Below, piece after piece: positions 1 through 64,000 of a stretch of DNA of 64,000 nucleotides. Under the pieces are notes generated by a model. The model was given only the letters and a program-made list of their open reading frames with translations, had not been told where the DNA came from and did not search any database. Numbering within the stretch: the stretch's first letter is position 1; each line of letters begins with the position of its first letter. Position numbers and translations under genes: made by a program. This stretch comes from an uncultured Acidobacteriota bacterium (GTDB taxonomy: Bacteria > Acidobacteriota > Terriglobia > Terriglobales > Acidobacteriaceae): the NCBI GenBank assembly GCA_903851035.1, contig CAINND010000025.1:1-64000 (forward strand). Reading direction: 5' to 3'.

Positions 1-1119
1 CAGTTGGCCGCGCGCACTTCGGTTCCCGCCGGGCACGCGCTGGCCGTCGATCGGCTGGAGTTTGGACGAGCCGTCACCGAGGCCATCGAGGCCGAGCCGC
101 TCATCCGCATCCGCCGTGAGGAGTTGACCTCGCTTGGCGATTACGACGGTGTGACCATACTGGCCAGCGGTCCGCTGACCAGCGACGCGCTGGCCGCGGA
201 GTTGCAGGGGCTAACGGGAAGCGAGCGGCTCTACTTTTACGATTCCATCTCGCCCATCGTCGAAGCCGACTCAATTGACGAGACGAAGACGTATCGCGCC
301 GCGCGCTGGGACAAGGGAACGGCCGACTACATCAACTGCCCCATGTCGCGCGAGGAGTACGCGCGCTTTCTGGCCGCGCTGATTGCAGCGCAGGAAGTGG
401 ACGCGCACGAATGGGACGTCCCCGCAGTCGACGCTCTCGCGCCTGGCGCCAAGTTCTTTGAAGGCTGCCTGCCCATCGAGGAGATTGCGCGCCGCGGTCC
501 GGACACTCTTCGTTTTGGCCCCATGAAGCCCGTCGGGCTGCGCGATCCGAGCACCGGCCAGACTCCTTACGCCGTGGTGCAACTGCGGCAGGAAAATCTT
601 CGCGCTGACAGCTACAACCTGGTCGGCTTTCAGAACCATCTCAAGTTCGGCGAGCAGGCCAAGGTTCTGCGGCTGATTCCGGGGCTGGAAAATGCGAAGT
701 TTGTGCGCTTCGGACAGATCCACCGCAACACCTACATCAACGCGCCCACCGTGCTGGAGACGACCTTGCAGATGAAGCAGCATCCGCGCGTGCTGGTGGC
801 CGGGCAGTTGTCGGGCGTCGAGGGCTATGTGGAATCCATTGCTACCGGCTTACTGGCCGGTGTGGCCGCCGCAAGGTTAGCGGTTGGCGGGCAGCCGGTT
901 GCCGCGCCGCGTGCCAGCGCCCACGGTTCGCTGGTGCATTACATTTGCCACACCGAGCCCAAGCACTTCCAGCCGACGAACATCACGTTCGACCTGCTGG
1001 AGCAGCTCGACGAGGCGACGAAGAAAAAGGTGCGCGACAAAAAGCTCCGCCACAAGATGGTGTGCGAGAAGGCCATGGCGGCCTTTGCGGAGTGGGCGGC
1101 GGTAGCTCCCGCTCGCTAG
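1..1119 (+). CDS. trmFO: TrmFO, methylenetetrahydrofolate-dependent tRNA U54 methyltransferase (5' truncated)
   Basis: This flavoprotein makes ribothymidine at position 54 of tRNA using methylene-THF and FADH2. The reading frame is already open at base 1, and 372 residues are visible against roughly 440-470 for the family. The N-terminal FAD-binding GxGxxG loop is therefore outside the window; the first TTG is not a real start. Family hallmarks are present: VPAGHALAVDR near the visible N-terminus, the FEGCLPIEE segment with its conserved Cys, DTLRFGPMKPVGL, and the C-terminal part with GQLSGVEGYVESIATGL. It is convergent with the higA gene, with only 3 bases between the stop codons. Identity is confident; completeness cannot be judged. 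Confidence 0.93.
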   Translation, partial: QLAARTSVPAGHALAVDRLEFGRAVTEAIEAEPLIRIRREELTSLGDYDGVTILASGPLTSDALAAELQGLTGSERLYFYDSISPIVEADSIDETKTYRAARWDKGTADYINCPMSREEYARFLAALIAAQEVDAHEWDVPAVDALAPGAKFFEGCLPIEEIARRGPDTLRFGPMKPVGLRDPSTGQTPYAVVQLRQENLRADSYNLVGFQNHLKFGEQAKVLRLIPGLENAKFVRFGQIHRNTYINAPTVLETTLQMKQHPRVLVAGQLSGVEGYVESIATGLLAGVAAARLAVGGQPVAAPRASAHGSLVHYICHTEPKHFQPTNITFDLLEQLDEATKKKVRDKKLRHKMVCEKAMAAFAEWAAVAPAR

Positions 1120-1122
1120 AAT

Positions 1123-1398
1123 TCAGGCTGCAAGCGGCTTGATCTTTCGCCGTTTTTTCTGCGATTCAATCCACAGGTCGTGCTGCATCTGTGCTTTGGA
1201 GAAGAAATCGGGCGAGAGCCTCAGAGCCTCTCCTAGCCGTATGCTGATGTCCATCGTTACGGCGGTGCGGCCATTGAGCAGTCGGGAGATGGTGGCACGC
1301 GTCACTCCAATATGTTTGGCAAGTTGTGTAGCTGTGCGGGCGCCTAGAAACTCCCGCAACAGTTCACCTGGAGTAGCCGGGTTGTACATCGTCTCCAT
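1123..1398 (-). CDS. higA: HigA-type antitoxin, XRE-family HTH
   Basis: A 91-residue DNA-binding antitoxin that should neutralise the adjacent HigB-like toxin and repress the operon. The sequence opens METMYNPATPGELLREFL, typical of the HigA/VapI group, followed by a helix-turn-helix at about residues 25-60 (QLAKHIGVTRATISRLLNG). The ATG at 1398 is chosen because AGGGGAAACG lies just upstream; the open frame runs further upstream but without family similarity. It lies 11 bases after the toxin stop, the usual toxin-first order of higBA. Its stop is nearly back to back with that of trmFO. Confidence 0.88.
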   Translation of the reverse strand: METMYNPATPGELLREFLGARTATQLAKHIGVTRATISRLLNGRTAVTMDISIRLGEALRLSPDFFSKAQMQHDLWIESQKKRRKIKPLAA

Positions 1399-1409
1399 CT
1401 TCGTTTCCC

Positions 1410-1706
1410 CTAGTGATAATCCTGATAGTCCACGAGGATTGCGTCCTCGCCTTCGAATGCAAAGGTGAATCGCCAATTGCCGTTGACCTTAACGGACCAA
1501 TGCCCCTTGAGGTCTCCCTTCAAAGGATGCCAGTCCCATCCATCCCGTTTCATGTCCAGCGGCGTTGATGCCAAGTTCAAGGTGGTCAGCAGGATGCGCA
1601 GCCGGGCCGCATGCTTCGGCTGAATGCCTGCCCTCGAGCCGGTCTTGAAGAACTTCTCGACACCACCATGCCGGAATGTTCTGATCACGGAAAAAGTGTA
1701 ACACAT
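1410..1706 (-). CDS. higB: HigB-type toxin, RelE/ParE superfamily
   Basis: A 98-residue (or 92-residue) ribosome-dependent mRNA interferase of the HigB family. The motifs RTFRHGGVEKFFKTGSRAGI, LDMKRDGWDWHPLKGD and HWSVKVNGNWRFTF, and the ending ILVDYQDYH, are characteristic of the family. Two starts are possible: ATG at 1706, or GTG at 1688, which gives VIRTFRH at the position where homologues normally begin. The ATG lies inside an inverted repeat (1697-1715) that looks like the autoregulatory operator, which favours the GTG. The unit higBA sits in a lower-GC insert between trmFO and der. Confidence 0.88.
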   Translation of the reverse strand: MCYTFSVIRTFRHGGVEKFFKTGSRAGIQPKHAARLRILLTTLNLASTPLDMKRDGWDWHPLKGDLKGHWSVKVNGNWRFTFAFEGEDAILVDYQDYH

Positions 1707-1715
1707 GCTGTTACG
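1697..1715. promoter_or_regulatory. Candidate HigA operator (inverted repeat)
   Basis: The arms TGTAACA (1697-1703) and TGTTACG (1709-1715) form an inverted repeat with one mismatch and a 5-base centre. It overlaps the upstream end of higB, where HigA-type antitoxins normally bind to repress their own operon. The operator role is an inference from position. Confidence 0.5.
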
Positions 1716-1870
1716 TTTGGTAGGGTGAAGTACCGCAGGAAGAGCGGGCGGCGAGTGCCCGAAAGCTCGTCTCTGACGAGATGAAGAAACGATCTTGTAA
1801 TTGTCTGCTTTAATAATAAGGTGTGGTCATATTGTGGTGTGGTGTGGTAATATCGCGAAAGGAGAACAAC

Positions 1871-2521
1871 GTGAATACCGCAGAGCTAATTAGAGGACTG
1901 CGCCGAAAGGCTCACGATGAGATGATGGCGGCATTGAATGCTGGCCAGATCGATGCGGTTATCAAATTCGCTAAGATAATCAAAGACGCCGACGAGGCGC
2001 TCCAAAACTGTAGGTTGGTGGCCGAACGCATCTCGGCTCAGTTAAATCCGTCACATGAAATACTCCCTGTTGCAGAAAAGCCTCGCCCAGTTCTTTCGTC
2101 GGCAACGGGTCCCGGCATATCGAGGAAAGCTCGAGGCAAGGCGGCTCGGGATGAGTATGTGCGTAACCTTCTATCACAAGGGATACATCTCACCCGGCTG
2201 AAGGGGAGAACGTATCGGACGCCGTCAGGCAAGCATGTAGGCATCGCCTATGCCAGTGAAATCCAAGCGGACAAGTGGTGGATGGGATTGCCGGATGACA
2301 ACTACGATGTCGTCGTTTTTCTTTGCGAGACCAGTTCAGGAGATACCTTGGACTTCGTCCTTCCTCCTGAGTACGTCAGCCAAGTTTGGGATAGATTGAC
2401 TCTTAGCGACAAGCAGAAGGAGTGGCATATCCAACGCAGTGGTCCTAACTACGAATTGGAACCAAAGAAAGAACTGGGGAGAATAAATATTTACCTTTCA
2501 AACCCGGGTCCACTTCGATAG
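1871..2521 (+). CDS. Hypothetical protein, 216 aa
   Basis: I do not recognise this protein. It starts with GTG at 1871, preceded by AAAGGAG at good spacing; an upstream in-frame ATG at 1823 lacks such a site. The N-terminal 70 residues look helical and charged, a linker is rich in Arg, Lys and Ala (about residues 85-100), and the C-terminal half contains RLKGRTYRTPSGKHVGIAYA and DDNYDVVVFLC. That half could be a small alpha/beta domain. The region upstream (1821-1848) carries TG-rich direct repeats (TGTGG units). Base composition is clearly more A+T-rich than neighbouring housekeeping genes, suggesting acquisition together with higBA and the next small gene. Confidence 0.6.
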   Translation: MNTAELIRGLRRKAHDEMMAALNAGQIDAVIKFAKIIKDADEALQNCRLVAERISAQLNPSHEILPVAEKPRPVLSSATGPGISRKARGKAARDEYVRNLLSQGIHLTRLKGRTYRTPSGKHVGIAYASEIQADKWWMGLPDDNYDVVVFLCETSSGDTLDFVLPPEYVSQVWDRLTLSDKQKEWHIQRSGPNYELEPKKELGRINIYLSNPGPLR

Positions 2522-2564
2522 ATAGGCTGCCGAATACTGTAGCGTTTAGAAAGGTGGAAGGTTG

Positions 2565-2774
2565 ATGGCACACAATTTCGATCTTCGAATCGATCCAGTA
2601 GCAAGAAGTGCACAAATAGTGATTCACTCTCGAAGCGTGAGTGATGATGGGACAATCAGCATTACGCGGCAGTGTGCTCAGGAGTCCGAGCTACAGTGGG
2701 AGGTAGGACGTCTCAAGAAGGAACTAGATGAAGTCCTGTCTCTAGCAAAAAAGAGGTTCGCGAAGCTGGTATAG
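2565..2774 (+). CDS. Small hypothetical protein, 69 aa
   Basis: Unrecognised small protein lying 43 bases after the previous gene and probably co-transcribed with it. The ATG at 2565 is preceded by AGGTGGAAGG; a TTG directly before it is less likely. The C-terminal half (residues about 40-65, LQWEVGRLKKELDEVLSLAKKRF) reads as an amphipathic helix or coiled coil. No catalytic motif is visible. It belongs to the A+T-richer insert between trmFO and der. Confidence 0.5.
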   Translation: MAHNFDLRIDPVARSAQIVIHSRSVSDDGTISITRQCAQESELQWEVGRLKKELDEVLSLAKKRFAKLV

Positions 2775-2833
2775 GCATGCTGTGTAGGCCATTGAATAGT
2801 TTCCGGATAATTGGCTAAGGTGCGGCTCTAAAG

Positions 2834-4414
2834 CTATTTTTCTTCCTTCACTTTGGGCACATACACCTTGCGTTTGCGGGCAACGTTTTTAATCCAGATG
2901 GGTGAGCCTTCAAAGCCGAAGGCCTCGCGGATCTGGTTCTCCAGAAAGCGCTGATAGCTGAAGTGCAGCTTCACATCCTTGTCGGTGAAGATGATGAACG
3001 TGGGCGGCGCGACGGCGGCCTGCGTCATGTAGTAAATCTTCACCTTGCTGCGTGCCGGAACCGTGGCGCGCTCGAAGTCCACGGTGCGGACAAAGCGGTT
3101 CATCTCGCCGGTGGTGATGCGGCGCCAGCGCTCCTTGGCCACCCTCTCCACGGTCTCAAAGACGCGCTTCACGTTCTTGCCGTTCATGGCGCTGATGAAG
3201 ATGACCGGCGCGTAGTCCAGGAACTTCATGACGTGGCGCAACTGCTCCTCGTACAGGCGGCTGTCGGCAGCGGGCTTGTCCATGTCGCCGCGGCTGGTGG
3301 TCACCAGGTCCCACTTGTTCACCACGATGACCACGGAGCGGCCGCTCTCATGCGCGTAGCCGGCGATGTTGGCGTCCAGGGCGCTGACGCCCTCGATGGC
3401 GTCAATCACCATCAGCGCCACGTCGGCCTCTTCCAGATGCTTGCGGGCCATCACCACGCTCATCTTTTCGGCCATCAGGTGCGTCTTGCCCTTGCGGCGG
3501 ATACCGGCCGTGTCAATAAAGCGGTAGCGCTTGCCCTGGTGCTCGACGACTTCGTCAATGGCGTCGCGCGTGGTGCCGGCAATCGAGCTGACGATGGCGC
3601 GATCGGTTCCCGTCAGGTTGTTTAACAGAGTGCTTTTGCCGACATTGGGGCGGCCGATGATGGCGATCTTGATCTCGCCCGGCATGGATTCCAGCAGGCG
3701 GTCTTCCAGCGCCGCTTCGTCGCCGGAGGGGATGTCCTCCACCTCGTATCCGGCGGCCTCGAAATCTTCTTCGCTCTCGGCGTTGGGCTCGTCGGCAACT
3801 TCAAACAGCTCGCCGGTCTCGTCGTTCAGTTCGACATGCGGCAGGGCGCGGCGGGCAAAGTTATTCAACCGGCGCTCGTCCTCGGTCTCCGCCACCGTGG
3901 GGATGATGGTCAGCAGTTCTTCAATCAGTTCAGCCACTCCGGTGGAGTGCTCGGCAGAGAGCGGCCACAGGTTCTGGATGCCCAGGCGGCGGAAGTTCTG
4001 CGCCTCGGCCTCCAGCTTCGGGTCATCCACCTTGTTGACGACGAGCAGCAGCGGCTTGCCAAGCTTTTGCAGCAGGCGTGCCAGCTCCATGTCGGGGCCG
4101 GTCAGCTCCGTGCGCACGTCAGTCACCATCACAATGGCCGAGGCCTCATCCAGCGCGACGCGCGCCTGGCGGAAGATCTCCGAGGGGATCAGGTCCTTGT
4201 CCTCGGGCACAATGCCGCCGGTGTCCACCACGCGGAATTCGCGCCCATTCCAGCGCACCAGTCCGTACAGGCGGTCGCGGGTAATGCCTGGTTCGTCGCC
4301 GACAATGGCGCGGCGGCGACCCACCAATTTGTTGAACAGGGTGGACTTGCCGACGTTGGGACGGCCAACGATGGCCAGCAGGCCGGGCTCTTCCGCGTTG
4401 TGTAGTGCGCTCAT
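2834..4414 (-). CDS. der: Ribosome biogenesis GTPase Der (EngA)
   Basis: Essential GTPase acting in late assembly of the 50S subunit. Two tandem G domains are visible: P-loops GRPNVGKST at residues 17-25 and 254-262, switch II DTGG and DTAG, and NKVD/NKWD base-recognition motifs, followed by the C-terminal KH-like domain ending in a Lys-rich tail. At 526 residues it is longer than the usual 435-490 because of an acidic linker (about residues 195-245, rich in Glu and Asp) between the G domains. The start at 4414 gives MSALHNAEEPGLLAIVG. It is transcribed divergently from the helicase gene at 4491. Confidence 0.97.
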   Translation of the reverse strand: MSALHNAEEPGLLAIVGRPNVGKSTLFNKLVGRRRAIVGDEPGITRDRLYGLVRWNGREFRVVDTGGIVPEDKDLIPSEIFRQARVALDEASAIVMVTDVRTELTGPDMELARLLQKLGKPLLLVVNKVDDPKLEAEAQNFRRLGIQNLWPLSAEHSTGVAELIEELLTIIPTVAETEDERRLNNFARRALPHVELNDETGELFEVADEPNAESEEDFEAAGYEVEDIPSGDEAALEDRLLESMPGEIKIAIIGRPNVGKSTLLNNLTGTDRAIVSSIAGTTRDAIDEVVEHQGKRYRFIDTAGIRRKGKTHLMAEKMSVVMARKHLEEADVALMVIDAIEGVSALDANIAGYAHESGRSVVIVVNKWDLVTTSRGDMDKPAADSRLYEEQLRHVMKFLDYAPVIFISAMNGKNVKRVFETVERVAKERWRRITTGEMNRFVRTVDFERATVPARSKVKIYYMTQAAVAPPTFIIFTDKDVKLHFSYQRFLENQIREAFGFEGSPIWIKNVARKRKVYVPKVKEEK

Positions 4415-4490
4415 TGCGTATTTCCAATCTCTGCGCTTGCGCGCCGGGCGAACCGGATGTTGAGGCCGCCACCGTCTATTATAGAGGTCA

Positions 4491-6533
4491 GTGCCTGAGC
4501 CGACCCAATCCGAGACTACAACGCCTCCCGCCGCTCATCCGCCGCGGGAGTTGTCGCGCCTTACGCTGCACCAGTTCTTCGGCCCCGGCGGAGTGCTCAG
4601 CCAGCGCCATCCGGCATACGAATTCCGCCGCGGACAGCTCGCCATGGCCACCGCCGTGGAGGACGCGCTCAACGAAAAGCGTCACCTCATCGTGGAGGCC
4701 GGCACCGGCACGGGCAAAACCCTGGCCTACCTGCTGCCCATCATCAAAAGTGGCCAAAGAGTCATCGTCAGCACCGGCACCAAGAACCTACAGGAGCAGC
4801 TTTTCTTCAAGGACGTGCCGTTCCTGGAGCAGGCATTGTTTGGAGAATCCACCACGGGCTCGCCGCGCCTGAAGGTCTGCTACATGAAGGGGCGGCAGAA
4901 TTACCTGTGCCGCAAAAAGCTTTACGACCTCACCGGCCAGCCCGTCCTCAACGGCCTGGAGGAGATCAATGAGTTCCGCACGCTGCTCGACTGGGAGAAA
5001 GAGACGAAGACAGGCGATCGCGCAGAGCTCAGCATGCTGCCGGAGACCAGCCCGCTGTGGGGCAAGCTGAACGCCAGCGCCGACCATTGCGTGGGCAGCA
5101 AGTGCACGGAGTTCGAGCGCTGCTTCATCACGGAGATGCGCCGCAAGGCTGCCGAGAGCGACATCATCATCGTCAACCACCACCTCTTCTTCGCCGATCT
5201 GTCGGTAAAACTGGCGGCCGAGAAGGCTCCCGACGCCGGTGTGCTGCCCTCCGCGGCCTGCGTCATCTTTGACGAGGCGCACGAACTGGAGGATGTGGCC
5301 AGCAGCTACTTCGGCATCACGGTCAGCAATCTGAAGGTGGAGGACCTGCTGCGCGACCTCGAGATCACTCTGCGCGAAAAGAAGATGATCTCCACCGATT
5401 TGCTGCAGCTTTCAGGACGCATCCGCGAGCGCGCGCAGTTCTTCTTCTCATTGCTGCCGGCGGGCGACGGCCGCTTCTCCTTCGATAATCGCGAAGATTT
5501 TCTCGAGGAGAACGGCGGCGAATTCGTTGGCCTGAAGAATGTAATACGCCAGTTGCACTCGGAGATGCAGGCCATCCCGAACAAACCGGACGAGGTGCAC
5601 AACCTCATCCGCCGCACCGACGAACTGCACGCCCAGCTTTGCTTTTTGATGGAGAGCCGCGACCGCAACACCGTCTACTGGATTGAGCGTCGCGGAGGCC
5701 GGGGTCGCGGCGGCAAGGTGGAGAACGTGTTTTTGCAGGCCACACCGATTGACGTCTCGGCCATCCTGCGACGCAGCCTATTTGATCGCTTTGACTCCAT
5801 CGTGCTGACCTCGGCCACCTTGGCCGTCGCCGGGGGCTTTGATTACATCAAGGGCCGCCTTGGCCTGGAGAACGCGCGCGAGCTGATCGTCCCCTCGCAC
5901 TTCGATTACGAATCACAGGCGTTGTTCTTTGTGCCGCCCAATATGCCCGATCCGCGCGATTCGACGTTCACGGCGCAGGCCACGATGCGAATCCGCCAAC
6001 TTCTGGAGATTACGCGCGGCCGGGCGTTTTGCCTCTTCACCAGCCTCTCGCAAATGCAGCAGGTGCACGACGCCCTGCTCGGCCAATTGGATTACCCGAT
6101 GCTGCTGCAAGGCTCGGCTCCCAAGACGGCGCTCATCGAGCAGTTCCGCTCCACGCCCAACGCCGTGCTCTTTGCCACCTCCAGCTTCTGGCAGGGCGTG
6201 GACGTGCAGGGCGAGCAGCTTAGCTGCGTCATCATCGACAAGATTCCCTTCGCCGTCCCCAGCGACCCGATTGTGCAGGCGCGCGGCCGCGCCATTGACG
6301 AGGCCGGCGGCAACAGCTTTGTGGACTACTCCGTGCCCGCGGCGGTCATCACCCTGAAGCAGGGCTTCGGGCGGCTCATCCGCTCGCTGAACGACCGTGG
6401 CCTGCTGGTACTGCTCGATAACCGCATCCTCAAAAAGCAGTATGGCCGCATCTTTGTGCAAAGCCTGCCGCCCTACGCGCGCACCACGGAAATCCGCAAG
6501 GTGGAGGAGTTCTTCGGCTGCACGCACGACTAG
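4491..6533 (+). CDS. dinG: DinG/XPD-family ATP-dependent DNA helicase
   Basis: A 680-residue superfamily 2 helicase of the DinG/YoaA type, expected to unwind DNA 5' to 3' in repair and conflict resolution. Walker A is EAGTGTGKT (residues 69-77), and the Walker B DEAH box is at about 261-264. Between them lie cysteines at about 123-134 (VCYMKGRQNYLC) and 198-210 (CVGSKCTEFERC) positioned to hold a 4Fe-4S cluster. C-terminal helicase motifs include SSFWQGVDV and QGFGRLIRS. Translation probably starts at GTG 4491, preceded by AGAGGT. Assignment as DinG proper rather than another XPD-like paralogue is by overall layout only. Confidence 0.9.
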   Translation: MPEPTQSETTTPPAAHPPRELSRLTLHQFFGPGGVLSQRHPAYEFRRGQLAMATAVEDALNEKRHLIVEAGTGTGKTLAYLLPIIKSGQRVIVSTGTKNLQEQLFFKDVPFLEQALFGESTTGSPRLKVCYMKGRQNYLCRKKLYDLTGQPVLNGLEEINEFRTLLDWEKETKTGDRAELSMLPETSPLWGKLNASADHCVGSKCTEFERCFITEMRRKAAESDIIIVNHHLFFADLSVKLAAEKAPDAGVLPSAACVIFDEAHELEDVASSYFGITVSNLKVEDLLRDLEITLREKKMISTDLLQLSGRIRERAQFFFSLLPAGDGRFSFDNREDFLEENGGEFVGLKNVIRQLHSEMQAIPNKPDEVHNLIRRTDELHAQLCFLMESRDRNTVYWIERRGGRGRGGKVENVFLQATPIDVSAILRRSLFDRFDSIVLTSATLAVAGGFDYIKGRLGLENARELIVPSHFDYESQALFFVPPNMPDPRDSTFTAQATMRIRQLLEITRGRAFCLFTSLSQMQQVHDALLGQLDYPMLLQGSAPKTALIEQFRSTPNAVLFATSSFWQGVDVQGEQLSCVIIDKIPFAVPSDPIVQARGRAIDEAGGNSFVDYSVPAAVITLKQGFGRLIRSLNDRGLLVLLDNRILKKQYGRIFVQSLPPYARTTEIRKVEEFFGCTHD

Positions 6534-6549
6534 CCCGGCAGCGGGTGTA

Positions 6550-6578
6550 TTGTTCCCCTATTAACGCTGGTCTATACT
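6550..6578 (+). promoter_or_regulatory. Candidate sigma-70 promoter for rfbFGH
   Basis: A weak -35 TTGTTC (6550-6555) and a good -10 TATACT (6573-6578) are separated by exactly 17 bases, about 95 bases upstream of rfbF. No other promoter-like pair was seen in this gap. Confidence 0.45.
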
Positions 6579-6674
6579 CGCTTAAGAGCTTTGCCATGCA
6601 GTGTTTAGGCTTGCGCCGCCACCCTGGCGAGAATTTTTGTCCGGAGTGCCGCGCAGGCTTCACCGAGGTTTTCT

Positions 6675-7448
6675 ATGAAGGCAGTCATCCTGGCCGGCGG
6701 CTTTGGCAGCCGCCTGAGTGAAGAGACCACCGAACGCCCCAAGCCGATGGTGGAAATCGGCGGCCGGCCCATCCTCTGGCACATCATGAAGATCTACTCC
6801 GCCCACGGCGTGAACGACTTCGTCATCTGCCTCGGCTACAAGGGCTACTTCATCAAGGAATATTTCGCCAACTATTTCCTGCACTCCTCCGACGTTACCT
6901 TTGACCTGGCCAACAACCGGCTGGAGGTGCATCACCATTCGGCCGAGCCCTGGCGCGTCACGCTGATTGACACCGGCCTGCACACCCAGACCGGCGGCCG
7001 CATCAAACGCGTGCTGCCCTATGTGCAGGACGAAGAGTGCTTCTGTATGACTTACGGCGACGGCGTCAGCAACGTGGACATCACCGCCACAATCGACTTC
7101 CACAAGAAGCAGGGCAAACTCGCGACGGTCACCGCGACGCAGCCCAGCGGCCGCTTCGGATCGCTGGAGATGAATGGCGAAAGCGTCACCGGCTTTCAGG
7201 AAAAACCCGCCGGTGACGGACAGTGGATTAACGCCGGCTTCTTTGTGCTCTCGCCCAAGGTGGGTGAATACATTGCCGGCGACTCGACGGCCTTCGAGCA
7301 GGAACCCCTGCGGCGCCTGGCCACCGAGGGGCAACTGAACGCATGGCGCCATCGCGGCTTCTGGCAGCCCATGGACACGCTTCGCGACAAGAACCAGCTT
7401 GAGCAGCTTTGGACGGCGGGCAATGCCGCCTGGCATGTATGGAAGTAA
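6675..7448 (+). CDS. rfbF: Glucose-1-phosphate cytidylyltransferase
   Basis: Makes CDP-glucose from CTP and glucose-1-phosphate, the first step towards CDP-linked 6-deoxy and 3,6-dideoxy sugars. The nucleotidyltransferase signature is at the N-terminus ([13 protein letters not shown], then [10 protein letters not shown]), with [10 protein letters not shown] as the metal-binding loop and FQEKP further on. The length of 257 residues is normal for the family. The start at 6675 follows GAGG at good spacing. The last 10 bases overlap the rfbG start, so the two are translationally coupled. Confidence 0.96.
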
Positions 7449-8527
7449 GTTTCTGGAAATCCCGACGGGTCTTTGTGACCGGACACACCGGCTTCAAGGG
7501 GAGCTGGCTCTCGCTTTGGCTCGTTAGCCTGGGCGCGGAGGTCTGCGGCTACGCGCTCAAGCCGGAGACCGATCCCAACCTGTTCACAGTTCTTGGGCTC
7601 GACGGGCAAATGCAATCCACTATCGGCGACGTGCGCGACCTTGCCTCGCTCGAGCTGGCGATGAAGAGTTTCCATCCCGAGGTGGTAATCCACATGGCGG
7701 CGCAGCCGCTGGTGCGCCTCAGCTACGAGCGGCCCCTGGAGACCTACGCGATCAACGTGATGGGAACGGCGCATGTGCTCGACGCGGTGCGCCGTACGCC
7801 CTCGGTCCGTGCTGTCGTCAGCGTCACCAGCGACAAGTGCTACGAGAACCGCGAGCGTCCCGAGCCTTATCGCGAAGACGAATCCATGGGCGGCCACGAT
7901 CCTTACAGCAGCAGCAAGGGCTGTGCCGAACTGGTAACGGCCGCCTATCGCCGCAGCTTCTTCCACGGACCAGCGCCGCGCGCGAATGTGGCCAGCGCCC
8001 GCGCCGGCAACGTCATCGGCGGAGGAGACTGGGCTTCCGACCGCCTTGTGCCAGACATCATTCGCGCCTTCACCCGCGGTGAATCCGTCGGCGTGCGCAA
8101 TCCGCAAGCGGTGCGCCCCTGGCAGCATGTGCTGGAACCGCTCAGCGGCTACCTCACGCTGGCCGAACGTCTTTATCGTGAGGATGCCAAGTACGAAGGC
8201 GGCTGGAACTTTGGTCCCACCGAAGCCGACGCGCAGCCCGTACTTCATCTTGTGGATGAGATGGCGCGGCTGTGGGGCAACGGAGCCCGGTGGCAGGATC
8301 AGTCCGAGGCCAACTCGCCGCATGAGGCGCACCTGCTGCGGCTGGATAGCGGCAAGGCGCGTGCGCAGCTGGGGTGGCGTCCGCGCTGGCGCCTGGATGA
8401 CGCGCTGGCCCGCACCACCGAGTGGTATCGCCAGTACTACCAGGGCGCGCCTTCGGCGGATGCCATGCGTGAGTTCACTCTCGGTCAGATTGCGGCTTAT
8501 CAGTCCGCCGCGCCGCTGGAAATTTAG
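7439..8527 (+). CDS. rfbG: CDP-glucose 4,6-dehydratase
   Basis: Extended SDR enzyme that converts CDP-glucose to CDP-4-keto-6-deoxyglucose. The NAD-binding loop is [12 protein letters not shown] at the N-terminus, and the catalytic Tyr-Lys pair lies in [11 protein letters not shown]. The start ATG at 7439 overlaps the end of rfbF and gives [18 protein letters not shown], matching where the family begins; a TTG 30 bases earlier is rejected. At 362 residues the protein is full length. It is the second gene of a tight rfbFGH operon. Confidence 0.96.
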
Positions 8528-8596
8528 CAGGTCAGTTTCGCAAGAAGTTTTCGCCGCGTGCGGCCAACAGATTTTCGCATCGGAGTCATCGTCATC

Positions 8597-9925
8597 ATGG
8601 AAGAGAAGTCCCAGCAATCCCGCGCCGACCAGTTGCGCCAGCAGATTCGTCAGCTTGTCGAGGAGTACACGGCCGAAGCTTTCCCGCGCCGCACCTTCGT
8701 CGCCGGAGAGAGCGGCGTGCCGGTCAGCGGCAAGGTCTTTGACGCCGAAGATATTCAGCACGCGGTGGATGCCTCGCTCGACTTCTGGCTGACCACCGGC
8801 CGCTTTGCCGAGCAGTTTGAACGTGAGTTTGCCCGCCTGATGGGCGTGCGCGATGCGCGGCTGGTGAACAGTGGCAGCTCGGCCAACCTGGTGGCGCTCT
8901 CGGCGCTCACCTCGCAGACGCTGGGCGAGCGTGCGCTGCGCCCAGGCGACGAGGTCATCACCGTGGCAGCGGGCTTTCCCACCACGATCAATCCGATTTT
9001 GCAGAACAATCTTGTCCCCGTGTTTGTGGACGTGAAGCTGGGCACCTACGACGTGGACTGCTCGCAGTTGGAGTCCGCGCTGAGCCCGCGCAGCAAGGCT
9101 GTGATGATCGCCCACACCCTGGGCAATCCCTTTGACCTGGCCACGGTCACCGCCTTCTGCAAGAAGCACAACCTTTGGCTGGTGGAAGACTGCTGCGACG
9201 CCGTTGGCTCTCTCTACGATGGCCGCCAGGTGGGCAGCTTCGGAGACATCAGCACCGCCAGCTTCTATCCGGCGCACCACATCACCATGGGTGAAGGTGG
9301 AGCGGTGATGACCAGCCGTCCCAGCCTCACCAAGTTGATCGAATCCTTCCGCGACTGGGGCCGCGACTGCTGGTGCGCTCCCGGCAAGGACAACACTTGC
9401 GGCAAGCGCTTTGAGTGGCAACTGGGCAAACTGCCCTGCGGCTACGACCACAAGTACATCTACTCGCACATTGGCTACAACCTGAAGCTCAGTGACATGC
9501 AGGCCGCCGTCGGCGTCAGCCAGCTCAAAAAGCTGCCGGGCTTCATCGCCGCGCGCAAGGCCAACTTTGCCCGCCTGCATGCGGGCCTTCAGGATGTGCA
9601 AGACGTGTACGCCCTGCCCGAGGCTACGCCAAACAGCGAGCCCAGTTGGTTCGGCTTCCCCATGGCCGTGCGCCCGGAGAGCGGCATTGCCAGAGAGACG
9701 GTCATCGCCCACCTGAACGACGCGAAGATCGGCACGCGGCTGCTCTTTGGCGGCAACCTGCTGCGCCAACCTGCGTACTTGGACGCGAAGGTTCGCACCA
9801 TCGGCGAGTTGCCCAACACCGACTACGTGATGAACAACGTCTTCTGGATTGGCGTGTACCCGGGCCTGACGCCGGAGATGATTGATTACATCGTCGAGCA
9901 GTTGCACAAGGCCGTACGCCGCTAG
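8597..9925 (+). CDS. rfbH: CDP-6-deoxy-4-keto-hexose 3-dehydrase (E1)
   Basis: PMP-dependent, iron-sulfur enzyme that removes the C3 hydroxyl of CDP-4-keto-6-deoxyglucose. The fold is that of DegT/DnrJ aminotransferases, but the usual PLP lysine is replaced by His ([12 protein letters not shown]), a hallmark of E1. Cysteines near [12 protein letters not shown] and LPCGYDHKY fit the 2Fe-2S site. ATG 8597 gives 442 residues and follows CGGAG. E1 needs a reductase partner (E3, RfbI/DdhD); none is in the window. A terminator follows at 9952-9982. Confidence 0.96.
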
Positions 9926-9951
9926 GCCGACAGCTTTTACGCAAGAAACAG

Positions 9952-9982
9952 AAAGCCCCACGCCACGCGGCATGGGGCTTTT
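9952..9982 (+). terminator. Rho-independent terminator after rfbH
   Basis: AAAGCCCCA (9952-9960) pairs perfectly with TGGGGCTTT (9973-9981) around a 12-base loop, and the right arm ends in a short T-run. It is symmetrical enough to act for the convergent gene at 10005 as well. Confidence 0.8.
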
Positions 9983-10004
9983 GAATTTCGAGGCGAGAGC
10001 CTGT

Positions 10005-10568
10005 CTACAGGTCGTCCGTCTCCTGCAATTCGCCGTGCAGCCACTCCCAGTGGTCGAGGATGGCTTTCTCGTCGGTATCCAGTTCGGTGTGGAAGTGGTG
10101 TGAGTGCGGCACGGGCACGCGGATGGCGCTTTCTTCCTTGAAGCCATTTTCCAGCAGTCGCCCTGCGATATCCGCCACCGGGCCGTAGGCGTAGATGACC
10201 TCGTGGCGATCCAGAATCAGTTGTCCTGCGGGCGGTGCCGCCAGCCAAAGGTTGTGGCGTCCATCGCGCTCCAGGTACGGGCCAAAGCGCTCCAGCAGCG
10301 CCAGCACGTCGGCGCGGGTGTGCTGCGTTGCCGACTGATATCTTCCTGCCGGACGCTCGCCGCGCGGCGTCACCAGCACGTACAGCACCCATAGCGGCTC
10401 CGGCAGCATCTCCAGCAGATCCTTCAGCAGCGCCACGGAGCCATGCCCGGGAGCAATCACCAGCCGCTCCACGCCGCCCGTCACCTGCCGTGCATAACTC
10501 GGCGTGTAGCGGAACTCGACGTCCTCGCCCGCGCGCACCGTTCCCAGCTTCCACTTTGCGGTTGTCAT
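10005..10568 (-). CDS. Hypothetical protein, 187 aa
   Basis: I do not recognise the family. The protein is soluble-looking, with no signal peptide or membrane segment. Features are a central hydrophobic strand pair (LWVLYVLVTPRGERPAGRYQS), a Tyr-Gly-Pro loop (VIYAYGPVADI), and a His-rich stretch near the C-terminus (VPHSHHFHTE, about residues 152-161) that could bind metal. The coding character matches its neighbours, so it is probably real. It ends convergent with rfbH across a shared hairpin and is divergent from the acetyltransferase gene at 10673. Confidence 0.7.
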   Translation of the reverse strand: MTTAKWKLGTVRAGEDVEFRYTPSYARQVTGGVERLVIAPGHGSVALLKDLLEMLPEPLWVLYVLVTPRGERPAGRYQSATQHTRADVLALLERFGPYLERDGRHNLWLAAPPAGQLILDRHEVIYAYGPVADIAGRLLENGFKEESAIRVPVPHSHHFHTELDTDEKAILDHWEWLHGELQETDDL

Positions 10569-10672
10569 TGGAGTTATTCTAAAGGAAGCGGAGGCGACTT
10601 TCGCTGAACGAAGTTTTTGTTTGCATCAACCGCCGCAACTGGCGTCACCCCCGTTAATGTCGGAGTAAAGTT

Positions 10673-11197
10673 TTGACCAGTCCCACGCCCATCACCGTCC
10701 GCCGCGTCACCCCCAACGATCGCACGGCGGCCGACGCGGCCTTCGCCCTCATCGAGGAGTACTACGAGGCCATTGGGGTGATGGTGCGCGATGATCGCGC
10801 AGCCCTGGAGCACTACCTGGCGGACAGTGAGTCATCCATATGGGTTGCCAGCGTCAGCGACCGGCAGCGGCGTTCCGTCGCCGCGTTACCCGCCAGCGTC
10901 AGCGATGTCGACAAGCCCATTGGCTGCGTTATGCTGCGCCCCTTGCCGCAGGTGGCGGGCGCCGATGAAGTCAAGCGCCTCTACGTGCGCCCCGCTGTGC
11001 GCGGACTTGGAGTGGCCCACTCACTCATGCAGGCCGCCGAAGAGCACGCCCGTCGCCAGGGCCGCCAGTGGCTCTACCTGGACACCAAGGACGACCTGAC
11101 TCCGGCCATCCGCTTCTACCTCTCCACCGGATACGAGCACTGCGAGCGGTACAACGACAATCCTCAGGCTACTATCTTTTTGCGCAAGCGCCTGTAG
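10673..11197 (+). CDS. GNAT-family N-acetyltransferase
   Basis: A 174-residue acetyl-CoA-dependent acetyltransferase of unknown substrate. The GNAT core is at about residues 85-150: beta-4 and motif A read VKRLYVRPAVRGLGVAHSLMQAAEEHARRQG (shown here as separate parts VKRLYVRPAVRG and LGVAHSLMQAAEEH), with the RGxGxx pyrophosphate loop, followed by LYLDT and a C-terminal AIRFYLSTGYEHCERYN. The likely start is TTG 10673 with CGGAG about 9 bases upstream; no upstream ATG is available in frame. Gene order gives no substrate. Confidence 0.85.
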   Translation: MTSPTPITVRRVTPNDRTAADAAFALIEEYYEAIGVMVRDDRAALEHYLADSESSIWVASVSDRQRRSVAALPASVSDVDKPIGCVMLRPLPQVAGADEVKRLYVRPAVRGLGVAHSLMQAAEEHARRQGRQWLYLDTKDDLTPAIRFYLSTGYEHCERYNDNPQATIFLRKRL

Positions 11198-11294
11198 AGC
11201 CGTGGCACCATCCAGCGGGAGAGTCATACAGCCCGGCCAATTTCCCCGCCTGCTAAAATCACACTGCGCGGCAAGGTTGCCGCCGCCTCCACCC

Positions 11295-11804
11295 ATGACC
11301 ATCGACGCCAACAATCCGCAAGCTGCCGCTGAGCCTCCCGCACGGCCTTCGCGGCTGGCCGGACTGACGCGGCACATTCCGCCCGGACAGTTTGCGCGCT
11401 ACCTGGTCGTAGGCGTCTGGAACACGGCCTTCGGCTACGCCACATTCGCCTTCTTCACCGCGATTCTCGACAAGGTTGTGCCGCAGAGCTATATGCTGGC
11501 CTCGGTGCTCTCCAGCATCATCAACATCACAGTCTCATTTCTTGGCTACAAGTGGTTCGTCTTCAAGACCAAGGGCAACTATCTGCGGGAGTGGATTCGT
11601 TGCGTTGGCGTCTACGGCGGCAACATCCTCTTTGGACTGGCCGTGCTGCCGGTGATGGTGTACGCGCTGCGCCACTATGCGCACATGCAGCGCCAGGCGC
11701 CTTACGTCGCGGGAGCCATACTCACCTTCGTCACCGTGCTGGTCAGCTTCTTCGGCCACAAGCACTTCTCCTTCAAGGCGAAGGCCCCAGTGCCGCTCCC
11801 ATAG
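11295..11804 (+). CDS. GtrA-like small membrane protein
   Basis: A 169-residue integral membrane protein of the GtrA family, whose members are thought to move polyprenyl-linked sugars across the inner membrane or help partner GT2 enzymes. Four hydrophobic segments are visible at about residues 38-58, 68-85, 100-122 and 135-155. The typical GtrA motifs are FARYLVVGVWNTAFGYATF and the paired SFLGYKWFVFK and SFFGHKHFSFK. ATG 11295 is chosen because the upstream extension is Pro/Arg-rich and unrelated. A GT2 gene that could be a partner lies at 20994, not adjacent. Confidence 0.87.
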   Translation: MTIDANNPQAAAEPPARPSRLAGLTRHIPPGQFARYLVVGVWNTAFGYATFAFFTAILDKVVPQSYMLASVLSSIINITVSFLGYKWFVFKTKGNYLREWIRCVGVYGGNILFGLAVLPVMVYALRHYAHMQRQAPYVAGAILTFVTVLVSFFGHKHFSFKAKAPVPLP

Positions 11805-11835
11805 CTGCTTTCGCCTCGCTTCCGGCTGAAAATGT

Positions 11836-11949
11836 ATAATTTAAGCAGTGTCGTCCCCTTGAGACCTGTGCTGTGTCCCGCGGTTTTCTGCTGCGGGCGC
11901 CCCGGCGCAACGTCAAGGGAGCGGATGCCCGCATCCGGTTGGGAGAATT
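11836..11949 (+). promoter_or_regulatory. Candidate promoter and hairpin-rich leader of queDE
   Basis: A perfect -10 hexamer TATAAT lies at 11836-11841, without a convincing -35. About 100 bases of leader follow, with a hairpin CCCGC/GCGGG around 11878-11898 and a 6-bp stem CGGATG/CATCCG with a 4-base loop (11922-11937), immediately before the ribosome site GGGAG. It does not match the preQ1 riboswitch patterns I know, so its regulatory nature is open. Confidence 0.35.
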
Positions 11950-12327
11950 ATGTTTGAAGTTACCGTGCAGGACACCTTTTCCTCGGGTCATTACCTGCGC
12001 AACTACAAGGGCAAGTGCGAAAATCCGCACGGCCACAACTATCGCGTTCGCGTCACTTTGCAGGGCAAGGAACTGGATCACGCCGGTCTGCTGCTCGACT
12101 TCAAAGAGCTCAAGCTGGTGATGAAGCCCGTCGTCGAATACCTGGATCACAAGATGATCAACGACATTGAGCCCTTCACCGTCCTCAACCCGACGGCGGA
12201 GAACCTGGCCAAGTATTTCTACGATGAGTGCAACACCGGGTTGAAGTCCTCCACCGGTGGCCGCGTCTCGGTCAAGCAGGTCACCATCTGGGAGACCGAT
12301 ACCTCCATTGCCAGTTACTACGAATAA
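11950..12327 (+). CDS. queD: 6-carboxy-5,6,7,8-tetrahydropterin synthase
   Basis: Converts dihydroneopterin triphosphate to CPH4 in the queuosine pathway. The 125-residue protein shows the zinc-binding histidines (SSGHYLRNYKGK, then NPHGHNY), the catalytic Cys just before NPHGHN, and LLLDFKELK and LDHKMIN as in QueD rather than PTPS. It is followed 31 bases later by queE. Downstream queC is separated from queDE by a restriction-modification island. The folE gene that supplies its substrate is not in the window. Confidence 0.95.
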   Translation: MFEVTVQDTFSSGHYLRNYKGKCENPHGHNYRVRVTLQGKELDHAGLLLDFKELKLVMKPVVEYLDHKMINDIEPFTVLNPTAENLAKYFYDECNTGLKSSTGGRVSVKQVTIWETDTSIASYYE

Positions 12328-12358
12328 GTCTGTCTGGTCAGCCGAGTCAGGCCACATC

Positions 12359-13042
12359 ATGCACATCATCGAGATATACAAATCGTTGCAGGGTGAAAGC
12401 TCCTTTGCCGGGCTGCCATGCGTTTTTGTGCGCCTGGCCGGGTGCAACCTGCGCTGCTCGTGGTGTGACAGCGAGTACACCTTCGGCGGCGGCCACAAGA
12501 TGACCGAAGATGAGGTTGCCGCCGAGGTCGCACGCCTTGCGCCCACCGGCGGGCTGGTCGAAATCACCGGTGGCGAGCCCATGTTGCAGGAGCGCGAGTT
12601 GCAGCCGTTCATGCGGAGGCTTCTCGCCAACGGCTATCAGGTGTTGATCGAGACCAGCGGCGAGCGGCCTCTCATCAACGTGCCGGCCGAAGTGCACAAG
12701 ATTGTGGACGTGAAGTGCCCGTCGAGTGGTGAGCACCTGCGCTTTGACGCCGCTAACTTGACGGCGCTCACCGCACGCGATGAGCTGAAGTTCGTCCTCG
12801 CCGATCGCGCGGACTACGATTACGCCCTCGCGTTTATTGTCTGGCACAATCTTGCAGCCAGTCCGGCGGCCATCATCTTTTCACCGGCCTTCCGCAAGGG
12901 TGCCACCGGCTCACGCTCGGCGGAGAACTGCCTGCTCGACCCGCGCCAGCTCGCCGAGTGGATGCTGGCCGATGGAGTCAATGCCCGCCTCGGGCTGCAA
13001 ATTCATAAGTTCATCTGGGAGCCGCAGCTCAAGGGCGTTTAA
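12359..13042 (+). CDS. queE: 7-carboxy-7-deazaguanine synthase (radical SAM)
   Basis: Radical SAM enzyme that contracts CPH4 to 7-carboxy-7-deazaguanine. The 4Fe-4S cluster motif CNLRCSWC is near residues 24-31, following KSLQGESSFAGLPCVFVR, with the SAM GGEPM segment (EITGGEPMLQ) further on. At 227 residues it is a normal QueE. ATG 12359 matches the family start (MHIIEIYKSLQGE). Its stop codon lies one base from the stop of the convergent vsr gene, marking the edge of the inserted island. Confidence 0.95.
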   Translation: MHIIEIYKSLQGESSFAGLPCVFVRLAGCNLRCSWCDSEYTFGGGHKMTEDEVAAEVARLAPTGGLVEITGGEPMLQERELQPFMRRLLANGYQVLIETSGERPLINVPAEVHKIVDVKCPSSGEHLRFDAANLTALTARDELKFVLADRADYDYALAFIVWHNLAASPAAIIFSPAFRKGATGSRSAENCLLDPRQLAEWMLADGVNARLGLQIHKFIWEPQLKGV

Positions 13043-13043
13043 C

Positions 13044-13451
13044 TCATCTACGCTCTATGAGGGCTAATCTGAGCGGGGACAAGAATCGGTTCGCCTTAAT
13101 CTGGCATTCCCATACCCGAAACACTCTCCAGCCTTCTAGTTGAAGAGTGCGCTTAACCAGCCTATCGCGGAGGCGGTTCTTTCTAATCTTTAGGCTCCAA
13201 TAAGAGCGATGTGTTGAGGGAGATTTTCCGCAGCGAGGGCAACCGTGCCAAAAGCAACCATCTATAAAAAGCGCAATCTTACGACCGGGCCAACAGAAAT
13301 CTGGCTTGCCCGTGACTGGCCAATGCTTCCGATAGCCACGGATGTCGTGATTCCAAAGGATGTGTCCCACCAGCATTTCTGTGCTCTTATTAGATCGAGA
13401 GTGCACAGCACGCATTATTCGCGAACGTTCTTCCTTTGAGAAGTTATCCAA
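13044..13451 (-). CDS. vsr: Very short patch repair (Vsr) endonuclease
   Basis: Nicks next to T:G mismatches that arise when 5-methylcytosine deaminates, protecting the site of a companion C5 methyltransferase. Motifs are EERSRIMRAVHSRSNKSTE, the catalytic KPDFCWPGRKIALFIDGCFWHGC region split as PDFCWPGRK and ALFIDGCFWHGCPRC with zinc-binding Cys/His, and YWSLKIRKNRLRD. The 135-residue length is normal. The start is a TTG at 13451, aligning with the usual MD..S.EERSR opening. It is the last gene of the minus-strand methyltransferase, nuclease, vsr unit. Confidence 0.93.
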   Translation of the reverse strand: MDNFSKEERSRIMRAVHSRSNKSTEMLVGHILWNHDIRGYRKHWPVTGKPDFCWPGRKIALFIDGCFWHGCPRCGKSPSTHRSYWSLKIRKNRLRDRLVKRTLQLEGWRVFRVWECQIKANRFLSPLRLALIERR

Positions 13452-13474
13452 TGAAGTTTCTGCCAGGCGAAGGT

Positions 13475-14140
13475 CTATTCTTCTCCGTCAGTTGAAATTG
13501 GAATGTCACTGAACTCATCGAAACGCTGGCTTGCAAGTCTTTCAAGTCGCCTAGCTTGAGTGAGCAGAGTTCTTCTAAGTCCGGGAGATACATCGCGTTC
13601 GCTAATGACCTTTGCTAGGTTAGCTATAGTACCCGCCCTTCTTGCAATCCTGATATCAGGATGCTTTCTAGATTCGTAAATTGAATCAGGAATAATGCGC
13701 TTGCGAATTGATTTTGGAAGCTTAGTCTTTTTGGTAGGGTTAATGTCCTTCTCGTTTAGGACAGCCCCCAGTTTTGACTTGGCCAATACATTTTGGAATA
13801 CCGTATATTCTGCAGAGTTAAGACGACTTGCAATAGTTTCCTGATCCTCGCCATCAAGCTCCCAAAATGGCCACATCTCAATTTCGGCTACCTCGAACGG
13901 ATCTAGTACATTCATCGCTACTGCATCAGTTCGTTGGTTTGTGAGATGCCGCAGAATTCTTACCCGAAGTTGCTCACGTGTCTGGCCGACATAGATAGGT
14001 TCGCCGTCATAATCGTAGAAGGCGTATACGCCAAACTTGGAATCGCCTACCTTGCGATTGTCGTCACAAGTGGACTTTAATGCCGCCCTAATTTCTTTTC
14101 GAATTAAGGCGACATCTTCAGGCACGCCAACCTTAGGCAT
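13475..14140 (-). CDS. GIY-YIG nuclease, probable restriction endonuclease partner
   Basis: A 221-residue protein with a GIY-YIG nuclease core at about residues 35-75: FGVYAFYDYDGEPIYVGQT followed by the Arg of REQLRVRILRHL. The rest is not recognised. It overlaps the end of the C5 methyltransferase by 8 bases (ATGCCTAA), and vsr follows after 23 bases, so it is probably the restriction component of this set. The recognition sequence cannot be told from here. A homing or repair role is possible but fits the gene order less well. Confidence 0.75.
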   Translation of the reverse strand: MPKVGVPEDVALIRKEIRAALKSTCDDNRKVGDSKFGVYAFYDYDGEPIYVGQTREQLRVRILRHLTNQRTDAVAMNVLDPFEVAEIEMWPFWELDGEDQETIASRLNSAEYTVFQNVLAKSKLGAVLNEKDINPTKKTKLPKSIRKRIIPDSIYESRKHPDIRIARRAGTIANLAKVISERDVSPGLRRTLLTQARRLERLASQRFDEFSDIPISTDGEE

Positions 14141-15335
14141 TGACGGCCATCCCGGCTTTATTGGTTGTTCGAAGAATTGTATCGATCTCAACCGTGGTCT
14201 TCATGCGCCCTGCCATGAGCTTCTTGAATAAATGAAATTCAAGCCATGATACTACGGGTACTGCCACGCCATCGCCAGCCAAATGATATGCGTCATTATA
14301 TTTATTGGGAAGCATATAGGAATCTGGCAGGCCCATCAGTCGTGCCGCTTCTCTGGCAGATAGTAGGCGCGAACGAACAAAATCTCCATTCACTACAATA
14401 ATTGTTTGACGGCTTGAACCTCCACCGGGAGTGCGGAGGCAACCGCTCAAGCCATCGAAACGTACTTCGGCGCGCTGAACCTTTACCCCATTTTCTGAGC
14501 GGGTTCGCTTATATATGCAGCCAACGACGCGACTTTTCTTATTTTTGGCAACACGTACTTTATCCAAGTTTAATGGAGACATCAGCGAGAGCAATTTGCG
14601 GGTCTCTGCAGGGTGATGCCAGTTCAGATTTATAGAATTGTCAGGCTCCAATAAGTCTGCCAGCTCAGATTGGCGAGGCGCGGGCACGGGCAGATTCCAC
14701 CATAACCACGATTCACGTATACGGGCCGGAATTCTTGCATAGGCTTGCCGGAGGCTAGATGTATGCCACGGTGCCATCGGGCCAGAACTCAATAGATTAT
14801 CGGGTATCTTTATGTCTTCTGAAATCGCAACGATAAAAAGGCGAGGACGCGATTGAGGCAGAAAATATTCAGAATTAATTACCAATGCGCCAAAGCGGAA
14901 TCCTCCTTGAGACAACGCTTTCACAATGGCAAGAAAATCTAAACCGTCATGCGAAGTCAGAGCGCCTACGACGTTCTCAAGCACCAATATTGATGGACCT
15001 CGACCTTTACGATTGAGACCATTGATGAGACGTAAGAAGGGCCAAAACACGCCGCTTCGCTCGCCTTCCAGGCCTGCCCCGGCTCCGGCAAGAGATAAGT
15101 CCTGGCAAGGAAATGAGCCCCAAACCAGGTCTGGTTTACCGGGCAAATCGGTGATGCTAATTTTGCGGACATCAGCGGATGAAAAATGGCTTGTATTGCC
15201 AAAATTCACCCTATAGGCGGCAGCCTTCTTTTTGCACCAGTCATTGGCGAATAGGCATCGCCAATGTGGGCCGAGCCCGAGGCGGGCCATTCCCCCACCA
15301 GAAAAGAACTCGTAAAATGTGTAATCAGCACTCAT
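14133..15335 (-). CDS. DNA (cytosine-5) methyltransferase
   Basis: A 400-residue C5 methyltransferase. Motif I is FYEFFSGGGMARLGLG, motif IV is GSFPCQDLSLAG with the catalytic Cys of PCQ, motif VI is ENVVG, motif VIII is QSRPRLFIVA, and motifs IX-X lie at the C-terminus (AREAARLMGLPDSY, then AGDGVAVPVV). The target-recognition region is about residues 190-310. Codon use is visibly more A+T-rich than that of the flanking que genes. It leads a three-gene unit with the GIY-YIG nuclease and vsr, inserted between queE and queC. Confidence 0.95.
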   Translation of the reverse strand: MSADYTFYEFFSGGGMARLGLGPHWRCLFANDWCKKKAAAYRVNFGNTSHFSSADVRKISITDLPGKPDLVWGSFPCQDLSLAGAGAGLEGERSGVFWPFLRLINGLNRKGRGPSILVLENVVGALTSHDGLDFLAIVKALSQGGFRFGALVINSEYFLPQSRPRLFIVAISEDIKIPDNLLSSGPMAPWHTSSLRQAYARIPARIRESWLWWNLPVPAPRQSELADLLEPDNSINLNWHHPAETRKLLSLMSPLNLDKVRVAKNKKSRVVGCIYKRTRSENGVKVQRAEVRFDGLSGCLRTPGGGSSRQTIIVVNGDFVRSRLLSAREAARLMGLPDSYMLPNKYNDAYHLAGDGVAVPVVSWLEFHLFKKLMAGRMKTTVEIDTILRTTNKAGMAVNA

Positions 15336-15457
15336 CGTTAGGTGAGGATAGGACTAACGCGTATCTCGTCGCAAGCGCTAACTTTTGCAACCACGTTTTG
15401 CTAAGAATATCCTTAGAAACAGAGAATATTGTTCCCAAAAGGAATTAAATTTCACCT

Positions 15458-16153
15458 ATGCCCAATGCAATCAACACGGTCGTCACGCTCTCCGGGGGCA
15501 TGGATTCCACCGTCTGCGCCACCCTGGCCGTGCGCGAGCATGGCGCGGAGCACGTGGCCGCCCTGCACGTCAGCTACGGCCAACGCACGGAGGCCCGTGA
15601 GCAGCGCGCTTTTCAGGAGATCTGTGACCGCCTGGGCATTTCGCACCGGCTGGTGGTGCGCAACCAGGCGCTCAGCCAGATTGGCGGCTCGGCCCTGACG
15701 GATAATTCGCTGGCCGTCCCCACCGCCGGGCCGGATATAGGTTCGGAGGTTCCCATCACCTACGTACCCTTTCGCAACGCGCATTTTCTCAGCGTGGCCG
15801 TCAGTTGGGCGGAGGTTCTTGGCGCCAGCCAGATCTACATAGGCGCCGTCGAGCAGGACAGCAGCGGCTATCCCGACTGCCGGCCGGAGTATTACGAGGC
15901 CTTTAATCGCCTAATCCAGGCTGGCACCAAAGAGGGGACGATCCGTATCCATACCCCGCTCATCGCCTTAAAGAAAGTAGAGATCATTCGCCGGGGTCTG
16001 GAACTAGGTGCTCCCTTCGAGCTAACATGGTCATGCTACAGCCGGGAAGACCGGGCCTGCGGCGTCTGTGAGAGCTGCGCCCTTCGTCTGCGCGCCTTTG
16101 CGGCGACCGGCAGTACCGATCCCATCCCTTACCAGGCGAAGCCTGCGCACTAG
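15458..16153 (+). CDS. queC: 7-cyano-7-deazaguanine (preQ0) synthase
   Basis: ATP-dependent conversion of 7-carboxy-7-deazaguanine to preQ0. The pyrophosphatase loop is SGGMDST at about residues 12-18, and a C-terminal zinc site of four cysteines is seen in CYSREDRACGVCESC. The length of 231 residues is normal. About 120 bases of A+T-rich DNA, including the small inverted repeat CTAAG/CTTAG near 15400, separate it from the divergent methyltransferase, so it now has its own promoter region. Pathway partners queD and queE lie 2.4 kb upstream across the island. Confidence 0.96.
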   Translation: MPNAINTVVTLSGGMDSTVCATLAVREHGAEHVAALHVSYGQRTEAREQRAFQEICDRLGISHRLVVRNQALSQIGGSALTDNSLAVPTAGPDIGSEVPITYVPFRNAHFLSVAVSWAEVLGASQIYIGAVEQDSSGYPDCRPEYYEAFNRLIQAGTKEGTIRIHTPLIALKKVEIIRRGLELGAPFELTWSCYSREDRACGVCESCALRLRAFAATGSTDPIPYQAKPAH

Positions 16154-16209
16154 CAGCGCGGTCCGCGTGTGGGCGTGGCAAAGATTCAGATTCTCCGCTG
16201 GAGGCGGAA

Positions 16210-17277
16210 ATGACAAAGCGCATCGCACTTTTCCTGTTCCTGGCCGTCATGGCCATTTTTTCTGTCAGCGTCTTCGCTCAGACTTCCGCGGTTCGCGGCA
16301 ACATCAAGGGTGAAGACGGCAAGGTTCTGGCAGGAGCCACGGTCGAGCTGCAAAACAACGAAAACGGCCGGAAATTTGTCGTCAAGACCGACGCCAAGGG
16401 CAACTATTACGTGATGGGCGTGCTGGCCGGGCCCAGCTACAAAATCACCATCACCGCACCGGATGGCAAAACCGTTCTTTGGTTCGCCAACGGCCTGCCC
16501 ATGGGCGGCAGCGGAGAAAACACCTACGACTTCGACATCAAGAAAGAGAAGGAAGCCGCGATGAATTCTCCGGAAAACGCGGAGGCTCGCAAAAAGTACG
16601 AGGAGCAGAAGAAGAGCCTGGACAAGGTCAAGAGTCTGAACGCCATGCTGGCACAGGCGCGCGAACAGAAGAAGAATGGCGATTTCGACGGCGCCGTTGC
16701 CACCATGGAGCAGGCCGCGGCCATCGACCAGACTCACGATGTCGTGTACTTCACTCTGGCGGATTCCTACCTGGCCGCCAAAAAGTACCCTGAGTCCGAG
16801 GTGGCCTATAAGAAGGCCATTGAGCTGGCGCCGGCAACTTCCAAGGCTCTGGGTGACTACCACGCCGGTCTCGCCCTGGCCGAGGCTCGCCAGGGTAAAA
16901 ACAGCGATGCTCTGCAGGAGTGCGCCGCTGCGCAGGTGGCGGATGCCACTGCGGCCGCCCAGTGCTACTACAATCTGGGTGCCGTACTCACCAACCAGGG
17001 TGCCGTGGATGAGGCCAACTCCGCCTTTGACAAGGCCATCGCCGCCGATCCCACCAAGGCCGATGCCTACTACCAGAAGGGTGTGAACCTGGTGGGCAAG
17101 GCCGCCACCGGCGCCGACGGCAAGGTAGTTCCCGTGCCCGGCACGGTGGATGCGCTCAACAAGTATCTTGAACTGGCTCCCGATGGCCGTAACGCACAGG
17201 CCGCAAAGGAGTTACTCTCCTACCTGGGGGCCACCGTGCAGACCACCTTCGGTAAAGGCAAGGGCCCCAAAAAGTAG
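16210..17277 (+). CDS. Secreted TPR protein with carboxypeptidase-regulatory-like domain
   Basis: A 355-residue exported protein. A signal peptide (residues 1-23, ending VFAQ) is followed by a beta-sandwich of the carboxypeptidase regulatory type (about 26-95, GNIKGEDGKVLAGATVELQN and TDAKGNYYVMGV), a charged helical linker (110-150), and three or four TPR units (150-330). A Lys-rich tail ends the chain. Such proteins are common in Acidobacteriota and probably serve as periplasmic or outer-membrane scaffolds; no enzyme motif is present. The start has an excellent GGAGG site. A strong terminator follows at 17299. Confidence 0.85.
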   Translation: MTKRIALFLFLAVMAIFSVSVFAQTSAVRGNIKGEDGKVLAGATVELQNNENGRKFVVKTDAKGNYYVMGVLAGPSYKITITAPDGKTVLWFANGLPMGGSGENTYDFDIKKEKEAAMNSPENAEARKKYEEQKKSLDKVKSLNAMLAQAREQKKNGDFDGAVATMEQAAAIDQTHDVVYFTLADSYLAAKKYPESEVAYKKAIELAPATSKALGDYHAGLALAEARQGKNSDALQECAAAQVADATAAAQCYYNLGAVLTNQGAVDEANSAFDKAIAADPTKADAYYQKGVNLVGKAATGADGKVVPVPGTVDALNKYLELAPDGRNAQAAKELLSYLGATVQTTFGKGKGPKK

Positions 17278-17298
17278 CCGGTTTGCAGCATCAACAAC

Positions 17299-17333
17299 AC
17301 GGGGACGGCCGTTTAGCCGTCCCCGTTCTTTTT
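17299..17333 (+). terminator. Rho-independent terminator
   Basis: An 11-bp perfect stem (17299-17309 with 17316-17326) closes a 6-base loop and is followed by TCTTTTT. It ends transcription of the TPR gene. Confidence 0.9.
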
Positions 17334-17409
17334 GCCCTGTGCCGGTTTGTCCGGCGGGCAATTCAACATCCTGCGGATTGGTTGCTTCGAAATCGAATGT
17401 GCCCGGTTC

Positions 17410-17712
17410 TTACTGAATCCAGGCGATGCGCTCCAACTCGCGCTGCATCACTTCCAGCGAGCAGCCCGAACCTTCCACTTTGCAGGCGGCCGATCGCGCG
17501 GCCTCCAGGCTTACGCCATAGCCACGGCCGGCCAGGAAGTTGTGCATCAGCTCGGCGGCATCGCGAGCATCCAGCCCACCCTGCATCAATTCAATGCGCA
17601 GTTCCGCAACCTCCATCGCTGAAAATTTCTCGTCCGGCATTGGGCCACCTCCATCTGTTCCTATAACTTTTAACCCATCTGGACCGAAAAGGTTGCGTTT
17701 GATCTCCGACAT
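17410..17712 (-). CDS. Small hypothetical protein, 100 aa
   Basis: Unrecognised soluble protein. ATG 17712 is preceded by GGGAGG at 8 bases, a strong site that decides the start. The sequence MSEIKRNLFGPDGLKVIG is followed by two helical stretches, with Cys residues in AACKVEGSGCSLEVM near the C-terminus. No catalytic motif was found. It runs opposite to the TPR gene. The good ribosome site and composition make it likely to be real. Confidence 0.65.
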   Translation of the reverse strand: MSEIKRNLFGPDGLKVIGTDGGGPMPDEKFSAMEVAELRIELMQGGLDARDAAELMHNFLAGRGYGVSLEAARSAACKVEGSGCSLEVMQRELERIAWIQ

Positions 17713-17831
17713 ATCAAAGCCTCCCAAAGCGCTCCTGCCGGTGCTTAGGGAGTTCATCGGATGATTCTCAGGATAAGTTCAGTTCGAGCCCTGAAAAGTT
17801 TATATCCCATTTGTTTTCTTGTAATTGCCAG

Positions 17832-17999
17832 TTATTTATCGCTGGTAGCTTGCTGCGGCAGCAGGACTGGAATCGCATCCATGACGGGATACTGACGCTG
17901 ACATGCGGTGCAGCGCAGCCGCGTAAAATCCGCGTTAAAACGCAAAGTGCCGTGGCAGATGGGGCAAACCACGGTTTGTGCCATTTTGGCTGGTATCAA
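17832..17999 (-). CDS. Trm112/YcaR-like small zinc protein
   Basis: A short protein of about 55 residues with two Cys pairs, VCPICHG and LRCTACQRQYP, then VMDAIPVLLP. This is the typical layout of the UPF0434/Trm112-like family, whose eukaryotic members activate methyltransferases; the bacterial role is not known. TTG 17999 is preferred because GGGAGG lies 5 bases upstream; ATG 17984 is the alternative. It is transcribed divergently from folD. Confidence 0.75.
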   Translation of the reverse strand: MIPAKMAQTVVCPICHGTLRFNADFTRLRCTACQRQYPVMDAIPVLLPQQATSDK

Positions 18000-18101
18000 A
18001 TCTGCCTCCCTGGAGGGAACTCGCATCTCCACACCCACACCCGGTACAATAGATGGGTTGTCTGTTGCCGTCTATTCTTTGCTTAGGAAGCCCTGATCGC
18101 T

Positions 18102-19088
18102 ATGCCTGCTCATGTTCTGGATGGAAACCTCTACGCAACCCAAATCAAGTCCGAGGTGGGCGAAGAGGTTCGCCATATGGTGGAGGCCGGAGTACGTCCC
18201 GGCCTGGCCGCTGTGCTGGTGGGAGAAAACCCCGCCTCGCAGACCTATGTACGCAGTAAAGTCCGTGCCTGCGAGCAGTTAGGCATCTTCAGCGAGCTGA
18301 TTACTCCGCCCGAGAGCTCCACTACCGAGGAGCTGATTGCCGTGGTCGAGGGGCTCAATCAGCGCGATGACATCGATGGCATTCTGGTGCAGCTGCCCTT
18401 GCCCGCGAATGTGGATTCCAAGGCCGTTCTGCTGGCCGTGGACCCGGCCAAGGACGTGGACGGCTTCCACCCGGTCAACGTGGGCAACCTCAGCACCCAG
18501 CGCCCCGGACTGGTGCCCTGTACCCCCGCGGGCTGCATGGAGATACTCCGCCGCGCCAATATTCCCATTGAGGGACAGGAAGCCGTCATCGTGGGCCGCA
18601 GCGACATTGTGGGTAAGCCCCTGGCCATGCTGCTGACCAACGCCAACGCCACGGTCACCATCTGCCACAGCCGCACCAAGGACCTGCCGGCCGTATGCCG
18701 CCGTGGAGACATCCTGGTGGCGGCCATCGGGCGCCCCGGCTTCATCACCACGGAGTTCGTCAAGCCCGGCGCCACCATTCTGGACGTGGGCATCAACCAC
18801 ATCAGCGATCCGGCCGACTTTGAGCGCTTCTTCAAGGGCGACGAAAAGCGCGAAAAGCAGTTTGCGGAAAAGGGTAGCACCATCATCGGCGACTGCGACC
18901 CCCGCGTGGTGCGCATTGCCGGAGCCGTAACGCCCGTCCCCGGCGGCGTGGGCAAGCTGACCATCGCCATGCTGATGAGCAACACGGTAAAGGCCGCACG
19001 GCTGCGCCGCGGCCAGTCGCTGGCTCCCGCGGCGGAGGCCCAGCCGGCCAAGCCGAAGTCCACCAAGGCAAAAAACAACGCCGAATAG
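18102..19088 (+). CDS. folD: Methylenetetrahydrofolate dehydrogenase/cyclohydrolase
   Basis: Bifunctional FolD interconverts methylene-, methenyl- and 10-formyl-THF. Visible signatures are VGENPASQTYVRSK with the catalytic Lys, DGILVQLPLP, KDVDGFHPVNVG, the NADP loop VGRSDIVGKPLAMLL and TPVPGGVGKLT. At 328 residues it is longer than the usual 280-300 because of an extra segment (FERFFKGDEKREKQFAEKG) and a Lys/Ala-rich tail after residue 305. The ATG at 18102 is the natural family start. A possible -10 TACAAT lies near 18045. Confidence 0.96.
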   Translation: MPAHVLDGNLYATQIKSEVGEEVRHMVEAGVRPGLAAVLVGENPASQTYVRSKVRACEQLGIFSELITPPESSTTEELIAVVEGLNQRDDIDGILVQLPLPANVDSKAVLLAVDPAKDVDGFHPVNVGNLSTQRPGLVPCTPAGCMEILRRANIPIEGQEAVIVGRSDIVGKPLAMLLTNANATVTICHSRTKDLPAVCRRGDILVAAIGRPGFITTEFVKPGATILDVGINHISDPADFERFFKGDEKREKQFAEKGSTIIGDCDPRVVRIAGAVTPVPGGVGKLTIAMLMSNTVKAARLRRGQSLAPAAEAQPAKPKSTKAKNNAE

Positions 19089-19134
19089 TTCAGCCGTAGC
19101 AAAGCCGATATCGCCCGTAGCCGCCTGCGCCGCG

Positions 19135-19169
19135 GCACGAAACTTTCTCGCGTTTCGTGCGTCTATAAT
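19135..19169 (+). promoter_or_regulatory. Candidate promoter with inverted repeat before the HtrA-like gene
   Basis: A -10 hexamer TATAAT lies at 19164-19169. Over the -35 area is an 8-bp inverted repeat, GCACGAAA (19135-19142) and TTTCGTGC (19153-19160). No good -35 is present, which would suit an activator- or alternative-sigma-dependent promoter. Inference only. Confidence 0.4.
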
Positions 19170-19204
19170 CACAGCAGGCCGGAGCTGCCGGCGTAAAGAA
19201 ACCG

Positions 19205-20350
19205 ATGAAAACCTTTAGGCCCTTTGTTTTAGGAGTGCTGCTGGCCGCGGCATTTTTCGTCTATACCACCTATCACTTCGGCCGCCCGGCCAGTTGGCTC
19301 TCCCGCGGCCCGGTGCAGATTACCGAGGCGCAGGCCGCGCCTGCCCTGGACGCCGAAGAGCAGAACAACGTGGACGTGTACAAGCGCGTGGTTCCCTCGG
19401 TGGTCAACATCACCTCCACGGTCGTCAGCTACGACTTCTTCTTCGGCCCGCAGGCGCAGCAGGGTGCGGGTTCGGGATTCATCATCGACCACGACGGCCA
19501 CATCCTGACCAACTATCACGTCATCGACAACGCCCGTAAGCTGGAAGTCATACTGGAAAACAAGAAGCACTACCCGGCCACGGTCATCGGCGCGGACAAA
19601 TCGCACGATCTGGCGGTCATCCAGATCAAGGCTCCCAACCTGCAGCCCGTGACCCTGGGCAGCAGCAGCTCCTTGCAGGTGGGACAAAAAGTGCTGGCCA
19701 TCGGCAATCCCTTTGGCATCTTCAACGGAACCATGACGCGCGGCATCGTCAGCAGCATTCGGCAGGTGCAGGAGCCCGACGGCACTTACATCGACGAGGC
19801 GATCCAGACCGATGCGGCGATCAATCCCGGCAATAGCGGCGGCCCGCTGCTCAATTCGCATGGCGAGGTCATCGGCATTAATACGATGATCGCCTCCGCC
19901 AGCGGAGCCAACGCCGGTGTGGGCTTTGCCATCCCCATCAACGCCGCCAAGAGCGTGCTGAACGATCTTGTGCAGTACGGCCGCGTGCGCCGCCCGACCC
20001 TCGGCATCCGTCCGCTGCCCGTGCCCATGACCCGCGAACTGGCCGAGCAGCTTGACCTGCCGCGCGATGAAGGCGTGCTGGTGATGCAGGTGGTGCCGGG
20101 CTCGGCTGCCGCCCGCGCCGGTATTCAGGGTGGACACGAGCGCGTTTACTACGGCAACTACGAGATCATGATCGGCGGCGATCTGATCGTGGAGATCGAC
20201 GGCCAGGACGTGAAAAGCGTGCAGGACATGGCGCACGTGATGAACAATCACCGCTCCGGCGATACGGTGGAGATCGTCTTTTACCACGGCAAAAAGCGCA
20301 TGAGCGCCCGTGTCGTGCTGGACGAGGCCAAGGGCGGCACGCGCGTTTAG
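19205..20350 (+). CDS. HtrA/DegP-like S1C serine protease
   Basis: A 381-residue envelope protease or chaperone anchored by one N-terminal hydrophobic segment (residues 5-21). The trypsin-like domain has the triad His105 (TNYHVID), Asp135 (SHDLAV) and Ser211 (GNSGGP). A single PDZ domain (about 275-375) contains GVLVMQVVPGSAAARAGIQGG split by a short loop. With one PDZ and an uncleaved anchor it resembles DegS or bacterial HhoA-type proteins more than DegP. The preceding inverted repeat and -10 box may control it. A terminator follows at 20373. Confidence 0.92.
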   Translation: MKTFRPFVLGVLLAAAFFVYTTYHFGRPASWLSRGPVQITEAQAAPALDAEEQNNVDVYKRVVPSVVNITSTVVSYDFFFGPQAQQGAGSGFIIDHDGHILTNYHVIDNARKLEVILENKKHYPATVIGADKSHDLAVIQIKAPNLQPVTLGSSSSLQVGQKVLAIGNPFGIFNGTMTRGIVSSIRQVQEPDGTYIDEAIQTDAAINPGNSGGPLLNSHGEVIGINTMIASASGANAGVGFAIPINAAKSVLNDLVQYGRVRRPTLGIRPLPVPMTRELAEQLDLPRDEGVLVMQVVPGSAAARAGIQGGHERVYYGNYEIMIGGDLIVEIDGQDVKSVQDMAHVMNNHRSGDTVEIVFYHGKKRMSARVVLDEAKGGTRV

Positions 20351-20372
20351 CTTGAAAACAAAACATCAACCG

Positions 20373-20403
20373 AAGGGCCGCGCGCGTCGCGGTCCTTTGC
20401 TTT
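20373..20403 (+). terminator. Rho-independent terminator
   Basis: AAGGGCCGCG (20373-20382) pairs with CGCGGTCCTT (20388-20397), with one G-T wobble, followed by a short T-rich run. It closes the protease gene. Confidence 0.7.
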
Positions 20404-20449
20404 GAGCGAAAGACTTCCGCGTTGGCGCGGAAGAGGCGATAATGCCGCC

Positions 20450-20953
20450 ATGGACCTGGAAGCCATCCGCGCCTGCTGCCTCCGCCTGCCGCATGTGACC
20501 GAGAGCGTGCAGTGGGGAGATAACCTGGTCTTCAAGGTGGGCGGCAAAATGTTTTTGCTGGCCAACCTGGAGCCCGCCGAATTCGCCATGTCGCTCAAGG
20601 TGGGACGAGAGGCCTTCTACACCTTGCAGGAAACCGAGGGCATTGAGCCCGCGCCGTATCTTGCCCGCGCACAATGGCTGGCGCTGCGCGAATTTCACCT
20701 GCTGCGCGATGCCGAGATGAAGGAGTTGATCGCCGAGGCGCACCGCATTGTGTGGGAAAGCCTCTCCGCCAAACGCCGCGAGGAGATAGAGAAGGGCTCG
20801 GCGCCTGCCAGGAGTGTTGCCATCAAGCCTGAGAAGAAAGCCGCGAAGCCTGCTGCGGCGAAGTCGGCGAAAAAGCCTGCCAGAAAATTTCCTGCCAAGA
20901 AGAGTGTTGCAAAACCGGTGAGTAAATCCCCTAAGAAACCTGCAAAGAAATAG
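20450..20953 (+). CDS. MmcQ/YjbR-family protein with histone-H1-like tail
   Basis: A 167-residue protein. Residues 1-112 match the small YjbR/MmcQ fold, a putative DNA-binding family of unknown role: MDLEAIRACCLRLPHVTES, then WGDNLVFKVGGKMFLL. Residues about 118-167 form a low-complexity tail of Lys, Ala and Pro (repeats such as AKKPA, KSPKKPAKK) like eukaryotic histone H1 and bacterial AlgP or HctB tails. ATG 20450 fits the family start. It is convergent with the GT2 gene, with 40 bases between them. Confidence 0.82.
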   Translation: MDLEAIRACCLRLPHVTESVQWGDNLVFKVGGKMFLLANLEPAEFAMSLKVGREAFYTLQETEGIEPAPYLARAQWLALREFHLLRDAEMKELIAEAHRIVWESLSAKRREEIEKGSAPARSVAIKPEKKAAKPAAAKSAKKPARKFPAKKSVAKPVSKSPKKPAKK

Positions 20954-20993
20954 GCGCGACCGTTGCAGGCCGCGCCGTGTGCACACCCGTTCC

Positions 20994-21980
20994 TCAATTT
21001 TCCTTTAGAGCACCGTCGGCGGGCAGCTTTGCCTCGCCAAATCCGTATTCAAAGTTGAGGCGCTCCAACTCCACCGCATAGGGACGCTTGAGCAGTGTGG
21101 TGTGGATGGCGCCGACGTATTCACCCAGAATGCCGAGGAAGAAAAGCAGGATCGATGCGATGAAGAAAAAGCCGATCAGGACGGGCGCAACGCCCAGCGA
21201 GAAGCTCCGCCAGAAGAGCAGTTTGTAGAACAGGTATCCAAAGCCGAAGAGCACGCTGACGAAGGCTCCGGCAAAGCCCACAAACACGGCAATGCGCAGC
21301 GGCACCCGGGACATGTTGGTGATGCCCAGCATGGCGTTGTCATACAGACTGTAGAAGTTGTTGCTGGTGATGCCGCGCTTGCGCACCGGCTGGTTGTAAG
21401 GAATCTCCACGCGCGGAAAGCCCAACTCGGCGACCAGCCCGCGAAAGTACGGGTAGGGATCGTCGAAGCCCTTGATAATGTCGGCCACGCGGCGGTCGTA
21501 GAGGCCGAAGCCGGTAAAGTTCTCGTAGGTTTCCACGCCGCTCATGCTGTTTACCAGCTTGTAGTAGCGCTTGCGGATCCAGAACATCAGGCCGCTTTCT
21601 TCGCTGGCTGTCTTCACGCAGATGACGACGGGCGTTCCGTTCTCCCAGTGGCGAATCAGCTCGGGGATCATCTCCGGCGGATCCTGCAGGTCGCTAACGA
21701 TGCTGAGAATGCAGTCTCCCGTGCACTGGTGGAAGCCGTACATTGGTGAGCGGATGTGTCCGAAGTTGCGCGTGTTGCGGATGACCTTGACGTTGTGATC
21801 GGCGGCGGCGATCTCCTTCAGGATTGCGAGCGTGTTGTCCACCGAGGCGTTGTCGATGAAGACGTGCTCGTAGCGGTAGCCGGGGCCGAGTGAGGCAATG
21901 GCGGCGCGCACGCGCTCGTAGCACTCGCGCACGTTTTGTTCCTCGTTGTAGCAGGGCGAAAGAACGCTGATGGTCTTCAA
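20994..21980 (-). CDS. Family 2 glycosyltransferase with C-terminal membrane anchor
   Basis: A 328-residue GT-A fold transferase of the DPM1/GtrB group, using a nucleotide sugar and probably polyprenyl phosphate. Motifs are SVLSPCYNEEQNVRECYERV, DNASVDNTL, and the metal-binding DLQDPPEM. Two transmembrane segments follow at about residues 235-260 and 270-295. Translation starts at TTG 21980, with GAGGAG 7 bases upstream; that site is part of the end of the epimerase gene, so the two are coupled. It is the last gene of the minus-strand sugar operon starting at 26180. Confidence 0.9.
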   Translation of the reverse strand: MKTISVLSPCYNEEQNVRECYERVRAAIASLGPGYRYEHVFIDNASVDNTLAILKEIAAADHNVKVIRNTRNFGHIRSPMYGFHQCTGDCILSIVSDLQDPPEMIPELIRHWENGTPVVICVKTASEESGLMFWIRKRYYKLVNSMSGVETYENFTGFGLYDRRVADIIKGFDDPYPYFRGLVAELGFPRVEIPYNQPVRKRGITSNNFYSLYDNAMLGITNMSRVPLRIAVFVGFAGAFVSVLFGFGYLFYKLLFWRSFSLGVAPVLIGFFFIASILLFFLGILGEYVGAIHTTLLKRPYAVELERLNFEYGFGEAKLPADGALKEN

Positions 21981-21984
21981 AGCC

Positions 21985-22866
21985 TTACTCCTCGTCAAAG
22001 CGCAGTTGCCGCTCGTCAATCTTGTCCGCTTGTTCCTTGTACCACAGGTAGAGCTCGCGCACGCACTCTTCCATCGGGCGGAAGCGGTGCCCGCCGATCT
22101 CCGCCAACATGCGGTGGTTGTCGCCGCTGTACTCCTCAGCCAGCCCGGGCTTGCGGATGATGATCTCCGTGGGAGTGCCACTGGCCGTGGCTACCATGGC
22201 AGCCAGCTCGCTGAGCAGATAGCTGCGCCCCAGGCAGACGTTGTAGGCAGCGTGCTTCGGCTCATGCTCCAGGAACCATGGCAGCAGCCGCGCCAGCTCC
22301 GGCGCGTACAGATAATCAAAGCGCACATCCTGGCGGATGACGATAGGCAAGCCTTTGACCACCCGCGCGCAAGCGTTGCTGATGAAGCGCACGTCCCAGG
22401 CCTCGTGGCGGCCAAAGACTCCAAAGAGGCGCAGCACCGTGGTGCGCGGCTGCGTAAGCGCGTGCGTGGTGCAGATGTATTTACTGAAGCCGTACGGGTC
22501 GGCTGGCACGCGTGCGCCGAAGTCATCTTCCTTCACCTGCGGTGGCAAACCCGGGCGAGCGTACTCCGCGCCGGAGCCGAAGTGCAGCAGCCGTCCATAG
22601 TGCCGGTGGCAGCGCGCCAGGTTGAAGTACATGCGCAGGTTGCGGTCCAGCATCTCCGCCGGTGAGCCGGTGCGGCGGTTGGAGCGCGTGGTAGCCGTAT
22701 GCACCACGGCGTCAAAATGACTGGCGCGTACAAACCGCTCCACGGCCACGGCGTCGGTCAGGTCGAGCTCGGCGGAGGCGGGCGCGACGATCTCGTAGCG
22801 TTCACGCAACTCCTCCACCAGGTTGCGCCCTATAAATCCCGAGCCGCCCGTCAGCAGAATCTTCAT
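21985..22866 (-). CDS. NAD-dependent epimerase/dehydratase (extended SDR)
   Basis: A 293-residue Rossmann enzyme acting on a nucleotide sugar. The cofactor loop is GGSGFIG (residues 7-13), with the active-site Tyr-Lys in DPYGFSKYI and the sugar-side segment LRLFGVFG. ATG 22866 gives MKILLTGGSGFIG, the standard opening. It could be an epimerase, a 4-reductase (RfbJ/paratose-synthase-like) or the reductase acting after the neighbouring TPP enzyme (as YerF does in yersiniose synthesis); the sequence alone does not decide. It is 34 bases downstream of the TPP enzyme gene. Confidence 0.88.
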   Translation of the reverse strand: MKILLTGGSGFIGRNLVEELRERYEIVAPASAELDLTDAVAVERFVRASHFDAVVHTATTRSNRRTGSPAEMLDRNLRMYFNLARCHRHYGRLLHFGSGAEYARPGLPPQVKEDDFGARVPADPYGFSKYICTTHALTQPRTTVLRLFGVFGRHEAWDVRFISNACARVVKGLPIVIRQDVRFDYLYAPELARLLPWFLEHEPKHAAYNVCLGRSYLLSELAAMVATASGTPTEIIIRKPGLAEEYSGDNHRMLAEIGGHRFRPMEECVRELYLWYKEQADKIDERQLRFDEE

Positions 22867-22900
22867 GCCGTCACCCTGGCCATGCACACGCTCATTTTGT

Positions 22901-24706
22901 TTACTCCGGCACCGGCGCCACAATCATGTTGGAGAGGAACTCGTCGCGCTCGAGGAAGGGCCACAGGTCTTCCAGTGGCTTGCTGACGAAAGTTCCATCG
23001 GGCCGCTGCACGGAACTCTGCCGCGGTGCGCGCAACTCATCGGGCAGCACCATCACCTCGCAGATGACCGGGCCGGGCGTGTCGAATACGCGCTGCACGC
23101 TGGCCGCCAGGTCCGTCTGGTCGGCAATCACGTCGGTGGCGATGCCGTAGGCGGCGGCTACTTTGCGCAGCTCGGGCAGGGCCATGCCGGTGTCACGGTT
23201 GCAGCCAATGTTCGGCCCACCGAAAAAGCTCTTCTGCGTGGTGCGGATGGCCGCGTAGCCATCGTTGTTCAGCACGAAAAACTTCAGCGGCAGCTTGTGA
23301 TAGGCCACCGTCGCCAGTTCCTGAATATTCATCTGGAAGCCGCCGTCGCCATCCACGCAGATGGTGCGGCTGCGCCCGGTGGCCAGGCTGGCGCCAATGC
23401 TGGCGGCGATGCCGTAACCCATGGCGCCCAGTCCGGCGGTGTGCACCACGCGCTGGCCGGTGCGCGCCGGATAGGCAAAGAGAAAAATTTCAATGCCCAC
23501 GCCGCTGCTGCCGCTGATGATCTGATCTCCGGGCTGGCTGGCGGCGGCGATGGTCTCCGCCAGGTGATAGATGCTGACCTTGCCGGATTGGCGATGCTCG
23601 TCGCGGATGACCGGGTACTTGGCCTTCCACTGCTTGCAGCGTGTGGCCCACGCGGAGCGGTCGCGCGGCGTGATCTCCGTCTGCCGTGCCACCAGTTCGC
23701 GCAGAACGGCGCCGGCGTCGCAGCACACCAACTGCTGCGCAATGCCGTTCAGCTTGTTCAGCTCCGCCTGGTCCACGTCCACCATGATCTTGTATGCATC
23801 GCGCGCCAGCTCCGTCGGATTCCAGCCGGTCACGGCCAAATCCATGCGCGCGCCAATGGCCAGCACAAAGTCGGAGTTCTGCATCGCATAATTGGCGCCG
23901 CGCGGAGCCAGTGTTCCGGGGCTACCCATGCCGAGCGCCTCGTCTTCGCCGAACAGGTCCATGGCCAGCCATGTAGCGCCCACGGGCACGTTGAGCTGCC
24001 GTGCCAGTTGCAGGAATTCCTTCTCCACGCGCGCCAGCCGCACGCCGTTGCCCACCAGCAGAAAAGGCCGCTCAGCGCGATTCAGGGCGGCGATGATCTT
24101 GGTGACCTCGTCCTTCACATTCACCGTTGCCGCCACTGCTTCCGGCACGTAGGGCGCTAGCGATTCGGGATCAATCTGCGAGGCCTGCACGTCCAGCGGA
24201 ATGTCCAGCCACACCGGCCCCGGTCGTCCCGTGGTGGCCAGATGCACGGCCTTTTCCAACTCACTGCGAATCGCCAGTGGGTCGGTGACCGCGGCGGCGT
24301 ACTTGGTCAAAGGCGACACCACGGGGATGATGTCCAACTCCTGCGGGCCGCGCTGGCGCACGCCCAGGTGCGAGCCATCGGCGCGGTACATACGGTCGGC
24401 GCGCTTCACCTGTCCGGAGAGAAACAGGCACGGAGTGCTATCCAGCCACGCGCCGGCCAGTCCGGTGATGGCGTTGGTGCCACCCGGCCCGGTGGTGACC
24501 ATGGCCACGCCCAGGCGGTTGGTGATCTTGGCGTAGGTCTCAGCCGCTATGGCGCTGGCCTGCTCATGATGATTGCAGATGAATTCGAGGTCTTTGCACC
24601 GCGCCAGCGAATCGTTCAGGTGCATGGCGCCGCCGCCGGTGACCAGGAAGACGTGCTTCACGCCCTGGCTGGCGACAAACTGCATTACGTAATCGGAAAG
24701 CTTCAT
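22901..24706 (-). CDS. Thiamine-diphosphate-dependent enzyme, acetolactate-synthase-like
   Basis: A 601-residue TPP enzyme with the three domains of the acetohydroxyacid synthase family. The catalytic Glu lies in ICNHHEQASAIAAE, followed by VTTGPGGTNAITGLAGAW. The TPP/Mg motif is GDGGFQMNIQELATVAYHKLPLKFFVLNN (given in parts: GDGGFQMNIQEL, then FFVLNNDGY). Being within a surface-sugar operon and in the same window as rfbFGH, it may be a YerE-like enzyme that adds a two-carbon branch to a keto-sugar, not amino-acid synthesis. That role is an inference; a plain AHAS-like enzyme is possible. Confidence 0.85.
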   Translation of the reverse strand: MKLSDYVMQFVASQGVKHVFLVTGGGAMHLNDSLARCKDLEFICNHHEQASAIAAETYAKITNRLGVAMVTTGPGGTNAITGLAGAWLDSTPCLFLSGQVKRADRMYRADGSHLGVRQRGPQELDIIPVVSPLTKYAAAVTDPLAIRSELEKAVHLATTGRPGPVWLDIPLDVQASQIDPESLAPYVPEAVAATVNVKDEVTKIIAALNRAERPFLLVGNGVRLARVEKEFLQLARQLNVPVGATWLAMDLFGEDEALGMGSPGTLAPRGANYAMQNSDFVLAIGARMDLAVTGWNPTELARDAYKIMVDVDQAELNKLNGIAQQLVCCDAGAVLRELVARQTEITPRDRSAWATRCKQWKAKYPVIRDEHRQSGKVSIYHLAETIAAASQPGDQIISGSSGVGIEIFLFAYPARTGQRVVHTAGLGAMGYGIAASIGASLATGRSRTICVDGDGGFQMNIQELATVAYHKLPLKFFVLNNDGYAAIRTTQKSFFGGPNIGCNRDTGMALPELRKVAAAYGIATDVIADQTDLAASVQRVFDTPGPVICEVMVLPDELRAPRQSSVQRPDGTFVSKPLEDLWPFLERDEFLSNMIVAPVPE

Positions 24707-24757
24707 TGCGAATCCTGTCCCTGACTTTCTTTGCTTCTGGGGCTTGCCGCGGGGTGA

Positions 24758-25285
24758 CTATTTCCCGGCGGCCTGGCGCAACTGGTGAAGGATGGCCATC
24801 GCCACTTCGCGCACCGCTCCATTGCCGCCGCGGGCAGCCAGAACGTAGTGGGCGGCGGCCTTGGCCTCCGGGTAGCCGTCTGCGGGCGAGACCGGATGCC
24901 CCACCATTTGCAGGCAGCCCAGGTCGTTCACATCGTTGCCCACATAGACCGTGTGCGCCGCATCAATCTGCCGTGTCGCCAGCCACTCGCGCAGCGCGGG
25001 AACCTTGTCCGGAATGCCGTGGATGCACTCCAGCCCCAACTTCTGGCAGCGATGCCGCACAATCGGCACCTTCTCCGTGGAGAGCACAAGAATCGGCAGG
25101 CCGGTCTTCTTGAGTTGTTCAATGGCGTAGCCGTCACTGCGGTCGCAGACCACGGCCTCGCGCCCCTCGTCGGTCACAATCACCTTGTTGTCCGTGAAGA
25201 CGCCGTCGAAGTCCAGCACCAGGGCCGCCACGGGCGCATCAAAGCGCAAGGGCTTCTCGGCGGATTGGGGGTTAGTGCTTGCCAT
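24758..25285 (-). CDS. KdsC-like HAD phosphatase
   Basis: A 175-residue HAD hydrolase of the KdsC/NeuNAc-9-phosphatase type, expected to remove phosphate from a 3-deoxy-ulosonate phosphate. Motif I is DFDGVFTDNKV with the two catalytic Asp, motif II is LSTEKV, the conserved Lys lies in DKVPALREW, and motif III is GNDVNDLGCL. ATG 25285 overlaps the end of the NeuB-like gene by 14 bases. Pairing with NeuB suggests the two act in sequence on a nonulosonate 9-phosphate. Confidence 0.9.
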   Translation of the reverse strand: MASTNPQSAEKPLRFDAPVAALVLDFDGVFTDNKVIVTDEGREAVVCDRSDGYAIEQLKKTGLPILVLSTEKVPIVRHRCQKLGLECIHGIPDKVPALREWLATRQIDAAHTVYVGNDVNDLGCLQMVGHPVSPADGYPEAKAAAHYVLAARGGNGAVREVAMAILHQLRQAAGK

Positions 25286-26180
25286 CGTTCTCACTGCGGC
25301 GCAGCTTCTCCAGGATGGGCAACTCGCGCGGCATAATGCGCTTGAGTCCGTCGCCCATCGAGGTCTCAACCAGCCGGATGTCGCGCACCAGGCGGGTGAC
25401 GCCGTTCGGCTCGAGCGACGCGGCCTGATCCGATCCCCACATCGCGCGATCCAAAGTGATGTGGCGTTCCACCACGCAGGCGCCCAGCACAACGGCGGCC
25501 ACCGAGGAGGGAAGTCCCGTCTCGTGTCCGCTGTAGCCAATGGGAACATGGTAGCGTTCGGCCAGCGCGGGGATGACCTTCAGGTTCAATTCTTCGTAAT
25601 GCGCCGGATAGGTGCTGACGGCGTGCAGCAACACGATGTTGTCGGTACCCACGGCGGCCACGGCGGCATCCACTTCCGCCAGGCTGCTCATGCCGGTGGA
25701 AAGCAGGATCGGCCTTCCCAGAGCCTTCAGCTTATTCAGCAGCGGCAGGTTGGTCAGTGTGGCGGAGGCCACCTTGTAGCAGGGAGGGTTGTACTGCTCC
25801 ATAAAGTCCACGCTATCGGTGTCCCAGCAGGAGGCGAACCAATGGATGCCCTTTGCCCGGCAGAGCTGGTCGATGCGGTCGTACTCCGCTTTGCCGAACT
25901 CCACCTTGTAGCGGTAATCCATGTAGGTCATCAGCCCCCACGGCGTCTCGCGCATTACGCTGCGCTGCGCCATGGGCACGCACAGCTCCGGCGTGCGCTT
26001 CTGGAACTTGACGGCGTCGCATCCGGCGGCGGCAGCCACCTCGATCAGCTTTTCGGCAATCGCCAGGTCGCCATTGTGGTTGATTCCGATTTCGGCGATG
26101 ACATAACAGGGCTCTCCGGCGCCGACCTTCTTGTTGCCCAGTTGAACGGTGCGGGCGCCACCCTGCGAAACTTCCGCCAT
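25272..26180 (-). CDS. NeuB-like N-acetylneuraminate/nonulosonate synthase
   Basis: A 302-residue TIM-barrel enzyme that condenses PEP with an N-acyl-hexosamine (or its phosphate) to a nonulosonic acid. Motifs are IAEIGINHNGD near residue 28, AVKFQKRTPE, ILLSTGMSS, HAVSTYPAHYEELNL and IGYSGHETG. Compared with the usual 335-350 residues, the C-terminal SAF (antifreeze-like) domain is absent, as in one known subgroup. ATG 26180 follows GGGAGC. It heads the operon; no CMP-sugar activating enzyme (NeuA) is present nearby. Confidence 0.9.
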   Translation of the reverse strand: MAEVSQGGARTVQLGNKKVGAGEPCYVIAEIGINHNGDLAIAEKLIEVAAAAGCDAVKFQKRTPELCVPMAQRSVMRETPWGLMTYMDYRYKVEFGKAEYDRIDQLCRAKGIHWFASCWDTDSVDFMEQYNPPCYKVASATLTNLPLLNKLKALGRPILLSTGMSSLAEVDAAVAAVGTDNIVLLHAVSTYPAHYEELNLKVIPALAERYHVPIGYSGHETGLPSSVAAVVLGACVVERHITLDRAMWGSDQAASLEPNGVTRLVRDIRLVETSMGDGLKRIMPRELPILEKLRRSENDGKH

Positions 26181-26454
26181 GCTCTGCTCCCATGCTGCAA
26201 AGGAAATATGTGCGATCCGGGACTATCAACTCCCACTGGCGCCACAAATTCCACGCCATGGAGCAATAAAACCCGGAAAATATCCTAAGAGCAAGTGTAC
26301 TTCCATCCTGTACATGCTTGAAATCAAAAAACTTGTCGTCGGCCGGATATCTGCCGCCCGCGCACAAGGGCGCATGGCTGCGGTATTTGGCGCAACCGTG
26401 CCCGCCCGTGGCGTTGACCTCTCCTGGCGCATCGGTTAGCGTAAGGCCAACACC

Positions 26455-28188
26455 ATGCGATTCCTACGCCACAATCTTCTCCGCCTACTGCCTGCAGTCA
26501 TTTGCCTGATGGCCGTGCTGCCGCTTGCGGCCACCGGCTTTGACGCCGTCCGCGCCCCGCACGTCATGGTGGCCAGCGTTCATCCGGAGGCCAGCCGCAT
26601 TGGCGCGGAGATCATGCGCGCCGGGGGCAACTCGGTGGATGCCGCCGTGGCCGTGGGCTTCGCCCTGGCCGTCGTGCATCCGGCGGCGGGCAACATCGGT
26701 GGCGGAGGCTTCCTGCTCTACCGCCTGCCCAACGGCGAACTCCACTTTCTCGACTATCGCGAGAAGGCGCCGCAGACGGCATCGCGCAACATGTATCTGG
26801 ATAAAGACGGCAACGCCACCACGCAGAGCCGTTTTGGCTATCGCGCCGTGGGTGTGCCGGGCTCAGTGGCCGGCCTGGTGGAGGCCGAGCGCCGTTGGGG
26901 CAAGCTGGGGCTGGCCAAAGTCATGGAGCCCGCCATCCGGCTGGCCCGCGAAGGCGTAGTTGTCACCCAGCACGAGGCCGAGGCCATGCACGAAAAGCAT
27001 CTTGGCGAGGACAGCGAGTCGCGCCGCATCTTCCAGCGCGAGGGCCACTATTACGAGACTGGCGAACTCCTCAAGCAGCCCGAATTGGCCGCCACCCTCG
27101 AACGCATTGCCCGCGATCCCGCCGACTTCTATCACGGCCAGCTTGCGCACCAGATCGCCGCGGCCATCCAAAAGCATGGTGGACTAATCACCTTTGCCGA
27201 TCTCGACGCCTATACGGTGGTCGAGCGCCCCGTGCTGCACGGCACCTATCGCGGATACGACGTGTACAGCGCACCGCCGCCCAGCAGTGGTGGTGTGGCC
27301 TTGATGGAAACGTTGAACATCCTTGAGGGCTACGACATGAAGGCCGCGCGCTCCAACAGCGCGCAGCACATTCACCTGGTGGCGGAGGCTTATCGCCGCG
27401 CCTTCTTTGACCGCGCGGTCTTTCTCGGCGACCCCGACTATGTACAGGTTCCACTGGCGCAGTTGATTGACAAGAAATACGCCGCCGCCTGGCGCGAGCA
27501 TCTTGACCCGCAGCGGGCGACGCCCAGCGGCCAGCTTGAGCGACCGGCGATGAACGACCTTGACCGCATGGCCGCCCTGCGCGAGCCCGCCGCTGATGGC
27601 GAAAAGACCGACACAACGCACTACTCCGTGGTGGATGCCGATGGCGGAGCCGTCGCGGTGACCACCACGCTCAACGACATCTTCGGCTCGCGCGCCACCC
27701 TGCCCGGCTTCGGCTTCCTGCTCAACGATGAGATGGATGACTTTGCCGCCAAGCCCGGCTCTCCCAACATGTTCGGACTCATCCAGGGCGAGGCCAACGC
27801 CATCGCTCCCGGTAAGCGCCCGCTCAGCAGCATGACGCCGGCCATCGTCGTGAAGGATGGCAAGCTGGCGCTCGTCCTCGGCTCGCCCGGCGGCCCCACC
27901 ATCATCACCACGGTGGCCAACGTGCTCATTCATGCCGTGGATTACGGCGAGGAAATTCAGCACGCGGTCAACGCCCCGCGCTTCCACCACCAGTGGATGC
28001 CCGACGATTTGCGCGTGGAGAACTGGCAGCTTTCGCCCGACACCCAGGACCTGCTGGAGAAGATGGGACACAAACTCAAACGCACCAACAGTTGGGGCGA
28101 CGCCGAATGCATCGCCATCGACGCCAAAACCGGAGACCGCCTGGGCGCCAGCGACGCCCGCAACGGCGGACACGCCGTGGGCTGGTAA
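26455..28188 (+). CDS. ggt: Gamma-glutamyltransferase
   Basis: A 577-residue periplasmic Ntn-hydrolase that cleaves glutathione and transfers gamma-glutamyl groups. A signal peptide (about residues 1-28) precedes the large-subunit start HVMVASVHPEASRIGAEIM. The autocleavage site is the Thr-Thr-His motif at 387-389 (TDTTHYSVVD), where the first Thr becomes the N-terminal nucleophile. GSPGGPTIITTV is the conserved oxyanion region. The start at 26455 gives a normal signal peptide. It is divergent from the neuB operon and followed 19 bases later by the isomerase gene. Confidence 0.94.
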   Translation: MRFLRHNLLRLLPAVICLMAVLPLAATGFDAVRAPHVMVASVHPEASRIGAEIMRAGGNSVDAAVAVGFALAVVHPAAGNIGGGGFLLYRLPNGELHFLDYREKAPQTASRNMYLDKDGNATTQSRFGYRAVGVPGSVAGLVEAERRWGKLGLAKVMEPAIRLAREGVVVTQHEAEAMHEKHLGEDSESRRIFQREGHYYETGELLKQPELAATLERIARDPADFYHGQLAHQIAAAIQKHGGLITFADLDAYTVVERPVLHGTYRGYDVYSAPPPSSGGVALMETLNILEGYDMKAARSNSAQHIHLVAEAYRRAFFDRAVFLGDPDYVQVPLAQLIDKKYAAAWREHLDPQRATPSGQLERPAMNDLDRMAALREPAADGEKTDTTHYSVVDADGGAVAVTTTLNDIFGSRATLPGFGFLLNDEMDDFAAKPGSPNMFGLIQGEANAIAPGKRPLSSMTPAIVVKDGKLALVLGSPGGPTIITTVANVLIHAVDYGEEIQHAVNAPRFHHQWMPDDLRVENWQLSPDTQDLLEKMGHKLKRTNSWGDAECIAIDAKTGDRLGASDARNGGHAVGW

Positions 28189-28207
28189 GACGTGCGAGAA
28201 TGAGCCT

Positions 28208-29041
28208 ATGATTCACGCCATTTCCACCTTCGTGCACGTCCGGGAGCGCCTGCATCCCGGCATCCTGGAGCGGCTGGCCCAGGGCGGCGCCACCGGGATT
28301 GAAATCTTCGCCATGCGCAGCCATTACGACTACACCAACCCGCAGCAGTTGCGCGAGCTGGCCAGCTGGTTCCACTCGCAATCCGTAGTCAAGTTGGAGA
28401 GCCTGCACGCACCGCCCTTCTCCGGCGGCGAGTGGGGACGCTTCGACCGCGTGCCGCTGAACATTGCCGGCGGCGATCGCAAGGATCGCGTCGAAGCCAT
28501 GGACGAGATCAAGCGCGCCATCGAGTCGGCGGAAATCCTGCCCTTCCGCTACTTGAATCTGCACGTCGGCTTGGCGGGAGAGAGCTTCTCGGAGCAGAAG
28601 TTCGAGCACGCGCTCAGTTCCATTGAGCACCTCCGCGCCTTTGCCAAGCCGCTCGGCGTACGCCTGCTGCTGGAAAATCTTCTGGGAGAGATGGCGGCGC
28701 CCGTCCATCTGGCCGAACTCATCCGTGCCCTGCACTACGACGACATCGGCATCTGCCTCGACCTCGGCCACGCCCACATCGAGCCCGGCATCGAGCAGGC
28801 CTTTGAGTCCGTGCGTCCGCTCCTGCGCTCCGTGCATGTGCACGATAATCGCGGCGATAAAGACGAGCACCTGTGGCCTGGCGCGGGCAGCATCGATTGG
28901 AAGAAGACGATGGATCTGCTGCGCACCGCTCCGCAGCCGCCCAACCTGGTGCTGGAGGTGGAGGGCGACCCGGCGGGCGATCCCGACTTCGGCTCGCAGG
29001 TTCCGGAAAAGATGCGCGAGGCCTGGAAGTTGTTGGAGTAA
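28208..29041 (+). CDS. Sugar phosphate isomerase/epimerase-like TIM-barrel protein
   Basis: A 277-residue protein of the xylose-isomerase-like/AP endonuclease 2 superfamily. Metal-ligand motifs can be seen along the barrel: the Glu in LLLENLLGE, CLDLGHAH, SVHVHDNRGDKDEHLWPG and LVLEVEGD at the end. The substrate is unknown; related proteins act on inositols, keto-sugars or damaged DNA. The gene lies 19 bases after ggt, probably in the same transcript, and ends in a strong terminator at 29082. Confidence 0.85.
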   Translation: MIHAISTFVHVRERLHPGILERLAQGGATGIEIFAMRSHYDYTNPQQLRELASWFHSQSVVKLESLHAPPFSGGEWGRFDRVPLNIAGGDRKDRVEAMDEIKRAIESAEILPFRYLNLHVGLAGESFSEQKFEHALSSIEHLRAFAKPLGVRLLLENLLGEMAAPVHLAELIRALHYDDIGICLDLGHAHIEPGIEQAFESVRPLLRSVHVHDNRGDKDEHLWPGAGSIDWKKTMDLLRTAPQPPNLVLEVEGDPAGDPDFGSQVPEKMREAWKLLE

Positions 29042-29081
29042 GTAACGACTGATACAACGTGCATTCAGAGTGCATTTGACG

Positions 29082-29112
29082 AGCCGCGGAGCACCCCGCG
29101 GCTTTTCTTTTT
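29082..29112 (+). terminator. Rho-independent terminator
   Basis: AGCCGCGG (29082-29089) pairs with CCGCGGCT (29096-29103) around a 6-base loop, followed by TTTCTTTTT. It closes the ggt-isomerase unit. Confidence 0.9.
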
Positions 29113-29152
29113 ATGTCACTTATGTGGCTTTACTGCTACATAAGCAGCAAGG

Positions 29153-29189
29153 AAAGTAAGTTAATCGCTATTAGCGATTAACTTACTTT
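29153..29189. repeat. 37-bp perfect palindrome
   Basis: Bases 29153-29170 are an exact inverted copy of 29172-29189, with a single central base. The sequence is A+T-rich (AAAGTAAG ends, TAGCGA near the centre) and lies in a 676-base gene-free region (29042-29717). There is no T-run right after it. A smaller inverted repeat, CTTATGT (29119-29125) with ACATAAG (29138-29144), lies just upstream. It may be a binding site or cruciform; a strong two-way terminator is less likely. Confidence 0.85.
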
Positions 29190-29241
29190 GAATGCATATT
29201 GCGGTTCCAGCTAACCTGTAGATATTGAGTAACTACTCTCG

Positions 29242-29258
29242 ATATTGTTTTACAATAT
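29242..29258. repeat. Short inverted repeat in the promoter region
   Basis: ATATTGT (29242-29248) and ACAATAT (29252-29258) are exact inverted copies separated by TTT. The site lies about 40 bases upstream of the candidate promoter of the giant repeat protein, so a regulator could bind here. Confidence 0.5.
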
Positions 29259-29299
29259 GACAACTCCTGTAAATATTCTGTTTACCCCTCACTATCCAA

Positions 29300-29327
29300 T
29301 TGACAGTCCCGAATTAACAGTTACGAT
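29300..29327 (+). promoter_or_regulatory. Candidate sigma-70 promoter of the giant repeat protein
   Basis: A consensus -35 TTGACA (29300-29305) is followed after 16 bases by TACGAT (29322-29327). This would give an untranslated leader of nearly 390 bases before the start at 29718. I see no convincing gene in that leader on either strand. Confidence 0.45.
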
Positions 29328-29717
29328 GAGTGCGCTTCGGCATTCGTTCCGTTTCAGGAAGCCAACGCACATTCCGTGCGAATTTGTTTTGTAGTACAGC
29401 AGAAATCGCCTGCTGTGCAGTTTGGGTCCCCCTCCGTATATGTGACGAACACTCCTCCGGGTATCGGAAGGATTGTTCCCTGATGTGATGTGCTGTTTTC
29501 GCCGTCCGAAATCCGTTAGCGGACAGATCGCTGTCGGTTGGATCGTTTCGAGATGCGAAGCAAGCTATGCATTCACGTCGTGAACACAGGATCAATGGAT
29601 CCTTTCTTCCCATGTCTGCAAAACGACTCACCTTTGTTCCGATCTACATTCCCTCCCCGTCCAGGCTGTTGTCTCAATGACCTGAAAACTTGGAGATTTG
29701 AATATTTGGAGGTCACG

Positions 29718-32700
29718 ATGATGCGTGGCGCAAAATTCCTATTGCTTACGTTGGCATTCGTTTTACTGGCGATCACAATTCCCGTGTCGGCCCAGGTAGC
29801 TACTGGCGGCACGATTACGACCGTGGTGGGCAGCGCGAGCCATGGTTTCTCTGGCGACAATGGCTCTGCCACGGCGGCTGGGTTGAACCTGCCTCGCGGT
29901 GTGGCGGTGGATAGTGCGGGCAATATCTATGTTGCCGACACTACAAATAATCGTGTCCGCATGGTGAGCGGCGGCATTATCACCACCGTGGCGGGCAACG
30001 GCACGGCCGGATTCAGAAGCGCCGATGACGGCGGTCTTGCGACCAGCGCCGAGTTGAACTATCCCACCGATGTAGCGGTGGACGGCGCGGGCAATCTGTA
30101 TATCGCCGACGAAAACAATAATCGTGTCCGCAAGGTCACCAACCCGGGTCCGAGCGGTGTGATTACCACATATGCCGGTGGCGGAGCTGCTCCTGGCTCC
30201 TGCGCGGGGCACACGGACAGCATTGGAGATGGTTGTGTTGCCAGCAACGCCGCATTGGCCAGTCCCTACGGCGTCAGCGTGGATATCGCGGGCAACCTCT
30301 ACATTGCGGATACCAATAGCGGCCGCATCCGCAAGGTAAATTCCTCGACGCAGGTGATTACGACGGTGGCCGGCGGCGGCAGCGGCAGTTGTGCCGGGCA
30401 CACCGACTCCGTCGGAGACGGCTGTCTTGCCACCAACGCCGCACTGATCTATCCGACGGGTGTTGCGGTGGATGGCGCGGGCAACATCTATATCGCGGGT
30501 AATGACGATTATTTAGTTCGTGTGGTCAATGCTTCCACCAAGATCATCACCGCAGTGGCCGGCAATGGCACCAGCGGTTATACGGGAGACAACGGTCCGG
30601 CCACGGCTGCTGAAATCGGCAAGCCCTGGGGCATCGTGGTGGATAAAGCGGGCAACCTGTATATCTCCGATGCCAGCAACAACCGCATCCGCAAGGTAAG
30701 CGCCTCCAACGGTTACATCTCCACCGTGGTGGGCAACGGCACGGGCGGCCTCACCGGCGATAACGGCGCGGAGTTTGCTGCCGAAATCAACTACCCGCAG
30801 TACCTGGCGCTGGATGCGGCCGGCAATCTCTACATAGCCGACCAGAGCAATTACCGCATCCGCAAGGTGCAACTCTCCACCGGCTTCGGCTCGGTGAACG
30901 TGGGTCAGACCAGTGCGGCTTCCACGTACTGGTTCAACTTTGTGTCCAGCACGACCGTCGGTTCGGTTGCGGTTCTTACGCAGGGCGCCAGCGGCCTGGA
31001 CTTCCAGAAGGCATCGGGCAGCACCTGTGCGGCGGGAACCTATAGCAGCGGCACATCGTGCGCCGTCAAGGTCACCTTTGCACCGCAGTTCTCAGGCGTG
31101 CGCAACGGCGCCGTGGTTCTGTATGACAACGCCTCGCCGGCCAACGTGCTGGCGACGGTGTACATCTCCGGCACCGGAGTTGGCCCTCAGGTGGCCTTTG
31201 GTCCCGGCGTGCAGAGCCCGGTGGGTACCGGACTGACGGCTCCGGCTGCGATTGCCGTGGATGGTGGCGGCAATGTTTACATCGCCGACGGCACCGGCAA
31301 CCAGGTGGTGAAGGCTCCGGTCGGCGACCTGGCCTGCACGACGCCGGCTGATTGCACGACGGTGGGCATGGTGACTTCGCCTTCCGGCGTGGCGGTGGAT
31401 GGCGGCGGCAACGTCTACATCGCGGAATCCTCCAGCGGCCTGGTAGTGAAGGTTCCATGGACGGGCAGCGCCTATGGCACACCAAGCACGGTGGCCAGCG
31501 GGCTAAGTTCTCCGGCGGGCCTTGCGGTGGATGGCAGCGGCAATCTGTACATCGTCGAGCCATCCAGCGGAGTGGTGGCGATGCTTCCGTGGACCGGCAA
31601 CGGCTACGGTGCGCTGAGCACGGTGGCCAGCGGACTGTCTTCCCCGGCCGGCGTGGCGGTGGATGGCGGCGGCAACGTCTTTATCACCGAGCCTTCCAGC
31701 GGCCTGGTGGTGGAAGTTCCGTGGAGCGGCAGCATCTATGGCGCGCTGACCACGGTGGCCAGCGGACTGTCTTCCCCGGCGGGCATTGCGGTGGATGGCA
31801 ACGCGAATATCTTTGTCACTGAGTCGTCCAGCGGCCTGGTGGTGAAGGTTCCATGGATGGGCAGCGCCTATGGCACGCCGAGCACGGCGGTCAGCGGCCT
31901 GACCACCCCGGCGGGCGCGGCGGTGGACGGCAAGGGAAACATCTACATCGCCGCGCAGAACGGTGCAGCGCTCATGGTGGACGTTTCCGACGCGCCGACC
32001 CTTACCTACCCGACCACCAGTGTTGCCGCTAGCAGCCTGGCGCAGGACGTGGTGGTGGAGAACGTCGGCAACGCGCAACTCAACATCACCCAGATCGTCA
32101 CGGCCACATACTTCAACCTTGACGGCGCGGACACCTCTTGTGCCACCACGGGCCAGTTGTTGGCCATGTCAACCAGTTGCACCCTCGGTATTGAGTTCGC
32201 GCCGCTGGTGGCAGGTACTGTCTCCGGCAGCGTGGTGCTTACCGACAACACTCTGAACGGAACAAACGTAAACCAGACGGTTAGCCTGAAGGCCACTGCA
32301 AGCCAGGCCGTGACAACCACCACGGTTGTCTCCAGCCTGACGCCGCAGACGTACGGCAATAACGTGACGTTTACGGCAACGGTTGCTCCGGGATGGCCGA
32401 CCGGCACCGTGACGTTCTACGACGGTGCAACCTCACTGGGCGTGCAGACGCTGGATGTCAACGGACAGGCAACGCTGACCACGGCGCTGCTGACCGCCGG
32501 GACGCATACCATCAACGCCAGCTACTCCGGCGACGCCAATTATGTCGCCAGCATCGGAAACACGACGCAAGTCATCAACCAGGCAATCCCAACGGTCAGC
32601 ACCTGGCCAACGGCCGGCAGCATCACCTACGGCCAGACGCTTGCGTCCTCAGCCTTGGGTGTCGGTTCGGCTTCGGTGCCGGGCAGCTTCGCCTTCACCA

Positions 32701-35700
32701 CGCCGGCAACGGTTCCGGTGGCAGGTACAGCATTACAGAGCGTGACATTCACTCCGACCGACGCCACCGACTACACGGCGGTGATCGGCTCGGCGAGCGT
32801 TACGGTCATCAAGGCGACACCAACGATCAGCACCTGGCCGACGGCCAGCACAATCACCTACGGCCAGACGCTGGCGTCCTCCATCCTGACCGGAGGCGCT
32901 TCCACTCCTGCCGGAGGCAGCTATGCCTTCATCACGCCGTCAACGGCTCCAGTGGCTGGAACCGCGGCGCAGGGCGTACTGTACACGCCGGCTGATGCGA
33001 ACGATTACAACACGGTGTCCGGTACGGTAAACGTTACGGTCATCAAGGCAACGCCAACGGTAAGCACCTGGCCGACGGCCAGCACAATTACCTATGGCCA
33101 GACGCTGGCATCCTCGAACCTGAGCGGCGGATCGGCTTCGGTGCCGGGCAGCTATGCCTTCACCACGCCGTCAACTGCTCCGGGCGCGGGTACGGCATTA
33201 CAGAGCGTGACGTTCACTCCGACAGACACCTCGAACTACAACACGGTAGTCAGCTCGGTAAACGTTACGGTCAATCAGGCGACTCCTACGGTGACCTGGC
33301 CGACGGCTGGCAACATCACCTACGGACAGACGCTTGCATCCTCCGTGCTCAGCGGCGGAACTTCTTCGACGCCGGGCAGCTTTGCCTTCACTACGCCGTC
33401 AACGGCTCCGGGTGCGGGTACCGCATTGCAGAGCATTACCTTCACGCCGACTGACGCCACCGACTACACAAACGTAGTCAGCTCAATCAGCGTGACGGTT
33501 ATCAAGGCGACGCCGACGGTGAACTGGCCAACGGCCAGCGCAATCACCTACGGACAGACGCTTGTCTCCTCCACGCTCAGCGGCGGAACGTCTTCAACGC
33601 CGGGCAACTTTGCCTTCACCACGCCGAGCACGCTGCCGTACGCAGGAACTGCCGGGCAGAGTGTTACCTTCACTCCCACTGACACCACCGACTACACAAA
33701 TGTGGTTGGTTCAGTCAGCGTTACAGTCAACCAGCAGAACCTGTCGGTCACGGTCTCTCCCAGCGCGTATGCACGCGCCGTGGGAGCGGCCAATCCAACC
33801 TTCACCGGAACTCCAGTGGGAGTGGTCAACAATGACCTGACCACGGGCAACCTGGTGATCACCTACTCCACCACGGCGGCCAACAACAGCACCACGATTG
33901 GCAGCTATCCGGTGACGGTTGCCATCAGTGGAGTGGCCGCCAGCAGTTACTCCTTCACGTTCACCCCGGGCACCCTCTGGGTTGGTAACGTGGGTGTGGA
34001 TCTGATTGAGACGGCGACCACCGAGATCGGAACGGCGGTCACGGGTGGCACCATCCAGGCCACCCAGACGGTGCTCAATCAGGGCATCCTGAACGCGGCG
34101 GTCTCTACCACCGGCTACTACCTCTCCACGGATGGCGTGACGAAGGGCAGCCTTCTGGGCACTCAGCCAGTCTCCACGCTGACCCCGGGAGCGAACTCCG
34201 GCACGTTGACCTCCACGCTGAGCCTGCCGACGAATCTGGCCGGCAACTATTACGTCATCACCTGCACCAACTTCAACGGCGTGGTGGTTGAAAGCATCAC
34301 GACAAACAACTGCACGGCAACCGCTCCGTTCAACGTGGCGGGTGCTGATCTGGTGGAGACTACGGTTTCCATGCTGACGGCCAATCCGACGTTTGGCGGC
34401 AGCATCCAGGTAAGCGACACGGTGACGAACCAGGGTGGAGGAGCGGCCATTGCCTCTACGACCGGCTTCTATCTCTCCACCGATGGCGTCAACAAGGGTA
34501 CGCAACTTGGCAACCGCAGCGTGGTAGCGCTGGCCGCTGGCGCCAACTCCGGCCCGGTGACCACGACGTTGACCCTGCCCACGAATCTGGGCTCGGGCAA
34601 CTACTACGTGATCGCCTGCGCGAACTACAACCTGAACCTCATGGAAACCACAACCACCAACAACTGCACGGCCACTGCGTCATTCACGGTTGCCGGTGCG
34701 GATTATGCGGAGAGTAACGTAACCCTGCTGACTGCGACTCCGGTCATGGGCACCACCATCCAGGTCAGCGACACAGTGCTGAATCAGGGTGGCGGCAGCG
34801 CTCCGGCTTCGTTGACGGGCTTCTACATCTCCACGGATGGTGTGACCAAGGGCGCGCAACTTGGCAGCCGCAGCGTGGTTGCATTGGCCGCAGGTGCGAA
34901 CTCCGGCGCGGTAACCACGACTCTGACTCTGCCCAGCGGCTTGAGCGGCGTCTACTACGTGATTGCCTGCGCAAACTATAACGGTGCAGTCACGGAGATC
35001 AATCTGGCCAACAACTGCTCGGCCACTGCCGCGTTTGGCATTGGCGGAGCGGACCTGATTGAAACCGGCGTGACCATGCTGACGGCGTCGCCGGCAGCGG
35101 GCGGCAGCGTCCAGGTCAGCGACACTACGGTCAACCAGGGTGGTGCCACGGCCGCTTCTTCTTGGACCGGGTTCTACCTCTCCAGCAACGGCACCAGCAA
35201 GGGAAGCTACCTGGGGAACCGCAACGTGGCCGCATTGGCCGCGGGAACCAACTCCGGCGCGGTGACCACGACGCTGAACATGCCGGCAAATCTGGCCGGT
35301 ACGTTCTACGTGTTAGCTTGTGCCAATTACAACCAGAACATCGCGGAGAGCAACACGGCCAATAACTGCACGGCTTCGGCGGCATTTGCCCTGGCTGGCG
35401 CAGACCTGATTGAAACCAGCGTGACCATGCTGACGGCGGCTCCGGCCTCCGGCGGCAGCGTCCAGATCAGTGATACGGCGGTGAACCAGGGCGGTGGCGT
35501 AGCAATGGCCTCCAACACTGGCTTCTACCTTTCCTCGAATGGCACGAGCAAGGGCACCTTCCTGGGGTACCGCAACGTTGCCACATTGGCCGCGGGTGCC
35601 AACTCCGGCGCGGTGACCACAACGCTGACCCTGCCGAACAACCTGGCCGGCAACTACTACGTGTTGGCTTGCGCCAATTACAACCAGAACATTACCGAAA

Positions 35701-36107
35701 GCAACACGGCCAATAACTGCACGGCCACGGCGGCATTCAGCGTGGCGGGTGCGGATTTGGTGGAAACCGGTGTGACCCTGGTTACCGCTTCCCCCATCGC
35801 TGCGCCTGCCATTCAGGTCAGTGATACGGCGGTCAATCAGGGTGGTGGCACGGCGCTGGCCTCCAGCACCGGCTTCTACCTCTCCACCAACGGCACTACC
35901 AAGGGCACCTACCTTGGGAATCGCAATGTAGCGACTCTGGCGGCTGGTGCGAACTCCGGTGCGGTGACCACTTCGCTCAACCTGCCATCAACGCTGGCGG
36001 CCGGCACTTACTATGTGATTGCCTGCGCCAACTACAACCAGAACATCATCGAGAGCATTACCACCAACAACTGCACGGCCACGGCTTCCTTCAGCGTGAC
36101 CTACTGA
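29718..36107 (+). CDS. Giant secreted repeat protein (NHL, Ig-like, MBG-like, CARDB), 2129 aa
   Basis: ATG 29718 follows GGAGG at 5 bases and gives a clear signal peptide (residues 1-27, ending VSAQ). Order of domains: NHL beta-propeller repeats with AVDxAGNxYIAD motifs (about 30-390); an ASH/choice-of-anchor-D-like Ig domain (390-490); a second set of NHL-like repeats (495-755); another ASH-like domain (757-860); one Ig-like bacterial repeat (865-955); five 76-78-residue repeats containing ITYGQTL (957-1339); one MBG-like domain (1340-1425); and six CARDB repeats of about 117 residues (1427-2129). The chain ends exactly with the last repeat, with no obvious sorting domain. Role unknown; adhesion or matrix is a reasonable guess. 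It is the largest gene in the window. Confidence 0.9.
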   Translation: MMRGAKFLLLTLAFVLLAITIPVSAQVATGGTITTVVGSASHGFSGDNGSATAAGLNLPRGVAVDSAGNIYVADTTNNRVRMVSGGIITTVAGNGTAGFRSADDGGLATSAELNYPTDVAVDGAGNLYIADENNNRVRKVTNPGPSGVITTYAGGGAAPGSCAGHTDSIGDGCVASNAALASPYGVSVDIAGNLYIADTNSGRIRKVNSSTQVITTVAGGGSGSCAGHTDSVGDGCLATNAALIYPTGVAVDGAGNIYIAGNDDYLVRVVNASTKIITAVAGNGTSGYTGDNGPATAAEIGKPWGIVVDKAGNLYISDASNNRIRKVSASNGYISTVVGNGTGGLTGDNGAEFAAEINYPQYLALDAAGNLYIADQSNYRIRKVQLSTGFGSVNVGQTSAASTYWFNFVSSTTVGSVAVLTQGASGLDFQKASGSTCAAGTYSSGTSCAVKVTFAPQFSGVRNGAVVLYDNASPANVLATVYISGTGVGPQVAFGPGVQSPVGTGLTAPAAIAVDGGGNVYIADGTGNQVVKAPVGDLACTTPADCTTVGMVTSPSGVAVDGGGNVYIAESSSGLVVKVPWTGSAYGTPSTVASGLSSPAGLAVDGSGNLYIVEPSSGVVAMLPWTGNGYGALSTVASGLSSPAGVAVDGGGNVFITEPSSGLVVEVPWSGSIYGALTTVASGLSSPAGIAVDGNANIFVTESSSGLVVKVPWMGSAYGTPSTAVSGLTTPAGAAVDGKGNIYIAAQNGAALMVDVSDAPTLTYPTTSVAASSLAQDVVVENVGNAQLNITQIVTATYFNLDGADTSCATTGQLLAMSTSCTLGIEFAPLVAGTVSGSVVLTDNTLNGTNVNQTVSLKATASQAVTTTTVVSSLTPQTYGNNVTFTATVAPGWPTGTVTFYDGATSLGVQTLDVNGQATLTTALLTAGTHTINASYSGDANYVASIGNTTQVINQAIPTVSTWPTAGSITYGQTLASSALGVGSASVPGSFAFTTPATVPVAGTALQSVTFTPTDATDYTAVIGSASVTVIKATPTISTWPTASTITYGQTLASSILTGGASTPAGGSYAFITPSTAPVAGTAAQGVLYTPADANDYNTVSGTVNVTVIKATPTVSTWPTASTITYGQTLASSNLSGGSASVPGSYAFTTPSTAPGAGTALQSVTFTPTDTSNYNTVVSSVNVTVNQATPTVTWPTAGNITYGQTLASSVLSGGTSSTPGSFAFTTPSTAPGAGTALQSITFTPTDATDYTNVVSSISVTVIKATPTVNWPTASAITYGQTLVSSTLSGGTSSTPGNFAFTTPSTLPYAGTAGQSVTFTPTDTTDYTNVVGSVSVTVNQQNLSVTVSPSAYARAVGAANPTFTGTPVGVVNNDLTTGNLVITYSTTAANNSTTIGSYPVTVAISGVAASSYSFTFTPGTLWVGNVGVDLIETATTEIGTAVTGGTIQATQTVLNQGILNAAVSTTGYYLSTDGVTKGSLLGTQPVSTLTPGANSGTLTSTLSLPTNLAGNYYVITCTNFNGVVVESITTNNCTATAPFNVAGADLVETTVSMLTANPTFGGSIQVSDTVTNQGGGAAIASTTGFYLSTDGVNKGTQLGNRSVVALAAGANSGPVTTTLTLPTNLGSGNYYVIACANYNLNLMETTTTNNCTATASFTVAGADYAESNVTLLTATPVMGTTIQVSDTVLNQGGGSAPASLTGFYISTDGVTKGAQLGSRSVVALAAGANSGAVTTTLTLPSGLSGVYYVIACANYNGAVTEINLANNCSATAAFGIGGADLIETGVTMLTASPAAGGSVQVSDTTVNQGGATAASSWTGFYLSSNGTSKGSYLGNRNVAALAAGTNSGAVTTTLNMPANLAGTFYVLACANYNQNIAESNTANNCTASAAFALAGADLIETSVTMLTAAPASGGSVQISDTAVNQGGGVAMASNTGFYLSSNGTSKGTFLGYRNVATLAAGANSGAVTTTLTLPNNLAGNYYVLACANYNQNITESNTANNCTATAAFSVAGADLVETGVTLVTASPIAAPAIQVSDTAVNQGGGTALASSTGFYLSTNGTTKGTYLGNRNVATLAAGANSGAVTTSLNLPSTLAAGTYYVIACANYNQNIIESITTNNCTATASFSVTY
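32586..33734 (+). repeat. Five tandem ITYGQTL repeats within the giant gene
   Basis: Units begin at 32586, 32817, 33051, 33282 and 33510, each 228-234 bases. Each encodes a TPT..WPTA..ITYGQTL opening and a VTFTPTD..DY ending. They are alike at the DNA level, so duplication is recent or homogenised. Confidence 0.9.
33996..36104 (+). repeat. Six tandem CARDB repeats within the giant gene
   Basis: Units begin at 33996, 34344, 34698, 35049, 35400 and 35751 (348-354 bases each). The shared motifs are ADL.ET, S.TGFYLS, NSG.VTT.L.LP and YYV.AC.NYN..I.E....NNCTA. The last five are closer to each other than to the first. Confidence 0.9.
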
Positions 36108-36118
36108 TAGAACTGCTT

Positions 36119-36146
36119 CCCCGGGCCGTCAGCCTTCGGCCCGGGG
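36119..36146 (+). terminator. GC-rich hairpin after the giant gene
   Basis: A 10-bp perfect stem (36119-36128 with 36137-36146) with an 8-base loop, but no T-run. It may protect the mRNA end or pause transcription ahead of the classical terminator at 36200. Confidence 0.6.
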
Positions 36147-36199
36147 AGGGCAACTCCACGATCTACAAGACATAAGCAGGTTTGAATACGAGTAGCGAT

Positions 36200-36236
36200 G
36201 AGCAGCCTTTGGAATTCACAAGGGCTGCTCTTTTTT
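36200..36236 (+). terminator. Rho-independent terminator
   Basis: GAGCAGCC (36200-36207) pairs with GGCTGCTC (36223-36230) and is followed by six T. It closes the giant gene and isolates it from the TPR gene at 36416. The rest of the gap (36237-36415) shows only a weak -10-like TATAGT at 36337. Confidence 0.85.
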
Positions 36237-36415
36237 CAGGGCTGTCACCGTCGGCCGCTGCTTGTGGCATCGGAGCAACACTATCCTCTCGGACAAAAAG
36301 TGACGGGCATCACAAACGGCTGTGGTTTCGAGGGCATATAGTAGTCCGGGTTGGGTATGAGAGTAGAGGCCGCCCGGCGTGGCCACTCCGCAATTTTCCT
36401 AAGAGGATGAAGCAT

Positions 36416-37096
36416 ATGTCAGTTGAAGGCGGGGATAAGACTCCCCAGATTTGGTCGAACACGCAGGCCTATGTAATGGCCGTACTGTGCCTGTTGGTGG
36501 GATTTGCCGTGGGTTATCTGCTGCGCGGTTCCGTGGGCAGTACGCCGGCTCCAGTGGCACAGCAGCAGGCCATGCCGCCGGCCGGCATGGGTGGCGGTAT
36601 GGGACAAGGCCAACCGACTCCCGAGCAGGTAAAGGCCATGGCCGACAAGCAGGCCGCCCCGCTGCTGGAGCAGTTGAAGTCCAAGCCCAACGATGCCGCG
36701 CTGCTGTCGCAGGTTGGCAACCTGTATTACGACGCGCAGGTCTTTCCGGTGGCGGTGGACTACTACCAGAAAACGCTTGCCGTGGACCCGAAGAATGCCT
36801 CCGTCCGCACTGATATGGCCACCGCGCTCTTCTACATGAGCGACTTTGACCACGCCATCGCCGAGTTCGATCACGCGCTGAAGGATGATCCCAAGAACGG
36901 CAACGCGCTGTTCAACCGCGGCATCGTCAAATGGCAGGGCAAGATGGATGTCACCGGCGCGGTCGCCGACTGGGAACTGCTGCTCAAGCAGAATCCCAAT
37001 TACGAGCAGGCCGAGCAGGTGAAGATGTACATTGCGCAGGCCAAGAAGCACTCCAACATGAAGCCTGGACAGAAGACCGACAAGCCGGCCATGTAA
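36416..37096 (+). CDS. Membrane-anchored TPR protein (copy 1)
   Basis: A 226-residue protein. One transmembrane segment (about residues 17-37, AYVMAVLCLLVGFAVGYLLRG) is followed by a Gly/Met/Gln/Pro-rich linker, then three TPR units (about 85-205), and a Lys-rich end. The start ATG 36416 is preceded by AAGAGGA at 8 bases; ATG 36407 overlaps that site. It is a clear paralogue of the protein at 56314-57075 (same AYVMAVLCLLVG/VYAMAVLCLVVG anchor, MAxKxxAPLLEQLK and GxVxxWExLxKxNP). The role may be as an assembly scaffold for the neighbouring envelope system. Confidence 0.85.
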   Translation: MSVEGGDKTPQIWSNTQAYVMAVLCLLVGFAVGYLLRGSVGSTPAPVAQQQAMPPAGMGGGMGQGQPTPEQVKAMADKQAAPLLEQLKSKPNDAALLSQVGNLYYDAQVFPVAVDYYQKTLAVDPKNASVRTDMATALFYMSDFDHAIAEFDHALKDDPKNGNALFNRGIVKWQGKMDVTGAVADWELLLKQNPNYEQAEQVKMYIAQAKKHSNMKPGQKTDKPAM

Positions 37097-37114
37097 TAGT
37101 TCCGCCTTTCCTCG

Positions 37115-37148
37115 CCACCCCGCGGATACTCTCCGCGGGGTGGTTTTT
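37115..37148 (+). terminator. Rho-independent terminator
   Basis: A 12-bp perfect stem (37115-37126 with 37132-37143), a 5-base loop and TTTTT directly after. It sits between the TPR gene and the GT-C-like gene, so these may be separately transcribed or attenuated. Confidence 0.9.
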
Positions 37149-37182
37149 GAGGGCGGTTTCAGCCGTCGGGCAGCAGCCACAC

Positions 37183-39336
37183 ATGCCTTTTGCTCTCCAT
37201 CTCGGCCGGGATAATCCGCTTCCATCCGGTGCGCCGCCGCTCGCCGTGGAAGCAGCCGCGCGCCGTGCACTGACGGCTCTCATCCTGCTTTACGCTCTCC
37301 TTGCCGGGCTGCACACAGTCAGCGATCCCGACCTCGGCTGGATGCTGGCCACCGGGCGATGGATCGTCGCGCACCACGCAGTGCCCACCGTCGATGTACT
37401 CTCGCACACCGCGGCCGGCCAGCCATTTCTATACCCTGTGCTCTCCGCGCTCATTCTTTACGGCGCCGTTGTCCTGGGTGGCTTCGTGTTGCTTTCCTGG
37501 ATGGCGGCCGTGGCCACGCTGTTCACCACTGCGCTGCTGCTACGCCGCGCCACCTGGGCAACGTTGCTGCTGGCCCTGGTCGCCGTACCCGTGGTGGCGG
37601 AGCGCACCGTCCCCCGCGCCGAACTCTTCACGCAGATTCTCTTTGCCGCCTTCGTTGCTATTCTGTGGCATTACCATCGCTCCGGCCGGGGAGCTCTTAT
37701 TCTGCTGCCGCCGCTGATGGCGCTATGGGTCAACCTTCACCCGGGATGCATCGCCGGTCTGGCGATGTGTGCGGCATACCCATGCCTGGAGGCGGGCGAG
37801 GCACTCATCCATGGCTGGACGGAGCCGCTTAACCGTCTGCGCCGTGCCGCGCCTTGGCTGGTTGCTACTTTTGCGGCCGCCCTGCTTAATCCCTTTGGCT
37901 ACCGTCTATTCAGCGGAATCTTCAGCCAGGGCGAACTTCGCCCTCGCGCCGGCTGGCTCAACGAGTGGTTGCCAATGCGCTTCCACTCCGGAACTCTGCG
38001 CGAGGCACTGTCTTTTTGGCAGCCGGAGAGTTCCATGCTATGGCTGCTTCTGTTGGCTCTCATCAGTGCCGCCGCCGCGCTTTACCTGCGGCGCGTCGTC
38101 CCCGCCGCCATGCTGCTGGCAGCGGCTTATCTGGCGGCTCATGCCATCCGCATGCGTGGCGATTTTGCTGCCATCGTGGTGGTGATGGGCGGCACCATGT
38201 TGGCCGATATCTTTACCGAAGTACCCGGCTTCTACGCTCTGCGCAAGCGTCTTTCGCCCGCCGTGGCCACGTTGCTGTTGCTCCTGCCCGTTGCCCTGAT
38301 TGGGGTGCGCCTCGTCGATCTCGTCAGTGACCGCCTCGCCATGCGCCAGCATCCAGCCATTCGTTTTGGAGCCGGGGCCAGCACGGCTTATCCTGCCGCC
38401 GCCGCCAACTTCGTCCGGGAAAATCACCTGCCGCCCAATCTGTTCAACGACTACAACTCCGGCGGCTACATCAGCTTTGCTCTCGGCCCGGAGTATCGCG
38501 ACTACATCGATGGCCGCGGCATCCCCTTTGGGCCGGAACTCTTTCTCCGCGCCCGCGCTCTGCTTGAAATTTCGCTCGACTCACCCGCCTGGCGGCAGGA
38601 GGCCGACCGCTACGGCCTTCAAACCATCCTTGTCTCCATTGATCCGGCCGTTGGCGCCGGAGCTCTGGGCTCCTTGCGCCAGTGGTGCCAAAGCGAGAGC
38701 TGGCGGCCCGTCTATCTTGACGACGAGGCCGCGGTCTTTGTGCGCGCCACGTCCGCCAACGCGGAGTTGCTGCGCCGGATGGCCATCAGTTGCGATACGC
38801 AATCGCTCTCCCCTGTGCCGGGTGCCGCGGCCACGCGCGCCGACCGCTTCCATCACGAGCTCAACTCGGCAGCCATCTATCTGGTGCTCGGCCGCTCGCA
38901 GCAGGCACTTGCCGCCATCGCCCGCGCCGAAAGCATCTATCGCGGTAACGCGCAGCTTGGCTACTTCAAGGGGCTAGCCTTGATGCAGACGGGCCAGCCC
39001 GGCGCAGAAGCCGAACTGCGTGCGGCCGTCAGTGCCGGCTCACCCGATGCCGCTCTTCTGCTCGCCTCCATCGATGCCCAGGGCGGCCACTATGAAGATC
39101 AGGTGCAAATGCTGCGCCGTGCCGCCGAACTCTCCAGCTTTCCGCCGTATTCCATACACCTGCAGCTAGGCTATGCCGAGCTTTCCGCCGGCCATGCAGG
39201 CAAGGCCATGGACGCATTCGCCGACGCCGAACACGATGCCGCTCAGGTGGATGAGAACGAGCTGCGGGCCGCAGGCTTCTGGCAGGCCCTTGCCGCCGGT
39301 CGAGCCCAGGCCCAGGGAGGGGCGTCGCGCCGGTGA
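37183..39336 (+). CDS. GT-C-like polytopic membrane protein with C-terminal TPR (717 aa)
   Basis: About ten to twelve hydrophobic segments (residues 25-420) precede a periplasmic-like region and TPR-like helices (about 560-700). The first loop reads VSDPDLGWMLATGRWIVAHHAVPTVDVLSHT, with an acidic DPD pair as in GT-C glycosyltransferases; the later motif is FNDYNSGGYISF..., then DGRG. Both motifs recur in the proteins at 53189 and 54764. I read it as a polyprenyl-sugar-dependent glycosyltransferase of unassigned family. ATG 37183 is the first start after the terminator; no strong ribosome site is visible. Function is inferred. Confidence 0.7.
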   Translation: MPFALHLGRDNPLPSGAPPLAVEAAARRALTALILLYALLAGLHTVSDPDLGWMLATGRWIVAHHAVPTVDVLSHTAAGQPFLYPVLSALILYGAVVLGGFVLLSWMAAVATLFTTALLLRRATWATLLLALVAVPVVAERTVPRAELFTQILFAAFVAILWHYHRSGRGALILLPPLMALWVNLHPGCIAGLAMCAAYPCLEAGEALIHGWTEPLNRLRRAAPWLVATFAAALLNPFGYRLFSGIFSQGELRPRAGWLNEWLPMRFHSGTLREALSFWQPESSMLWLLLLALISAAAALYLRRVVPAAMLLAAAYLAAHAIRMRGDFAAIVVVMGGTMLADIFTEVPGFYALRKRLSPAVATLLLLLPVALIGVRLVDLVSDRLAMRQHPAIRFGAGASTAYPAAAANFVRENHLPPNLFNDYNSGGYISFALGPEYRDYIDGRGIPFGPELFLRARALLEISLDSPAWRQEADRYGLQTILVSIDPAVGAGALGSLRQWCQSESWRPVYLDDEAAVFVRATSANAELLRRMAISCDTQSLSPVPGAAATRADRFHHELNSAAIYLVLGRSQQALAAIARAESIYRGNAQLGYFKGLALMQTGQPGAEAELRAAVSAGSPDAALLLASIDAQGGHYEDQVQMLRRAAELSSFPPYSIHLQLGYAELSAGHAGKAMDAFADAEHDAAQVDENELRAAGFWQALAAGRAQAQGGASRR

Positions 39337-39424
39337 CGACACATTCCATGCAGCATCCACAGGCTGGATTCCGGCACAATGGCTTCGCGGCGTTGATCCT
39401 TGCAATACGCAGACAGGAGATGCG

Positions 39425-41542
39425 ATGACGAACAACTTCACCATCGCCGACATCACGCAGACCATTGCGGCAACCTTGTCGTTGGCGCTCTTCCTGCTGC
39501 CCGTGGGATATCTGCTCGGCATGGCCGGCAATCTCTTCGGCTTCCGCCGCAGTGGTGGCGCGGAAAAATTCCTGCTCAGCGTAGCGGTTTCGGCAGCGGC
39601 AACGCCCATCCTCGCCGTTCTGCTGGTGCGCTACCTGGGGTTTACGCCAGCGCTGGGAATTTTTCTGTTGGCGGCGCTGGTCGCTCTCGCGCATCTCGTC
39701 CGCGGTTGCATCGCACAGCCCGCTGGCTTCAAGGCACAGTCCAGCACATGGGTTGGCATTGGACTGGCCGTGGCGTGGCTGCTGGTGGTGCTCGTCTCGC
39801 TGGCCGATTGGCAGGTGGGGCATAAGCTCTACGTCAGCTACGTCATGTATGACCATTCGGTGCGCATCCCGCTTGTGGCTGCCGTGGCGCGCACCGGAGT
39901 TCCGCCGCTGAATCCCTTTTACGGACTTAGCTTGCCGCCCCTGGGCCAGCCTCCCATGCTGCGCTACTACTACTACTGGTATGTGGTGTGCGCCCTGCCC
40001 ATGAAGCTCTTTGGCCTGAATCCAAAGGCGTGTCTGGATGCCAGCATCTTCTGGAGCGCGCTCGGATTGGCCTCCACGATTCCGCTCTTCCTCAAGCACT
40101 TCTTCCAGCACAAAGCCGATCTGCGGCGGCGCTCGCTTGTGGGCATTCTTCTGCTGGCGGTCACCGGACTCGACCTGATTCCCTATGCAGTGCTCACGCG
40201 CCTGGCGCACCGCATCTTTGCCGACATGGAGTGGTGGGACACCAATCAGGTCACCTCCTGGGTCGGATCGCTTCTCTGGGTGCCGCACCACGTTGCCGCG
40301 CTCACGGCCTGCATGGTGGGACTGCTCTTTTTTGCCGCCATAAAAGAACAGCAGACATTGGCGGAACGTGCCTGGCTCGCCTCCTTCTGCGGACTGGCTT
40401 TTTCGAGCGCCACCGGCCTCTCCATTTACGTCACACTGGTCTTCGCCATCTTCGTGTTTGCGTGGTCGCTGTGGGTGTTGATGCAGAAGGAGTTGGCCAC
40501 GCTGGGCACCTACCTTGCCGCTGGTGTGATTACGGTGCTGCTCTCGCTCCCGTTTCTGGCCGACCTGCTGGCCAAGGGAACTGGCGCTGGCGGGGAACAG
40601 CGCGTTGTTTTCTTTGCCTTCCGCCGCTTTACGCCCTTCTTCGACATTCTGGCCGCCAACGGCATCACCAGTCCGCTGATTCATCGGCTATTGGATCTGC
40701 CCATGCTGGCCGTGGTGTATTTCTTCGAATTCGGCGTCTTCTTCGTCACCGCTATCCTCTACCGCCGCATGCAACTGCATGGCGGCAAGGGCCTTACCCG
40801 CCAGCAGCAGATGGGGTGGACGATGTTCGCCACGGCGCTGGCAGCCACCAGTTTTCTGCAATCCGCCGCCACCGATTCCAACGACTTTGGCTTCCGCGGA
40901 ATACTGGTGGTGCAGTTTATCCTTTTGCTATGGGCGTCTGAGGTGGTGTACGAGGTCTTCTGTACTGTTGATCATGCTGACCACAAAGGGATTGGAGCGG
41001 CTTGGATCAAGCCCTGTCTGGTGCTGACTCTGGTGCTAGGCGCTGCGGCAAGTGTTTACCAGGTTGGCATATTGCGCCTGTATGCGCCACTGGCCGACCG
41101 GGGAGTGCTCGAACGCACTGAAATGCGACTTGGCGGGGCCGACTTTGCCGAGCAAACCTATTGGCTGCGTGATGGTTACGAGCATTTACAGGTCAGGCTT
41201 CCCGCACGCGCCGTGGTGCAGTACAACCCGGACAACAATGAAGTCCTGGCCACACACCTGTACAGCCATCAACAGGCCCTTGCCGGAGACATTGGCTGCG
41301 ACGCGGATTTTGGCGGCGATCGCCTTGCCTGCGCACAGCTAATGCCTTACATACAAACGATTTACAATGACCCGATTGGCTTGCGGCAGTGGAATTTGGA
41401 TGCCTTCTGCCGCAGCGCAAAACTGGATGCGCTGATTGCCACTCCGGCCGATCCGGTGTGGCGCGATCCGGAGAGCTGGGTATGGCGCCAGCCGCTACTG
41501 GCGGGCAATCCTGGAATGCGGGCCGTGAGCTGTGGAAAATAG
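39425..41542 (+). CDS. Large polytopic membrane protein with YYYYW motif (copy 1, 705 aa)
   Basis: Around twelve to fourteen transmembrane segments. Marked motifs are LLPVGYLLGMAGNLFGFRR near the N-terminus, LRYYYYWYVVCALP (about residue 180), LLWVPHHVAAL, and at the end VWRDPESWVWRQPLLAGNP. The Tyr run recalls the Chlor_Arch_YYY (DUF2298) membrane family, also thought to be GT-C-like; this is a tentative link. The same order is seen in the paralogue at 58969-61098. AGGAGA lies just ahead of ATG 39425. It precedes the cytochrome block. Confidence 0.75.
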   Translation: MTNNFTIADITQTIAATLSLALFLLPVGYLLGMAGNLFGFRRSGGAEKFLLSVAVSAAATPILAVLLVRYLGFTPALGIFLLAALVALAHLVRGCIAQPAGFKAQSSTWVGIGLAVAWLLVVLVSLADWQVGHKLYVSYVMYDHSVRIPLVAAVARTGVPPLNPFYGLSLPPLGQPPMLRYYYYWYVVCALPMKLFGLNPKACLDASIFWSALGLASTIPLFLKHFFQHKADLRRRSLVGILLLAVTGLDLIPYAVLTRLAHRIFADMEWWDTNQVTSWVGSLLWVPHHVAALTACMVGLLFFAAIKEQQTLAERAWLASFCGLAFSSATGLSIYVTLVFAIFVFAWSLWVLMQKELATLGTYLAAGVITVLLSLPFLADLLAKGTGAGGEQRVVFFAFRRFTPFFDILAANGITSPLIHRLLDLPMLAVVYFFEFGVFFVTAILYRRMQLHGGKGLTRQQQMGWTMFATALAATSFLQSAATDSNDFGFRGILVVQFILLLWASEVVYEVFCTVDHADHKGIGAAWIKPCLVLTLVLGAAASVYQVGILRLYAPLADRGVLERTEMRLGGADFAEQTYWLRDGYEHLQVRLPARAVVQYNPDNNEVLATHLYSHQQALAGDIGCDADFGGDRLACAQLMPYIQTIYNDPIGLRQWNLDAFCRSAKLDALIATPADPVWRDPESWVWRQPLLAGNPGMRAVSCGK

Positions 41543-41871
41543 ATATAACTCTTTATACGTATATAGCTTAGATACGGACGTCCCAAGTCACGCATGGTGG
41601 AGAAAAGCTGCCGAACCCGGCGCTCAGCGTCAATGGCGGACCCGGCGGCAGATTTGGTTGGGGCATTTCACATATAGAGAGTGGGTGTATGCGTAAGAAC
41701 TCGCAGCCGGGCGACGGCCTTGCGGAGCAAGTACTCAAATAGACACCTATTTAGCCCTATTTAACGGTTTGTATGTTGTTGATAAGAAATAGTTATGAGT
41801 ATTTTTTCAACATCCCGCCGAGTGGTTGCGACAACGGCGATGCAATTGCATATAGGTAGATGGAGGCAGAT
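41543..41871 (+). promoter_or_regulatory. Gene-free leader before the 16-haem cytochrome, with possible RNA structure
   Basis: About 330 bases without a gene. CTGCCG (41608-41613) can pair with CGGCAG (41646-41651) around an inner GC-rich region, and CTTGC-GGA-GCAAG forms a small hairpin near 41720. A 12-bp palindrome (41840-41851, ATGCAATTGCAT) lies just before the ribosome site GGAGG. I compared it by eye with the GEMM (cyclic dinucleotide) riboswitch pattern common before cytochrome genes and found no match. Confidence 0.35.
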
Positions 41872-43317
41872 GTGAAGTCAGTCCGCAAGATTCTAGTCAA
41901 CATGATTCTGATGAGCGCGGCCTGTACGGCAGCCTGGGCGGGAGTCCATCCCGTTCCGCTGGATCCGAAGGCGGACCCCTCCACCTGCGCGCAGTGTCAT
42001 GAGGACAAGACCAAAGGGAAGTCGGTCCATACGGCGATTGCCATGGGCTGTACGAGCTGTCACGAGATCCGGGCCCGCAAGGATGTAACCCGCGTTAAGC
42101 TGACCACCACCACCACGGTCGCCCTCTGCATCACCTGCCACGCCGACAAAAAAGCCGCCGACATTAAGGGAAAGATTCACCCCCCGGCCGTTCGTGACTG
42201 CGTGAAGTGCCACGACCCGCACGCCTCCGAAAACAAAAATCAGCTTCTGAAGCCTGCGAGCGGCGACAGCAAAGACACCAATCTTTGCCTGACCTGCCAC
42301 AAGATGGGCGTGGACGTACCCAAGGACGGCAGCCGCCACGCGGCGCTGGACATGGGTTGCGACACCTGCCACGTTACGCACAAGACGGGCCAGCGCGGCA
42401 AGCGCGAATTCGATTATCACCTGACCAAAGACGCTCCGGCGCTCTGCATTGACTGCCACGATCCGAAGGACGCGACGCTGCAGAAGGCGCACCAGGGCCA
42501 GCCCTTCGGCACGGCCAACTGCCTGAACTGCCACGATCCGCACCAGTCGGCAGGCAAGCACCTGATGGCGCGCTTCACCCACGCTCCCTTTGCCGGTGGC
42601 CAGTGCGACAGCTGCCACGCTCCGGCCAAGAGCGGCAAGGTGGTGTTGACGGCAGCCACCCCGAAAGAGATTTGCCTGACCTGCCACAGCGACAAGAGTG
42701 AGCAGATTGAAAAGGCCAAGGTGCAGCATCCGGGAGCCATGGGCGATTGCACGGATTGCCACAATCCGCATGCCAGCAGCCAGGCCGGTTTGCCCAAGAC
42801 GAATGGCGTTGACATCTGCCTGGGCTGCCATGCCGATCAGGCGGCGCAGGGCAAAAAGGCTCATGTGCACCAGCCGGCTTTTGAGCTGGGCTGCGGCACC
42901 TGCCACGAGCCGCACGGCGGAGAGAATCTGCACCTGTTGCGCGCCGACAGTCCGAACAAGCTTTGCCTGGAGTGCCACGGACCGGACTCCAAGCCCGCCA
43001 AGCTGGAGAGCGAGCACGCGGTCACAATCTTCGACGGCAAGGTGAAATTGCCGGACGATTACTTCAGCACGGTCTCGGTTCTGCCGTTGCAGTATGGCGT
43101 GGGTCATCCGGTTCCGAATCATCCAGTGTCGGATGTGAAGGACTTCCGTGACAGCACCAAGATTTTGAAGGCGATGAATTGCCTGACCTGCCATCAGCCG
43201 CATTCTTCCAAGAATGCTGACCTGCTGGTAAAGGATCAGGAGAACAACAAGGCATTCTGTGCGACCTGTCACCAGGGTGACATTGCGGCGCAGGTAAAGA
43301 AACAGGGGGCGATGTAG
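41872..43317 (+). CDS. 16-haem c-type cytochrome
   Basis: A 481-residue exported cytochrome with 16 CXXCH motifs, the first at residues 39-43 and the last near 463, many extended as CHDPH, CHNPH or CHQPH. A signal peptide covers residues 1-23. GTG 41872 is chosen because GGAGG lies 5 bases upstream; ATG 41860 overlaps that site. Haem density is one per 30 residues, typical of a periplasmic or outer-membrane electron conduit. A gap without haem at about 375-440 separates the last two haems. The next gene, an NHL propeller, begins at the base after the stop codon. Confidence 0.92.
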   Translation: MKSVRKILVNMILMSAACTAAWAGVHPVPLDPKADPSTCAQCHEDKTKGKSVHTAIAMGCTSCHEIRARKDVTRVKLTTTTTVALCITCHADKKAADIKGKIHPPAVRDCVKCHDPHASENKNQLLKPASGDSKDTNLCLTCHKMGVDVPKDGSRHAALDMGCDTCHVTHKTGQRGKREFDYHLTKDAPALCIDCHDPKDATLQKAHQGQPFGTANCLNCHDPHQSAGKHLMARFTHAPFAGGQCDSCHAPAKSGKVVLTAATPKEICLTCHSDKSEQIEKAKVQHPGAMGDCTDCHNPHASSQAGLPKTNGVDICLGCHADQAAQGKKAHVHQPAFELGCGTCHEPHGGENLHLLRADSPNKLCLECHGPDSKPAKLESEHAVTIFDGKVKLPDDYFSTVSVLPLQYGVGHPVPNHPVSDVKDFRDSTKILKAMNCLTCHQPHSSKNADLLVKDQENNKAFCATCHQGDIAAQVKKQGAM

Positions 43318-44613
43318 ATGTTGAACGTTGGCAAGAAGCACATGATGAAGTTCGGAGTCTCGGTGCTCCTGCTGATCGCCTTCGGGTCGATTTTGCCTAC
43401 CTCTGCGCATGCGGACAAGAAAACGGACAAGAAGAAAGCCGCACCCGCGGTAGCCAAACCTTCCGACGGGTTGAACTGGGTGGACGGCGTGCCGGATTTC
43501 ACCACGATCGTCTTCCCGCCGGCGCCGGCGGTGCCGCGCATCCGCTACCTGGATTACTTCTCGTCTTCGCTGCCGGAGTTGCCGAAGGTTGAGCGCCAGA
43601 AGCAGAAGGCCGGCTGGATGGATCGCCTGGCCGGTGTGGACAACAACGAGGGCGACAAGAAGGCTCCCAAGATTCGTTATCACCTGTTTGCGCCGTATGG
43701 CCTGGCGGTGGATTCCAAGGGCCTGCTCTATATTGCGGACACCAAGGTGGGCGCGGTCTTCATCTTCAACACGGAAAACGATCATGTTGAGCTGATCAAG
43801 GCGGGCACGGATGCGCAGTTCAAGAGCATCTTCGGCCTGGCCATTGACGATGCCGATCACCTGTTTGTTTCCGATGGCGGGCGCCACGAAATTCTCGAAT
43901 TCGACGCCGAGCACAAGTATGTAGGCTCGTTTGGCCTGCACGATCTGCGCACGCCGGCCGGCATCGCCATTGATCTGGAGAACCGCTTCCTGTATGTGGC
44001 GGACGCGGAGCTGGATCAGGTTGTCGTCTTTGATGCCGACTCGCACGCGGTGTTGCGCAAGCTGGGCACGACGGGCAAGAACCACACGCTGACCGATCCG
44101 GGCAACTTCAGCAAGCCGTCGAACGTGGCTGTGGGCAAGGGCGGCGATGTATTTATCAGCGACACGATGAATGACCGGGTCGAGGTTTTTGACGCCGACG
44201 GTAACTTCATCCGCACCTTTGGGCAGAACGGCGACGCGGTGGGCAACTTTGCCCGCCCCAAGGGCATTGCGGTGGATACCGACGGTCATGTTTGGGTGGC
44301 AGACGCCATGCTGAACCGCCTTCAGGTGTTTACCCCCGATGGCCAGGTGCTGATGTCGTTTGGCGGATACGGGATTGGGCCGGCGCAGTTCCAGGCGCTG
44401 ACCGGCTTGACCTTTGACGCCAAGCGCAACCGCCTGTTTGCCGCCGAGCAGATTTATGGTCGAGTTCAGATGTTCCGCTACTACACGGATGACGAAGCGC
44501 GGGCAGAGATTGCCAAGCGCCGCGCCGGTAAGAGCGACGAGGCGGCAAAGGCAAAGGCGGGCGAGGTGAAGAGCGCGCCGCAGCTTAAGTTGCCGCCGGA
44601 GGCCAAGCCGTAA
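43318..44613 (+). CDS. Exported NHL-repeat beta-propeller protein (copy 1)
   Basis: A 431-residue protein with a signal peptide (about 1-32; the strongest version starts at the internal Met 10). A Lys-rich segment and a Pro-rich region (FPPAPAVPRIRYLDYF) precede about six NHL repeats (120-395), with motifs such as PYGLAVDSKGLLYIADT and PKGIAVDTDGHVWVADA. A charged Lys/Ala tail ends the chain. Its gene abuts the 16-haem cytochrome gene without a gap, so the two are surely co-expressed. NHL propellers recur in cytochrome-filament and outer-membrane conduit loci. It is related to the protein at 50101. Confidence 0.9.
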   Translation: MLNVGKKHMMKFGVSVLLLIAFGSILPTSAHADKKTDKKKAAPAVAKPSDGLNWVDGVPDFTTIVFPPAPAVPRIRYLDYFSSSLPELPKVERQKQKAGWMDRLAGVDNNEGDKKAPKIRYHLFAPYGLAVDSKGLLYIADTKVGAVFIFNTENDHVELIKAGTDAQFKSIFGLAIDDADHLFVSDGGRHEILEFDAEHKYVGSFGLHDLRTPAGIAIDLENRFLYVADAELDQVVVFDADSHAVLRKLGTTGKNHTLTDPGNFSKPSNVAVGKGGDVFISDTMNDRVEVFDADGNFIRTFGQNGDAVGNFARPKGIAVDTDGHVWVADAMLNRLQVFTPDGQVLMSFGGYGIGPAQFQALTGLTFDAKRNRLFAAEQIYGRVQMFRYYTDDEARAEIAKRRAGKSDEAAKAKAGEVKSAPQLKLPPEAKP

Positions 44614-44658
44614 GAGGGCTGGCAAAAAGATTTAGCAGTCTCTAGTAGGCTGTTAATG

Positions 44659-44729
44659 CAGGGGCGAAAGTCCCTGGTAAGGGCAAGACAGGAAGACAAA
44701 AAATAGTAGTTGCTGATCATATCAGGAGG
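44659..44729 (+). promoter_or_regulatory. Leader hairpins before the first 4-haem cytochrome
   Basis: A 7-bp stem with a GAAA tetraloop (44659-44665 with 44670-44676, one G-T pair) is followed by a small inverted repeat CTGAT/ATCAG (44713-44717, 44721-44725) that overlaps the start of the very strong ribosome site AGGAGG (44724-44729). Such a layout could control translation. I know no riboswitch class that fits. Confidence 0.4.
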
Positions 44730-44738
44730 TTTACTAAA

Positions 44739-45851
44739 GTGAAAAAGATTCTCTTTGTGATGGCTCTGGTTGTTCTGGCCGCCGGCATGATGCTGGCCCA
44801 GACCACTCCCGGTACACCGGTTGCACTGCCCCTGCAGGGCGGCATCGCCGGCGCTACCTTTACTGGCAACGTTACCGGCCAGCTGAACTACATCCCGAAC
44901 TACGACGTCATGGGCGCGCACGAAAACGGCGGCCGTGGTTGCGCAGGTTGCCACGCTCCTCACAACGGAGCCAAGGGTAACGGCGGTACGGCTACTGGTT
45001 ACGGCAACTGGGCTTCGGCTCAGGGCGGCCTCTGGGGCGAAGACACCAGCGGCATCATGACCGGCTACGCGGGCGGAATCACCTTCAACGCCGGCAACAG
45101 CCACCACAGCGGCGTTCTGACCTGGGGCGCAGCTGCCCTGGTTCCGGCGACTGCCTGGACCGACTCGACCTACACCGGTGTTGCTACCTGCCTTAGCTGC
45201 CACGATGGCGTCAATGCCACCGGCGCCATGCTGAGCGGCTCTGCCTATGAGCAGGCTTTCGGCCTGTTGAACGGCGCAGCTCCTGTGGGCTTCAACACCA
45301 ACCGCAACGGCGCCCTGAGCACCGCGCTCTACGGCCCGAATGCGATCCCCACCTTCCTGGGCGGCGTGACTGGCCTGGGCTACAACTACCAGCACCCGGT
45401 AGGCCAGACGGCCAACCTGGGCGCCGTTCTGGGCACCGTTCTGACGAACCCCGCTTATGGTCTGTCTGCCGGCGTCACGAATGCTTCGATCAAGGTGACG
45501 GCCCTGACTCCTCAGAGCCCGTATGCTAACTTCGTGGCCACGTACTATCCGACCGCGTTGACTGCTACGGTTTCGCCGACTGGCAACACCAATGCTGGCA
45601 ACAACTTCGTGGTTTGCACCACCTGCCACAACCAGCACAACATGGCTGTGTACGCTGGAACTCGCGGCGGCGGCGGATTGCCGACCGGCGTGACCCAGGT
45701 TCGCACCATCTTCTTCGTCAACGGCGGCTACAACCCGGGCGCTCCCTATGACCCGACGCACGTGCCTTCGACGATGCGCTTCTGCCAGCAGTGCCACTTC
45801 TCGTTCGCTTCCGAAAACTACGGCGCGACGAACGTTGGTACCGCGTACTAA
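44739..45851 (+). CDS. 4-haem c-type cytochrome, OmcE-like motif order (copy 1)
   Basis: A 370-residue exported cytochrome with only four CXXCH motifs: 68-72 (CAGCHAPHNG), 151-155 (CLSCHDG), 293-297 (CTTCHNQHN) and 349-353 (CQQCH), and a conserved His-Pro (YQHPVGQ, about 219) between haems 2 and 3. This order resembles OmcE-type cytochromes that polymerise into extracellular filaments. The long spacers are rich in Gly, Asn, Thr and Ala. The signal peptide is residues 1-20. Translation starts at GTG 44739 with an ideal AGGAGG site, suggesting high expression. The filament role is an inference. Confidence 0.88.
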   Translation: MKKILFVMALVVLAAGMMLAQTTPGTPVALPLQGGIAGATFTGNVTGQLNYIPNYDVMGAHENGGRGCAGCHAPHNGAKGNGGTATGYGNWASAQGGLWGEDTSGIMTGYAGGITFNAGNSHHSGVLTWGAAALVPATAWTDSTYTGVATCLSCHDGVNATGAMLSGSAYEQAFGLLNGAAPVGFNTNRNGALSTALYGPNAIPTFLGGVTGLGYNYQHPVGQTANLGAVLGTVLTNPAYGLSAGVTNASIKVTALTPQSPYANFVATYYPTALTATVSPTGNTNAGNNFVVCTTCHNQHNMAVYAGTRGGGGLPTGVTQVRTIFFVNGGYNPGAPYDPTHVPSTMRFCQQCHFSFASENYGATNVGTAY

Positions 45852-45876
45852 TTTGGCCCTTAAAGCCGGTTAGTGG

Positions 45877-45908
45877 GGGGAGGGGGAGTATTCCTCCTCC
45901 CCTCTTTT
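45877..45908 (+). terminator. Rho-independent terminator
   Basis: A 10-bp stem (45877-45886 with 45893-45902, one G-T pair) of mostly G and C is followed by TCTTTTC. It would let the first 4-haem gene make an abundant separate mRNA. Confidence 0.8.
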
Positions 45909-46054
45909 CACGAATAAAGAACGCTTTATCGCAATGCAACAAGTTTGATTTATGTGAATTTCAGGGAATCGTCGAATTTATTAAAGACGGTTGCTTCGGC
46001 TGTGGGTAAAGTAATCCTATAGAGCCGCCGTTGGATGTTGCAGGAGGATGTCTT

Positions 46055-47131
46055 GTGAGAAAGCTTCGCAAGTTGTTGGCATTTCTCGCGCTGGCCGCCG
46101 GGGTCATGGCGGGCCAGACATCTGCCGGAAAGGCGGGCGCCAAGCCCATGGATGGCGGCACAACCTTTCTCGGCAACATTACAGGCGAGCTCAGCTACAT
46201 ACCAAACTACGATGTGATGGGCGGCCATGAAAACGGCGGGCGCGGCTGCGCCGGGTGCCACTCCCCACACAACGGAGCCAAAGGCAACGGCGGCACGCAA
46301 GCCGGATATGGCACCTATGCGGTTGCCCAGGGCGGATTGTGGGGGCAGGATACAAGCGCCATCATGTCCAGCTACACGGCCGGCATCACCTTCAACGGCA
46401 ACAGCACAAGACACAGCTCACGACTGACCTGGGGCACGGCGGCGCTGAACCCGATGACGGCCTGGTCGGACAGGACCTACACGGGCGTAGCGACCTGCCT
46501 GAGCTGCCACGATGGCGCAGTGTCCTCCGGGGCCATGATGAGCGGCATCAGCTACGAGCAGATGTTCGGACTGCTGAACGGCGTGGGGATTGGCCTGAAT
46601 TCGAATCGCAACAAATCATTGTCCAGCACGCTATACGGCAACAACTCGATCCCCACGTTCCTTGGGGGCAGCACGGGAGCAGGGTACAACTATCAGCATC
46701 CGATTGGGCAGAATGCCAACCTGGGCGCGGTGCTGGGCGCGGTGCTGACCAATAGCGGTTTTGGACTGGTATCCGGCATCACCGGCAATAAGATCTCGAT
46801 CACGACACTGACCCCGAACAGTCCGTATGCGAATTTTGTGGCAACCTATATACCTTCGGCCGTACTGGCTACGGTGCCGCAATCGGGCAACGCGGCCGAC
46901 AACTTTCTGGTATGCACGACTTGCCATAATCAGCACAACATGAGCGTGGTGAAACAGGTGCCGGCAGGAGCAACGCAGGTGCGCACGGTGTTTTTCGTGC
47001 GTGGCGGCTATAACCCGGGAGCGCCGTTTGACCCCACGCACGAACCTTCAACGATGCGCTTCTGCGAACAGTGCCACTTTGCCATGTCTGCCGAGTACTA
47101 CGGGGCAGTGAACATTGGGACGGCATATTAA
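46055..47131 (+). CDS. 4-haem c-type cytochrome, OmcE-like motif order (copy 2)
   Basis: A 358-residue paralogue of the preceding cytochrome, sharing the whole layout: CAGCHSPHNG, CLSCHDG, YQHPIGQ, CTTCHNQHN, CEQCH and the C-terminal NIGTAY. The signal peptide is about residues 1-20. GTG 46055 has AGGAGG 7 bases upstream. Codon use is less biased than in copy 1, which suggests lower expression and perhaps a minor or alternative subunit. It has its own upstream region of about 200 bases after a terminator, and is followed by the PPIase gene. Confidence 0.88.
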   Translation: MRKLRKLLAFLALAAGVMAGQTSAGKAGAKPMDGGTTFLGNITGELSYIPNYDVMGGHENGGRGCAGCHSPHNGAKGNGGTQAGYGTYAVAQGGLWGQDTSAIMSSYTAGITFNGNSTRHSSRLTWGTAALNPMTAWSDRTYTGVATCLSCHDGAVSSGAMMSGISYEQMFGLLNGVGIGLNSNRNKSLSSTLYGNNSIPTFLGGSTGAGYNYQHPIGQNANLGAVLGAVLTNSGFGLVSGITGNKISITTLTPNSPYANFVATYIPSAVLATVPQSGNAADNFLVCTTCHNQHNMSVVKQVPAGATQVRTVFFVRGGYNPGAPFDPTHEPSTMRFCEQCHFAMSAEYYGAVNIGTAY

Positions 47132-47199
47132 TCAGTAAAACGGACGGGGCGCAGTCTAGTAGCCCTGGACGTATTTTCAGCCTCTAGGATGGAGTTTCC

Positions 47200-48246
47200 A
47201 TGAAGTGGAAGTTTGGCCTTACCGTTGCGCTTGCCGCAACCACGATTTATGGACAAGCGCAGGTAGCCTCGCACAGTCCCGTACTGCAGAAAGCCGCGCC
47301 GCAAGCTGCGCCGCAGAATATGCAGTTGAATGCCACGCCGATGTTCCAGCCGACCGGCAAGCCGGTTGCCAAGATCAACGGAGTGGTGCTGACCGATCGG
47401 GATCTGCTGCGCGAAATGGTGACGATTTTCCCCTACGCGCGCACCCACAACGGCTTCCCCAAGGGTCAGGAAGAGATGATCCGCAAGGGCGCGCTGGCGA
47501 TGATCGAATTCGAGGAGCTGGTGTATCAGGAGGCGGAGCGCCGGCAGATGACCGTGCCGCCGGAGAAGGTGAAGCGGGCAGAAAATGCCTTCCGGAGCAA
47601 CTTCCAGTCTGAAGAGGAATTTGAGCATTACCTCAAGATGGAGATGAATGGCTCGCGTGAGCAGTTCCGCAAGATGGTGCGGCGCTCACTGTTGATTGAG
47701 GCCTATCAGAAAGCCCGCCTGGATGAGCCCTCCAAGGTGACCCTGGCCGAGGCGCGCGCCTACTACGACAAGAACTCGAAGAAGTTCATGCACGGTGAGA
47801 TGGTGCAGTTCCAGACGATCTCCGTTCTACCCCCGGAGAATGCCACCGCGGACGTGAAGGAGAAAGCCCACAAACATATTATGGAAGTGTGGGAGCAGGC
47901 CAAAAAGACCAAGAGCTATAACGAGTTCGGGCTGCTGGCGGAAAAGTACTCCGAGGACGACTACCGGGTAAACATGGGCAACCACAAACTTGGCGATCGG
48001 GGCGAGGTTCCGGAGCCGGTGCAGAAGATTCTGGACAAAATGAAGCCAGGCCAGGTCAGCGAAATCTGCCAGTTCGGACCGTACTATGCGATCTTCCGCC
48101 TGGAGGCCAGAAAGCCCGGCGGGCTGACCCCGTTTGCCGAAGTGAAAACAAAGATGTTGGATGACATGCACAAAGCAAAGTACGACAAATTACGCGGGGA
48201 ACTCGACAAAAAGTTAAGGGCCAGCGCCAAGGTCGAGGAATATTAG
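47200..48246 (+). CDS. Periplasmic parvulin-type peptidyl-prolyl isomerase
   Basis: A 348-residue protein of the SurA/PrsA/PpiC type. A signal peptide (1-20) is followed by an N-terminal SurA-like helical domain beginning KINGVVLTDRDLLREM (about 58-180), a parvulin domain (about 190-310, with GDRGEVPEPVQKIL and LKPGQVS-like KMKPGQVSEI), and a basic tail. It should help exported cytochromes or the next-door beta-barrel to fold. The ribosome site is GGATGGAG. PPIases are found beside filament cytochrome genes in other electron-transfer loci, as recalled from the literature. Confidence 0.92.
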   Translation: MKWKFGLTVALAATTIYGQAQVASHSPVLQKAAPQAAPQNMQLNATPMFQPTGKPVAKINGVVLTDRDLLREMVTIFPYARTHNGFPKGQEEMIRKGALAMIEFEELVYQEAERRQMTVPPEKVKRAENAFRSNFQSEEEFEHYLKMEMNGSREQFRKMVRRSLLIEAYQKARLDEPSKVTLAEARAYYDKNSKKFMHGEMVQFQTISVLPPENATADVKEKAHKHIMEVWEQAKKTKSYNEFGLLAEKYSEDDYRVNMGNHKLGDRGEVPEPVQKILDKMKPGQVSEICQFGPYYAIFRLEARKPGGLTPFAEVKTKMLDDMHKAKYDKLRGELDKKLRASAKVEEY

Positions 48247-48268
48247 AATCGCCTCCAGAGGGGGAGGA

Positions 48269-50119
48269 ATGATCCGGCTCGCCAAAGCAGAATACTGGTT
48301 TGCAGCACTCCTGTTGATATTAATGGCAGGAGTGCCCGCGCACGCGCAAGGAACAGACGCAGACTATCATGTTGATGGATTTCATCTGCAGCATCTTTCC
48401 GCGAGCGCTTCGGCAGGATATGACGGGCAGTACTCTAGCGATCAAAGCTCCACACATGACCTTGGGTTGGGCGGGAGCCTTAGCACCGGCGGCTATTATT
48501 ACAACCCAAACTTTCTTTCCTTTAATGCGAGCACCTACTACAACCGCGCGGAGAGCAACGCTGATTCCACAAATCTGCTTACAGCCAAAGGCTACAGCTT
48601 CAGCAGCCATATCTTTGGCGGTAGCAGCACTCCGGGAAATGTGATGTTAGGGCAGTCCTGGGGCAACAGCGGCACCTATGGAATTCCCGGACTGGTGGGA
48701 GCAACCAGCACTAGTGACAATCGAGACTTTGGTGTCTCCTGGTTATTCAAGAGGGTCAGCTTTCTCCGGAATGTTTCAGTTGGATTTGCCGACGACGCAA
48801 GCCACATGGAGATACTGGGCCTGGGCGTGACCGCCGATTCACACATCAAATCATACGGGATTGGCACAGGCGGCTATCTGGTCGCTGGTTTTCCGCTGAG
48901 TGGCAGCTATCAACACATTAATTCAACTACTTCCAGCAACCTGGGTGATGGTGGTGGCACGGTAAGCGGCGGCACGGGCACGGTAGATGCCTTCAAATTC
49001 GCAACCGGACACACCCTGCCCTTCCGCGGCAAACTGACAGTGTCTGCCTATCGCATGATTTCCAATAGCACGTCGGGCAAGGAGTCAGGGAGAAACGTCA
49101 GCGATGAAGTGGATGCTGCGATCTCCTCACGTGTGTGGCGGCTGCCGATATCCGCGAACATTGATTACAACGACAACGTGTACGGCGCCATGATCCAGGA
49201 GTTGAATCTCTCCGGCCAAACCGTACTGGTGGCGGACAATTCACCGCGCATCGGTACGTTGCTGATGAATGTCTCCAGTTCGTACAGCTTCCCACATCAC
49301 ATCTTTGTGACCGGCTACGCCAGCCGTCAGAATGAGTATCTGGGCGGGATCACAGTGGGGCAAACCTCGTTTGGCGGGAATGCGGCTTACAACTTCGGAA
49401 AATTTCTGAATGGACTGACCATCATCGCCGGGGTTCATGATTCCGCATCGCAGGTGGGCAATAACGGATTAGGAATGATTGGTACAGCCACCTACACAAG
49501 GAATGTGAATGGGTGGCATATGTTTGCCAATCTCAACTACAACCAGAACGTGCAGACGGTACTGGCGCTGTATACCAGTTCGTCGGTGGCGACATCGGCC
49601 TCGGTACGCCGTCAGGTACGCCATGGGTTGCAGTTCAGTGTGAGCGCTGGATACGGGCGCACGGTGTTCAACCAGCAAAGCGGAACCTCCAGCTATTCTG
49701 AGAATTTGTCAGCCACCATCTCGCACCATAAGCAGTCCGCATCTTTCTCCTACGCACGTTCAGGCGGCGAGGCAATCGTTACCAACACGGGACTGTCGCC
49801 AATACCTATTCCCGGAGTTCCCAACGTGTCACAGCCCTTTGGCGGGCACAGTTACTCGGCCGGGTATTCGAATAACTTGATCAAGCGTATGTCGGTGGCG
49901 GTTGGCTGGTCCCGATTTGACAGCGAAAGCACGACATTGGGAGCGCTGAGCAACATCGCCTCCACGACCTACACGGGCAGCATGAATTACACGTATCGGA
50001 AGCTGAATTTCATCGCCAATGCGGCGCGCGTGCAGCAGGGGGTAAACGCCTCCTCGGCGGTGCCCACGCAGTACACGGTGTATTACTTTGGGGTCTCGCG
50101 ATGGTTCAACTTCTTCTAG
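48269..50119 (+). CDS. Outer-membrane beta-barrel protein (616 aa)
   Basis: A signal peptide (1-27, ending AHAQ) is followed by about 590 residues of alternating amphipathic strands rich in Gly, Ser, Tyr and Asn, ending VYYFGVSRWFNFF, with the terminal Phe typical of barrel proteins handled by the BAM complex. Strand-like pieces such as GLQFSVSAGYGRTVF and KLNFIANAARVQ are regular through the C-terminal half. The size suits 20-26 strands. In this context it may be the porin sheath of a porin-cytochrome conduit. Its ribosome site is GGGGAGGA. The next gene begins inside its last 19 bases. Confidence 0.85.
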   Translation: MIRLAKAEYWFAALLLILMAGVPAHAQGTDADYHVDGFHLQHLSASASAGYDGQYSSDQSSTHDLGLGGSLSTGGYYYNPNFLSFNASTYYNRAESNADSTNLLTAKGYSFSSHIFGGSSTPGNVMLGQSWGNSGTYGIPGLVGATSTSDNRDFGVSWLFKRVSFLRNVSVGFADDASHMEILGLGVTADSHIKSYGIGTGGYLVAGFPLSGSYQHINSTTSSNLGDGGGTVSGGTGTVDAFKFATGHTLPFRGKLTVSAYRMISNSTSGKESGRNVSDEVDAAISSRVWRLPISANIDYNDNVYGAMIQELNLSGQTVLVADNSPRIGTLLMNVSSSYSFPHHIFVTGYASRQNEYLGGITVGQTSFGGNAAYNFGKFLNGLTIIAGVHDSASQVGNNGLGMIGTATYTRNVNGWHMFANLNYNQNVQTVLALYTSSSVATSASVRRQVRHGLQFSVSAGYGRTVFNQQSGTSSYSENLSATISHHKQSASFSYARSGGEAIVTNTGLSPIPIPGVPNVSQPFGGHSYSAGYSNNLIKRMSVAVGWSRFDSESTTLGALSNIASTTYTGSMNYTYRKLNFIANAARVQQGVNASSAVPTQYTVYYFGVSRWFNFF

Positions 50120-51195
50120 TTCGGGTGCGGGTCTGCCGCGCCATGGTGCTACTGGCCTGCCTAATGCTGTTGCCATGCTTTTCGGCAGCCATGAGCCGCT
50201 CCGAAAAGACCAGGCAGATTGCAAACCCGCCTGATCTTTTGCTGGACGGAGATCGAAAGCTGAGCTGGGTGCGCAGTTTTACCAGTGAGCGCGAGGTGCG
50301 GGGCAAGCTTGGCTTTTGGACTAAAGTACTAGACGTGGTGGCCGGTGAACCCGACTATCATCGCGTGATACGGCCTTATGGTATCGCGGTGGACTCGCGG
50401 GGGCGCGTGATTGTGACTGATCCCGGCGCCATGGGGGTTCACGTCTTCGATTTTGAGCAGCACAAGTATAAGTTTTTGGATCGCAAAGAGAAATCCAAGT
50501 TTCCCATGCGTGCGCCGCAATGTGTTGCGGTGGATGCCGAGGACAACATCTATGTGACGGATTCGGAGGCGGGAGAGATATTCGTCTTCGACTCGCACCT
50601 GAGTTTCCGACACACCATCGGCAGTTTGCGTGGCGGCGAAGGTTACTTCAAGCGCCCCACCGGCATTGCGGTGGATTCACATAGCAGGCGCATTTATGTA
50701 ACAGACACGCTGCGCGACCAGATTTTTGTTCTGGACTTTGAAGGCAGCGTACTGGCCAAGATCGGCAAGCACGGCTCGGGTGCCGGCGAACTGTACTTCC
50801 CCACCGAGTTACGGTTGCTGCCCGAAGGATTGATGGTTGTGGACGCCATGAACTTCCGGCTGCAATTTTTTGCACTGGACGGCACTCCCCAGGGAAGCAT
50901 GGGGCAGCTTGGCGATAGCGTGGGAGATATGTATCGACCCAAGGGCGCGGCAGTAGATTCGGAAGGACATTATTATGTAGCCGACGCGGCACTGGGCATG
51001 GTGCAGGTATTCAATCGCCAGGGCCAGTTGCTGTACTACTTCGGGAATCGCGGAGTGGAATTTGGTGAATTTCAACTGCCATCCGGTTTGTGGATCGACA
51101 AGAACGACCGAATTTATATAGTGGATTCCTTTAATTCGAGGATCCAGGTATTCCAGTATTACGGCGCGAAGAAGGCCGAGGGAGCGACGAAGTGA
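50101..51195 (+). CDS. Exported NHL-repeat beta-propeller protein (copy 2)
   Basis: A 364-residue protein; a hydrophobic export signal lies at about residues 12-30 (MVLLACLMLLPCFSAA). It is followed by about six NHL repeats (80-355) with IRPYGIAVDSRGRVIVTD, FKRPTGIAVDSHSRRIYVTD and FYVADAALG-like YYVADAALG motifs. The start may be ATG 50101, overlapping the barrel gene, or ATG 50143, which gives a cleaner signal peptide. It shares the propeller and order with the protein at 43318. Its end overlaps the next cytochrome start by 4 bases, so they are coupled. Confidence 0.9.
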   Translation: MVQLLLVRVRVCRAMVLLACLMLLPCFSAAMSRSEKTRQIANPPDLLLDGDRKLSWVRSFTSEREVRGKLGFWTKVLDVVAGEPDYHRVIRPYGIAVDSRGRVIVTDPGAMGVHVFDFEQHKYKFLDRKEKSKFPMRAPQCVAVDAEDNIYVTDSEAGEIFVFDSHLSFRHTIGSLRGGEGYFKRPTGIAVDSHSRRIYVTDTLRDQIFVLDFEGSVLAKIGKHGSGAGELYFPTELRLLPEGLMVVDAMNFRLQFFALDGTPQGSMGQLGDSVGDMYRPKGAAVDSEGHYYVADAALGMVQVFNRQGQLLYYFGNRGVEFGEFQLPSGLWIDKNDRIYIVDSFNSRIQVFQYYGAKKAEGATK

Positions 51196-53192
51196 AGAAA
51201 CGTTTGGCTGTGGCCTTATTTTGTCTTTCCGCGGTGGCCGCCAACGCGCAAGTCACCGCCAGCGTGCTTGGTGCGCACAATCTATCCAGCACGCAGTCGC
51301 CTACCGTGGGTGGCCTGCCCCCGTGCCTGTTTTGCCATGCTCCGCACAATGGTGTAAAGAATGCCACCGCACTGTGGAGTCAAAAGCTCTCCACGGTGCA
51401 GAATTACACGTTATACACCAGCGGTACATTGATGAATGTACCGCAGCAACCAGTTCTGGGCAAGAACAGCAACCTGTGCCTCAGTTGCCATGACGGCACG
51501 GTGGCTCCGGGCAGCACGAGCCCCTATGGCGTCATCAAAATGAGCGGCGCCATGGCCCCGATGGATGTATTTGGCAGCGACCTGAGTTCGGTACATCCCT
51601 TCAATTTCAAGCTCCCGCTGGTGGCGGCCAACAATGTGTTACCGCAGGTGACGGCTAATCCTGGCAGCACAGCCAACCCGGCCGTGCATATGATCCAGAA
51701 CAATATCCAGTGCGAGACCTGCCACAATCCGCATGTGCAAAGCCTGGACGCCTCGAATATGTTCCTGGTGGTGGACAACGGCAGTTCAGCACTGTGCCTG
51801 GCCTGCCATATTTCCACTCCGACAGAGACGGTAATGAACAAGCCCGGCACGCATCCGACAAATTCAACGGCGGGTGCCACGTCGCACAGCAACAGCACCA
51901 AGCCCGTCTCATACAACGCCATGACGGCCTGGTCAACGAGCGCGCACGCGCAGGGCGGGTTCCAGGTTGCCAAGGGTGCCAATGCCGGGCCTTACGGAAA
52001 TCTGCGCAAGAACGCCTGCATGAGTTGCCACACTACCCACAAGGGACAGGGCAAAACAGTACTGCTGGCGGCTCCGAAGCAAACCGTTGCCAGCATGGAC
52101 GCCAGCGCGCAGACCTGCATGAACTGCCACAACGGCGGCTCCGTGGTGTCACCGGCAATCACGAACGTGTACCAGGAGTTCAGCAAGAAGGGGCATCCTT
52201 TCCCGACCGGCAGCAACACACACTCGCACACGGAAAGCACGGTTCTGGATCAGAACCGCCATGCCACATGCGTGGATTGTCATGAACCGCACGCGGCACA
52301 GAAGTCGGGCAACTTCAACACGCTGACGATTCGTCCTTCGCAAAGCGGCGTAAACGGCGTCAGTGCTACTGACGGCAACACGTTGGTAACTCCGGCCGTG
52401 TACCAGTACCAGACCTGCCTGCGTTGCCACGGCAACAGCACGGGCAAGCAGCAGCCGATCACCTTTGGCTACCTGCCGCAGCGGCTGGTAAGCAATGGCG
52501 ACCAACTGAACCTGTTGCCTGCCCTGGGTTCCACGGCCACCAGCAGCCATCCCATTTCGCATGACCGGCAGAGCCCGTACGGGCAGCCTAGCCTGCTGAA
52601 AGCGATGTGGAATATTGACGGGCACACACCCGGACGCATGATGGGATCGCGCCTGTTGTGCACCGACTGCCACAATGCGGATGACAACCGCGAATTCGGC
52701 GGCACCGGACCCAATGGGCCGCACGGTTCGCAGTACAGTCACATCCTGGAGCGCCGCTACGAATTCAGCCAGGTGGCGCCCGGAACCGGCGTGGGTGTTG
52801 GTCCGGGCAGTTCCATCCAGAACCTGCTGCCCATGGTTGTGGATCCGGCGGCCAACGGTCCGTACGCGATGTGCGCCAAGTGTCATGATTTGGCCAATAT
52901 CCTTTCCAACACCAGTTTCAGCAAACATTCGTCGCACCTGAATGCCGGGTTCTCCTGCTCCACCTGCCACACGGCTCATGGAGTAGGGGCTGCCACCGCC
53001 GGACTCTCCGGCGAACGGCTGGTGGATTTCGATATCAAGGTGGTTGGGCGAAACGATGTCACCATGGCACCCATCACATATAATCGTGCCGCGGGGACCT
53101 GCTCGCTGAAGTGCCATAACTACAACCACTTTTCCAATGGAACGGTGGCGGTGTCGCAGGGGCTGAGAAACCTTCGAGTGATCAAGCATTGA
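51192..53192 (+). CDS. Multihaem c-type cytochrome (11 CXXCH plus one CX3CH)
   Basis: A 666-residue exported cytochrome. The signal peptide is 1-20; the first haem motif CLFCHAPHNG is at 45-49, followed by CLSCHDGTVAPGS, as in OmcE-like N-termini. Eleven CXXCH motifs are spread over the chain. A twelfth motif near the end (residues 637-642, CSLKCH) has three residues between the cysteines, a rare CX3CH form. Translation begins at GTG 51192 inside the stop of the NHL gene. Large size and sparse haems suggest an outer-surface protein. The next gene starts in its stop codon (TTGA). Confidence 0.9.
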   Translation: MKKRLAVALFCLSAVAANAQVTASVLGAHNLSSTQSPTVGGLPPCLFCHAPHNGVKNATALWSQKLSTVQNYTLYTSGTLMNVPQQPVLGKNSNLCLSCHDGTVAPGSTSPYGVIKMSGAMAPMDVFGSDLSSVHPFNFKLPLVAANNVLPQVTANPGSTANPAVHMIQNNIQCETCHNPHVQSLDASNMFLVVDNGSSALCLACHISTPTETVMNKPGTHPTNSTAGATSHSNSTKPVSYNAMTAWSTSAHAQGGFQVAKGANAGPYGNLRKNACMSCHTTHKGQGKTVLLAAPKQTVASMDASAQTCMNCHNGGSVVSPAITNVYQEFSKKGHPFPTGSNTHSHTESTVLDQNRHATCVDCHEPHAAQKSGNFNTLTIRPSQSGVNGVSATDGNTLVTPAVYQYQTCLRCHGNSTGKQQPITFGYLPQRLVSNGDQLNLLPALGSTATSSHPISHDRQSPYGQPSLLKAMWNIDGHTPGRMMGSRLLCTDCHNADDNREFGGTGPNGPHGSQYSHILERRYEFSQVAPGTGVGVGPGSSIQNLLPMVVDPAANGPYAMCAKCHDLANILSNTSFSKHSSHLNAGFSCSTCHTAHGVGAATAGLSGERLVDFDIKVVGRNDVTMAPITYNRAAGTCSLKCHNYNHFSNGTVAVSQGLRNLRVIKH

Positions 53193-54745
53193 GTGAAGTA
53201 GTACATCCAAATCAGGAACCCAACGAGCCGGAGCAAGTCTTGAAGGCTGCTCCGGCTATCTTTATGGGCCAGTGGAAGAAGGCAGCGGCTTCACCGGTGC
53301 TGCGCTTTCTTATGCTGTTGCTGCTATTGACGGCAGGGGCCTTCCGGGAGGCGCGGCTGGTCTCTGCGTTTTCCAGCGACGATATGTGGCGCTATCTGCG
53401 CGTGGGCAGTTGGATCTTGCAAAACCATTCGCTGCCACGCACCGGCATCTTCTCTCAGCAGGCGGCGGCACCGTGGGTGGATTTGAACTGGCCCTACGAA
53501 CTGCTGCTGACCGTGAGCTGGCATCTGGCCGGATTGATGTCCTTCCCCCTGGTACTAATGGTGATGAAGGCCGTGCTGGCCGCTGCAATCTTCTACCTGG
53601 CGGGCGGAATGCGTCATTATTGGCGCGCGTTGCTGCTGTCGGCCGCCGTGCAGGTGACGCTGCTGGATCTGCTGCCGCTGCCGGTGTTCTTCTCCATACT
53701 TTTCTTTACGCTTACGCTTCGGGCGTTGCTGGAGGTGCGTCGCAGCCACAACCTGCGCTCCATTCTCTGGTTGCCGTTACTGTTCTGGCTGTGGATCGCA
53801 ACGGATGCGCACTTCCTGCTGGGCTGGCTGCTGCTGGTGGTCTTCCTGCTTGCGGAAGGTTGGGAGAGGTTGTTTGATGGGTTTGGCGATACATCCGGCG
53901 GTCAAGCGCGTGTTCCTTTTGCGCATCTGAGCGGAGTGGTTGCGGCCTCGGTGGGTGTGGTGTTGCTGACGCCCTACTCATTCCGCTGCATCGCGCCAGC
54001 CTTTGACTCCTGCTACAGCGGGACGCTCTTCAAGAACTTCGGCTTTATGGCGGCAATGAGCTTCCGCCAGGCTCCGCATTTTGTGGTGCTGCTGCTGTTG
54101 CTGGCCGCATGCTTTGTCATGGGCCGGCGCAATATGCGCGATGCTTTCCATATCCTGCTGATATTGGTCTTCAGCAGCCTGGGGCTTCGAATCCAGAATG
54201 ACGTTTGGACGCTAACCGTGATTGCCGTGGCATTGCTGTCCTGCGCACCAGGAAAATTGTTACAGTGCGAAGCGCCGGAAGACATGGCAACAAAACGACT
54301 ACCGTTTTACGGCGCATTGACGTTCGCCACGGCGGCGCTGATTGCAGTGGCCGCGTTACTGCTGCCCAACAATCAGGAAATTGAGCGGCGGTTGGCACTC
54401 GTTGTGCCGCAAAAGGCGTGCGACTTCATCGAGAAGACACATCCGTCCGGGCCAATCTTCAATGAATACCGCTGGTCGGGATACATGATGTGGAGGTTGC
54501 CGGAATATCCCGTGGCGATGGATTCCCGCCTGCCACTTTATGGCGGCGATGCGCAGGAGCTGTACTTTCAGGTGGTAATGGGCAAGCAGAGAATGGACTC
54601 TCTGGAGACCTTTACCAACGCACGCGTCTTCCTGCTGCCGACACAGTGGGGAATGACACGCGCCTTGACCGAGATACCCGAACTGAAGCAACAGTTCCGG
54701 GAAGTGTATCGCGACGATCTAGCCGTTGTGCTGGTTCGCCAGTAG
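53189..54745 (+). CDS. GT-C-like polytopic membrane protein (518 aa)
   Basis: About ten hydrophobic segments at residues 35-420, then a soluble C-terminal domain. The first loop reads SSDDMWRYLRVGSWILQNHSLPRTGIFS, and the late motif is FNEYRWSGYMMW...MDSRLPLYGG. These are the same two signatures as in the proteins at 37183 and 54764. I infer a GT-C glycosyltransferase; a Leu-rich membrane protein of another kind cannot be excluded. TTG 53189 overlaps the preceding cytochrome stop; an internal ATG at 53264 is an alternative start. It is coupled to the cytochrome gene. Confidence 0.7.
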   Translation: MSEVVHPNQEPNEPEQVLKAAPAIFMGQWKKAAASPVLRFLMLLLLLTAGAFREARLVSAFSSDDMWRYLRVGSWILQNHSLPRTGIFSQQAAAPWVDLNWPYELLLTVSWHLAGLMSFPLVLMVMKAVLAAAIFYLAGGMRHYWRALLLSAAVQVTLLDLLPLPVFFSILFFTLTLRALLEVRRSHNLRSILWLPLLFWLWIATDAHFLLGWLLLVVFLLAEGWERLFDGFGDTSGGQARVPFAHLSGVVAASVGVVLLTPYSFRCIAPAFDSCYSGTLFKNFGFMAAMSFRQAPHFVVLLLLLAACFVMGRRNMRDAFHILLILVFSSLGLRIQNDVWTLTVIAVALLSCAPGKLLQCEAPEDMATKRLPFYGALTFATAALIAVAALLLPNNQEIERRLALVVPQKACDFIEKTHPSGPIFNEYRWSGYMMWRLPEYPVAMDSRLPLYGGDAQELYFQVVMGKQRMDSLETFTNARVFLLPTQWGMTRALTEIPELKQQFREVYRDDLAVVLVRQ

Positions 54746-54763
54746 CAAGGCGCTGAGAATTCT

Positions 54764-56242
54764 ATGAACTTTTTTGACGAATTGAGAGCCATGGGGAGAC
54801 GCAAGGCTGTGCAGTTGGCAGCCCTGGGAGGCCTGTTCGGCCTCTTCCTCTTCTTCTCCCTCTCCACGCGGGGATACCTGCTTGACCCCGATATATGGTG
54901 GCACCTGAAGGTTGGCGACTGGATTGTGGCGCACAAGGCCGTGCCCTGGACGGGGATCCTCTCCCGCACGGCAGCCACCAAGCCCTGGGTGGCCTATAGT
55001 TGGGGCTTTGAGGTGATCCTCTCTCGGGTGTATGCCTGGTTCGGCGTGGTTGGCTTTGCCTACTACGGCATACTGCTGGGTCAAATGGTGTCGGCATCGT
55101 TGTTTGGCGTATGTTATGCGATCTCCGGCCGCTTCTGGCGCTCGTGGCTGCTGACCTTTCTGGGCACTCTGGCGTTTGCTTACTCGCTCTACCCGAGGCC
55201 GGTTTTCTTCAGCATGTCGCTGTTTGCAATCATGCTGTACATGATGCTGCGCGCCAAACGCACGGGACAAATTGAAATCCTATATTGGCTGCCGCTGATG
55301 TTCTGGGTGTGGGCGAACCTGCATATTCAATTCATCTACGGACTGGCCACGCTGGGATTGATGCTTACCGTGGAAATCGCATTGCATTTTGCAGCGCGCT
55401 GGGGCTGGCCGTTGACGGGCGTGGAGGGACCATCCCTGCCGTTGGGCAAATTGATGGGAGTGCTGGCCGCTTGCTTTGCCGTGGCCTGCATCGGACCCTA
55501 TGGCTACTATCTGTTTGTTGTGGTGGCAAAGTACTCCAAGGCGACGCAGACATATTTTGTGATTCAGGAATTGCAGGCGCCCAGCTTTACCAGCTACACC
55601 TACTTCATATTTCTCTTTGTCATCCTGGCGGCCTTCTATGTAGTGGGCAAGCGCCAGCGGGTGGACGTTTTCCGCCTGGCATTGCTGACGGTTGCCACCA
55701 TACTGTCGTTCCGCACGGTGCGTGATGCATGGTTCCCGGTGATTCCGGCGGCGCTTTTTTTGGCCGATGCACCGCTGCGTGAAGCTGAGGCGGAAGATCG
55801 CATTGGTCTGCCAGCCTTTGCCGGATTCACGGCCGTCATGGCGTTGTTTGCCATACTGCTGGGCAGCAATATGGGCTTTACCCTGCGCGGCATCGACTAC
55901 ACGATCAGCCGGGAATATCCGGTGGACGCCGCGAATTTTGTGCGCCGCCTCAATCCTCCCGGCCCGCTCTACAACGACTTTAATTTTGGCGGTTTTCTCA
56001 CCTGGTACATGCCGGACTATCCGGTAGTAGTAGATGGGCGCAACGACCTCTACGGGGATGAGTTCGTCGCCAAACACATTTACTTCAACGGCGGAGACAA
56101 AACAGAGGGCGATGAGCGGCTGGATGAATCCAACGTGCTGCTGCTTGCGGCCGACTCCTCACTGGCCAAACTGCTCAAGCAGGATAAGCGTTTTCGGCTG
56201 GTGTATGAAGATCGCCTGGCGGATGTGTACCTGAAGAACTAA
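54764..56242 (+). CDS. GT-C-like polytopic membrane protein (492 aa)
   Basis: The best-conserved of the three paralogues. The first periplasmic loop is LDPDIWWHLKVGDWIVAHKAVPWTG, with the acidic residues and WWH expected for a GT-C active-site loop. About ten membrane segments lie up to residue 375, and the late motif is YNDFNFGGFLTW...VVDGRNDLYG. It starts 18 bases after the previous gene and ends at a two-way terminator (56264). I suggest it transfers sugars to an exported protein or glycan; substrate unknown. Confidence 0.72.
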   Translation: MNFFDELRAMGRRKAVQLAALGGLFGLFLFFSLSTRGYLLDPDIWWHLKVGDWIVAHKAVPWTGILSRTAATKPWVAYSWGFEVILSRVYAWFGVVGFAYYGILLGQMVSASLFGVCYAISGRFWRSWLLTFLGTLAFAYSLYPRPVFFSMSLFAIMLYMMLRAKRTGQIEILYWLPLMFWVWANLHIQFIYGLATLGLMLTVEIALHFAARWGWPLTGVEGPSLPLGKLMGVLAACFAVACIGPYGYYLFVVVAKYSKATQTYFVIQELQAPSFTSYTYFIFLFVILAAFYVVGKRQRVDVFRLALLTVATILSFRTVRDAWFPVIPAALFLADAPLREAEAEDRIGLPAFAGFTAVMALFAILLGSNMGFTLRGIDYTISREYPVDAANFVRRLNPPGPLYNDFNFGGFLTWYMPDYPVVVDGRNDLYGDEFVAKHIYFNGGDKTEGDERLDESNVLLLAADSSLAKLLKQDKRFRLVYEDRLADVYLKN

Positions 56243-56263
56243 CCGCTTGCCGGAAGAAAAAAG

Positions 56264-56308
56264 AAAGCCGCGGAACGATGGTTACAACGATCATCGCTCC
56301 GCGGCTTT
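56264..56308. terminator. Bidirectional terminator between convergent genes
   Basis: AAAGCCGCGGA (56264-56274) pairs with TCCGCGGCTTT (56298-56308); the loop itself contains CGATG/CATCG. T-runs lie on both strands, so it serves the GT-C-like gene and the convergent TPR gene. Confidence 0.88.
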
Positions 56309-56313
56309 TCGTA

Positions 56314-57075
56314 TTAGTTGGCAGGCGCGGCGGGCTTGGCGCCCTTCATCATCTTGGCGTGCTGCTTGGCCTGTTTAATCAGTTCCTTTACCTGCTCAAT
56401 CTGGGGATGCTTCGGGTTGGTCTTTACCAGCGTCTCCCAGCAGGCGATGGCGCCATTCAGGTCGCCCTTGACCTGCCACTTGAGCATTCCGAGGTTATAA
56501 AGTGCGTTGGCCGACTTGGGGTCCACCTGTAGAGCCTTGTTCAAGGTAGCCAGGGCCTCATCGCCCTTGCCTCCCATAGCCTGGGCATTGGCCAGGTGGG
56601 TAAGGTTCTCGGCCGAGCCATTTACGTCCACGGCCTTCTGGTAGTAAGTGCGCGCATCGTCAAACTGTTGGGCGGCCATGTAGAAGGCGCCGATCTTGAC
56701 CAGCGTGTCCACGTCCTTGGGATTCTGTTTGAGCTGCTCGAGCAGCGGCGCCACTTTCTTCTCAGCCATGGCTTTCATCTGATCTGGCGTGGGTGGCTGC
56801 TGCGGTGCTCCACCGGGCATTCCGCCGGGCATGCCCTGGGGCATTCCGGGCTGCTGCGCAACGGGTGGTTGCGCGGCCGGGGTGGCGCTGTTGGAGCCGC
56901 GGAACAGGTATCCGACGGTGACGCCCACTACCAGGCAAAGCACTGCCATGGCATAGACCTGGGTGCTGCTCCAGCCGGCCTTGGCGGCGGGTACGGTTGC
57001 GGCTTCGGTGGCAGGCTGTGCATCTGTCTGCTGCGTCGGCTGTTCCACGGGTTGCTGCTGATTTTCTTCGCTCAT
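56314..57075 (-). CDS. Membrane-anchored TPR protein (copy 2)
   Basis: A 253-residue paralogue of the protein at 36416. A Gln/Pro/Ala-rich cytoplasmic start (1-33) precedes one transmembrane segment (about 40-58, VYAMAVLCLVVGVTVGYLF), a Pro/Gly/Met/Gln linker, and three TPR units (about 105-225). A Lys/Ala-rich tail follows. It is the only minus-strand gene in the 36-64 kb block. It may organise the envelope machinery for which the neighbouring genes code; no catalytic residue is seen. Confidence 0.87.
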   Translation of the reverse strand: MSEENQQQPVEQPTQQTDAQPATEAATVPAAKAGWSSTQVYAMAVLCLVVGVTVGYLFRGSNSATPAAQPPVAQQPGMPQGMPGGMPGGAPQQPPTPDQMKAMAEKKVAPLLEQLKQNPKDVDTLVKIGAFYMAAQQFDDARTYYQKAVDVNGSAENLTHLANAQAMGGKGDEALATLNKALQVDPKSANALYNLGMLKWQVKGDLNGAIACWETLVKTNPKHPQIEQVKELIKQAKQHAKMMKGAKPAAPAN

Positions 57076-57405
57076 CTCGTCCTACGACTCCTCTGGCAAG
57101 AAAATACCGTCCTGATCGGGGCCTTTCCCGGGGAACCGCGCATACAAAAGCGGCAGGACGGAGGGATCACTCAAAATTGGCGTATCAGAACTATTGAATG
57201 CATGAACCATGCCAAACTCAAAGCGCAGGGCATGAACTGTATCGTCCTGATGCTCAATGTATTATAATTGCTGGATTGCCGGGTTGTGGGTTACGGGTGC
57301 GCAAAACTGCGGGAAACCGCGCTTTCAAAGCTGATTTTGCCCCATGACAGGCATGCATTTCAGGATCGCCCCCCAGGGGCGCTTCCATGGCCAGGCAGGC
57401 AAAAA
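57076..57405. promoter_or_regulatory. Divergent intergenic region, 330 bases
   Basis: It separates the minus-strand TPR gene from the FAD oxidoreductase gene. A perfect -10 TATAAT lies at 57263-57268 on the plus strand without a clear -35. I see no gene, though a frame is open upstream of the oxidoreductase start; it has no start site or family similarity. Confidence 0.35.
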
Positions 57406-58920
57406 ATGAAGTCAAAAGCCATCATCATCGGAGGCCCCGCGGGGCTTACCGCCGCCTACGAGCTGCTGATCCGCACCGATGTACAGCCCATCGTACTGGA
57501 GCGCTACGACTACCTGGGCGGCATCAGCCGCACCGTCCAGTACAAGGGCAACCGCATGGACATCGGCGGGCATCGCTTTTTCAGCAAGAGCGACCGCGTG
57601 ATGAACTGGTGGCTGGAGCACTTGCCCGAGGAAAAGCCCGGCCAGGCTGAGCGCGAAGACGATGTCATGCTGGTGCGGGGACGCAAGTCGCGCATCTACT
57701 TTCTGCGCAAATTTTTCGAGTACCCGGTGCAGTTGACGGCCGCCACGCTCGGCAACCTCGGCCCCTGGCGCACGGTGAAGATCGGCGTCAGCTACGTGAA
57801 GGCCATGGCGTTCCCCATCCGCAAGGTGGAGAACCTCGAACAGTTCTTCATCAACCGCTTCGGCCGCGAGCTCTACCTCACGTTCTTCAAAAGCTACACG
57901 GAGAAGGTCTGGGGCGTGCCCTGCCACAAGATCAGCGCCGAGTGGGGCGCGCAGCGCATCAAGGGACTCTCCATTCGCAAAGCGCTGCTGCACTTCATCC
58001 AAAGCAGTGGCAAAAAGAAGCAGGACATCCAGCAGAAGGAGACCGAGACCTCTCTGATTGAGCAGTTCCTCTACCCCAAGCTCGGCCCCGGACAGATGTG
58101 GGAGAAGGTCGCGCGCGAGGTTCAGGAAAAGGGCGGCCAGGTGGTGTTGAACTTCAACGTCACCGCCGTGGAAGTGAAAGACAACCGCGTGGTAGCCGTG
58201 CGCGGCGTGGGCCCCGATGGCCAAGAGCAGCGCTACGAGGGCGATTACTTCTTCTCGACGACCTCGGTAAAAGAACTGATCGCCGCCATTGACGCCGGTG
58301 GCAGCCCGGCGCCGCAGAATGTGCGCGAGGTGGCCAGCAAGCTGGAGTATCGCGACTTCATCGCCGTGGGCCTGCTGGTGGACAAGCTCAAGGTGAGCGA
58401 GCCCGGCGGCAAGGCGGGCGAACTGGTGCGCGACAACTGGATTTACATTCAGGAGCCCGACGTTCTCATTGGCCGCTTGCAGGTCTTTAACAACTGGAGC
58501 CCGTACCTGGTGGCCGAGCCCGGCAAGGTGTGGCTGGGCGCGGAGTACTTCTGCTACGAGGGCGACGAGCTGTGGACCTTGCCGAAAGAGAAGATGGCCG
58601 CGCTCGCCGCCGACGAGCTCGCCAAGATCGATATCATCCGCCGCGAAGATGTGCGCGACAGCGTAGTGGTGCACATGGCCAAGACTTATCCGGCCTACTT
58701 CGGTGTTTACGATCGTTTCAACGAGGTGCGCCAGTACGTGGACGCCATCAGCAACCTCTTCCTGGTGGGGCGCAACGGCATGCACAAGTACAACAACCAG
58801 GATCACTCGATGCTGACGGCCATGACCGCCGTGGATAACATCGCCGCCGGCCGCACCGACAAAGCAAACCTGTGGGAAGTGAACACCGAGCAGGACTACC
58901 ACGAGAGCAAGGAAAAGTAG
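57406..58920 (+). CDS. FAD-dependent oxidoreductase, amine-oxidase/UGM-like
   Basis: A 504-residue flavoprotein of the NAD(P)/FAD-dependent superfamily, similar in layout to protoporphyrinogen-oxidase- and UDP-galactopyranose-mutase-like proteins in glycan clusters. The N-terminus is [18 protein letters not shown], then [14 protein letters not shown] and [14 protein letters not shown]; the C-terminus has [21 protein letters not shown] in parts [12 protein letters not shown] and QDHSMLTAM. The dinucleotide loop is one residue short (GGPAG in place of GxGPAG, 57430-57444). ATG 57406 follows an A/G-rich stretch. The substrate is unknown; a sugar-ring-modifying role would suit the neighbourhood. 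Confidence 0.82.
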
Positions 58921-58968
58921 CGAGGCTCAGCCGTTGGCCGCCAGTCCCTGCCGCGCCGGGAGAGCGAC

Positions 58969-61098
58969 GTGAACGAGTTTGCGTTTCAGCCGTTCTTTTC
59001 AAATGACGTCGGGCAGGGTGCGCTGGCCGTCGTCGCCTTCGCCACCTTCCTGCTGGCCCCGGGCTACCTGCTGGGATGGGCATGCAACCTGTTTGGTTTT
59101 CGCCGTGGCAGCGGAGCAGAGCGGGCACTGCTGAGCGTTGCGCTCTCAGTCGGCATCTCTCCGGTGCTGGCCGTTCTGGTGGCGCGTTGCTCGTCGCTGA
59201 CTGCAACACTCTGGCTTTTCTTCAGCATCAGTTTGATTGCCGCCGCGCTCGCCCTGAAAAAGGGAGCAGAGGGTGGCTCAGAGCGTTGGGCGTTGAAGCC
59301 CGGCACCGGGATTGCGCTTGGGCTGGCCGTGTTGTGGGCGGCAATTGCGCTCTTTGAGCTGGCGGACCTGCAACTTGGCCACCGGCTCTATCTCAGCGTT
59401 ACCGTGTGGGATTACTCGGTGCGCACGGCCATGGTGGAGAGCGTGCTCCGCCACGGCGTGCCCGCCACCAATCCCTTTTACCTGCCGAACGCGCAGCCGG
59501 TTGGACTGCGTTACTACTACTACTGGTATGTGCTGTGCGCGCTGGTCTCGCGCGCCGTGGGAGTGCCGGCGCGCGCGTCGCTGACGGGCAGCGTGGTGTG
59601 GAGCGGCCTGGCGCTGGCGGCAATGATCCCGCTTTATCTCAAGTACGTGCTCGGTTGCCGGAAAGGGCTGCGGCGCGCGTCGCTCATCGGACTTGTGCTG
59701 CTTGGCGTCACCGGGCTCGACGTGATTCCAAACCTCATCCTCTACGCACGGCAAACCAGCGTGATATTGCCGGACGCCGACTGGTGGGATCCCAGCCAGG
59801 TGACGGGCTGGATGGCTTCGCTGCTATGGGTGCCGCATCATGTGGCGTCGCTGGTGGCCTGCCTGGTGGGATTCCTTCTGCTGCATTCGCTGCAAGAGGA
59901 AGACGGCTGGAGCAAGCGCGTGGGCGTGGCCGCGCTGGCCGGAGTCAGCTTTGCCAGCGCCGCCGGACTGGGCATTTACGTGACCTTCGCCTTCGCCATT
60001 TTTTTAGTGGCGTGGAGCGCGAGGCTGCTGTTGCTTGGGAAATTTCGCTCGTTGATATCGTTCGCTGCTGCGGGTGCCGTGAGCCTTGCGCTCAGTGTGC
60101 CGTACCTGAGAGAGCTGAGCGGCGCGGGTGCCGGCGAGGGCTTTGCGCGCTTCCATGTGCGGGAGTTCCTGCCGCTGGTGAACTGGCTGCACGCAAATGG
60201 CGTGACCGGCACGGTGGCCGTGCAGGGAATCTCGCTGCTGGCGTTGCCGGTCATCTACTTTGCTGAATTCGGCTTCTTCCTGCTGGCCGGAGCGTGGTGG
60301 CTGCGCCGCGGTCGCACCGTTTCCAATGGCGCACAGGCTTTGTGGTGGATGTGCGGAAGCTCCTTGCTGGTGGGCACCTTGCTGCGCTCGGCGGCCATTG
60401 CGAGCAACGACCTTGGCATGCGCGCCATGCTGCCCGCTCAGTTTGCGCTGCTATTGTTCGGCGCCATGTGGCTGGGCGGCAGGGAATGGAATCGTCCTGG
60501 CACGGCCTCATCGGGAGAAGAAAAAATCACGGCCGGTGCACGCGCACTGCGTGTTGCGGCGCTTTGCACGCTAGTGCTTGGCGCGCTGGGCACCGTGCAC
60601 GAACTGATCATCCTGCGCGCCTATCCGCTGCTGGTGGATTCCGGGCAAATTGAACGCAGCGAGGGCTTCCTCCCCGCCGGGCCACAGATGGGCGAGCGCA
60701 CCTATCGGCTTCGCCAGGGCATGGAGGAATTACAGCGCCGTCTTCCGCAGGCGGCCGTGGTGCAGTACAACTCTCTTTTGCCCACTTATCCTGCGCTGCT
60801 GCTTTACTCGGGCAGGCAGAGGGCAAGTGGCATGCGCGATTGTGGCGCGCCCTTTGGAGGCCGCCCCGGCGACTGCCGGCCGATCCTCGAGCGGCTTGTG
60901 CCGCTCTACTTCCGAAATATTTACCCCGGCCCAGTAGATGTGGATGCCGCCTGCCGCGCACTGGGCGTGCAGGTACTGATTGCCACTGACGCCGACCAGG
61001 TGTGGCGCGATCCGGAGAGTTGGGTGTGGCGTCGTCCGGCCCTGGTGGCCAACCCATCGCTGCGAGCCATCGGTTGTGGGGGATTTCCGCCCAATTAG
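58969..61098 (+). CDS. Large polytopic membrane protein with YYYYW motif (copy 2, 709 aa)
   Basis: A paralogue of the protein at 39425, colinear over its whole length: LAPGYLLGWACNLFGFRRG, LRYYYYWYVLCALV, LLWVPHHVASL, and the ending VWRDPESWVWRRPALVANP. About thirteen transmembrane segments. GTG 58969 is preceded by GGGAGAG. As for copy 1, the Tyr run suggests the Chlor_Arch_YYY-type family, possibly a GT-C transferase or flippase; this is not certain. It lies 48 bases after the FAD enzyme, likely the same transcript. Confidence 0.75.
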   Translation: MNEFAFQPFFSNDVGQGALAVVAFATFLLAPGYLLGWACNLFGFRRGSGAERALLSVALSVGISPVLAVLVARCSSLTATLWLFFSISLIAAALALKKGAEGGSERWALKPGTGIALGLAVLWAAIALFELADLQLGHRLYLSVTVWDYSVRTAMVESVLRHGVPATNPFYLPNAQPVGLRYYYYWYVLCALVSRAVGVPARASLTGSVVWSGLALAAMIPLYLKYVLGCRKGLRRASLIGLVLLGVTGLDVIPNLILYARQTSVILPDADWWDPSQVTGWMASLLWVPHHVASLVACLVGFLLLHSLQEEDGWSKRVGVAALAGVSFASAAGLGIYVTFAFAIFLVAWSARLLLLGKFRSLISFAAAGAVSLALSVPYLRELSGAGAGEGFARFHVREFLPLVNWLHANGVTGTVAVQGISLLALPVIYFAEFGFFLLAGAWWLRRGRTVSNGAQALWWMCGSSLLVGTLLRSAAIASNDLGMRAMLPAQFALLLFGAMWLGGREWNRPGTASSGEEKITAGARALRVAALCTLVLGALGTVHELIILRAYPLLVDSGQIERSEGFLPAGPQMGERTYRLRQGMEELQRRLPQAAVVQYNSLLPTYPALLLYSGRQRASGMRDCGAPFGGRPGDCRPILERLVPLYFRNIYPGPVDVDAACRALGVQVLIATDADQVWRDPESWVWRRPALVANPSLRAIGCGGFPPN

Positions 61099-61403
61099 GT
61101 AGAATTTCACTGCAGGCCGGCAGTCGCAGCGAAGTGACAAATATCACACCATGACCCCCTGCCGGCAATTATGATGAATTGTTCGGCGTCTGCTGCCAGA
61201 CGCCTGGCCGTAGCCCGGGGAATCGTGAGCGAACAGGCGCGAAACGGCGCGGAATCTTGCGTCATATGCCCCAAATCGCATTCCCCGTGGCAGCGCGTCT
61301 TTCGCTCTAAGACGTTAATAACAAAGAGCTAATACTTTTTCTTGGATTGGCCCGCCAGTTGCTATTTATAGCTAGTGCCATCCAAATAGATTTAGGAGCC
61401 CGC
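61099..61403 (+). other. Intergenic region before resB
   Basis: About 305 bases with no supported gene. A 53-residue open frame (61171-61332) contains one CVIC pair but has no ribosome site. No clear promoter or terminator was found; the 3' end is A+T-rich and holds the resB ribosome site TAGGAG. Confidence 0.4.
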
Positions 61404-62825
61404 ATGGGTTTGAAGTCGTTATGGAACAAGTTGTATGACACCCTCTCTTCGGTGAAGACGGGTATTTTTCTTATCATTGTCGTCGGCATTTTTTCTGCGA
61501 TTGGCACGGTGATTCTGCAGCGCCCCACCTCAGAGCCGGAAGACCTGCAGCGCAACTATTCGCCGGAGACGCTTCTCTGGCTGGATCGCCTGGGTTTGAC
61601 CGACATCTTTCATTCCGGGTGGTTTCTGGTCCTGCTGGTGCTGTTCTGCACCTGCCTGATCTTTGTCAGCCTGGATCGCTGGCCCAACGCCTGGAAGGCT
61701 TATACCAAGCCGGTACGCTTTGCCACCGCGCCCTTCCGCGCCAGTCTGCCGTTTACGGCAAAGTTTAACGCCGGCAATGAAGCCGCAGCCCTGAGCGCGG
61801 CCGAGAAGGCTTTCCAAAAGGTGGGGTACTCGCCGGAAAAGGTCAGCGAAGGTGGTGCCAGCGGGCTGTTTGGCGAGCGCCAGAAGTTTGCCGTCTTTTC
61901 CGTTTATGTCGTGCACCTCAGCCTGTTGCTGATCTTTGCCGGCTACATTCTGGATGGCTTCGTGGGATACCGCGGCAACATCCAGGTGACGGAAGGCCAG
62001 GCGAAGAACGTGATCGTTCTGCGCGACAACAAGGGCGGCAGCACAAAGAAGGAGCTGCCGTTTTTCATCCGCTGTGACGCGGCCGGCATGGAATCCTACG
62101 CCGACGGCAGTCCGAAGAAGTGGTGGAGCAAGCTGGCGCTGCTGGAAAACGGCCGTGAAGTGGTCACCAAGACGATTATCGTCAACGACCCGCTGACCTA
62201 TAAGGGAATTCGCATCTACCAGGCCAGCATGGGCCAGTCCAGCACGCCGCGACTGCTGACCTTTGCCGCTGCTCCGGCGGCGGGCGGCGAGCCCGTCATG
62301 GTTGATGTCCCAATTAACGGCAAGGCCACGCTGCCCGATGGTGAAAGCCTGAGCGTGCTGCGCTTTGTGCCGGACTATTACATCCAGGACAACGAGGTTT
62401 TTCAGAAATCGGACGATCCGGAAAACCCGGCGATTCAACTCGGGTTGACCGATGCCAAGGGTGAGACCAAGAAACTATGGATTCTGTACGCGCAGGCCAA
62501 CTCGACCCAGGGGCAGGCGGCGCCGTACATCTTTTCCATTAAGAACGCCAAGTGGGCGCAGTACACAGGGCTGGAGGTCAGCCACCAGCCGGGGCAGTTT
62601 GGTGTGTGGGCGGGCGTGGTGGTGATGGCCTTTGGCCTGATGCTGGCCTTCTACGCGCAACATACGCGGGTGTGGGCAACCATCATTGAGTCCGAAGGCG
62701 GCAAGCAGTTGTGGGTGGGTGGAACCACCAACAAGAACCGCGACCGCTTCCAGACGAAGTTTGAAGAGATCAAGGCTGAGTTGGCGAAGGAGCTGGGCAC
62801 ACCGGCTTCCAAGCCGAAGGCCTAG
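61404..62825 (+). CDS. resB: ResB/Ccs1-like cytochrome c biogenesis protein
   Basis: A 473-residue system II haem-attachment component that works with CcsA to join haem to apocytochromes on the outer face of the membrane. Three N-terminal membrane segments (about residues 17-36, 68-88, 168-190), a large periplasmic domain with GYRGNIQVTEGQ, DPLTYKGIRIYQASMG (partly shown) and SVLRFVPDYYI, and a last membrane segment (about 410-430). ATG 61404 follows TAGGAG. Directly downstream is ccsA. The neighbouring cytochrome genes supply many haem sites, giving a clear reason for co-location. Confidence 0.93.
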   Translation: MGLKSLWNKLYDTLSSVKTGIFLIIVVGIFSAIGTVILQRPTSEPEDLQRNYSPETLLWLDRLGLTDIFHSGWFLVLLVLFCTCLIFVSLDRWPNAWKAYTKPVRFATAPFRASLPFTAKFNAGNEAAALSAAEKAFQKVGYSPEKVSEGGASGLFGERQKFAVFSVYVVHLSLLLIFAGYILDGFVGYRGNIQVTEGQAKNVIVLRDNKGGSTKKELPFFIRCDAAGMESYADGSPKKWWSKLALLENGREVVTKTIIVNDPLTYKGIRIYQASMGQSSTPRLLTFAAAPAAGGEPVMVDVPINGKATLPDGESLSVLRFVPDYYIQDNEVFQKSDDPENPAIQLGLTDAKGETKKLWILYAQANSTQGQAAPYIFSIKNAKWAQYTGLEVSHQPGQFGVWAGVVVMAFGLMLAFYAQHTRVWATIIESEGGKQLWVGGTTNKNRDRFQTKFEEIKAELAKELGTPASKPKA

Positions 62826-62898
62826 GTTTATAACGCAAGTTTATTAAGCAACAACCGTGGCTGGTGGCGACAACGCCCGGCCCAGGAGTGATTTAGCT

Positions 62899-64000
62899 AT
62901 GTCAGAAGCACGAGTGGAACAGCGGCAGCAGAACGGCACGGTGCTGCTGGTCCTGGTGGGATTGGGAATTGCCTTTGCGCTGCTGGTAGCGCTGTTGACG
63001 GCGGCCAAGGCGCACACCGGGCCAATTTACGGCGAGGCCAACATGCTGTACGCGGCGCTGGTGCTGTATGCCGGCGCGGCCGCGCTCTACATGGGCTACG
63101 GCGTCACCGGCATAGAGCGCTATGTGAATTCGGCCACGGTGCTTACCACGCTGGGATTTCTGGCCAACACGGCGGCCGTTGCGCACCGCTGGTCGGTAGC
63201 CGGACGCCCGCCCTTCAGCAACATGTACGAGATGCTGCTGAGTTTTGTGTGGACGCTGGCCCTGCTGACCCTAATTGCCGAGCGCGCCTACAAGGTTAAG
63301 ATTATCGGCTCCATCACCATGCCGATTACGGTCGTCTCGGTGATCCTGATGCAGTTGCTGCCCAGCGACGTTCGTCCGCTGGTGCCGGCCTTGCAGAGCA
63401 CCTGGCTGCAGGTGCACGTTTCGCTGGCCATGCTCAGCTATGCGGCCTGTGCCGTCAGCTTCGCCCTGGCCATGATGTTCCTTGTGCAGGACGGCATGAA
63501 GAGCGAGTCGTTCCAGGCGCTGACCAGCACCGGCACGATTGCCATCTACGCCGCCATGCTGATTACCCGCTTCCGTGGCGGAGCATTGGCCGTGACGGCC
63601 TATGACCTGGAGTCGAAAGCAGAGGTAATGGTCAGCCGCGGGCATCCGCTCTTTATTCAGATTCCCGACCTGGGCTGGCTCTACCTGCTGGTGCTGCTCT
63701 CAGCCCTGGCGCCGCTGGCGCTGTATGTGGTGGGACAGATTAAGAAGATGCCGGAGCTTTTCGATGCCGGCAGCAAGGCGATGTTTATCTCCATCGTGGT
63801 GCAGGTGCTGGGGCTGGCCATTTTCGTGGCCCGGGTCAAGAACGGACAGTATGCGAGTCCGGATGCCGATGGCTTTTACCGCACGGCGCTGCCCGCCAAT
63901 CCCTTCCTGCTGGCCGGCATTGTGGGCAGCATCCTGGCCGGATTGCTTTACCTTCTGCTGCTGTGGCGGCGCGAGGGGTTGCAGCGCATGCTGCCTCCGG
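62899..64000 (+). CDS. ccsA: CcsA-like cytochrome c biogenesis protein (3' end beyond window)
   Basis: The first 367 residues of the polytopic haem-handling partner of ResB. Segments such as LLVLVGLGIAFALLVALLT, PPFSNMYEMLLSFVW and TWLQVHVSLAMLSYAACAVSF match CcsA/CcsB proteins; the HV His is one of the external haem ligands. The WWD haem-binding domain usually comes later and is probably past the window edge. ATG 62899 lies 73 bases after resB, with AGGAGTG upstream. The frame is open to base 64000. Confidence 0.9.
   Translation, partial: MSEARVEQRQQNGTVLLVLVGLGIAFALLVALLTAAKAHTGPIYGEANMLYAALVLYAGAAALYMGYGVTGIERYVNSATVLTTLGFLANTAAVAHRWSVAGRPPFSNMYEMLLSFVWTLALLTLIAERAYKVKIIGSITMPITVVSVILMQLLPSDVRPLVPALQSTWLQVHVSLAMLSYAACAVSFALAMMFLVQDGMKSESFQALTSTGTIAIYAAMLITRFRGGALAVTAYDLESKAEVMVSRGHPLFIQIPDLGWLYLLVLLSALAPLALYVVGQIKKMPELFDAGSKAMFISIVVQVLGLAIFVARVKNGQYASPDADGFYRTALPANPFLLAGIVGSILAGLLYLLLLWRREGLQRMLPP

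Follow-up and report, generated by a model that had tools for sequence, protein, structure and literature searches.

A variant Uet-type gene block in an Acidobacteriota genome, with a UetJ-type cytochrome that begins with an OmcE-like tetrahaem domain

Eight adjacent plus-strand open reading frames (ORFs) at 41860-53192 of the 64-kb window (the whole stretch of DNA that was analysed) appear, judged from sequence, to be a variant of the known Uet (undecaheme electron transfer) system. We lean, with moderate confidence, towards a Uet-type extracellular electron transfer machine in which a UetJ adaptor would link an Mtr-like conduit to an OmcE-type filament. Newly seen here is that UetJ-type cytochromes start with an OmcE-like tetrahaem domain. 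All eight genes listed by the first-pass annotation were present, in the order 16-haem cytochrome, NHL propeller, two 4-haem cytochromes, peptidyl-prolyl isomerase (PPIase), beta-barrel, NHL propeller and 11+1-haem cytochrome, with 16, 0, 4, 4, 0, 0, 0 and 11 CXXCH motifs in g1 to g8. The block and its possible accessories are as follows.

41860..43317, plus strand: g1, exported 16-haem cytochrome, MtrA/DmsE-like (16 CXXCH; TIGR03508, PF22113, 6r2q chain A)
43318..44613, plus strand: g2, exported NHL beta-propeller, UetH/I-like (PF01436, 5.4e-26)
44739..45851, plus strand: g3, 4-haem cytochrome, UetA-like, remote OmcE relative (4 CXXCH; profile comparison)
46031..47131, plus strand: g4, second 4-haem cytochrome (68% identity with g3; true start likely near 46055)
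47200..48246, plus strand: g5, exported SurA/parvulin-type PPIase, UetB-like (Pfam)
48269..50119, plus strand: g6, predicted outer-membrane beta-barrel, 28 strands, MtrB size, UetC-like (AF2 model)
50101..51195, plus strand: g7, NHL beta-propeller, UetH/I-like (PF01436, 5.8e-28; alternative start 50143)
51192..53192, plus strand: g8, UetJ-like cytochrome, 11 CXXCH and one CX3CH (profile matches to OmcE and UetJ)
36182..37096, plus strand: TPRa, TPR protein, possible accessory
53189..56242, plus strand: two paralogous polytopic membrane proteins, possible accessories, GT-C-like by eye
56314..57075, minus strand: TPRb, second TPR copy, possible accessory (TPRb vs TPRa, 1.5e-61)

No ORF with at least two CXXCH motifs other than g1, g3, g4 and g8 was found in the 64-kb window. 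The earlier count of 12 haem sites in g8 was borne out as eleven CXXCH and one CX3CH (CSLKCH), and the guess that the DNA came from Acidobacteriota matches the close relatives. Export signals, which had been ascribed to all eight products, were read by eye from the N-termini; the reading stood, except that g4 (46031, TTG) has such a signal only via an internal start near 46055 and that the start of g7 is ambiguous. TPR homologues of the 36182..37096 type were located in the fetched flanks of 17 of 29 loci of the subtype. The membrane proteins of 53189..56242 generated no match in Pfam; homologues of these or of related proteins (36931-41542, 58969-61098) lie beside 7 of the 29 loci.

The Uet cluster was reportedly described by Eddie et al. 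in 2022. The portions of PMC10734462 that deal with it give uetABCDEFGHIJ from 'Ca. Tenderia electrophaga' and Gallionella as a 4-haem cytochrome (UetA), a PPIase (UetB), a barrel (UetC), trihaem cytochromes (UetDEG), a TPR protein (UetF), NHL proteins (UetHI) and a cytochrome with 11 CXXCH (UetJ). The window holds counterparts of UetB (the PPIase g5), UetH/I (the NHL proteins g2 and g7) and UetJ (the undecahaem cytochrome g8), and probable counterparts of UetA and UetC. It differs in lacking the trihaem UetDEG, in whose place stands the 16-haem MtrA-like g1, in placing g1 and an NHL gene in front, in a duplicated and divergent UetA, in a shorter UetJ with a twelfth, CX3CH haem site, and in the location of UetF-type TPR genes outside the block. 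The locus was therefore filed as a variant and not as Uet proper, since trihaem genes are absent and the TPR genes lie outside. Three other Uet-like loci (L208-L210) were also compared; as fetched, none carried all ten Uet genes, and some had a 4-haem gene at the expected 3-haem place. PPIC/SurA-type Pfam matches were obtained in two Uet-like loci. The g6 HMM did not list the barrel-sized ORFs in these loci, and a 542-aa ORF in the TPR position of L209 generated no TPR match. The first-pass annotation had regarded such a device as poorly described in its phylum; a Uet locus is already published for Tenderiales and Gallionella in the relevant portions of PMC10734462, and the idea of an undescribed system was dropped on that account. 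PCC3 was also set aside, as its cytochromes carry 10-35 haems and the description in that part of PMC10734462 includes no PPIase or NHL protein. The OetABI system with OmcX/OmcS-type filaments of ANME partner bacteria, in the parts of PMC10553843 concerned, likewise has its conduit and its filament cytochromes encoded at a single locus; other cytochromes are named there, the comparison is one of descriptions, and the words 'NHL' and 'peptidyl' are absent from its main text.

The kinship of g8 to OmcE was located in its N-terminal region. Residues 2-207 form an OmcE-like tetrahaem domain (2.3e-36 with the 4-haem HMM), and the remainder holds eight haem sites. A profile of 18 UetJ-like proteins (A1) matched the Geobacter OmcE nanowire structure 7tfs (9.9e-44), the match spanning positions 9-208 of the profile and all four haems, and aligned collinearly in hhalign with a UetJ profile (A5) at 100% probability (E 8.6e-81, 521 columns). 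A5, which was built from four UetJ proteins of three gammaproteobacterial genomes with a partial published Uet layout, Tenderia not being among them, itself matched OmcE at 1.1e-27. With the 4-haem HMM, 113 of 116 distinct UetJ-like proteins were seen to carry the OmcE-like domain N-terminally. The CX3CH twelfth site was present in all 117 rows of the g8 class and in none of the four long UetJ proteins. A link between UetJ and OmcE was not found in the portions covered of papers that deal with both OmcE and undecaheme cytochromes. Unlike the OmcE nanowire subunit, g8 fuses the OmcE-like domain to eight more haem sites, and we tentatively propose, while holding it less probable than the machine as a whole, that UetJ-type cytochromes serve OmcE-type nanowires as plug or nucleator, the head being first in the wire and the eight-haem part docking on or in the barrel. 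The UetJ-type protein would then be a concrete molecular candidate for the missing contact between nanowire and outer membrane, and wire, adaptor and conduit would be one inherited module, with UetJ-like genes across eight phyla among the matches listed. Such a recurrent gene module would join OmcE nanowires, Mtr-like conduits and Uet loci.

The two 4-haem proteins had been called OmcE-like in the first-pass annotation, which proved right as a remote kinship through intermediates; the most OmcE-like sequence of the window is the g8 head. A profile of g3, g4 and 14 relatives (A3, 16 sequences) did not hit 7tfs at E <= 1, a phmmer search of PDB sequences with g3 returned nothing at that same threshold, and A3 matched 9yuq_N at 7.1e-8 over the whole sequence with a best stretch of 0.0012. 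In hhalign, A3 aligned with A2, a profile of the corresponding 4-haem genes elsewhere in the phylum, at 99.4% probability (E 2.7e-21, 143 columns), in the first half only; A2 members are close OmcE relatives (4.4e-53 against 7tfs). When A2 was searched against the own genome, the g8 head came first (5.8e-35), followed by fragments of g1 and of the C64 paralogue, and g3 and g4 were not listed. Eight histidines are invariant in A2 and eight in A3 (16 sequences), four of the eight lying in haem motifs, and the haem and histidine pattern is common to A2, A3 and the g8 head. This number would suffice for bis-His ligation of the g3/g4 haems, which we infer. An AF2 monomer model of g4 from the 16-sequence alignment failed (pLDDT 35.3). 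Both genes encode four CXXCH and adjoin the PPIase gene as UetA does, and their products are candidates for the cell surface. A conduit without a wire, in which g3 and g4 are monomers or short oligomers acting as extracellular or periplasmic carriers and the g8 head just trades electrons with them, seems to us rather unlikely. It fits the remoteness of g3, g4 and their close relatives from OmcE and their often larger size (ORFs of 282-401 aa, counterparts in other loci 196-380 aa), as well as the occurrence of the OmcE-like head in 15-24-haem proteins; the invariance of the eight histidines in both profiles and the closeness to OmcE of the corresponding genes elsewhere in the phylum argue against it. 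Co-variation between UetA and the UetJ head was considered as evidence of docking and rejected: although none of 5000 random pairings scored as high as the same-cluster pairs, the effect vanished when nearest-neighbour clusters were used for comparison (30 of 65 positive, p 0.68). Docking of UetA on UetJ is thus without co-variation support, which also agrees with carriers that form no wire. Under the favoured Uet-type machine, g3 and g4 would form a putative filament.

The conduit is suggested by g1 and g6. Against PDB sequences, the sole match of g1 at E <= 1e-5 was 6r2q chain A (4.4e-20), which is the MtrA subunit of the Mtr complex. It scored 187.3 bits with TIGR03508 (DmsE-type), below the cut-off of 192.2 and over several stretches, and 48 bits with PF22113, an MtrC/MtrF-like domain (cut-off 30 exceeded). 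PF22113 fell just below that cut-off in g4 (29.3 bits) and gave no Pfam match in g8; the OmcA/MtrC model TIGR03507 was absent from the g8 matches at E <= 0.01 and reached only 41.4 of 209.3 bits with g1. The g6 product generated nothing at E <= 0.01 in Pfam and NCBIfam. Its AlphaFold model is a large beta-barrel (mean pLDDT 75.7, pTM 0.61) with 28 strands of at least 10 residues, and its C-terminal residue is Phe, conserved at >= 90% in alignment A4. In Foldseek, MtrB (6r2q_B) had the top TM score among 50 rows (0.50/0.48; rank 5 by E-value). In the VIA list, which re-scores the Foldseek matches so that families outside it may still resemble g6, MtrB ranked 37 by Z (Z 14.6, rmsd 5.2, 464 residues), behind LptD (Z 17.2, rmsd 7.1 over 391 residues), FimD ushers (Z 15.8/15.7, rmsd 5.3/5.2 over 341/329 residues) and many smaller porins (rmsd ~10-15 over <300 residues). 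The porin-cytochrome conduit of the first-pass annotation gained support in an MtrA-like g1 by sequence and a possibly Mtr-like barrel by model, with LptD, FimD and smaller porins outscoring MtrB by Z. MtrB has 26 strands. Relative to MtrCAB (6R2Q), g1 has 16 haem sites and MtrA 10, the g6 model has two strands more than MtrB, and the UetJ-type g8 stands in place of MtrC. Multihaem cytochromes also act in nitrite, sulfite and DMSO reduction, and the DmsE-type match of g1 could point to a respiratory or detoxifying periplasmic system. We regard this as very improbable, as Pfam and NCBIfam searches turned up no catalytic subunit in the locus and as the model of g6 is a large outer-membrane barrel and g8 carries an OmcE-like domain.

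Conservation was examined in relatives and around UetJ-like genes. The 4-haem gene was found in 12 of 60 relatives searched, the own genome being excluded, and in all 12 carriers the stretches fetched around it also held a homologue for each of the six remaining gene types. The gene order, the conservation of which had been named as a check, was the same in 10 of the 12 (in one across two contig ends) and rearranged into two blocks in the other two. Around 86 distinct UetJ-like genes (85 loci; 117 UetJ rows less 29 with <5.5 kb upstream and two duplicates, exact ones only, near-copies being kept), an OmcE-type 4-haem gene lay within 10 kb of 85, an NHL gene directly upstream of 82, and a barrel-sized ORF upstream of that NHL gene in 71, with an aromatic C-terminus in 61. 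The two Bacteroidota loci had no barrel-sized ORF directly upstream. In three of six test genomes, a genome-wide search with the OmcE-type profile at E <= 1e-15 returned just one UetA and one UetJ, ~5 kb apart. Anaeromyxobacter oryzae Red232 carries a UetJ-like gene along with one of OmcE type. UetJ-like genes occurred in eight phyla among the matches listed; loci with a name make up the best 80 of 492, and hence lean to close relatives. UetJ-type loci thus seem to extend beyond the Tenderiales, Gallionella and Leptothrix cases given in the parts of the literature covered, and include soil and peat Acidobacteriota.

The most constant block consisted of the UetJ-like, NHL and barrel-sized genes. 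Genes similar to g1 encoded ~5 to 21 CXXCH elsewhere or were located away from the block, and 19 of the 86 UetJ-like genes had no other cytochrome with at least eight CXXCH within 10 kb, so that a nearby MtrA-like partner is not universal. These observations would suit a different wiring, in which the eight-haem C-terminal part of g8 threads g6 with the head outside and g1 is a periplasmic shuttle. We hold that arrangement to be possible and yet doubtful, as it is g1 in this locus that resembles MtrA and as the g6 model aligns with MtrB over the length given above.

In the favoured Uet-type machine, electrons from the quinone pool would pass to g1, the haem chain of which would enter or meet the g6 barrel and so cross the outer membrane; they would next reach g8, placed on the outside of that membrane. 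Through its OmcE-like head, g8 would supply the first subunit of the g3/g4 filament and so bridge conduit and wire. Polymerisation, docking and electron direction, like the complete device and the electron path along a surface polymer that had been claimed for the locus, are what we infer. The direction is probably export, because a haem-copper oxidase (COX1) is present in the own genome and no match to the RuBisCO large subunit was obtained there. Published Uet loci are tied to cathode and iron oxidisers in the relevant portions of PMC10734462, PMC5371394 and PMC12575090, and electron uptake from Fe(II), from minerals or from partner cells, which has been suggested for Uet in Tenderiales and Gallionella, is an unlikely alternative here given the RuBisCO result and the presence of UetJ-like genes in Desulforhopalus and Anaeromyxobacter records among the best 80 of 492.

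The remaining exported parts may serve assembly. The g5 product generated Pfam hits on PF13145 (3.4e-16), PF00639 (2.7e-10) and SurA_N_3 (4e-8) and might aid folding of the exported cytochromes or the barrel, and the two NHL propellers, g2 and g7, may be scaffold or assembly parts. With the g5 HMM, by which remote PPIases may be missed, a PPIase was found near only 35 of the 86 UetJ-like genes, and several gammaproteobacterial loci have no room for a PPIase gene inside the block. Proteins matching Cytochrom_C_asm are also present in the own genome.

By ORF calling, positions 41860-53192 of the window hold eight consecutive + strand genes, with intergenic gaps of at most 179 bases and ORF overlaps at g6/g7 and g7/g8:

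g1, + strand, cytochrome with 16 CXXCH motifs
g2, + strand, NHL protein
g3 and g4, + strand, cytochromes with 4 CXXCH motifs each
g5, + strand, PPIase
g6, + strand, no family match
g7, + strand, NHL protein
g8, + strand, cytochrome with 11 CXXCH motifs and one CX3CH site

The ORFs, CXXCH counts and family matches bear out the eight-gene set and haem counts of the first-pass annotation, whose 12-site cytochrome is g8 with both motif types counted. No other ORF in the window carries two or more CXXCH motifs; export signals of the locus proteins were judged by eye. The two four-haem genes, g3 and g4, are 68% identical in product. The same genome has a third copy (67% identity with g4) close to one end of contig C64 (G000, C64:39012-40091, L043), where other cytochrome genes were absent from the 15.8 kb fetched around it.

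Homologues of g4 were sought in 61 genomes and matched in 13, the own genome included in both counts. In all 12 other g4-bearing genomes, homologues of g1, g2, g5, g6, g7 and g8 adjoin the four-haem gene. The gene-order search in other Acidobacteriota proposed by the first-pass annotation gave the same order, g1-g2-four-haem-g5-g6-g7-g8, in 10 of the 12 (the copy in genome G001 is split across two contig ends), and a rearrangement in the other two, with the g1-g2 pair in a block separate from the remaining genes. A g7 match was absent from the second G001 cluster (L042). The CXXCH counts of g1 (16) and g8 (11) are invariant across these relatives' loci, which mostly hold a single four-haem gene versus two in the window. 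The locus is a real, conserved system.

In the portions available of the literature, the undecahaem electron transfer (Uet) locus comprises an undecahaem UetJ, a tetrahaem UetA, trihaem UetDEG, a PPIase UetB, NHL proteins UetHI and a barrel UetC (PMC10734462); a TPR gene lying amid three trihaem genes is described, together with an undecahaem gene nearby in Tenderia, as judged from its locus tag (PMC5371394). Three gammaproteobacterial loci (L208-L210) show the published layout in part and encode 11-CXXCH proteins of 830-906 aa. A profile of these UetJ proteins (A5) aligned collinearly with the 18-sequence profile of UetJ-like proteins (A1; hhalign 100%, E 8.6e-81, 521 columns), which identifies g8, at the sequence level, as a UetJ homologue with an extra C-terminal CX3CH site. 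Because trihaem genes are absent from the window and the 16-haem g1 stands in their place, the locus was filed as a Uet variant, not Uet proper, with the gammaproteobacterial UetJ proteins as reference. The system announced by the first-pass annotation, for a phylum where such devices are poorly described, is therefore of a known kind in variant form. The available passages on Uet do not name Acidobacteriota as carriers. In the part available, a cave metagenome study reports undecahaem conduits and also conduits of Acidobacteriota, but does not connect them with each other (PMC13264449).

The strongest resemblance to the filament cytochrome OmcE (PDB 7tfs) in the window is found in the N-terminal tetrahaem domain, or head, of g8. 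Profile A1 matched 7tfs at 9.9e-44 and A5 at 1.1e-27, while a four-haem HMM built without any UetJ sequence matched g8 residues 2-207 at 2.3e-36. The same HMM recognised the head in 113 of 116 distinct UetJ-like proteins. No description of an OmcE-like head of UetJ was found in the literature passages searched, and this is the part of the finding that deserves a test. The two four-haem proteins had themselves been called OmcE-like; for these a remote kinship stands, and the g8 head is the more OmcE-like. With a profile of their own type (A3, 16 sequences), 9yuq scored 7.1e-8 over its whole sequence and 0.0012 in its best stretch, and 7tfs gave no match. The bridge is A2, a profile of 13 small four-haem proteins from other acidobacterial loci, which matched 7tfs at 4.4e-53 and 9yuq at 5.5e-48, and to which A3 aligned with 99.4% probability over 143 columns covering haems 1 and 2 and the subsequent His-Pro, haems 3 and 4 lying outside. 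Within A2, and likewise within A3, no variation occurs at the four haem motifs or at eight histidines. Chain N of 9yuq (218 aa, 'Putative multiheme cytochrome c', 16 chains in the entry), the nearest PDB sequence to the window's four-haem proteins, may represent a further OmcE-type assembly.

Six genomes were checked with the OmcE-type profile (E<=1e-15). In three (G450, G451, G452) its sole matches were a UetA and a UetJ separated by about 5 kb; G448 and G449 gave extra copies, and G447 two matches on separate contigs. Giant gammaproteobacterial cytochromes with 15-24 CXXCH motifs (L203:259-3270, L204:17049-18998, L207:1699-4056 and L126:17024-19420; one is cut by the end of the fetched DNA) contain an OmcE-like tetrahaem stretch as well, so OmcE-containing cytochromes may be a class wider than UetJ.

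A g8 search (E<=1e-20) across 396 genomes of the phylum matched 32, the own one among them, and A1, run against a species-level genome collection, found relatives encoded in at least 492 stretches. The best 80 of these are labelled Acidobacteriota, Planctomycetota, Verrucomicrobiota, Nitrospirota, Pseudomonadota, Bacteroidota, Myxococcota and Thermodesulfobacteriota, with some unlabelled; the labels are submitters' record titles, and the majority of the records are metagenome bins. Most phyla cluster in the UetJ-like tree (14 label changes versus a mean of 45.2 with shuffled labels). Neighbourhoods were counted for 86 distinct UetJ-like genes in 85 loci, each with at least 5.5 kb upstream. All 86 genes have the CX3CH site, 85 have an OmcE-type four-haem gene within 10 kb, and 82 have an NHL gene directly upstream, preceded by a barrel-sized ORF in 71 cases (61 with an aromatic C-terminus); a PPIase HMM match lies near 35. 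A compact layout, four-haem, NHL, barrel-sized ORF, NHL and 11-haem, without a PPIase match, was seen in Gamma- and Betaproteobacteria (L203-L207, L130, L145, L126), followed at several loci by 8-haem, 7-haem and 3-haem genes.

The g6 model (pLDDT 75.7, pTM 0.61) has 28 strands of at least 10 residues. The highest TM-scores listed by Foldseek were to the conduit barrel MtrB (0.50/0.48), fifth by E-value, and VIA gave MtrB the longest low-rmsd alignment listed (464 residues, rmsd 5.2, Z 14.6). Higher Z values over shorter stretches were reached by LptD (17.2), by FimD ushers (15.8 and 15.7) and by many smaller porins, so g6 is predicted to be a large barrel resembling MtrB in size and possibly akin to it. 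The sole PDB match of g1 at E<=1e-5 was the MtrA chain of 6r2q (4.4e-20), to which the entry gives an unrelated name. Since tandem CXXCH proteins look alike, g1 is called MtrA-like by sequence and no more.

In the arrangement we propose, g1 would accept periplasmic electrons, g1 and g6 would form the outer-membrane crossing, and g8 would be located outside, its head serving as the first subunit of a wire extended by g3/g4. A histidine ligand of haem 2 in OmcE comes from the neighbouring subunit, according to the portion available of PMC12203936. In A1, no variation is seen at the four motif histidines or at H29, H52, H135 and H181 of the g8-type head, and the eight-haem part conserves ten non-motif histidines without exception, more than one for each of its haems; this is suggestive of ligands for an inter-subunit contact between head and wire. 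Two observations speak against such contact: a search for co-variation between UetA and the head of UetJ found none that exceeded relatedness, and in the window divergence has affected UetA but not the head of UetJ. The own genome has one COX1 place, several Cytochrom_C_asm places, one NapC/NirT-type match above cut-off and no RuBisCO match; a heterotroph disposing of electrons would fit.

Two sets of paralogous genes flank the cluster:

36182-37096 and 56314-57075, TPR genes, either side of the cluster
within 36182-41542 and 53189-61098, polytopic membrane proteins without Pfam matches, both flanks

Homologues adjoin at least 17 (TPR) and at least 7 (membrane proteins) of the 29 loci of the window's subtype, lower bounds because the flanks are short. 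As OmcE filaments are extensively glycosylated, according to the part available of PMC9473688, membrane glycosyltransferases would fit, and the flanking membrane proteins could be such enzymes, an assignment made by eye. The 2189-aa ORF at 29538-36107 combines NHL propeller repeats with an Ig-like domain and six CARDB stretches, and probably encodes a large surface protein. Downstream of the cytochrome cluster, at a distance of about 10 kb, positions 63217-64000 hold a gene of the Cytochrom_C_asm family (CcmF/NrfE-type), with matches to 64290 on the contig.
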